Assembly (NCBI GenBank): GCA_015660855.1
Contig: JACSDG010000011.1
Location: 1-34,813, forward strand
Length of the DNA stretch: 34,813 nt
Direction of reading: 5' to 3'
Source of the DNA: Magnetococcales bacterium
GTDB taxonomy: Bacteria; Pseudomonadota; Magnetococcia; Magnetococcales; UBA8363
Program-made: the position numbers and the translations under genes
Notes under the pieces: generated by a model
Seen by the model: only the letters and a program-made list of their open reading frames with translations
Databases searched by the model: none
Told to the model about the DNA's origin: nothing
Shown here: in pieces, positions 1 to 34,813 of the stretch
How the letters are laid out: the number at the start of each line of letters is the position of its first letter
Numbering within the stretch: position 1 is the stretch's first letter

Positions 1-125
1 GTCCGGGGGGGATCATCCCCCCCGGCGGGGTTTGGGGCAGCGCCCCAAGGTTTTGTTTTTGAATTTAAACAAAAAGCTTCATGCCTATGGGGGTTTGGGG
101 GCGAAGCCCCCAAGGTTTTGGTTTT
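1..125. repeat. GC-rich palindromic intergenic repeat, copy A
   Basis: Three strong palindromes are stacked here. CCGGGGGGG/ATCAT/CCCCCCCGG lies at 3-25, TTGGGGC/AGC/GCCCCAA at 32-48, and TTGGGGGC/GAA/GCCCCCAA at 95-113. The last two are each followed by an AAGGTTTTG tract. The same architecture recurs near 27728, 29526 and 34715. This copy sits just 3' of the membrane-protein gene ending at 167, so it may also terminate that transcript. It resembles a REP/BIME-type dispersed element. No open reading frame is supported. Confidence 0.75.
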
Positions 126-166
126 TGCCTGCAGGGCATCAGGTTCGTTTTTCCGATACGTGGAAA

Positions 167-898
167 TCAGTGCATGACCGATGTTGAGTTTTCGCCATGT
201 GGCTGATTGATACCGTGGTTCGGTATGCGTAAATAAGTAGCATTCATCAGCATAAAGGGTTGGATGAACGGACCAACAAAAAATAAGAACAGCACCGTGG
301 TCACACCCATGGGACCGCCAAGTAACCAACCGACGCTGAACAAGCCGATCTCCAGTGTCATCTTGGCCCGGAAAAAAGACCAACCCCACTTTTCAATCAT
401 GGTAATGGCCACTAGGTCCATGATACGGATGCCAATGCCACTCATGATGATCAGCGAGGATGCGTAGGAACACACAAGGAGCGCAATAACGTCCAAAAGC
501 ACCGCATACAGATTGAGTTCATGCCCATAAATCATTACATTTACCACAGGCATGGCATCGATCGTATATTGTTCTACATGGAGCGCGTTCCAGAAATCCA
601 GCAGAAACCCGACCGCAGACGTACTGACAAAAGGGGTCATCGGTGGCAACGCCCTGTTCCATACCATCCACCAGGATAGAAAAAGGATGGCGATGAGCGA
701 GGAACACACACCAAGGCCAACACCAAGATGCTTGTTCAAACCGATGACCAACACATCCAGCGGGTCTGTTCCCAGTTGGGCGTCAATAAAGCATTTTGCA
801 CCAAGGGAAAACAGAACAATACCAAAAAAATAATAAACCAGCTGATAGCGAAATACCTTCATTTCCTGATTCATGTACTGCTTAAGCAGTTTCAGCAT
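167..898 (-). CDS. YczE/YyaS/YitT-like integral membrane protein
   Basis: This 243-residue polytopic membrane protein has about five to six hydrophobic segments. An early GTDPLDVL motif follows the first transmembrane helix, and a GIGIRIMDL motif lies in the second half. Both resemble the YczE/YyaS/YitT family of uncharacterised membrane proteins, whose substrate is not established. The reading frame stays open much further upstream, across the phaB terminator, but I choose the ATG at 898 because AAGGAGTGGACC directly precedes it. The GC-rich leading stretch would not encode a plausible protein. The gene lies downstream of phaB in the same direction, but a strong hairpin at 948-984 separates them, so it is probably transcribed on its own. 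The family call is moderate and the function is unknown. Confidence 0.75.
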   Translation of the reverse strand: MLKLLKQYMNQEMKVFRYQLVYYFFGIVLFSLGAKCFIDAQLGTDPLDVLVIGLNKHLGVGLGVCSSLIAILFLSWWMVWNRALPPMTPFVSTSAVGFLLDFWNALHVEQYTIDAMPVVNVMIYGHELNLYAVLLDVIALLVCSYASSLIIMSGIGIRIMDLVAITMIEKWGWSFFRAKMTLEIGLFSVGWLLGGPMGVTTVLFLFFVGPFIQPFMLMNATYLRIPNHGINQPHGENSTSVMH

Positions 899-947
899 GG
901 TCCACTCCTTTTTGACGCCGTACCCTTCGGGTAAGAGCAGCAAAGGG

Positions 948-984
948 GGGGGGCCGGGGGAAATGCTTCTCCTCCCGGCCCCCC
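948..984 (-). terminator. Hairpin after phaB
   Basis: GGGGGGCCGGG (948-958) pairs perfectly with CCCGGCCCCCC (974-984) across a 15-base loop. It lies 44 bases beyond the phaB stop codon, before the next minus-strand gene. There is no clear U-tract, so it could act as a terminator or as an RNA-stabilising structure. A small UUCG-loop hairpin, TACCC/TTCG/GGTA, follows at 921-933. Confidence 0.5.
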
Positions 985-1028
985 GCAACATTCTGTGAGG
1001 ATTGAATGGGTATAATTTCTCGATCCCC

Positions 1029-1775
1029 TCAATGGTGCATCCACTGACCCCCATTGACATCCAGATTGACTCCGGTGATGAAAGCGGCATCTTCCGAGGC
1101 CAAAAACAGGACAGCGGCGGCGATTTCCTCGGGCCTGGCCAAACGACCCATGGGGATGTGCTTTTTGATGTCATCCAGTACCGAATCGGGCACCTGAAGC
1201 ATCATTTCGGTCGCGGTGTAGCCTGGGGCAACCGAATTGACGGTGACACCGTATTTGGCCCCTTCCTGCGCCAGGGCCATGGTCAATCCATGCACGCCCG
1301 CCTTGGTGGCGGAATAGTTGGCCTGTCCGAATTGTCCCTTCTGGCCATTGACCGAGGTGATGTTGATCACCCGTCCCCATTTGCGTATCAGCATCGCCTC
1401 GAAAAAATGTCGGGTGACGTTGAAGACCGAGTAAAGGTTGACCTTGAGAACCTGATCCCAGCTTTCATAAGGCATTTTTTTAAAGCTGGAGTCGCGAATG
1501 ATGCCGGCGCAGTTGACCAGGACATCCACAGCCCCGAATTCTGCCGCAATTTTGTGGGACAAGGCATGGCACGATTCAAAATCGGCGACATCCACTTCAA
1601 ACAGATGGACTTCCAAAACCTCCTTTTCGATCATTTCCAACCAGGGTTTGACTTTTTCCCTCTCGAAGGATGCGTAGGTCGCTGCGGTTTTATAGCCGTC
1701 TCGGGCAAAATATTTGACGATAGCTGTACCGATGCCGCCGATACCACCGGTAACAAGAGCGTGTTTTTGAGTCAT
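1029..1775 (-). CDS. phaB: Acetoacetyl-CoA reductase (PhaB), SDR family
   Basis: This 248-residue short-chain dehydrogenase/reductase is expected to reduce acetoacetyl-CoA to (R)-3-hydroxybutyryl-CoA with NADPH in the cytoplasm, the second step of polyhydroxybutyrate synthesis. The nucleotide-binding TGGIGGIG lies at residues 9-16 and NCAG at 88-91. The catalytic residues are S141, Y154 and K158. Q148, Q151 and Y186 sit, with an offset of one, at the places used for substrate binding in Cupriavidus PhaB, which favours PhaB over the related FabG. I start at the ATG at 1775 (GGAG six bases upstream) rather than the in-frame ATG at 1787. No phaA or phaC is adjacent. Length matches the family (about 247 residues). 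Confidence 0.9.
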   Translation of the reverse strand: MTQKHALVTGGIGGIGTAIVKYFARDGYKTAATYASFEREKVKPWLEMIEKEVLEVHLFEVDVADFESCHALSHKIAAEFGAVDVLVNCAGIIRDSSFKKMPYESWDQVLKVNLYSVFNVTRHFFEAMLIRKWGRVINITSVNGQKGQFGQANYSATKAGVHGLTMALAQEGAKYGVTVNSVAPGYTATEMMLQVPDSVLDDIKKHIPMGRLARPEEIAAAVLFLASEDAAFITGVNLDVNGGQWMHH

Positions 1776-1913
1776 TCCAATCTCCATCGACCTTAAAGTG
1801 AGTGTGCCATGGCCAGATAAAACGCTTTCATGCTTTTGATCGTACCAGTTATTGGAGAGCGAGCCAAAGACTTCTTTGAGACGGTTTTTTTTTGACCATG
1901 GAAGGACACATTG

Positions 1914-2375
1914 CTACTGCGAAGCGGACAGGTTCCACGATTCGACATCGGCGGCGTTACCTTCCCCTCCCAATTCCGCATCGGCTCCCATGGAGACCAG
2001 ATCGTACTCGCCGTGCATCCCCGGCGACATGTAGACGTAAGCCCCATCCCATGGATCTTTGGGCAACTTGGCAAGGTAGCCGTTTTGTCGCCATTGTTTC
2101 GGCACCGGTTCCACCGAGGGTTTTTTGACCAGGGCATCCAACCCTTGATCTGTCGTTGGATAGCGATGGTTGTCCAGACGGTACAGATCAAGAGCCTGAC
2201 CAATGGCCTGGATGTCTAAAGTCGCCTTGGTCCGCCTGGCCTGATCGGGACGGTCCATGATTCTGGGAATGATGAGGGTGGCCAGGATTCCAAGAATTAC
2301 AATCACGACCATGATTTCAATCAACGTAAAACCCTCCGAACCAGTGGAACGGGATGGGGTTGAATCTTTCGCCAT
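1914..2375 (-). CDS. gspG: Type II secretion major pseudopilin GspG
   Basis: This 153-residue type IV-like prepilin has a short charged leader, then the prepilin peptidase site G15|F16 followed by TLIE with the conserved E at mature position 5. A hydrophobic helix covers residues 20-38. The C-terminal part carries the GspG signature: RYPTTDQGLDAL, KDPWD near residue 107, and a calcium-site-like loop after SMGADAELGG. GspG polymerises into the periplasmic pseudopilus that pushes substrates through the outer-membrane secretin. The ATG at 2375 follows CAGGAG. No other gsp genes flank it, so it is an isolated copy. Either the rest of the system is elsewhere or this is a specialised paralogue. About 138 bases without an evident gene separate it from phaB. 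Confidence 0.9.
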   Translation of the reverse strand: MAKDSTPSRSTGSEGFTLIEIMVVIVILGILATLIIPRIMDRPDQARRTKATLDIQAIGQALDLYRLDNHRYPTTDQGLDALVKKPSVEPVPKQWRQNGYLAKLPKDPWDGAYVYMSPGMHGEYDLVSMGADAELGGEGNAADVESWNLSASQ

Positions 2376-2436
2376 AACAAACTCCTGGGAGAAAAACACA
2401 AGAAAAACTTCAATTCACCCGAATTGAATTTTCCGA

Positions 2437-2916
2437 TCAATGCTTGGAGTGATCCGGGACATGACCCGCAGGATGCCCGGAAACGCTGTCATCCTTGCGA
2501 ACAGAGGCCAGAACCTCTTTTTTGCTGCCATCACTGAAAATAAGGGTCAAAGGGACGGAATCCCCCTCGCGGACCGGGGCTTGGGGTGTGATCAGCATCA
2601 AGTGGTAGCCACCTGGGTTCAAGGTGATTTTCTTTCCGGCGTCAATCACCAGGTTTTTATGAGGGACCATTGTGGCCATGCCGTTGGTATTAACGGTTTC
2701 GTGCAATTCAGCTTTTTGGAACACCGCGCTCTGGACCGAAACCAAGGTCACACTGGCCGTACCGGGGTTTTCGATTCCCATATAGGCCGCCATGGTCTGC
2801 ACCGTGGGTGGGACAGCCCTTATCCACGGATTTTCGATGCGGATGCCCTCACCAGCCCAAACCTCAAGACTTAAGACTGCCATTGCTGCCAACACGATTG
2901 ATTTTAAATTTTTCAC
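2437..2916 (-). CDS. pcuC: PCu(A)C-type periplasmic copper chaperone
   Basis: This exported protein of about 159 residues has a signal peptide ending near VWA-G at residue 21, then a PCu(A)C (DUF461) beta-sandwich domain. The copper motif is complete: H72-x10-M83-x21-H105-x-M107, exactly the family spacing. A His-rich tail (HPAGHVPDHSKH) may bind further metal. Family members deliver Cu(I) to the CuA or CuB site of cytochrome oxidase. The start is uncertain. I prefer the GTG at 2916, with GGAG nine bases upstream. An in-frame GTG at 2931 would add five residues. No Sco or oxidase gene is adjacent. Confidence 0.88.
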   Translation of the reverse strand: MKNLKSIVLAAMAVLSLEVWAGEGIRIENPWIRAVPPTVQTMAAYMGIENPGTASVTLVSVQSAVFQKAELHETVNTNGMATMVPHKNLVIDAGKKITLNPGGYHLMLITPQAPVREGDSVPLTLIFSDGSKKEVLASVRKDDSVSGHPAGHVPDHSKH

Positions 2917-3070
2917 GCTTAAGAACTCCACAGTATAGGGTTTCTGTTATTGGGTCAGTCTCGATTGCCAGAGACGCGACGCAAAACACTTAAAGAGGGC
3001 CGTTTTTGGTTCCAAGAGAAACTTCTCTGCCTTAAAGACTCACGGAAGGGAGTCGGTTTGAGATTGTGAC

Positions 3071-3099
3071 TTGTCAGCAGTCCATAAATATTTTAGATT
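3071..3099 (+). promoter_or_regulatory. Candidate sigma-70-type promoter for the NADH dehydrogenase operon
   Basis: TTGTCA (3071-3076) is followed, after a 17-base spacer, by TAGATT (3094-3099). This matches 5/6 and 4/6 of the consensus boxes and lies about 90 bases upstream of the first gene of the operon. It is a pattern match by eye only. Confidence 0.3.
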
Positions 3100-3191
3100 C
3101 ACCCTTCATGCAAGCTGTCGCATGTCGGACTTGACCTTTCGTGATACGTTGGAACCTTTTTTTTCACCCAGACTTTTTGCAGGAGAAGACC

Positions 3192-3749
3192 GTGAGCAAA
3201 GCTTCCCTGGAAGCCACCGTGGATCCAGAAAAGGTCCAGGGCTGGATCGCCAAAATCGGGTCGGATACTTCAGCAGCCGTCCCCCTGTTACAAGCCATCC
3301 AAAGCGAGTATGGCTACCTACCCAGAAAAGCCATGAATTTGGTGCTGGAAGGGACCGAGATCAACGCCAGTCAGTTGTTCGGCGTGGCCACCTTCTATGC
3401 CCAGTTTCGCTTGAATCCCGTTGGCCGGCACATGATCAAGGTGTGCCATGGCACCGCCTGCCATGTGCAGGGGGCGGATCGTCTGAACACCTCTTTGCGG
3501 CACGCCCTGGGGCTTGAAGACCCCAAGGAGGATACCGCATCCAACGGTAGCTACACAGTTGAAAATGTCGCATGTATCGGTTGTTGCAGTCTGGCTCCGG
3601 TCATGCTGATTGACGGTGAAGCCTTTCCGAATCTCAAGGGGGCCGACGCCCAACGCCACCTGGTCAAACACGCCAAGAACAAAGGTGAGATTCTCCCTGG
3701 TCATGCCGGCGAAGGCGACGACCAACCCGCCGACGAGAAGGAGAAGTAA
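3192..3749 (+). CDS. NuoE/HoxE-like thioredoxin-fold [2Fe-2S] subunit
   Basis: This 185-residue 24-kDa-type subunit of an NADH dehydrogenase (diaphorase) module has an N-terminal helical region. A thioredoxin-like fold follows, binding one [2Fe-2S] cluster through C85-x4-C90 and C128-x3-C132, the NuoE pattern. The C-terminal tail from about residue 165 is highly charged. I choose the GTG at 3192, preceded by GCAGGAGAAGACC, over an upstream ATG at 3141 that has no good ribosome site and adds unrelated sequence. The NuoF-like gene begins two bases after the stop, so the two are co-translated. Related subunits occur in complex I, NAD-reducing hydrogenases and NAD-linked formate dehydrogenases. 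The sequence alone does not choose between them. Confidence 0.88.
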   Translation: MSKASLEATVDPEKVQGWIAKIGSDTSAAVPLLQAIQSEYGYLPRKAMNLVLEGTEINASQLFGVATFYAQFRLNPVGRHMIKVCHGTACHVQGADRLNTSLRHALGLEDPKEDTASNGSYTVENVACIGCCSLAPVMLIDGEAFPNLKGADAQRHLVKHAKNKGEILPGHAGEGDDQPADEKEK

Positions 3750-3751
3750 AA

Positions 3752-5527
3752 ATGAGCGGTGACATGGTCATAACAATGGGTGAGGGCACTTGCGGCATTG
3801 CCGCCGGCGCACCGGAAGTCACCAAACTCCTGAAGGAACGTTTTCCCGATGCCACCTTCAAAGCGGTAGGCTGTATCGGCATGTGCCACCTGGAGGTCAT
3901 GGTGGAAATCGCCACAGGGGGAAAATCCTATCTGTGGGGTGGCGTTAACAAAAAAAATCTGCCCAAGATTGTCCGGTTTCATCGCGGCCAGGGAGACCTG
4001 CCGGAAGCGATGCTCATCCGCTCCAGCGATGTCAAGGAGACCGAACGTTCCCAATATCTGACGCGGCAGACCCGTATCGCCTTGCGTAATGTGGGCGAAC
4101 TCAACCCCACATCGATGGAACAGTTCCGTGCGCGTGGCGGGTACAGTGCCATCGAGAAGGTGATCAAGGGGGGCATGACCCCGGAACAGGTCATCGAAGA
4201 AGTCCGAATCTCTTCCATCCGTGGACGCGGTGGTGCTGGTTTTCCCACCGCCGTCAAATGGGGCTTTGCCCGTGGTGCCCAGGGAGAGCCTAAATATCTC
4301 GTATGCAATGGTGATGAAGGTGACCCAGGTGCCTTTATGGACCGTTCGCTGCTCGAAGGCGATCCCCACAGCATCCTCGAAGGGATGCTGATTGCGGCCT
4401 ATGCCATCGGTGCCTCGAAAGGTTATGCCTACATCCGTGCCGAATACCCGCTCGCCCTGAAGCATTTTGCCATCGCTATGGACGATGCCCGGAAGGCGGG
4501 TTTTCTTGGCTATAACATTCTTGGTTCCAATTTTTCCTTCGATGTCAAAATCAAGGAAGGTGCCGGAGCCTTTGTCTGCGGCGAGGAAACTGCCCTTCTG
4601 GCCTCCATCGAAGGGCAACGTGGTATGCCCAGAATACGGCCACCGTTCCCCGCTATTCAGGGGGTTTTCGGCAAGCCCACCATCATCAACAATGTGGAAA
4701 CCCTCGCCAACATTCCCTGGATCCTCCTCAATGGTGGTGCCGCCTACGCCAAAATCGGTACCGAAAAGAGTCGGGGAACCAAAGTGTTTGCCTTGGCCGG
4801 AGCGGTTAAACGGGGTGGTCTGGTCGAAGTGCCCATGGGGATGACCATCCGCCAACTCCTGATGGAAATTGGTGGCGGTTCTGCTTCGGGACGCCCGCTC
4901 AAAGCGGTGCAGTTGGGCGGTCCTTCGGGCGGTTGTATCCCCGAATCGTTGTTTGACACCATCATCGATTACGACGCCATTAACGCCACTGGGGCCATCA
5001 TGGGGTCGGGCGGTATGGTTGTAACCGATTCCAAATCATGTATGGTGGATCTGGCCCGGTTTTTCCTGGAATTTACCCAGATCGAATCCTGTGGCAAGTG
5101 CACTTTCTGCCGTGTCGGCACCCTGCGCATGAAAGAGCTGCTCACCAAAATTTGCGACGGCTCCGGTACTTTGCAGGATATCGAAGTCCTCGCGGAACTG
5201 GCGGAACGCATCAAAGACGCCAGCCTTTGCGGTCTGGGGCAAACCGCCCCCAACCCGGTCCTGACCACCCTGAAATATTTCCGGGATGAATACATTGCCC
5301 ACGTCACCGATAAGCGTTGTCCGGGAGGGGTCTGCAAAGGGCTTATCACCCACACCATTCTCCAGGACAAGTGTACCGGGTGCTCCATCTGCGACCGGTA
5401 TTGCCCGGTCAAGGCCATCACTGGAGAATTGAAAAAACCCAACACCTGGGTCATCGACATGAAAGTCTGCATCAACTGCGGCATGTGTGTCGAAGTCTGC
5501 AACCCTGACGCCATCCTGGCGGCTTGA
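3752..5527 (+). CDS. NuoF-like NADH-binding flavoprotein with N-terminal [2Fe-2S] and C-terminal 2[4Fe-4S] domains
   Basis: This 591-residue protein should oxidise NADH with FMN and pass electrons to a chain of clusters. The N-terminal thioredoxin-like region shows C14, C41 and C45, consistent with an extra [2Fe-2S] domain. The NuoF core follows, with RGRGGAGFP near 157-165 and CNGDEGDPGAFMDR at 185-198. Its [4Fe-4S] site is C447, C450, C453 and C493. The C-terminus adds a bacterial ferredoxin domain with C541/C544/C547/C551 and C573/C576/C579/C583. Plain NuoF of complex I is about 430 residues, so this is the longer form typical of soluble hydrogenase- or formate-dehydrogenase-linked diaphorases (HydB/HndC type). 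A strong AAGGAG precedes the ATG. It is the middle gene of three. Confidence 0.92.
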   Translation: MSGDMVITMGEGTCGIAAGAPEVTKLLKERFPDATFKAVGCIGMCHLEVMVEIATGGKSYLWGGVNKKNLPKIVRFHRGQGDLPEAMLIRSSDVKETERSQYLTRQTRIALRNVGELNPTSMEQFRARGGYSAIEKVIKGGMTPEQVIEEVRISSIRGRGGAGFPTAVKWGFARGAQGEPKYLVCNGDEGDPGAFMDRSLLEGDPHSILEGMLIAAYAIGASKGYAYIRAEYPLALKHFAIAMDDARKAGFLGYNILGSNFSFDVKIKEGAGAFVCGEETALLASIEGQRGMPRIRPPFPAIQGVFGKPTIINNVETLANIPWILLNGGAAYAKIGTEKSRGTKVFALAGAVKRGGLVEVPMGMTIRQLLMEIGGGSASGRPLKAVQLGGPSGGCIPESLFDTIIDYDAINATGAIMGSGGMVVTDSKSCMVDLARFFLEFTQIESCGKCTFCRVGTLRMKELLTKICDGSGTLQDIEVLAELAERIKDASLCGLGQTAPNPVLTTLKYFRDEYIAHVTDKRCPGGVCKGLITHTILQDKCTGCSICDRYCPVKAITGELKKPNTWVIDMKVCINCGMCVEVCNPDAILAA

Positions 5528-5545
5528 ACCGGGGAGATATCTCAT

Positions 5546-8503
5546 ATGGAAAATACCGTTTCCATCACCTTGAATGGACGCACCCTGGAAGCCAAAGCTG
5601 GCGCAACCATACGGGAGGTCGCTCAGTCCGAGGGAATAAAAATCCCCACCTTTTGCCACGACGATCGCCTGAAACCTTTTGCGTCCTGTTTTCTGTGCGT
5701 CGTCGAAGTCAAAGGGGCACGCACCCTGCTGCCGGCCTGTTCCACCCGAGTGGCCCCTAAAATGGAAATCCAGACCGACAGCGAAAAGGTTACTACGTCA
5801 CGCAAAATGGCGTTGGACCTGCTGTTGTCCGACCATGCCGGCGACTGTATCGCCCCATGCGAAGCCACCTGTCCGGCCAATATTGACATCCAGGGTTATA
5901 TCGCCCACATTGCCAACGGTGATTTTGCCGGGGCGGTGCACCTGATCAAAAAGCGCAATCCTCTGCCCATCGTCTGTGGCCGCATCTGCCCACATCCTTG
6001 CGAATCGCAGTGTCGGCGCGCATTGGTGGACGAGCCTATTGCCATCAATCCACTCAAAAGATTTTCGGCGGAGTACGAGTTGGAGCATGGCCCTTTTTTA
6101 CCTCCGACCGGCCCTGAAACCGGCAAAAGGGTGGCCATCATCGGCGGTGGACCTGCGGGCTTGTCAGCGGCCTACTTTTTGCGGCAGGCGGGGCATGCCG
6201 TGGAAATTTTTGAGGCACTCCCGGAACTTGGCGGTATGGCCCGCTATGGTATCCCCCGGTTTCGTCTGCCGTGGGAAATCATGGACAAAGAGATCAAGTC
6301 CATTCTGGACCTGGGGGTTAAGGTCCACTTCAACACCAAGCTTGGCGTTGATTTCACCCTGACCGACCTGAAGCGACAAGGGTTCAATGCCATCCTGCTG
6401 GCCGTTGGGGCGCACAAATCCAAACCCATGCGCATTGATAATGAAGATGTCCCTGGTGTCATGGGAGGCATCGACTTTTTGCGCAAAGTTATCCTCAAGG
6501 AACCGGTCAACCTTGGAACCCGTGTTGCGGTTCTTGGAGGTGGTGACACCGCCATGGACTGTGCGCGTGTCGCCCGGCGTTTGGGTGCCCATGTCACCCT
6601 GCTCTACCGCCGCACCCAGGCGGAAATGCCTTCGTCTCCCTGGGAGCAGGAAGAAACTCATGAGGAAGGGGTTGAATTTCGTTTTCTCACGGCTCCTTCC
6701 GCCGTCGTTCTGGACGAAAAAGGGCATGCCAAAGCTTTGAGGGTTATCACCATGGAGCTGGGGGAACCCGATTCTTCCGGTCGGCGTCGTCCCGTTCCCA
6801 TTGAAGACAGCGAGGAAGATCTGGAATTTGACCTGATCATCCCTGCCATTGGTCAGGATCCTGACCTTTCCTTCCTGGACAAGGAGGAAGTCAAGCCACA
6901 AACCACCAAGTGGAGCACCATTGTCCACGATGAAAAGACGCAGGTCACTTCCATGGAAGGTGTCTTTGCGGCTGGCGACTGCGCCTTTGGCCCGGATATT
7001 CTCATCCGCGCCATTGGGGAAGGCCGGAGGGCGGCTGAAGCCATCAATTTGTATCTCCATGGTACCGAGGTTAAACTGACCCGGCCCTATGCCATTTCCC
7101 GGGGACGGTTGAAGGAATTGGACTCGGTCGATTTTGCACCGCGTTTTGTGCACAGAAAACGTGCTTTGGAAACCACCCTTCCCGCCGAGCAACGCCTTAA
7201 AAACGATTCCGGCTGGGCACCCATCAACATTGGCCTGGACCAGATACAAGCCATGGCCGAGGCGACCCGTTGCATTGAATGCGGATGCAACGCTCGCTTT
7301 GATTGTGATCTGCGCAACTATTCGACCGACTACAATGCCACCGATAAACGTCTTGTCGGGGCCAAACGCGCCTACCAGGAGGACAAACGCCATCCTCTCA
7401 TCCGTATTGAATCGGATAAGTGCATCACTTGCGCCTCTTGTGTGCGTATCTGTAGCGAAGTCCGCAACGTCAACGCTTTAAGCTTTATTAATCGGGGATT
7501 TGTAACCCGGATTGGGCCTAACTTTAACGATCCCCTGCAGGAGACCGGTTGCGACGCCTGCGGCATGTGTACCGATGTTTGCCCCACGGGTACTCTCGCC
7601 CCCAACACGGGCAAGGAGTGTGGTCCCTGGATTTGGAATGAAACCATCAGCACCTGTGTTGACTGTTCCAGAGGGTGCGGTATCCGGATTGCGGACAATC
7701 GCAACCGTATCGTCAAGATACAATCGGTCCATTCGGATCCGGTTAATGGTGCTGTCATTTGCGCCGAAGGTCGTTTTGGCTATCAGTTGTTGGCCAAACG
7801 GACCAACCGGGACAATGAATTGGCCATTCAGAAGGGTCGCGAACTTTTGAGTCAGGTGGCGAAGGTTGTCATTCTGGTTTCCCCAAAACTATTGGTGGAA
7901 GAGGCTTATGCTGCGGCGCAGTTGGCGAAGAAAACTGGAGGTGGGTTTTTCTGGGTGGGAGGGGAAGGCATTCACGGGGCTTTGAAGACGGGCGGGAAGA
8001 TGCGTGGTGAAGCCAATGTTGCCCTGCTGGGTCTTCTGGGAGCCAAGGAGTGGAAAGGCGAGCAGGCCGAGCTTTTCGTGACGGTCAATCTACCCAAAGT
8101 GCCGCAAAAATCGGCATCGACCCGTGTGATTGCCCTGAGTTCCCATGGAACCCAGGAGGATGTCAGCGTCATGGTTTGCATAGCGGACTCCTTGGAGACC
8201 AACGGCACGTTCCTGAACCGTGACGGGGATCTGTGTGTCGTCAAGGGTGCGTTGCAAAGCCATGGTATACCTTCGGGAGCCCATGCCCTCATGCGTTTGT
8301 GTGGGGAAAACGGACCGACGGAACTGGCCCCCTTGCGCAAAGCTTTGGCCGGGGAAATCAAGGAGATGGCGGTACTGACGCAACTTGATGGTCAGAGGGT
8401 TGTCAGGACCGGTATGGCCCCTGTGTTGGTTGCGGCCTCTCCCGACAGTCGGGAAGCGGCTTTTGCTCTACACATGAAGCAAATGGAACTGCCCTGGTCT
8501 TAG
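5546..8503 (+). CDS. NuoG-like / GltD-like composite iron-sulfur flavoprotein
   Basis: This 985-residue fusion has its domains in order. First comes a plant-type [2Fe-2S] ferredoxin domain with C37, C48, C51 and C65. Next is an H97-x3-C101-x3-C105-x3-C109 segment and a GltD-type Fe-S region to about residue 160. A GltD-like FAD/NAD(P) reductase follows, with GGGPAGLSAAY near 200, GGGDTAMD near 331 and AAGDCAFGP near 480. Then come cysteine-rich segments near 575, two [4Fe-4S] ferredoxin motifs near 626 and 668, and a molybdopterin-oxidoreductase-type Cys motif near 702. The final 270 residues or so are a shortened NuoG-like domain. With the two genes upstream it should form a soluble NAD(P)H-linked electron-transfer complex. 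No catalytic hydrogenase or formate dehydrogenase gene is adjacent. The physiological acceptor is unknown. Eighteen bases separate it from the preceding gene. Confidence 0.88.
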   Translation: MENTVSITLNGRTLEAKAGATIREVAQSEGIKIPTFCHDDRLKPFASCFLCVVEVKGARTLLPACSTRVAPKMEIQTDSEKVTTSRKMALDLLLSDHAGDCIAPCEATCPANIDIQGYIAHIANGDFAGAVHLIKKRNPLPIVCGRICPHPCESQCRRALVDEPIAINPLKRFSAEYELEHGPFLPPTGPETGKRVAIIGGGPAGLSAAYFLRQAGHAVEIFEALPELGGMARYGIPRFRLPWEIMDKEIKSILDLGVKVHFNTKLGVDFTLTDLKRQGFNAILLAVGAHKSKPMRIDNEDVPGVMGGIDFLRKVILKEPVNLGTRVAVLGGGDTAMDCARVARRLGAHVTLLYRRTQAEMPSSPWEQEETHEEGVEFRFLTAPSAVVLDEKGHAKALRVITMELGEPDSSGRRRPVPIEDSEEDLEFDLIIPAIGQDPDLSFLDKEEVKPQTTKWSTIVHDEKTQVTSMEGVFAAGDCAFGPDILIRAIGEGRRAAEAINLYLHGTEVKLTRPYAISRGRLKELDSVDFAPRFVHRKRALETTLPAEQRLKNDSGWAPINIGLDQIQAMAEATRCIECGCNARFDCDLRNYSTDYNATDKRLVGAKRAYQEDKRHPLIRIESDKCITCASCVRICSEVRNVNALSFINRGFVTRIGPNFNDPLQETGCDACGMCTDVCPTGTLAPNTGKECGPWIWNETISTCVDCSRGCGIRIADNRNRIVKIQSVHSDPVNGAVICAEGRFGYQLLAKRTNRDNELAIQKGRELLSQVAKVVILVSPKLLVEEAYAAAQLAKKTGGGFFWVGGEGIHGALKTGGKMRGEANVALLGLLGAKEWKGEQAELFVTVNLPKVPQKSASTRVIALSSHGTQEDVSVMVCIADSLETNGTFLNRDGDLCVVKGALQSHGIPSGAHALMRLCGENGPTELAPLRKALAGEIKEMAVLTQLDGQRVVRTGMAPVLVAASPDSREAAFALHMKQMELPWS

Positions 8504-8530
8504 TTTGCGGTTTTGGGATTACCCTTCCAG

Positions 8531-8563
8531 ACCCCCGCCGGGATTGTTTCCCGGCGGGGGTTT
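8531..8563 (+). terminator. Rho-independent-like terminator of the NADH dehydrogenase operon
   Basis: ACCCCCGCCGGGA (8531-8543) pairs perfectly with TCCCGGCGGGGGT (8549-8561) across a five-base loop, starting 27 bases after the operon's last stop codon. The U-tract is only TTT, so termination may be partial. Confidence 0.7.
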
Positions 8564-8588
8564 GGTGATTCCTGGTTCCTTGGATCGT

Positions 8589-8957
8589 ATGGTTATCCAA
8601 AAGCAAGACGAATTGCAGAAAATATGGAAAAAACTTGGCGGAAATAACCGCGATACGTTGCTCAAGTTTGCCCAATTCTTACTTGAGCGGGAAGAAGCCG
8701 ACCATCCCCCCATTCCTGTCGAACCTCTCGGCATCCCTGCGCCGCCTGGTGAAAATGTTGTGCAGGCTCTTAAAAGGTTGAAAAAAAACTATCCTATGAT
8801 TGAGACCGACATCCAGCTTTTGGATGATGCGTCGCAGTTTATCATGCAGAAGGTGCTTGGTGCGCCCGATACGTTGCTTATAGAAAAAATGGAAAAGCTT
8901 TTTCTGGATAATTATCAACGCTGGCGCGAGCGTGATCGTTCGGATGTCGTCGTTTAG
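8589..8957 (+). CDS. Small cytoplasmic protein of unknown function
   Basis: This protein of 122 residues is rich in charged and helical sequence and has no signal peptide or membrane segment. The N-terminal half contains a helix of the form LLKFAQFLLEREE, then a Pro-rich hinge (PPIPVEPLGIPAPP). A second helical block ends in a basic, charged C-terminus. I do not recognise the family. The frame is open further upstream across the terminator, but that part is unlikely to be translated. The ATG at 8589 is the first sensible start, although its ribosome site is weak. It stands alone between the operon terminator and the giant gene. Confidence 0.6.
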   Translation: MVIQKQDELQKIWKKLGGNNRDTLLKFAQFLLEREEADHPPIPVEPLGIPAPPGENVVQALKRLKKNYPMIETDIQLLDDASQFIMQKVLGAPDTLLIEKMEKLFLDNYQRWRERDRSDVVV

Positions 8958-9102
8958 GGCGTGTTGACATTTAATAATCTTCCCCCCTTGGAAAATTATT
9001 GAAAGAAAAACAAATAGCTCCCTTCACTGTTTTTGACTTTTATTTTTGCCCGAAGGACATCTTGTGCACTCTTAAAGATTCCATTCCAAATTACGTTGGG
9101 TC

Positions 9103-12100
9103 ATGTCTGTGAGCGTTCATCCAAAATTTGCACCTTTAAGCGAGGCAAACCATTTTGACTCGTTGGATGGCGGCGTGGCAGACTTCGCCGATTTCGGCCT
9201 GGAACTTGTGGTCCCGGATGTTTCGTTGCTGCTCGATGGTCGATACCAGAGCCATGGCGATGACTTGGTGATCACCGGCGCAGATGGAAAAACATGGACC
9301 GTGGATGGTTATTTTTCCAGTGTTCCACCACCTGTTTTGCTGGCTCCCAACGGTGCTTTGTTATTGCCCGAAACAGTCAAGTCTTTGCTTTCGGTCGATC
9401 AAACAGCCCATGCGACCATGGTTGCCGGTCCCAGCATGATCGCAGAGGCAGCCTCCAGCATTGGTAAGGTGGATGAAGCGGTCGGCCAAGTGGTCGCCAA
9501 AGGGATTGGTGGGGAGGAGCGGATTCTTAAGGTGGGAGATGCCGTCTTCAAGGGCGACATTCTGCAAACTTTGAAGGGCGGACTGGTCACTCTGGTTTTT
9601 GTCGACGGCACCCGTTTTAAGTTGGCTGCCGAGGCCCGGGCCATTCTCGACAACTATGTTTACAACCCGGAAATCAAACAGGGTGGATTTGAAGCGACCA
9701 TTACCAGGGGTATTTTCAGTTTTGAAAGCGGTGCTATTTCAGGATTGAACACCGGCCGCCATTCAAGCATTAAAACGCCTACGGCTGTTATCGGGATTCG
9801 CGGCAGCCAGTTGACTGGCGAAGTGATGGCCGACGGTTCCACCTCAGTGGTTCACACAGCAGGTATTTTGGATATTTCCGATGCCAGGGGGCAAGGAACG
9901 GTGACCCTGGTGGAACCGGGTACCGCCACCCAGGTGATTTTCGGTGCTGGTGCTCCCGAACCTGTATTCAAGGCCCCCGCCAACTTTATTTCTCGTTTGG
10001 AAATCCAGTTGGACGTGCAAAAAGCCAAAGAGGATCGCAAAAGTGAGGATTCCGGTGATTCCGGAAATCGGCAAGAGCAAAAACCCGAAGGAAAAAAAGA
10101 AAATGGTGATGATGGTCAAGGGCAAAAGGAAAATCAAGGGGAGAGGGACGCGGCTGCGGAAACAAAATCCGAAGCTGAATTAAAAAAGGAAGTGGAGCCG
10201 GTTCACGATACGGAAGAAATTCTAGAGGCTGGCGCAGAGGCACTCCCGGAGGTTGGCAAGGATGTCGCCGCGACGCAAGCCACCAAGGGGACGAACGCCG
10301 ATCCGGAAAAGCGAACTTCCACAGAAACCGCAAGGGCAGGGGGGGGGAGCGAGGTGGAATCTGTTCCCGTCGCTGCCTCTTTGGGAACGATTGCGGAAGT
10401 GGGGCGTGGCACCGGAGGAGAAAAGGTGGACGATTTCTCTCTGGCGGATCTCATAGGTACCGGTCGCGCCCTGGAAGGTGCTTTCGTCGATGTGGGGTCG
10501 GTGGGCGAAACTCTGACCTTTCTGGCAGTCCCGGTTACGGCAAAACCTGAGGTCGTCGCCAAGGCTGAATTGGTGCCAATCCCCGTATCCATTCCTTCGC
10601 CAGCACAAGGGAGGGAAAGCCCGGTTGCTGAAAAAATACAGGGAAAGCTACAGGAAGAACCACAGGAGAAACCACAGGAAAAACAAGAATCGAGGGAAGA
10701 GCAGGGATCCATTTCCGACGCACAACTGCAACCGAAATCTGACGCGATTTTGTCCTCGCCCCCGGAACCAATCAGGGAAACCGACACAACCTTGGCTGAT
10801 TTTTTGGGAACACCCCTGTTTACGGCAACTCCAGAGTTGACTGTGGACTCCTTTGCCAATCAACCCAGGACGGAAGTCGAATCCCATGTTTCTACGGTAA
10901 CACCGCCTGCTTTGGAACTCAGTTCTCCCTCGACCCATTCTTCCGGGGTATCCGATAGTGTGGCGACATCGGGATTGACGCCAAGTTCACCGCCAAATCA
11001 AACGCCTCCAGAAGAAATCACCCCAGACCCAGACCTAGCTCCTGCTCCTGCTCCTGCCTCTGTTCCTGCCCCTGCCCCTGCCCCTTCTACCGAAAATGTA
11101 TCTGGATTGGCTCCAACGACCGAAGCTACTCCCCCCCCTTCCGTTTCTCCTTCCGTTGATGCCGGATCAACGACGAATTCGCCCCCGCCGCCAACGTACA
11201 CCCCTGTGATCATCCATCGTGTCAATCATGCCCCCTCCGTCACCTCTGGCGGTAGTGCGCGTGTTGTCGAAAACGTCACGGACGCAGTTTATATGGCTTC
11301 AGGCACCGATCCGGATGAGGGACAAACCCTGTCCTGGAGCCTGGGGGGTACGGATGTCGCGCTTTTCAACGTGAACAGTTCCACCGGCCAGGTTTTTTTT
11401 AACAGTTCCCCCAATTTTGAAATTTCGTTGGATCGTGGGACCGATAATGTCTATGACATAACCGTGATCGTTACGGACAACGGCACGGGAAATCTTTCCG
11501 CAAGCCAGGCAGTGACCGTTACCGTAACAAATATGAATGAGGCTCCCGCGATCACCTCCCGTAATCGTTCGGGGTTTGCCGAGAACGGTATCGGCACGGT
11601 TTATACCGCATCGGGCACCGATCCGGACCGGGAACAAACTCTTTCCTGGAGACTGGACGGCCCGGATGCGGCACTTTTTGGCATAAACAGTGTCACTGGA
11701 GATATTTTTTTTAACAGTCCTCCCGACTTTGAGCTTCCGTTGGATCATAATGCCAGTAACACTTATAAAGTCGCTGTGACCGCTACAGACAACGGTGCGG
11801 GGAGTCTTACCGCCAGCCAAGCGGTGACTATCGTTGTGACCAATGTGAATGAATCCCCTTCGGTCACCTCGGGCAGCAGCTTGGTTGTTGCGGAAAACAG
11901 CACCGGAACAGTTTATACCGCCACAGGCATCGATCCCGATGGGGAGCAGATTCTTTCCTGGAGTCTGGGGGGGAGCGATGCCGCGCTTTTCCAGGTGAAT
12001 AGCCTTACGGGCGAGTTGTTTTTTAACAGTTCCCCCAACTTTGAGATTCCCTTGGATAGCAGAGGGAAAAATGTCTATGACGTTACCGTAACCGCTACGG

Positions 12101-15100
12101 ATAACGGCACGGGGAATCTTTCGGCAAGCCAGGGGGTGACCATCACCGTTACCGATGTCAATGATCCCCCCGCAATCACTTCGGGTAGTAGTTCCAGCTT
12201 TGCCGAGAACGGCACAGCAATGGCCTATGTTGCCACAGGCATCGATCCGGATCGGGAACAGGTTCTTACCTGGAGCCTGGGGGGGGTGGATGCCGCACTT
12301 TTCAATATCAACAGCGTCACCGCCGAGGTTTTTTTCAACAGTTCTCCTGATTTTGAGATTCCACGGGATGCTGGAGCCAATAATGTCTATGATGTTACCG
12401 TGATCGCCATCGACAATGGCACAGGAAACTTGAGTGCCAGCCAGGCCGTGGCTGTTACCGTGACCGATATCAATGAAGCCCCCGTGGTGAGTTACTCCAT
12501 TTGGGATCAATATGCTTCTGGGGTGTTAAATTTCAGTTCGCAGTATTCAAGCGGTTCATGGTCTGCAAACCAGGTCATAGGATCACCGAATACTTTTGGT
12601 TACGGCGATATTTCGACCGCATGGGCACCGAGATTGGCCAGTGGCGGGATGGAATACATTACCGTTTCTTTCACAACCCCGGTTTATTCCTCTGGCGTGA
12701 CGGTTCGTGAGACCTATGGGAATGGATTTGTCACCCAGGTCGATGCGTTGGACATGTCCAATCAATTGCATCAGGTTTGGAATGGGGTGGATACCAGTCA
12801 ACCGGGACAGCCTGTGAATTTTTTGGCGACATGGTCCCAAACCAGTTATCTGGTCAAAGGTCTGAAGATTCATGTCGATGGCACCCACAGTACGACCTGG
12901 GAAGAAATCGACGCGATCCAACATCATGGCAGTACCGAAGTTGGAAATTTAAATTTTGTCGAAAACGGTACCAGCACGGTCTATACCGCCCCAGGTGCCG
13001 GTCCAGCCGGGGGACAGATTTCCTGGAGCCTGGGAGGGGTGGATGCGGCACTCTTCAATATAAACAATCTCACTGGCGTAATTTCTTTCAATAATCTTCC
13101 CGATTTTGAACACCCGTTGGATCAGGGGGCCAATAACGTTTACGACATCACTGTGACCACCACGAGTGGCACGGGAAATCCCGCAACGAACCTGGATGTG
13201 ATTGTTACCGTAACCGACGTCAATGAATTTCCCTCAATCACATCTGGAGGCAGTGCGCAGTTTGCCGAAAACGGCATCGCAAAGGTCTATACCGCCGCAG
13301 GCACCGATCCAGACGTAGCACAAACCCTTTCCTGGAGTCTTGGAGGGGTGGATGCCGCATTTTTCAATATGAACAGCTCGACCGGTGAGGTGTTTTTCAA
13401 CCGCCCTCCCAATTTTGAACTTCCATTGGATCGTGGTGCCAATAATGTCTATGACATCACAGTGATTGCTACAGACAGTGGTTTGGGGAATCTCACCAAC
13501 AGTCGGGCTGTGGCCATTGCCGTGACCAATGTTAATGAGGCCCCCAGCGTGACCTATGCCACTTTGGATCAATATGCCTCCCAGGTATTGAGTTACAGTT
13601 CGCAGTATTCAACCAACAGTTGGTCGGCCAACCAAGTCATTGGCTCCCCGAATACGTTCCATTACGGGGATATTTCAACCTCTTGGGCGACATCGTCGAT
13701 GAATGGGGGGACAGAACATATTACGGTTCTTTTCGCAACGCCGGTCTACGCTTCGGGGGCGACGATACGAGAAACCTATGGCAACGGTTTTGTGACTGGT
13801 GTTGACGTATTGGACATGTCAAACCAGTTGCATCGGGTTTGGAATGGTACCGATGGCAGTCAGCCGGGACAACCTGTAGATTTTTTGACAACATGGTCGC
13901 AAACTAATTATCAGGTCAAAGGTGTCAAAGTTTACGTCAATACCAACCATAATAGTTATTGGGAGGAGATCGATTCGATTAAGCTGATGGGTAGCACATC
14001 TTTGAGTTTGCAGATTACTCAAAATATTACAACTGCGGTAACCGGGATTCTTTTTGCCGATGAAGATGGCGGGAGTGGAAACGCTGTGGCCACGTTCACG
14101 GTAGGATCGGGTCAATTGGCTGCTGCCTCTTTCGGAGGCGTTACGGTAGGCGGTTCGGCCTCTCAGCTGACTTTGACGGGCACTATTGCGAACATCAATG
14201 ATTTTGTGGGTGGTGGCCATTTGACATATACCACCTCCGTGAATGCCAACGATTCTTTGGGCATTTCCATCAACGACAGTGGCACTGTTGGGTCCGGTAA
14301 TGGCCTGACATCTTCCATGAACGTTGCCATCGCAGTGACTTGCGCCTTTGGCGATCCCTTGGTTTTGGATTTGAATCATGATGGTATCCATCTGCTGTCC
14401 ATGGACGATGGTACCCGTTTCGACATGAACAATGATGGTTTGCGTGATGTCACCGGCTGGATTGCCCCGGACGATGGATTATTGGTATTGGATGGCGATC
14501 ATGATGGTGTCATTGAAGGTATTGGAGAATTGGTTTCGGAGTATCTGGTGCCGGACAGCAGTTCAAGTTTGGTGTCCCTGGCCTCTTTTGACCAGAACCG
14601 GGATAGTCTGGTGGATAGTAAAGATTCTGTTTTTCCGCATTTGCAAATTTGGCAGGACGCCAACGGGGATGGTATTTCCGATTTTGGGGAGTTATGGAGA
14701 CTGGAGGATTTGGGAATTGTGTCTTTTGGGTTGCAAGCGGGAGTTCCGGTTATGCCTGAGATGCAAGGCAACATCATCACAGCCGTAATAACCTTTATGC
14801 AGTCCGATGGTCAGCAGGGGACCATGGCCGAAGTGGGGTTTCATTTTGCCGACAGTCCCGAGGCCGTCAATTCTCCGTTGATCCCCGCAGCCATGATGGG
14901 ATACCTGGATTTGACTCCGGAAGAAATCTTTTTTGAAAAACAGCTCGTGGCTCTGCTGGATTCTGCGGCACAAACCGATCCCAGGGGGCCGGATACTCAG
15001 GAATTATTCAACCATCTGCACGGATTTTCAGGGCAGGAAAGTGGGTGGCCCGCAGGTTTCAGCGATTTTGTTGACCATCACAATGCCTTTCTGTCTCACT

Positions 15101-15177
15101 TTGATGACACGGAAAGGCCGCTCACAAATATGGACAGCGAAACGTTTCTTTTCACGGTTCCGTCCGACCCGGTCTAG
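9103..15177 (+). CDS. Giant FecR/cadherin-repeat surface or secreted protein with calcium loops
   Basis: This 2024-residue protein has no classical signal peptide. Residues about 120-286 form a FecR-like/LapA-N-like region with LKVGDAVFKGDIL, ARAILDNY, RGIFSFESG and IKTPTAVIGIRG. Charged, then Pro/Ala-rich low-complexity linkers run to about 700 (PAPAPA near 645-660). Cadherin-like repeats of about 100 residues follow, each with TDPDxxQxLSWSLGG, ALFxxNSxTG, a DNGTG-type loop and TVTVTNVNEAP. Two copies of a PAPP-A-like beta domain are interleaved. The C-terminus holds several DxDxDG-type loops (LDLNHDG, DMNNDG, LDGDHDG, DQNRD, DANGDG), as in large type I-secreted calcium-binding adhesins. I infer a type I-exported adhesin. 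No secretion genes are adjacent. The ATG at 9103 has only a weak upstream ribosome site. The CRISPR array begins 18 bases after the stop. Confidence 0.85.
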   Translation: MSVSVHPKFAPLSEANHFDSLDGGVADFADFGLELVVPDVSLLLDGRYQSHGDDLVITGADGKTWTVDGYFSSVPPPVLLAPNGALLLPETVKSLLSVDQTAHATMVAGPSMIAEAASSIGKVDEAVGQVVAKGIGGEERILKVGDAVFKGDILQTLKGGLVTLVFVDGTRFKLAAEARAILDNYVYNPEIKQGGFEATITRGIFSFESGAISGLNTGRHSSIKTPTAVIGIRGSQLTGEVMADGSTSVVHTAGILDISDARGQGTVTLVEPGTATQVIFGAGAPEPVFKAPANFISRLEIQLDVQKAKEDRKSEDSGDSGNRQEQKPEGKKENGDDGQGQKENQGERDAAAETKSEAELKKEVEPVHDTEEILEAGAEALPEVGKDVAATQATKGTNADPEKRTSTETARAGGGSEVESVPVAASLGTIAEVGRGTGGEKVDDFSLADLIGTGRALEGAFVDVGSVGETLTFLAVPVTAKPEVVAKAELVPIPVSIPSPAQGRESPVAEKIQGKLQEEPQEKPQEKQESREEQGSISDAQLQPKSDAILSSPPEPIRETDTTLADFLGTPLFTATPELTVDSFANQPRTEVESHVSTVTPPALELSSPSTHSSGVSDSVATSGLTPSSPPNQTPPEEITPDPDLAPAPAPASVPAPAPAPSTENVSGLAPTTEATPPPSVSPSVDAGSTTNSPPPPTYTPVIIHRVNHAPSVTSGGSARVVENVTDAVYMASGTDPDEGQTLSWSLGGTDVALFNVNSSTGQVFFNSSPNFEISLDRGTDNVYDITVIVTDNGTGNLSASQAVTVTVTNMNEAPAITSRNRSGFAENGIGTVYTASGTDPDREQTLSWRLDGPDAALFGINSVTGDIFFNSPPDFELPLDHNASNTYKVAVTATDNGAGSLTASQAVTIVVTNVNESPSVTSGSSLVVAENSTGTVYTATGIDPDGEQILSWSLGGSDAALFQVNSLTGELFFNSSPNFEIPLDSRGKNVYDVTVTATDNGTGNLSASQGVTITVTDVNDPPAITSGSSSSFAENGTAMAYVATGIDPDREQVLTWSLGGVDAALFNINSVTAEVFFNSSPDFEIPRDAGANNVYDVTVIAIDNGTGNLSASQAVAVTVTDINEAPVVSYSIWDQYASGVLNFSSQYSSGSWSANQVIGSPNTFGYGDISTAWAPRLASGGMEYITVSFTTPVYSSGVTVRETYGNGFVTQVDALDMSNQLHQVWNGVDTSQPGQPVNFLATWSQTSYLVKGLKIHVDGTHSTTWEEIDAIQHHGSTEVGNLNFVENGTSTVYTAPGAGPAGGQISWSLGGVDAALFNINNLTGVISFNNLPDFEHPLDQGANNVYDITVTTTSGTGNPATNLDVIVTVTDVNEFPSITSGGSAQFAENGIAKVYTAAGTDPDVAQTLSWSLGGVDAAFFNMNSSTGEVFFNRPPNFELPLDRGANNVYDITVIATDSGLGNLTNSRAVAIAVTNVNEAPSVTYATLDQYASQVLSYSSQYSTNSWSANQVIGSPNTFHYGDISTSWATSSMNGGTEHITVLFATPVYASGATIRETYGNGFVTGVDVLDMSNQLHRVWNGTDGSQPGQPVDFLTTWSQTNYQVKGVKVYVNTNHNSYWEEIDSIKLMGSTSLSLQITQNITTAVTGILFADEDGGSGNAVATFTVGSGQLAAASFGGVTVGGSASQLTLTGTIANINDFVGGGHLTYTTSVNANDSLGISINDSGTVGSGNGLTSSMNVAIAVTCAFGDPLVLDLNHDGIHLLSMDDGTRFDMNNDGLRDVTGWIAPDDGLLVLDGDHDGVIEGIGELVSEYLVPDSSSSLVSLASFDQNRDSLVDSKDSVFPHLQIWQDANGDGISDFGELWRLEDLGIVSFGLQAGVPVMPEMQGNIITAVITFMQSDGQQGTMAEVGFHFADSPEAVNSPLIPAAMMGYLDLTPEEIFFEKQLVALLDSAAQTDPRGPDTQELFNHLHGFSGQESGWPAGFSDFVDHHNAFLSHFDDTERPLTNMDSETFLFTVPSDPV
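11221..13545 (+). repeat. Cadherin-like tandem repeats within the giant gene
   Basis: Four consecutive copies of about 310 bases span about 11221-12480, and two more lie at about 12950-13225 and 13230-13545. Each encodes a unit that begins after NEAPxxTSG and shares the SWSLGGxDAALF core. The fifth copy (12950-13225) is shorter and more diverged, with a PGAGPAGGQ replacement in its calcium-type motif. These repeats are recombination-prone and may vary in number between strains. Confidence 0.8.
12487..13995 (+). repeat. Duplicated PAPP-A-like beta domain
   Basis: Two domains of about 148 residues, encoded by about 12487-12936 and 13552-13995, are clearly paralogous. They share DQYAS, SSQYS, SWSANQVIGSPNTF, YGDIS, RETYGNGFVT, DMSNQLH, WSQT and WEEID. 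Each is preceded by a cadherin-like repeat, so a cadherin-plus-beta-domain block was probably duplicated as a unit. Similarity to the ASSQ-type beta domain found in PAPP-A-like proteins is my recognition of the SxQVxGxPNT and YGD pattern. Confidence 0.6.
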
Positions 15178-15194
15178 CAAGAAGTTCCGCTTCA

Positions 15195-18100
15195 GGTCTA
15201 TCCCCGCAGGCGCGGGGGAACCTTCCATTTTAAGTTTGCTACGTACCTTCGATAGGGTCTATCCCCGCAGGCGCGGGGGAACCACCAGGGGAGACCGGGA
15301 TGCTTTGGAGGAAAAAGGTCTATCCCCGCAGGCGCGGGGGAACCTTCGGGCTGAAAATACCGTTTCAGCTTCGGGTAGGTCTATCCCCGCAGGCGCGGGG
15401 GAACCCGTGCGGCGGACTGACTGGAGGACAGGAAAGGAGGTCTATCCCCGCAGGCGCGGGGGAACCCAGGTCAGGGGAGCAAACTTTGTTCCTGGGACAG
15501 GTCTATCCCCGCAGGCGCGGGGGAACCGTGGCGCGGGATGACTTTGTTGGAGATGGCCCGGGTCTATCCCCGCAGGCGCGGGGGAACCCATATCACGGCG
15601 AGACCCCCGCAGAGGCTCTTGGGTCTATCCCCGCAGGCGCGGGGGAACCAAGTTTATGTGGATGTTGCGGTAATGCGATTCAGGTCTATCCCCGCAGGCG
15701 CGGGGGAACCTATATTGGTTCAGCTATGCCTGGGAGTAGTGAAGGTCTATCCCCGCAGGCGCGGGGGAACCCTCCAAGAAACCGATGCCCCCATCGAGAA
15801 GACAGGTCTATCCCCGCAGGCGCGGGGGAACCTTTTTTGCCATTATTCCCGCCAGGTCGATCGGAGGTCTATCCCCGCAGGCGCGGGGGAACCGAGAGAC
15901 AGCCTTAACTGGAACATGGCGATCAAGGTCTATCCCCGCAGGCGCGGGGGAACCTTCGATCAAGCGATCGAAGGTAACGTGACTGCGGGTCTATCCCCGC
16001 AGGCGCGGGGGAACCATCCAAGGAAAATCTTGGCTTTTGTGCAATAAAGGTCTATCCCCGCAGGCGCGGGGGAACCGCGATGGACGCCGCACAAGAGGTC
16101 GGCCACGGGGGTCTATCCCCGCAGGCGCGGGGGAACCGGCATTGAAAGGGCAATCCGGATTGACGGGATAGGTCTATCCCCGCAGGCGCGGGGGAACCCG
16201 ATGACGCCGACGGAGAAGGCCGGGATGTGAGGGTCTATCCCCGCAGGCGCGGGGGAACCAGGCTGAACTCTAACTTTGGTTTTTTATATGAAGGTCTATC
16301 CCCGCAGGCGCGGGGGAACCATCTGCAATGCCAGCATGGATGGGTGTCATAGGGGTCTATCCCCGCAGGCGCGGGGGAACCTCTTCCAGCGGGGAAGAGG
16401 TGTCGCGTTAAAAGGGTCTATCCCCGCAGGCGCGGGGGAACCCCAGAACCGGATCGTCAAGAATCTTTCTTAAGAGGTCTATCCCCGCAGGCGCGGGGGA
16501 ACCTTCCCTTGCGTGGTCTTCATCTCGATCCATAAAGGTCTATCCCCGCAGGCGCGGGGGAACCGCGGCGACCACTAGTGCTATGGCCTGGGCTATGGGT
16601 CTATCCCCGCAGGCGCGGGGGAACCCCCGTAGTGGACTGGCTCCCGCTAACACTCTGGGGTCTATCCCCGCAGGCGCGGGGGAACCCGTGAAAGGAAAAT
16701 AAAATGCCTAATTTTAACGGGTCTATCCCCGCAGGCGCGGGGGAACCTATCATCCCCAGGCAGATGACTAGCGGATGCCAGGTCTATCCCCGCAGGCGCG
16801 GGGGAACCTCGACTTGTTGCAGGGATAGGGGAAATCAAAATGGTCTATCCCCGCAGGCGCGGGGGAACCGTCTCCAACAATCCGGGCGAAGGTATTCAAA
16901 AAGGTCTATCCCCGCAGGCGCGGGGGAACCGGTTCACTCCTGTTTCTTCGTCCTGCCAAAAAAGGTCTATCCCCGCAGGCGCGGGGGAACCTTTCCGATG
17001 CCTCCGCAATGACCACAACCGACGGGTCTATCCCCGCAGGCGCGGGGGAACCTCAGCGCGATTGCCGCACGAAAATTTGAGTTGAGGTCTATCCCCGCAG
17101 GCGCGGGGGAACCTCTATCTGGGGTCCAAAAATGGCGCGACCGCCAGGTCTATCCCCGCAGGCGCGGGGGAACCTCACTTCTTTTTCCGGTACGCCCATG
17201 AACCCTGGGTCTATCCCCGCAGGCGCGGGGGAACCCGTACCGCTGGCAGACGACCCAGCCGCAATCAAGGTCTATCCCCGCAGGCGCGGGGGAACCCCCA
17301 CTTGGCCGCTGCCTTTTCTGCCAAAATCAGGTCTATCCCCGCAGGCGCGGGGGAACCCAACTAAAAGTATCATGACCGCCCTTGGGGCGGGGTCTATCCC
17401 CGCAGGCGCGGGGGAACCGATTCCCCTTCAAAAATCCCAAGACTTGATCCGGGTCTATCCCCGCAGGCGCGGGGGAACCATTTTGATTTCCCCTATCCCT
17501 GCAACAAGTCGAGGTCTATCCCCGCAGGCGCGGGGGAACCATAAACGGACAGTTCTTCAGTGCCACAATAACAGGTCTATCCCCGCAGGCGCGGGGGAAC
17601 CTGCCTAAAATGGCGGCACAACTGCGGAAGATGGGGTCTATCCCCGCAGGCGCGGGGGAACCTCTGATGCTATCGGTTACTATATTGTTAAAGAAGGTCT
17701 ATCCCCGCAGGCGCGGGGGAACCATCCTACGTGGACGGATTCTTTTAGGCTGTCGAGGTCTATCCCCGCAGGCGCGGGGGAACCGATACGTATCGAGCCA
17801 GGAGAGAAATCGACGAAGGTCTATCCCCGCAGGCGCGGGGGAACCTTCCCTTGCGTGGTCTTCATCTCGATCCATAAAGGTCTATCCCCGCAGGCGCGGG
17901 GGAACCTTCTGAAGGCGGGCAGCTCCCTGGCTACAGCCGGGTCTATCCCCGCAGGCGCGGGGGAACCCCCTGCCTCGAAATGATGGCTCCCTAGGTAATA
18001 GGTCTATCCCCGCAGGCGCGGGGGAACCCTATTCCTTTGCATCCATGATCGATACCAAGACGGTCTATCCCCGCAGGCGCGGGGGAACCGTAAACTTCTA

Positions 18101-18638
18101 GCATTACATCAGGTGCCACAGGGGTCTATCCCCGCAGGCGCGGGGGAACCGCTTGACGCTTGTCCAGGCAGGGGTTGCCTGGGGGTCTATCCCCGCAGGC
18201 GCGGGGGAACCGAGAGACCGCTTTAACTGGTACATGGCGATCAAGGTCTATCCCCGCAGGCGCGGGGGAACCCCCCCTTGCGTGGTCTTCATCTCAATCC
18301 ACAGAGGTCTATCCCCGCAGGCGCGGGGGAACCATTAGGCGAATCCCCTGCGCCTGGTTGAGAACCGGTCTATCCCCGCAGGCGCGGGGGAACCCCCACC
18401 TTGCCGGCATAAAAAAGGCCACGGTTGGGTCTATCCCCGCAGGCGCGGGGGAACCTTTGACGACTGGTTTTGACGCGCCAAATATTGAGGTCTATCCCCG
18501 CAGGCGCGGGGGAACCTCGCACCTTTTTCGGCAATCAACTGCCAATAAGGGTCTATCCCCGCAGGCGCGGGGGAACCGTTTGCCAACTAAGAAGGAGTTA
18601 CCACTCCTAGGGTCTATCCCCGCAGGCGCGGGGGAACC
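15195..18638 (-). CRISPR. Type I-E CRISPR array, 57 repeats and 56 spacers
   Basis: The repeat is 28 bases, beginning GGTCTATCCCCGCAG and ending GCGCGGGGGAACC on the plus strand. It recurs with an exact 61-base period from 15195 to 18611, giving 57 copies and 56 spacers of 33 bases. I saw no repeat variants, even at the ends. The reverse complement (GGTTCCCCCGCGCC ... GGGGATAGACC) matches the E. coli I-E repeat orientation. The array is therefore read on the minus strand, from a leader at the right, downstream of cas2. The base preceding each repeat on the plus strand is A or G at 53 of 56 spacers, so the functional repeat may be 29 bases with a PAM-derived last base. The same or related spacers recur at 16504, 17846 and 18273, and at 15894 and 18212. 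Confidence 0.98.
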
Positions 18639-18730
18639 TCTCTCTCTCATATACATGAAACACATTAAATTTTCAAAGATTAATACTCAGAGCAACCCGA
18701 ATTTATCGGGTGAACTGGTAATCCTAGGGG
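18639..18730 (-). promoter_or_regulatory. CRISPR leader
   Basis: This 92-base AT-rich stretch lies between the cas2 stop and the newest repeat, where a type I-E leader should be. It contains ACCCGA/ATTTA/TCGGGT (18695-18711), a six-base-pair hairpin next to the cas2 end. I found no perfect E. coli-type IHF site, so integration here may use other cues. Confidence 0.7.
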
Positions 18731-19063
18731 TTAGCTGGGGGTTGCTTTTTTCAATTTTTCCATTTCGGGTTGCGTCAATGGACGTTTGGAAAGGATTACC
18801 CCACCAACATCCACCAATTCCACCGGGGTTGAGCCAAGAGTACGCACTTGCAGACCAGCGACGGCTTTTGGGTCACGCCAGACCATCACCACCGATCCCC
18901 CACCCAATTGACCAAACCACACTTCCAAAACCTTCCAAATTCGCTCGCGGACAGCGACGTTGATACGAGGTCCTACATAAACCCCAGGGGCAATTTCCAG
19001 CATACAGGAGGCTAGAAACCCGCGAAACCTCGGTGCTACCTCACGGGTGGTGACTACAGTCAT
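18731..19063 (-). CDS. cas2: Cas2e, CRISPR adaptation nuclease-fold subunit
   Basis: This 110-residue I-E-type Cas2 begins MTVVTTREVAPRFRGFLA, the usual Cas2e opening, with CMLEIAPGVYVGP and RERIWKVLE following. It forms the central dimer of the Cas1-Cas2 integrase that inserts spacers at the leader end. Its ATG overlaps the cas1 stop codon by four bases (ATGA), giving translational coupling. It is the last gene of the cas operon, directly before the leader. Confidence 0.95.
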   Translation of the reverse strand: MTVVTTREVAPRFRGFLASCMLEIAPGVYVGPRINVAVRERIWKVLEVWFGQLGGGSVVMVWRDPKAVAGLQVRTLGSTPVELVDVGGVILSKRPLTQPEMEKLKKATPS

Positions 19064-19951
19064 TGGCTGGTACCGCCCCCACTCCCCTGAGGCTCCTCCG
19101 GTAAAAATAATTGTTTGATGCGATCAATCATGGACGGAATAACACCCTCCTGTCGGAACGTTTGTCCGCACAACCTCCGAACGTGACGCTCTAAATCAAT
19201 GTGAGGTTGCCGCTGATGGTTTCTTACTCCCTGGAACGCCGACGGCAAGGTGATCTGATCGCGGTAAAGGTCGGCTATATCAAGGCAAAAAGCATTGGCC
19301 GAATCCTCGTGAATAAAACCCAGTGACGGAATCGCCCCTGTAGCAGCAACAGCTATGGTGGCGGCGGCCTCTACCGCCGTTGCGGCGTGGTTGATGGCCT
19401 GGTTGGGCAAGTCGGTGGCATCCGGGTTTTGCCGGTCATAGTTTCGTCCGTGCCAGTCAATACCAAAACGTTGCGCTAACAGCTTGTACGTTTCTTTCAT
19501 GCGCGCCCCCTCCATACCCCGGAGAATGGCAATGTCTCGCTTGATGGGTAAAATCTCTCCCAGTCGCCAAGCATACATGCGACGGGCAATACGAATCCGC
19601 TCTGCCGAACTTTCCGCCCATACCCGGGCGTGTTGCCGACTCAGTGCCGAATCTCCCGGCCCCAACGGGGGGGCCGTATATAACCTGACACCATCCTCAC
19701 CCACCGCAGCTAAACCCGTACCGTGACGCGCCAACAAACGCAGGGCATCGTGACTGATCGTACAACCCGGACCCAACAGCAACAGTGAAATCCCTTGATA
19801 GGGAATTTGATGATCCCCTGCCGTCATGTCCATCGTGCCGGCCGTGAGAAAGTGCAAAGTTCCCGCCTCTACGACAAGATTACCCCGTCCAAGCCAAAGC
19901 AGCCCATGACGATCCGCATGAGGAATGCGCGCGGTTTCGAGTCCGAGACGA

Positions 19952-19962
<11 letters not shown>
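19060..19962 (-). CDS. cas1: Cas1, CRISPR integrase
   Basis: This 300-residue type I-E Cas1 is the endonuclease/integrase of spacer acquisition. The metal-binding residues are present with the E. coli spacing: E151 in RGMEGARMK, H218 in GFIHEDSANAF, and D228/D231 in LDIADLYRD. An N-terminal beta domain covers about 80 residues and the rest is helical. The start overlaps the 3' end of cas6e by 11 bases and the stop overlaps cas2. The Gly/Ser-rich tail (GSGGGTS) is unremarkable. Nothing suggests loss of function. Confidence 0.97.
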
Positions 19963-22666
<2,704 letters not shown>

Positions 22667-22693
22667 GGTCGTGGCTCCAATCGTATTTAAGGG

Positions 22694-23227
22694 TCATTGC
22701 GGTTTGTGGGAGAAATAATCACGGGCCATTGCACGGCGGTGGTGGTCGGCCCGGTGGTGATTTCGCGCCAGGATGAAAGGTGCAAACCGGCTCCAATCCA
22801 CGGTCGCTCCTTTGGCCCGCAGATATCGGCAGGTACGCGCCACGGCCTCAAAAAACGCCAGATCATGGCTGTCAATCAATTTTAAAAAACGGTTTTCCGA
22901 ATAGCCTTGAGCCGCCAACACCCGTCCCGGGGCCGACTCAAGTCCCCTCTGATGCGGGTGCGGTGCCATCTGGGCCATGCCACTCAAAACGGCAAACCAG
23001 CGTTCCTCATCTTCCTGTCCCAATCGGGCTTCGCTGTCGATGATTCCCACCAACAGTCTCCAGGCACTGGCGGGGACAGTCTCTCCATGGCGCCAACGCC
23101 TCAATTCCGCCATGTCCCCAGACGATAACCCCCCTTCGTGGGCATCGCGTGACATAAGTTTGGCCAGGGTGAAAATCGTTTGTTCCAGCGAAACAGGTTC
23201 TGTTTCGTTGGTTGCCTTCGCACTCAT
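22694..23227 (-). CDS. cse2: Cse2 (Cas11e), Cascade small subunit
   Basis: This 177-residue helical protein of the Cse2/CasB family is present as a dimer along the Cascade belly and stabilises the R-loop. It has ELRRWRHGETVPASAWRLL near residues 41-59 and AQGYSENRFLKLIDSHDL near 105-122, the typical conserved blocks. A strong AAGGAG lies 5' of the ATG. It follows the cas8e stop by 21 bases and leads cas7e by 27. Confidence 0.93.
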   Translation of the reverse strand: MSAKATNETEPVSLEQTIFTLAKLMSRDAHEGGLSSGDMAELRRWRHGETVPASAWRLLVGIIDSEARLGQEDEERWFAVLSGMAQMAPHPHQRGLESAPGRVLAAQGYSENRFLKLIDSHDLAFFEAVARTCRYLRAKGATVDWSRFAPFILARNHHRADHHRRAMARDYFSHKPQ

Positions 23228-23248
23228 ATGAGCGTCTCCTTGTCACTG

Positions 23249-24773
23249 TTATTCCCGGATAAAATGGTCGGAAAACTGGTTGTACAGTGCTCCACGGAAT
23301 ACCCGTTCGGCGGTTACTGCAATTTTGTGGCGGCGTGCACCACCGGCAATCAGGCCTCCTTCGGCCGCCGCCAAAAGTTCCTTCCCAAAACCTGCCAAAA
23401 GGTGAATCCAGTTGGTGGCGGCCTGTTGGGGATCCTGTTGCAGACTTTCCCAAAGGGATGGAAAAAACACGGCATCCACCTTTTGGTCAAAACGGCGATG
23501 CCACGTATCGACGCGCCTGTCTTTGAAATTCAATTTTTCCGGGGATCGTTGGATCATCGTCAGAAGGGCTGGGATGAGAACTTTTTTTGCCATTCTTCCG
23601 CTCTGTTCCACCCTTTCTCGGGCTATGGCCGCCAGGGAGGCGCGTCCCTGGGCTTGATTCAGTGTTGCGCGAACCACCGGTGAAAGGGGGAGGCGTCGTT
23701 CATGGTATCCCTCGGTAATTCCCTGTCCTCGGGCCAGAGCGCGGGCAAAAAACTCGCTGTGGTTTGTTGCGGGGTCAAAACCGCTCTCCTGGGCCGGAGA
23801 GGAACGATATTTCTCCGACCCCAACAACAATTCGCTGATGAGTTGGTAGCCAAAACCTTTGCCGGTGATCGTCAGGGAAACCGTTTCTGCACCGAGGCGC
23901 AGGGGGGTCCAGAGATCGCCCAAAAATCCTTTGAGACCTTTGGAGTGAATTCGGGTCGTCTTGGAGGGGGCGGCATGCGCCACAGGTCCGGTTATCCCTG
24001 TAGAAAGACGGATACGGCGACAAACCTCAATAAAATAGGGGTCCAGGGTTTCCAGTGACAATTCGGTTTGCCCATCCCATGGTGTCAGCCATAACAGTGC
24101 CAACCCATTATTTTCTCGATACAGGGTGGGATAATCCCGCAGCAACTTTTCCCTGCTCCAAAGTAAAAGATCCAGATCGCGCGTAAAATGCGGACCGGGA
24201 AGGGGGCCGGGCACCAACCGCCGGGCGACTTGCAGATCCACCATTCATCCGCGCAATGCCGTAATAGCCCCCAAGATAGCCTTCCATGGTTTGTAACGTA
24301 ATCAGGGCCATGATCCAATGATCGGGATGCGGGTGGCCGATCCGGGCCATCTTGATGTCATGGTTTTTGGCTGTTACCAAAACGTCGAGACCGTCAGGAG
24401 TAAGGATGGAATTCTTAAATCCATTGAGAGTCTTCTCCGGTATTCCCGGCTGCATGAATGCGGGTTGTGCCAGGTCCGCCACCACCAACTGCCACGGTTC
24501 ATCGTTGGGCCATTCGCTGGTGAGGGCGCGGAGCAAGGGGAGCCACGAATATTCGTCATGAGGTGGTTTTTCCATGCCAGCGCGGTGCATGGCCATGGCT
24601 GCCAACTGGACCAGAAAAGAGTGCCAGGCGTGGCGTTGGTGGGGTTGCAGGGCTGGGAAGGAAACAAGGGTATGGTTTGCCAACCCTGCCATCACTCCGG
24701 GTAGGGAGAGTGCCATCCTTTGTCCCGCCGCAGTTTGTACCCGAATCAACGGGTCGATCATCACATTGTTCAT
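23249..24773 (-). pseudogene. cas8e: Cas8e (Cse1), Cascade large subunit, split by a +1 frameshift
   Basis: Two overlapping frames together make one Cse1. The first (24773 down to 24108) opens MNNVMIDPLIRVQ and has FPALQPHQRHAWHSFLVQLA, LDVLVTAKNHDIK and YGIARMNGGSASRPAVG, then goes out of frame. The second (from about 24205 down to 23249) continues PGPHFTRDLDLLLW, then WLTPWDGQTELSLETLDPYF. Dropping one base of the GCCCGGCCCCC run (24201-24215) rejoins them as VGAGPLPGPHF, giving 507 residues, a normal Cse1 length. Cas8e recognises the PAM and recruits Cas3. Its ATG overlaps the cas3 stop by four bases. The shift could be a true mutation, a homopolymer sequencing error, or programmed frameshifting. 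An ATG at 24244 in the second frame lacks a ribosome site. Confidence 0.9.
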
Positions 24774-27451
24774 GCTTTGCCTCCAGAATCAGTCAATGGA
24801 CTTGGGCGTAGTCCCAGTCGGTCGTAATGAAAACGGTGGGTGTCCATGGTGAATGAGAATCCCCAGATTTCCTCAACGACATTCTTCGGACTTACGTCGG
24901 CAGGAAAATTTGCCAGTAACCAGCGACCGGGGATGGTCAGCGCGGAAATTTGTTTTTGAAACGGTCCCATGGGGCTGGGGTCGGGAAAGCGGACCAGGCG
25001 ATCATCCATGCCCAGTCGGGTTGTCAACCTGCGGTCAGCGTGACCGTAGAAATCGCAATTGTGCAACCATCGGTCCCGGTCATACAGAGAAGAACGCGCC
25101 TGTTGTATCTGGGAGGTGCGGGTACCCCAGAGGGTGTCGGCGTGTTTTTTCCAGCGTTCCCCCAGACGGGTGGCGAGGGCTTCCAGGTTTTCGGGGTGAG
25201 TGGCCGCCTCCACCAGGCGACGATTATCTTTGGGAAGCGAAATACATGGCAGGGTGTGCAGGGTTTCCGCCGTCGCTTGCAATACTCTGAGATCCGGGTA
25301 AACACTCCCCCATCCGTGCTGCATGAACCCTCTGCTACACTCTCCTTTTTCGGTCAAACCGGCTTCCAGACCACCCTCCGGTTCCAACAGAACCACCCGT
25401 GGCGTGGCAAAGGCGGCGGGCCGGTCGGTGCGCTCATGGCGGTGCAGACGTCCGATCCGTTGCAACAGAACATCCATGGGACATAGATCGCTGATAAGAT
25501 AATCGACATCAATATCAAGGCTTTGCTCCACAGTTTGTGTGGACACGACCACTTGGCCCGTGCGGGAAAGCGTCCCCTTGCCCAGGACCAACGCTATGGC
25601 TTGATCCAATGATCGGCGATCCTCAGCGGCAAAACGGGCATGATGTGCGGCTGAGACCCCTTGGCAACGCCAAAGAAGTTGGGAATCCTTTCCCGCCTCC
25701 TCTTCGAGTGCCAATTGTGTGTTCACCGCCCAGCTAACCGTGTTGCGTATGACCAATACCCGCGCCCCCGTCTCTGCCGCCTTCAGGGCCAGTGCCGCGA
25801 CATCACTGGCCAAATCGGCCCAAGGCAAAAATTCGATGGTGACCCGTTTACCTGGTCCCTGCGGGGCGATGGCCGTTTCGGTTATCGCCTCCGTACCATG
25901 ACGACGGGTCAGCAGGGGATAGGGGTGTTGACTCGATTCCCGGGATGCGGGCGGAAATGGGCGCGAATGATCACTGAGAAACATGGAACGGGCCACGCTA
26001 CCGAGAGTCGCCGACATGAGCAGGGCATACCCTCCGACTTGCCGCAGACGTTGCAGCACTTCCCGAAGGATGGTGGTCATGAAGGGGTCGGAGGCGTGAA
26101 CTTCATCCACCACCAGCAGCAGGCGACTCAAGGCGGCGGCACGCATGTGGGCATGCGAGGTACTCAGAGCCGATAACAAGACCTGATCGATGGTCCCTAC
26201 GGCAATGGGAGCGGCCAGATAACGCTTGGGATGCTCCGCTGCCCATCCTCGGTATTGCAACGGACTGGTTTCGTCGTTCCACAGGGTTGTAAATGGGGCC
26301 AGAGGAATTCCTTCCTCCTGATCGACCCGAAGGTAGCCGGGAACCGCCAGGATTACGGCAGGATGATCGGGTCCGAAGGCTTGGCGCATGGCTTCCAGAG
26401 TCCGTCCATGGATCTGTACGGCGGCGGCTCGTGTGGGAAGCGCGAAATAGAGACCATCCACATGTCCGTGTTCAAACAATTTTAAAAAATGCCATAATGC
26501 GGCTTCTGTTTTCCCTGAGCCTGTTTCTGCCTCAAGGATAACGACCTGTTCGATATGTGGATCGGGTAATTGCGCTACGGCATGTTGCATGGCGTTGGGT
26601 GCGGCAAGGCCAAACACGCGGGCAAAATCGGTGGCGCGCGTGCGCAAATCCTGTCGGGCCTGGTGCGGATCCAATCCCAGTTTTTGCACGGCAGTCCGTG
26701 CCTTTTGGGTCAGTATTTCCAGGGAGGGGAGGTTTGCATCGCTGGAAAAAGGAAAAAATCGCTTTGCATCGGATGCGATCCAGTCCGCCAGGGTCACCAG
26801 TCCGTTGAACAGGTGTTGTGCCGCCGGGGTGATGGGTAAGGGGTCACACTCTGCGGTAAAGGCCCCTGCAAAGATGCGACGAATGGCGTGGACAAGTTCT
26901 GACAATCCTTGGACGGGATCGCGCTCTGGTCCCGCATCCCACACCCGCTTGGAAATTTTGTGCAACTCCCCTGGTCGGCCCGGGGAATTGGGATCCCCTG
27001 GCAAAGGGCGGCCATGGTGGCAGAAAACTGTCCACAACCAGCCGATAAGAGGGTCCGGGGAATCCTGTATTGCAGTGCCGGTGGCTTCGGTAAACCATGA
27101 AGTTATTTCAGCCAAGGCCAAAGCGGAAAAACCCTCTTCCGACCGTGGTGAATCGAAGAGCAACTTGAAAATCTCCCGGACGTGGCCATGTGTTTGCCAC
27201 TGACGGGACTCGCGACCATCCTGGAAACCATGGTTGCACTTGCCGACATCGTGCAACGCCGCAAGGACGGCGAGTCGCTGCCGTTGGTGCGGGGAAAGAT
27301 CCGGCAAACCCAGGGCCTGAGACAATCGACGACGAAAAATGTCCAGATTGAGAAGTTCGAGGGTGACGATAGCCACTTCCAAAACATGGTGGCTCAATGG
27401 ATGCGTCTCTGAATGGTCGGGCAAATCCTGCCGTTTTCCCCAATAGCTCAC
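24770..27451 (-). CDS. cas3: Cas3, HD nuclease-helicase
   Basis: This 893-residue single-chain Cas3 nicks and degrades targets marked by Cascade. The N-terminal HD domain has the LSHH segment near residue 19 and ALHDVGKCNHGFQ near 65. The superfamily 2 helicase has Walker A EAETGSGKTEAA near 310, motif II VVDEVHASD near 448, motif III MSATL near 475 and motif VI QRIGRLHRH near 664. A C-terminal domain ends in the cas8e overlap. The start is a GTG at 27451 preceded by GAGAGGGGGAAAA. As first gene of the operon it follows a long AT-rich upstream region that should hold the cas promoter. The whole cas set and array lie downstream on the same strand. Confidence 0.97.
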   Translation of the reverse strand: MSYWGKRQDLPDHSETHPLSHHVLEVAIVTLELLNLDIFRRRLSQALGLPDLSPHQRQRLAVLAALHDVGKCNHGFQDGRESRQWQTHGHVREIFKLLFDSPRSEEGFSALALAEITSWFTEATGTAIQDSPDPLIGWLWTVFCHHGRPLPGDPNSPGRPGELHKISKRVWDAGPERDPVQGLSELVHAIRRIFAGAFTAECDPLPITPAAQHLFNGLVTLADWIASDAKRFFPFSSDANLPSLEILTQKARTAVQKLGLDPHQARQDLRTRATDFARVFGLAAPNAMQHAVAQLPDPHIEQVVILEAETGSGKTEAALWHFLKLFEHGHVDGLYFALPTRAAAVQIHGRTLEAMRQAFGPDHPAVILAVPGYLRVDQEEGIPLAPFTTLWNDETSPLQYRGWAAEHPKRYLAAPIAVGTIDQVLLSALSTSHAHMRAAALSRLLLVVDEVHASDPFMTTILREVLQRLRQVGGYALLMSATLGSVARSMFLSDHSRPFPPASRESSQHPYPLLTRRHGTEAITETAIAPQGPGKRVTIEFLPWADLASDVAALALKAAETGARVLVIRNTVSWAVNTQLALEEEAGKDSQLLWRCQGVSAAHHARFAAEDRRSLDQAIALVLGKGTLSRTGQVVVSTQTVEQSLDIDVDYLISDLCPMDVLLQRIGRLHRHERTDRPAAFATPRVVLLEPEGGLEAGLTEKGECSRGFMQHGWGSVYPDLRVLQATAETLHTLPCISLPKDNRRLVEAATHPENLEALATRLGERWKKHADTLWGTRTSQIQQARSSLYDRDRWLHNCDFYGHADRRLTTRLGMDDRLVRFPDPSPMGPFQKQISALTIPGRWLLANFPADVSPKNVVEEIWGFSFTMDTHRFHYDRLGLRPSPLTDSGGKA

Positions 27452-27722
27452 GCGATTTTCCCCCTCTCTTTGCAGAAAAGTTTTTTTTATTCAATGCAAA
27501 AGGGATCAGCCACGGCATAAATACAAAAATTGACAATCAGTCTAGCATCAAAGCATTTAAAAGAAAATTGTTTTTTTTAATTCTGACAAAAAGACAGAAG
27601 ATGGCCATTTTTTTGACAGCTTACAGAATTCATAATTCTGGTATATCATTTTATTTCAAGCACGGCGGGATCGGTCTTAGGAGAGAAAATCTGACCACAC
27701 GAATTGGAAGGGAACATCATGC
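27452..27722. promoter_or_regulatory. AT-rich region upstream of cas3
   Basis: There is no convincing gene here. The 200 bases nearest cas3 are strongly AT-rich, with runs of T and A, unlike the flanking GC-rich DNA. This is typical of a cas operon promoter and of H-NS-like silencing targets. I could not fix a -35/-10 pair with confidence. Confidence 0.45.
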
Positions 27723-27727
27723 ACTGC

Positions 27728-27810
27728 GGGCAAAAAACAAAGCCTTGGGGGCTCTCGCCCCCAGATCCCCACCGGGGGGGATGATCCCCCCCGGGCCCCA
27801 CAATAATTTT
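27728..27810. repeat. GC-rich palindromic intergenic repeat, copy B
   Basis: TGGGGGC/TCTC/GCCCCCA lies at 27746-27763 and CCGGGGGGG/ATGAT/CCCCCCCGG at 27772-27794, flanked by CAAAAAACAAAGCCT on one side and ACAATAATTTT on the other. The architecture matches copy A in the opposite orientation. It lies just past the 3' end of the Ala/Pro-tailed gene. Confidence 0.75.
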
Positions 27811-27837
27811 GCCAAACATTGGTTTCCTGCACTTAAA

Positions 27838-28281
27838 TCATTTTTTCGCCGGAACTGCTGGAGCCGCAGCGGGTGCTGCCGCAGCGGGTGCTGCCGCCGC
27901 CGGAGCTGCCGCCGCCGGAGCTGCCACCGCCGGAGCTGCCGCCGCCGGAGCTGCCGCCGCCGGAGCTGCCGCCGTGGCAGGGGCTTTGGCCGCAGGTGCA
28001 CCAGCCGCAGCAGGTGCTCCGGTCACCGGTGCGCCACCCATAGGAGGAGCATTGTCCGGTATGGCGTCTTGCCCGCCATATTGGTCCACAGTCCCCGCCA
28101 ATTCGGCCATGCACTTGCTGATGTACCCTTCCATTTTGTCTGCCGCAATGCCATCTTCTTGCGCCCACTTTTGGCAGGTGCGCTTGTCAATCTCTTGATC
28201 TTCCGGCGGTGCTGCGGCAATCGCCAATGAAGTCATGAAAAAACTCGATATGATCATCAGTCCCATTTTCTTGTGCAACAT
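27838..28281 (-). CDS. Small exported protein with Ala/Pro-rich tail, function unknown
   Basis: This 147-residue protein has a signal peptide (MLHKKMGLMIISSFFMTSLAIAAA). A short folded core of about 50 residues follows, with two cysteines in CQKWAQEDGIAADKMEGYISKC, which could form a disulfide. The C-terminal 70 residues are almost purely Ala and Pro, built from APAAA units, with a final PAKK. The start is the ATG at 28281, preceded by ACAGGAGATTG. An open stretch further upstream is not needed. The tail could span the periplasm or cell wall as a flexible linker. I do not recognise a family. It is divergent from the response regulator gene at 28513. Confidence 0.75.
   Translation of the reverse strand: MLHKKMGLMIISSFFMTSLAIAAAPPEDQEIDKRTCQKWAQEDGIAADKMEGYISKCMAELAGTVDQYGGQDAIPDNAPPMGGAPVTGAPAAAGAPAAKAPATAAAPAAAAPAAAAPAVAAPAAAAPAAAAPAAAAPAAAPAVPAKK
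27891..27980. repeat. 15-base tandem repeat encoding the Ala/Pro tail
   Basis: The unit CTGCCGCCGCCGGAG is repeated five times in a row, one copy with a G-to-A change, followed by a degenerate sixth unit. On the minus strand each unit encodes APAAA in effect. Such in-frame repeats can change copy number by slippage without breaking the gene. Confidence 0.8.
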
Positions 28282-28339
28282 GCTACAATCTCCTGTCAGT
28301 GCCATGATGGCGTGTTTCCATCCCAATGAGTTTAATGTC

Positions 28340-28357
28340 CCATGCCTTGTGGCATGG
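28340..28357. promoter_or_regulatory. Palindrome between divergent genes
   Basis: CCATGCC/TTGT/GGCATGG is a perfect seven-base-pair inverted repeat in the 231 bases between the Ala/Pro-tailed gene and the response regulator. It could be an operator or a small transcript hairpin. No regulator is assigned. Confidence 0.3.
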
Positions 28358-28512
28358 ATGGGTGCCGAAGGATGGATGGGCGGCTACGCAAGTTCATCCA
28401 ATTTCCGTTAACGTTTCCCTGAGTAACGCATTTTGTTTTCCACAGTGTTGCTGAATTGTTTCTGCCATGTTTCAAACACCCTTTTCCTTGGCCGCAGTCA
28501 TCAGGATCAACC

Positions 28513-29232
28513 TTGACCGGTGTACCCTTGAATATCCTCGTCGTTGAAGACGACATTGCCCTGCTGGAAGTGATGGCCGCCTATCTGGAAGAGTCGGGAT
28601 TTCGCGTCATCAAAGCGCAAAACGCACGGGAGTTTCACCAATGTATCGGGCGATATTCGGTGGATCTCATCCTGCTGGATCTGGAACTGCCCGATGAAGA
28701 CGGATTGGTCGTGGCTCGCCAAATTCAATCCAGATCCCAAACACCCTTCATGATCGTTTCTGCCAGAACCGGAAGAGATGACCGCATCGCCGCTCTGGAA
28801 ATGGGGGCGGATGACTATGTCACCAAACCTTTCGATCCCAGAGAACTGACCCTGCGTATCCGCAATATCCTTGAACGGCACGGCAAAAATACTTACACAT
28901 ACACACCGTGGAATTCCCAGGAGGATTGCCAATCCATCGGCCCTTGGCGGCTCAACATGGGACACCGCTCCCTGATCCATGAGGATGGCCGATCCGCAGG
29001 ATTAACCCGTGCCGAATTCGACCTGCTGGCCTCCCTGGTCCTGGCCAAAGGTCGGGTCAAATCGCGCGATGCCCTTATTGATGCCGTCTCCTATGGCAAT
29101 GAACCCCCATCCGACCGTGCTATCGATGTCCTTGTCAGCCGTATCCGTAAAAAAATTGAAACAGATCCCAAAAAACCACTTTTTGTGCTTACAATCCCCG
29201 GTCACGGTTACCGTTTAGTGATCAAAACCTGA
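28513..29232 (+). CDS. OmpR/PhoB-family response regulator, orphan
   Basis: This two-component response regulator of about 239 residues has an N-terminal receiver domain with acidic D13/D14, phospho-acceptor D56 in LILLDLELPDEDG, S83 and K105 in DYVTKPFDP. It is joined to a C-terminal winged helix with LTRAEFDLL, SRDALIDAV, DRAIDVLVSRIRKKIE and VLTIPGHGYRL. I take the TTG at 28513 as start, because AGGA lies six bases upstream and the receiver begins soon after. No in-frame ATG is available, and a TTG at 28456 would add unlikely sequence. No histidine kinase is adjacent, so the partner must be encoded elsewhere. Target genes are unknown. Confidence 0.88.
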   Translation: MTGVPLNILVVEDDIALLEVMAAYLEESGFRVIKAQNAREFHQCIGRYSVDLILLDLELPDEDGLVVARQIQSRSQTPFMIVSARTGRDDRIAALEMGADDYVTKPFDPRELTLRIRNILERHGKNTYTYTPWNSQEDCQSIGPWRLNMGHRSLIHEDGRSAGLTRAEFDLLASLVLAKGRVKSRDALIDAVSYGNEPPSDRAIDVLVSRIRKKIETDPKKPLFVLTIPGHGYRLVIKT

Positions 29233-29252
29233 ACCATTCCTGGAATGACGCT

Positions 29253-29525
29253 ATGAAGCACCATACCGCAACAGTAAAAATTATTTCGGGGCCTGGCGAA
29301 GGCTATCCCCCCCAGCATAGGTTTGAAGTGAGATCTTTAAATATTTTATACATAGTTTTAATTATAATATTGGCCGCTCTGGCGTTAACATTGTTTTTTA
29401 CAGCGGTGATTGTCTTGATCTTCATTGTTGTTTTAATTTTATCCTTGAGCGCGATTTTGATTTTGATTCAACGCTCCCGTTCGCCCCACCGGGAGGTAAC
29501 CATTCAGTCTCCCCCTGACACATGA
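29253..29525 (+). CDS. Small membrane protein of unknown function
   Basis: This 90-residue protein has a soluble N-terminus of about 30 residues, one long hydrophobic stretch (about residues 31-72, enough for two helices), and a short basic then polar tail. It starts 20 bases after the response regulator stop and may be co-transcribed with it. The last codons (encoding EVTIQSPPDT) coincide with the terminal motif of the decayed IS66-type element starting at 29496, so the original C-terminus may have been replaced by insertion. Codon use is AT-rich in the membrane part. I do not recognise a family. Confidence 0.5.
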   Translation: MKHHTATVKIISGPGEGYPPQHRFEVRSLNILYIVLIIILAALALTLFFTAVIVLIFIVVLILSLSAILILIQRSRSPHREVTIQSPPDT

Positions 29526-29630
29526 CGCCCTTCGGGCAAAAAACAAAACTTTGGTGGGCTGCCACCTCCAAGCCGCAGCCCGGGGAGGATGATCCCCTCC
29601 TTAACCCCTGCAATATTTTTTTAAATAATT
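29526..29630. repeat. GC-rich palindromic intergenic repeat, copy C (degenerate)
   Basis: It contains a UUCG-loop hairpin GCCC/TTCG/GGC at 29526-29536, then CAAAAAACAAAACTTTGG. A degenerate GGGGAGGATGATCCCCTCC core (near 29582-29600) and a CCCCTGCAATATTTTT tail follow. The order matches copy B. It lies inside the decayed IS66 element and just past the 90-residue gene. Confidence 0.6.
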
Positions 29631-29639
29631 CAGTTTTTC

Positions 29640-30250
29640 AGATCCCTCCGCCAACCATGAATCCTTGCATGGAGACAGCAGATGCGACGGTAAATCACCC
29701 AGTGCCGCAATAGCCGCTCGGCCTTGTTGTTGGTCATTGGCAAGAACGGATCCGACAAAAAGACGGCCCAGATAGCCTCCCAATCGTAGAGAGAGCTTCA
29801 CGCGCCAACGCGCGAGTCTTTTCATGTGAAGAGTCCGCGTGTTCCTGGCAAGCCAGCATGAGGATACCCAAAAGATCCCCATGAACCTGTCTCAGGTTGC
29901 TGGTCCCCGGAGGAGTCTCACGGGCTTGGTACACAGCTCTCCTCAATATTTCAAAAATCGCCAACACTTGGCCCCCAAATTGTCTTGCTTCGCCGTCCAA
30001 ACTCTCCGAAAGGCCTTTGGCTTTGCGATCCAAATGGGCCCAACAGCGCAAACGTTTGAGGTACCGCCGGTAAACTTTTAGCCCATCACTCATCAGCCAA
30101 CCGGGGAACTCATTTCCCAAGATTGAGCCTGTCACGGGCGACCTTGAGATCGGCCAAAAGTTTGAGCGATAACACCATCAACTGGTCATGCGCCAGCGAT
30201 CCCATGTAGGACTCATCCAGTTGGCGCAAATCGTGGTCACTCAGGGTCAT
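29640..30250 (-). pseudogene. IS66-family transposase (TnpC) remnant
   Basis: From the ATG at 30250 the first 43 or so residues read as a TnpC N-terminus (MTLSDHDLRQLDE ... LKLLADLKVARDRLN). An internal deletion near 30120 then joins this, in another frame, to the catalytic C-terminal half (FPGWLMSDGLKVYRRY, KRLRCWAHLDRKAKGL). A further frameshift near 29770 leads to YDWEAIWAVFLSDPFLPMTN and ERLLRHWVIYRRI, after which similarity fades at about 29640. Most of the middle of the gene is missing. It cannot encode a working transposase. Confidence 0.8.
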
Positions 30251-30342
30251 GGCGTTGGCTCAGTAAATCCAAAGTTCCTCCAAAATATCACGCTCAAACT
30301 CTCATTAACATGCCAACTTTGTCAAGGGGGGTGAACGGTTAC

Positions 30343-30521
30343 GCTGACATTGTGCGCCAACGAACCGAGCCATTGCAATCGTCGGAGTCATCCAGGAATG
30401 TTTGCCGAATCAGCATCAGTTCGATGCCGTCAAGGTGGTTATTGGAGTGGGAAGGGAGGAGATAGAGGCGTGTCAGCGATTCGTTGACCAGTTCGAGTCA
30501 GGCTTCACAACCACATCTTAA
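30343..30521 (+). pseudogene. Fragment of a coding region of unknown function
   Basis: One plus-strand frame is open from the IS66 end to a stop at 30519-30521. It reads NRAIAIVGVIQECLPNQHQF, then DAVKVVIGVGREE and QRFVDQFESGF. It has no start and looks like the tail of a gene cut by the insertion. The stop overlaps the convergent xre gene. It could be chance; I do not recognise the family. Confidence 0.3.
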
Positions 30522-30832
30522 CCAACATCCAGTTCCATATTTCTCAACAGTTTCATCCTCTCCTTCACTTTCATCTTGCCGATTCGTTTGATAATTTCTG
30601 CCATCACATCGTCATCACAAAAGAAGTATGCGGGTGGCACGCCCAAAACGTCACCAAGCCTCTTGATCAGTCCATAGTCTGGTGGGACATGATGCCCAAG
30701 TTCGTACCTGTTCATCCGGGGACTGGACTGTTGTGGTCGCAGGCCCACCATCATCCCCAACTTGCGTTGGGAAACGTCCGCTGCCAACCGCGCCTCCTTA
30801 AGGCGTCTCGCGAAGGGTGAAAGCTGCTCCAT
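30518..30832 (-). CDS. XRE-family helix-turn-helix regulator
   Basis: This 104-residue small DNA-binding protein has an HTH_3-type domain over residues 1-70: RRLKEARLAADVSQRKLG, then a recognition region with SSPRMNRYELG, and KRLGDVLGVPPAYFF, as in Cro/CI-type repressors. A basic and charged C-terminal helix (IKRIGKMKVKERMKLLRNME) follows. The ATG at 30832 is preferred to an adjoining TTG at 30835. Its upstream region carries a palindrome at 30901-30917 next to a TATAGAT-type -10 on the minus strand, so autoregulation is likely. The gene stands between two transposase remnants and may have come with mobile DNA. Confidence 0.82.
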   Translation of the reverse strand: MEQLSPFARRLKEARLAADVSQRKLGMMVGLRPQQSSPRMNRYELGHHVPPDYGLIKRLGDVLGVPPAYFFCDDDVMAEIIKRIGKMKVKERMKLLRNMELDVG

Positions 30833-30900
30833 CAATTCCGTTCCGTGCCATGTTTTAGATCCAGACCGGCGATGGTAGCATCTCTAAACTTTATCTATAC

Positions 30901-30917
30901 TCTGCGTAAAACGCAGA
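30901..30917. promoter_or_regulatory. Candidate XRE operator 1
   Basis: TCTGCGT/AAA/ACGCAGA is a perfect inverted repeat 68 bases upstream of the xre start. The adjacent atctata (30893-30899) reads TATAGAT on the minus strand, a plausible -10 box for xre. The palindrome would overlap the -35/spacer region. Confidence 0.5.
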
Positions 30918-30992
30918 TATGGCATTGCAATTGCTATAAGCCTATCGTTGTGTGTTTGTGTATTTACTATCTTCAAAATTTCCATCTTGAAG

Positions 30993-31009
30993 TCTGCGTT
31001 TTTCGCAGA
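30993..31009. promoter_or_regulatory. Candidate XRE operator 2
   Basis: TCTGCG/TTTTT/CGCAGA repeats the same half-sites as operator 1, 92 bases further away. Two matched sites suggest cooperative binding or looping by the adjacent regulator. Confidence 0.45.
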
Positions 31010-31074
31010 TATTACCGAATTCTTGGGTGTGGGTTGTTTGACAACAGGAAGAACCAGAAGTCGCCTGGAATGGG

Positions 31075-31227
31075 GAGGGCAAAACGCACGATAGTACTTC
31101 TAATCTGCGACCCTTTCACCTCGCGCTTGCGCCAGATGAAATGTTTCGCAGTTGGGTTGTAGGCTGCAATAAACGCCTCGATGGCAGTTCGCAGTTCCTT
31201 AGTGTTCTTGAACGATGCGCTGCGCAA
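31075..31227 (-). pseudogene. IS630-family transposase C-terminal fragment
   Basis: The minus-strand frame reads FKNTKELRTAIEAFIAAYNP, then KHFIWRKREVKGSQIRSTIV, the typical end of an IS630-type DDE transposase (an AIEAFI helix followed by FxWRKREVKGS). Only about 50 residues remain. No ends or catalytic residues are left, so it is a scrap of an old insertion. The frame runs on to 31012 without transposase similarity. Confidence 0.65.
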
Positions 31228-31335
31228 TATTTGTTTTTATGAGAGTTACTGTGTTGGAATTTTTGCGAAACGGCAAAATGTTCCAGCTGACTATTAACGG
31301 CGGGAGAGGTTTTTTAAACCCATGGTGGAATCAAG

Positions 31336-31782
31336 ATGAAAGAGATTCGCAGTACCAACACAATCCTACCCGGTATTTCAATAATGGTTCTGGTCGCCTT
31401 GCTGACTGCCACGGCGAAACCAGCTAAATCCGAGGTTGTATTTACCGTCTCGTCCGTCCTCGCTATCGCTGGAGCATCGTCAGCATTGGGTTTTTTGAGC
31501 GGACGCGCCCTCACTCCAGTTCCCATGCCCGCTCAAGCCCCACCACCAGGAACACTGGCCTACGGTTCCGCAGTGGATTACCAAGGCTATCTTCTTGCGC
31601 AGCAAATGGGGTCAGGGAGCGGTGGTGCTGTCATCTATCGCGGCAGCGAACAACCTTTGACCAACTACCAGATAGTTCCATACGGCACACCAGCGGTCAC
31701 CGGTCCGGTACTAGGTATGGTTGTGCAGGAAGGAGTGCCCGAAACGCAAAATTATCAAGGTGGTTATACACTCTATCGCTAG
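31336..31782 (+). CDS. Small exported protein of unknown function, first gene of the MrtJ-type operon
   Basis: This 148-residue protein has an N-terminal signal or anchor (about residues 10-32, ending near AKPAKS) and a second hydrophobic Ala/Gly-rich segment (FTVSSVLAIAGASSALGFL). The rest is Pro, Gly and Tyr-rich with no cysteines, for example PVPMPAQAPPPGTLAYGS, and ends GGYTLYR. Its stop lies 40 bases before the large JDVT-CTERM-like protein gene, in the same direction, so the two are probably co-transcribed. I do not recognise a family. It could be a surface or periplasmic partner of the large protein. Confidence 0.65.
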   Translation: MKEIRSTNTILPGISIMVLVALLTATAKPAKSEVVFTVSSVLAIAGASSALGFLSGRALTPVPMPAQAPPPGTLAYGSAVDYQGYLLAQQMGSGSGGAVIYRGSEQPLTNYQIVPYGTPAVTGPVLGMVVQEGVPETQNYQGGYTLYR

Positions 31783-31822
31783 GAATAACATGTCAGATCA
31801 ATCTCCAACCAGGAGAACAGAA

Positions 31823-34240
31823 ATGTCGGATGGTTTTTGTAAACTTTTAAAACTCACCCTGCTCCTTCACGCCATGCTTGTTTTTGCCTGGGGACAGGCA
31901 TATGCCGCAACAGCAGTCATTAAACCTTCTGTAACCACAGTAGTAAGTGGCAGCGATATTGTTGTCAGATTGGACGGTAGTGGTTCCGTGACAACACCTG
32001 CTACGGAACTATTAGAATACCGGTGGAGATTTCTTGGCACCAGTATGGATGTAACGGCCCATCCTTTGTATTTTGAGATTGAAAGCAAGGAATCCTTAGG
32101 CGGCGCACCTGTGGGAAAGGTTCCTGTACTCTCCTTTGCGGCTAGTGCGAGTCTTGTGATTGACTGGGGAGACAGCACTTTTTCTTTCAAGGTGCCTGCA
32201 ACGGGTATAACGGAAAGTATTGTCCTTTACGTTGGCCTGGAAGTCTATGATGCAGCAACGGGAATCACATCAACCATGGCGGTCCAGAATATCAATATAC
32301 TCCCTGCCAATTTTCTAGAAACAGACCCGAGCAAGCTGAGTTTTACCGATATAAACTCACGCACAATACGAGTAATGGAACGTGACCCAGTGATTCTGAA
32401 TGCCCTTTCACTGATCAGTCTTTTAGGTATACCAACTGATGGTTTGACCGATTTTCGCTGGGAATACATCAAAACTATAAATTTTGATGGAAAAGAAGGA
32501 CAAACCCTGAACCTCCTAAGCAGCGAATCTATAACTGGAGGCGTTAACGGAAGTGCAGCACAGTTAAGTCCGGGTTCGATGACCGAGTTCGGCGATCAAT
32601 ATCTCTCTTTTACCGCCCCTACACTTTCCCCCAATGAAGGAATGGTCCTGATCTTTGGCCTGACGGCACGAAACGGCATTAACTACAGCTTAACTAAACA
32701 GCTAATCTCTATAGTCGTACAGTCCCAAATCAGTACCACCTATGGCAATCTCCCTACCAATACAGCTACTCCCATTCCCAATACCCCAGTATCCACCCCT
32801 ACCACAGGTACCTATACAGTAACAGCCGGTCAGGGAATTACTTTGGATGGTTCTGGTGCCAGAGACTCCAAAGGCACTAATCTTTTATCCTATCAGTGGC
32901 AATATGTGGCAGCAGTAAACGTCGATTCAAGTTCCGACAATACAGTCATGGTTTCAAGTTCGGAAATTAGTCTGAGCGGTAAGAACATAACAAAAATGGG
33001 CCCCAGTAACACTCCCCTGAAGGCAGTGGTCTCCCCACCCCCTTTTGAAACAATAACAGAGTGGGGCGACCAATATATCTCCTTCTATGCTCCAACGCTT
33101 CTCCAGAGCAATAAAAGCTTGATCATGGTTTTCGGGCTTTCCGTAAAAGATGCCTACGGTCAGGTGTCTACCCAGGCTCCGGTAATTGTCAATGTAATAA
33201 GCAGCACTACGGATAGTGCCATAAAAACACCTATTGCCGCAATCGATGTCATTAACGGCAAGACCACCTTCAACCCCTGGGATACAATCAATCTTGATGG
33301 TTCCCGGTCCAGTGCGCCAGCTGGTGTTGCTCCCGGTACAGAAACTCTCAAATATTCATGGAGCGTATCGCCGACAGATTTATTCGCACTTTCCAATGCA
33401 ACTGATCCAAAGCCCACAGTGTTCGTTCCACCGCTAGCAACTGGAACGACGCTTACTGTCTATCTTACAGTTATCGACAGTATCGGAACACCATCCATGA
33501 CAGTTATGAAACAGTTGATCGTCAATCCATCTTCCACACCACTCTCTGGCAATTGCCTGGGAGGCGGATATCAATATGTAATCCCGTTGATGGATGCCGC
33601 AAAATCTCCCCTCGCCATAAAGATTAGCGGCGGTTCTCTGTTAAATGTCAATGTCTATCACCAGTCACAAACAAATGTTTCCAATATAAAAACTGCCTTG
33701 AGCACTCAGGGCAAACCAGACTCACTCCCCTACGGTCTGCTTGACTTTGAGATCAAAATGGGTCAGGCACAAAATATGGCTCTGGTCGATTTGTGCTTCT
33801 CCTCCGCCGTGTCGGCAGGGAGTACCTGGTGGAAATATTTCAATGGTCAGTGGATCGATATGCCTGGTTATGATAATGGCCGCTACTTCAAATTTAACCC
33901 AACTCGCACCGGAGCAACACTAATACTTATCGATGGTGGTTTTGGTGATAGCAACAGTTCCACTCCTGGAATCATCAAAGATCCGGGTGGATTGGGTCCA
34001 TCTCCAACTTCTCCGCCGTCACCGTCACCGTCACCGCCGGCCACCGCTGCCGCCACCGCCACCGCCGCCGCCGCCACCGCCGCCGCCACCGCACTGCCGC
34101 CACCGGGTCCAAATGATGGGTCAAGTGGTGACACCAAGGTGGGCTGCACCATGAATCCCAATGCCAGATTTGATCCGACGTTTGCGCTGATGCTGGCCTT
34201 TTCCCTGATCCATCTGTCTCGGCGCAGAAATCGGGCATGA
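31823..34240 (+). CDS. Surface protein with PKD-like repeats, choice-of-anchor U-type domain and JDVT-CTERM-like tail
   Basis: This 805-residue protein has a signal peptide (MSDGFCKLLKLTLLLHAMLV ... AYA). Three PKD-like modules follow, each marked by LDGSGS/LDGSGA/LDGSRS and a YxW strand. Next is a domain typical of choice-of-anchor U proteins (PYGLLDFEIKMG, WWKYFNGQW, LIDGGFGDSN, GIIKDPGGLG). After a Pro/Ser/Ala/Thr low-complexity spacer comes the sorting tail: GCTMNPNARFDPT, a hydrophobic helix (FALMLAFSLIHL) and the basic end SRRRNRA. This is the JDVT-CTERM form, which MrtJ-type intramembrane proteases are thought to process. That protease follows directly with a four-base overlap. I start at the ATG at 31823, with AGGAG seven bases upstream; an in-frame ATG at 31790 is possible. 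Confidence 0.85.
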   Translation: MSDGFCKLLKLTLLLHAMLVFAWGQAYAATAVIKPSVTTVVSGSDIVVRLDGSGSVTTPATELLEYRWRFLGTSMDVTAHPLYFEIESKESLGGAPVGKVPVLSFAASASLVIDWGDSTFSFKVPATGITESIVLYVGLEVYDAATGITSTMAVQNINILPANFLETDPSKLSFTDINSRTIRVMERDPVILNALSLISLLGIPTDGLTDFRWEYIKTINFDGKEGQTLNLLSSESITGGVNGSAAQLSPGSMTEFGDQYLSFTAPTLSPNEGMVLIFGLTARNGINYSLTKQLISIVVQSQISTTYGNLPTNTATPIPNTPVSTPTTGTYTVTAGQGITLDGSGARDSKGTNLLSYQWQYVAAVNVDSSSDNTVMVSSSEISLSGKNITKMGPSNTPLKAVVSPPPFETITEWGDQYISFYAPTLLQSNKSLIMVFGLSVKDAYGQVSTQAPVIVNVISSTTDSAIKTPIAAIDVINGKTTFNPWDTINLDGSRSSAPAGVAPGTETLKYSWSVSPTDLFALSNATDPKPTVFVPPLATGTTLTVYLTVIDSIGTPSMTVMKQLIVNPSSTPLSGNCLGGGYQYVIPLMDAAKSPLAIKISGGSLLNVNVYHQSQTNVSNIKTALSTQGKPDSLPYGLLDFEIKMGQAQNMALVDLCFSSAVSAGSTWWKYFNGQWIDMPGYDNGRYFKFNPTRTGATLILIDGGFGDSNSSTPGIIKDPGGLGPSPTSPPSPSPSPPATAAATATAAAATAAATALPPPGPNDGSSGDTKVGCTMNPNARFDPTFALMLAFSLIHLSRRRNRA

Positions 34241-34680
34241 TGCGTCGGGCCGACACCCAGAACAAGGGACACCGCAACCTTGCGGTTGCGGTGTCCCCGT
34301 GGATACTCCTGATTTTTGCCGTCAGTTTTGGTCTTTTTTCAGATGGATTACCTGAGGCAATACGCCTGTTTTTGGGTTATGCCGTAGTCTATCCGGTTTT
34401 GGAGGAGTTGACTTTTCGCGGCTGGTGTCAAACCCTGCTTCTAAAAAAGCCGCTTTTCGCCATCCGCCGTTTAGGCATTTCCCCAGCAAATCTTTTTACT
34501 TCCATTCTGTTTGCACTGGCTCATTGGCTCGTGCGGGAACAGAGTATTATTCTTCTGGTATTTTTCCCTTCACTCCTGTTAGGATGGGTACGAGAAAAAG
34601 CCGGGTCGGTGGGTTATGGCATTCTTCTCCATGGTTTGATGAATATTTTTTATTTTAATGTTTCCATGGCCGGTTTCTAG
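34237..34680 (+). CDS. mrtJ: CPBP-family glutamic-type intramembrane protease, MrtJ-like
   Basis: This 147-residue membrane protein of the CPBP (CAAX protease/bacteriocin-processing) family carries all three active-site motifs: EE56-57 with R61 in VLEELTFRGW, FxxxH at F92-H96 (FALAHW) and HxxxN at H132-N136 (LLHGLMN). About four to five hydrophobic segments are present. Its short length and position, overlapping the stop codon of a protein with a JDVT-CTERM-like tail (ATGA), identify it as the likely sorting protease MrtJ dedicated to that neighbour. The start may be the ATG at 34237 or the next ATG at 34240. Processing would occur in the inner membrane; the fate of the cleaved protein (surface release or lipid attachment) is not shown here. 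Confidence 0.82.
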   Translation: MMRRADTQNKGHRNLAVAVSPWILLIFAVSFGLFSDGLPEAIRLFLGYAVVYPVLEELTFRGWCQTLLLKKPLFAIRRLGISPANLFTSILFALAHWLVREQSIILLVFFPSLLLGWVREKAGSVGYGILLHGLMNIFYFNVSMAGF

Positions 34681-34714
34681 TGGTCGAAAGCGGAGATCTG
34701 TAACCTGGGCCATT

Positions 34715-34813
34715 GTAACCATTCAGTCCCCCCCCTTTTTTTTAAAGGTTGAAATTATTGCGGGGGTCTGGGGGGAGGTTCTCCCCCCAGCGGAGGTTTG
34801 GAGGCGGAGCCTC
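34715..34813. repeat. GC-rich palindromic repeat, copy D, with IS66-type end motif
   Basis: GTAACCATTCAGTCCCCCCC at 34715 nearly repeats the end motif of the decayed IS66 element at 29496. It is followed by AAATTATTGCGGGGG and a perfect 10-base-pair hairpin CTGGGGGGAG/GTT/CTCCCCCCAG (34768-34790). The element is cut by the window edge within GAGGC/GGA/GCCTC. It lies just 3' of mrtJ. Confidence 0.65.

Follow-up and report, generated by a model that had tools for sequence, protein, structure and literature searches.

A one-substrate MrtJ/JDVT-CTERM sorting pair accompanied by an apparently order-specific small exported gene in the Magnetococcales

C-terminal sorting systems of the MrtJ type are usually described as an enzyme together with its targets, and in the published account MrtJ and JDVT-CTERM form just two genes, a neighbourhood already described there (PMC11980579, mBio 2025, citing Haft 2024). 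A 34,813-nucleotide stretch of DNA from a Magnetococcales bacterium (the window) raises the question of whether such a pair can have a dedicated third member: the original prediction, made from the letters of this DNA, placed a small exported gene, with no described part in such systems, upstream of a JDVT-CTERM-like protein and an MrtJ-like protease. The pair itself is known; what is new is this undescribed gene, which stands beside every pair in the order. A consistent third gene would supply a defined partner to test in a system pared down to one protease and one substrate, small enough to reconstruct in E. coli; it would also give a way into the question of how surface proteins with a lipid anchor are escorted through the outer membrane.

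A check of open reading frames (ORFs) and translations confirmed the coordinates first proposed, with three genes on one strand between 31336 and 34680, the window ending 133 bp past mrtJ:

31336..31782, + strand: small exported protein gene (148 aa; signal peptide, AKS-E site, Gly-rich hydrophobic segment, low-complexity body, C-terminal YTLYR)
31823..34240, + strand: JDVT-CTERM surface protein gene (805 aa; signal peptide, PKD/Ig-like regions, choice-of-anchor U, Pro/Ala-rich linker, sorting tail)
34237..34680, + strand: MrtJ intramembrane glutamic protease gene (147 aa; NF033192, Rce1-like PF02517)

The JDVT ORF is also open from 31790; the start at 31823 is the most likely one on sequence grounds, since it has the better ribosome site (AGGAG) and leads directly into the signal peptide. 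The mrtJ ATG and the JDVT stop codon share four nucleotides (ATGA), an overlap that had been anticipated, and the gap between the small gene and the JDVT gene is 24-53 nt at all four loci that carry the set; the three genes are likely co-transcribed.

Elsewhere in the window, a second large probable surface protein (9103-15177, + strand; 2024 aa, containing cadherin repeats and a FecR-like part that scores below cut-off) lacks a JDVT tail, and 27838-28326 (- strand) encodes a small protein that looks exported and has a long tail of Ala/Pro-rich repeats. Type I-E CRISPR-Cas genes (Cas2, Cas1, Cas6e, Cas5e, Cas7e, Cas11e, Cas8e and Cas3) occupy 18734-27451 (- strand), with Cas8e apparently split over two frames (24108-24773 and 23249-24244) by a frameshift or assembly error; the adjoining long repeat array at ~15200-18700, whose forward frames read SIPAGAGEP/VYPRRRGGT/GLSPQARGN, is a CRISPR array.

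The identities assigned to the pair were upheld by three models scoring above the curated NCBIfam cut-offs (choice_anch_U 32, JDVT-CTERM 27 and MrtJ 75 bits). The JDVT protein matches NF033191 (JDVT-CTERM) at 37.4 bits over residues 785-815 of 816, its extreme C-terminus (42 bits for the tail when the genome was scanned), and NF041766 (choice_anch_U) at 55.5 bits; the protease matches NF033192 (MrtJ) at 80.1 bits, a margin of just 5 bits. The features of the JDVT gene are as follows:

33722..33997, + strand: choice-of-anchor U domain (NF041766)
34142..34234, + strand: JDVT-CTERM sorting tail, GCTMNPNARFDPT-TM-SRRRNR (NF033191)
34145..34147, + strand: codon of the invariant Cys, a putative lipidation site (invariant in the order's four tails)

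The tail reads VGC-TMNPNAR-FDPT, followed by a hydrophobic helix and SRRRNRA, and the protein (VGCTMNPNARFDPTFALMLAFSLIHLSRRRNRA) has an N-terminal signal peptide, the invariant Cys, the helix and the Arg-rich end. This Cys had been described as lying just before FDPT, which is loose, the F being eight residues on; its suggested role as the modification site is indirectly supported, because it is invariant among the four tails and, in one carrier (G019), is the sole Cys in the 2381 residues of the JDVT protein. The MrtJ translation retains the motifs of CPBP glutamic proteases, namely E56, E57 and R61 (EExxxR), H96, and H132 with N136 (HxxxN); its structure, predicted from the single sequence, was of low confidence.

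A scan of the window's genome recovered a single JDVT-CTERM tail and a single Rce1-like protease. The proposed one-substrate system thus holds for this genome but not for MrtJ generally, as a genome of family f18 may encode as many as five JDVT proteins and a single MrtJ above cut-off, whose gene often adjoins ispH rather than a target. In three f18 loci (L104, L105, L108), the single MrtJ gene lies near ispH with the JDVT proteins elsewhere, a one-enzyme, many-substrate form. That the window encodes a sorting pair is backed by the profile scores, the single copies in the genome and the adjacency of the two genes in the order's carriers.

Does the small gene belong with the pair? Among 61 genomes, 48 of them from the order, MrtJ exceeded its cut-off in the window's genome (G000), G033, G039 and G019, as well as in G048 outside the order; within the order, JDVT-CTERM was found in the same four (4/48). 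All three curated models exceeded their cut-offs in G033 and G019, as did MrtJ in G039. In G033 and G019, a small exported ORF directly precedes the JDVT gene, and pairwise BLASTP of these two proteins and the window's copy gave 2e-10, 5e-7 and 2e-13 for the three pairs. When a profile of the three proteins was run over the 48 genomes, it picked out, blind, a single further strong match on G039 contig 3 (E 3e-17), again directly before the JDVT gene of what is the fourth carrier. The case that could have told against the original prediction was checked, and the association stood: relatives of the small gene accompany the other three pairs and occur in none of the 44 pairless genomes of the order (hypergeometric p ~5e-6, a guide only, the genomes being related). 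A weak profile match in G020 (E 0.06), antisense to a response-regulator ORF, was taken as chance.

The known cassettes number only four, all in one order. In a tree of MrtJ built to ask whether these four have a single origin, the branches are long. Two carriers (G033 and G039) are of one genus, whose other sampled members are without the set. G027 lacks the small gene, the JDVT gene and mrtJ despite 97% identity to G033 in the adjoining bio/pyrF segments, which argues that the set is gained or lost as a unit. All four carriers encode the type II secretin GspD above its cut-off (508 bits vs 351 in the window's genome), and a GspG gene is present in the window. An insertion sequence seems to have split the JDVT gene of G039: on two contigs (L063, ~9560 to end; L025, ~6555-6676), the gene stops at inverted ends that match one another (GGAGCCGTTAAAAAATTACATGGACTTCTT) and have TTA beside them in both cases. 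Some 11 nt beyond mrtJ in that genome, and in the same orientation, begins a flagellin gene that carries a large insert (L025, 4069-6134, - strand); its contig also carries GspE- and GspF-like genes.

The features of the small gene are as follows:

31336..31431, + strand: predicted signal peptide, aa 1-32, ending AKS-E (hydropathy; AKS-[DE] invariant in four relatives; cleavage inferred)
31435..31506, + strand: second hydrophobic, Gly-rich segment, aa 34-57, [VL]FT...(A/G)G.....G...G (hydropathy and four-protein comparison)
31765..31779, + strand: C-terminal motif YTLYR ([YFL]x[LVIF]YR-COOH in 4/4)

In all four small proteins (103-148 aa), the signal peptide ends in AKS and is followed by [DE]xxFT; next come a hydrophobic stretch containing three Gly residues at intervals, a variable body and a terminal Tyr-Arg. 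Should the signal peptide be cleaved, the second segment could either cross the membrane or be exported; its Kyte-Doolittle hydropathy, which peaks at 1.4-1.9, is compatible with both. A pair of Cys residues about eleven residues apart is present in three of the four; the window's copy has no Cys, and therefore thiol chemistry cannot be essential. The protein matches no Pfam, NCBIfam or PHROGs family above cut-off, and prediction from its single sequence gave no confident fold (mean pLDDT 44.6). A phage origin was considered and set aside, PHROGs giving no match. Leave-one-out profiles of the four relatives scored 31-64 bits, whereas none of the 1000 shuffles of each exceeded 12 bits; with the mature part only, each member still exceeded its 1000 shuffles, by only ~6 bits for the window's copy. 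Because these scores exceed the shuffles, a chance ORF can be discarded, and by this statistical measure the small gene is a genuine coding gene.

Upstream of the set lie a divergent regulator and a pair of palindromes:

30518..30835, - strand: divergent XRE helix-turn-helix regulator (HTH_31/HTH_3; same position in G033 and G039)
30902..30916, no strand assigned: palindrome CTGCGTAAAACGCAG, putative operator 1, ~-80 of the regulator start (pattern count)
30994..31008, no strand assigned: palindrome CTGCGTTTTTCGCAG, putative operator 2 (pattern count)

The regulators of G033 and G039 are 46% and 45% identical to the window's copy. Palindromes of the form CT[ATG]CG-N5-CG[ATC]AG occur exactly twice at each of these three loci, ~80 and 170-200 bp before the regulator start, with no further copies (0.38 expected in the window, 0.1-0.4 across the three loci); the G019 locus has neither regulator nor palindromes. 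In the window's genome, the small gene begins ~330 bp beyond the palindromes, and the interval includes what may be the remnant of an insertion sequence; a 71-aa ORF located there (31012-31227, - strand) resembles, by eye, the end of an IS630-type transposase and has no Pfam match. In G038 and G013, the same regulator and two palindromes are found, with no cassette, in divergent orientation to flgF (L094, 3331-3829; L096, 3658-4204). An exclusive tie of the regulator to the cassette was ruled out by its close relatives in G038, G027 and G013, which lack the cassette. As it occurs before flgF without the cassette and is absent from G019, the regulator is, judging by these comparisons, a recurrent module and not a defining part.

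Outside the order, a phylum-wide sample of 398 genomes, which included the four carriers, contained JDVT tails in 30. Profile searches detected the small protein in none of the 26 JDVT-bearing genomes outside the order, an empty result that carries little weight for want of a positive control there, although this profile did recover the family within the order; weak matches in G109 and G090 (E ~0.01 among the 398 genomes) were taken as chance. In one genome (G122), a protein with both choice-of-anchor U and JDVT-CTERM adjoins MrtJ with no match to the small gene, so the gene is not simply tied to the choice-of-anchor U domain. A plasmid search found no small protein, and two plasmid-borne mrtJ pairs (Paraburkholderia and Sulfurovum) are without the gene; GTDB contigs scanned with MrtJ yielded three distant proteases and nothing else. 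Within these samples, the small gene is order-specific.

The small protein had been suggested to be either a partner or a second surface component. Anchoring by the same protease as a second component is highly improbable: the protein is exported and co-directional with the pair, but it has no sorting tail, C-terminal helix or Arg cluster, and the window's copy is Cys-free. A part in the sorting step itself, as a Cys-acylation factor or required MrtJ cofactor, is also very unlikely. Strict co-occurrence with MrtJ in the order would suit such a part, as would the still open identity of the acylating enzyme (PMC11980579); however, an alignment of the four proteins holds no conserved catalytic-type residues, MrtX is active in E. 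coli without an added partner (PMC11980579), and the protein went undetected in the 26 JDVT genomes elsewhere, though MrtJ exceeds its cut-off in 10 of the 13 that were checked.

More serious, if still unlikely, is that the small gene is a passenger, sharing a mobile cassette and promoter with the pair and acting independently of the sorted protein. Its sporadic distribution and its absence from JDVT-bearing genomes outside the order are consistent with this, as is the lower GC content of the JDVT and MrtJ genes (0.48 and 0.475) relative to the small gene and the window (both 0.54). Yet the gene holds the same position in four cassettes that span three families at ~30% identity, so that it has stayed linked and intact for long, and none of the 44 relatives has a free-standing copy.

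We favour, at a probability of roughly two in three, a sorting pair with one substrate, joined by an exported accessory protein specific to the order; the three would make up a surface-protein cassette that is self-contained and sporadic in its distribution. The gene families, their order, their co-occurrence and the palindromes are read from the sequence itself, and a surface location of the JDVT protein is likely. The published experiments that were found concern the related MrtX rather than MrtJ: MrtX cleaves a Cys-dependent tail, both in M. xanthus and when placed in E. coli, and the same work proposes, but does not prove, that an Lgt-like enzyme acylates the protein beforehand and that type II secretion transports it (PMC11980579). 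In the cassette, Sec would export the JDVT protein and the C-terminal helix would keep it in the inner membrane; its tail Cys would probably be acylated by a housekeeping enzyme, and MrtJ would cleave the tail. The co-transcribed accessory protein, with its Gly-rich segment in or against the membrane and a flexible tail ending in Tyr-Arg, would aid folding, export or display of the one surface protein, not cleavage; we prefer a display or export partner to a sorting factor because MrtJ pairs elsewhere lack the gene and MrtX needs no partner. Control of the cassette may lie, at three of the four loci, with a divergently encoded XRE repressor that acts on the two palindromes. Tentatively, and at somewhat less than even odds, the small protein may be a dedicated, lineage-specific third component that docks on or escorts the sorted adhesin, possibly via Tyr-Arg, and is required for its display.

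A functional, speculative parallel is offered by M. xanthus, where the sorted surface protein TraA has a cohort protein, TraB, as its partner; the small protein here (103-148 aa), in contrast, matches no family in the libraries searched. The MYXO-CTERM/MrtX system to which TraA belongs resembles the cassette in its Cys-helix-Arg tail, its CPBP glutamic intramembrane protease and the presence of type II secretion genes, but has dozens of substrates as opposed to one, and the window's protease reaches only 48.6 bits against the MrtX model (cut-off 180), whereas tail and protease fit the JDVT and MrtJ models. Closest is the MrtJ/JDVT-CTERM two-gene system: protease and tail belong to the same families above cut-off, and the genes adjoin, here with one substrate. 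The window's order appears to lie outside the beta and gamma groups named for that system, since the kinship list skips from order to phylum with no same-class entries, suggesting that the order is alone in its class. To that two-gene system the window adds a conserved exported gene upstream and, at three of the four loci, an XRE regulator with paired palindromes.
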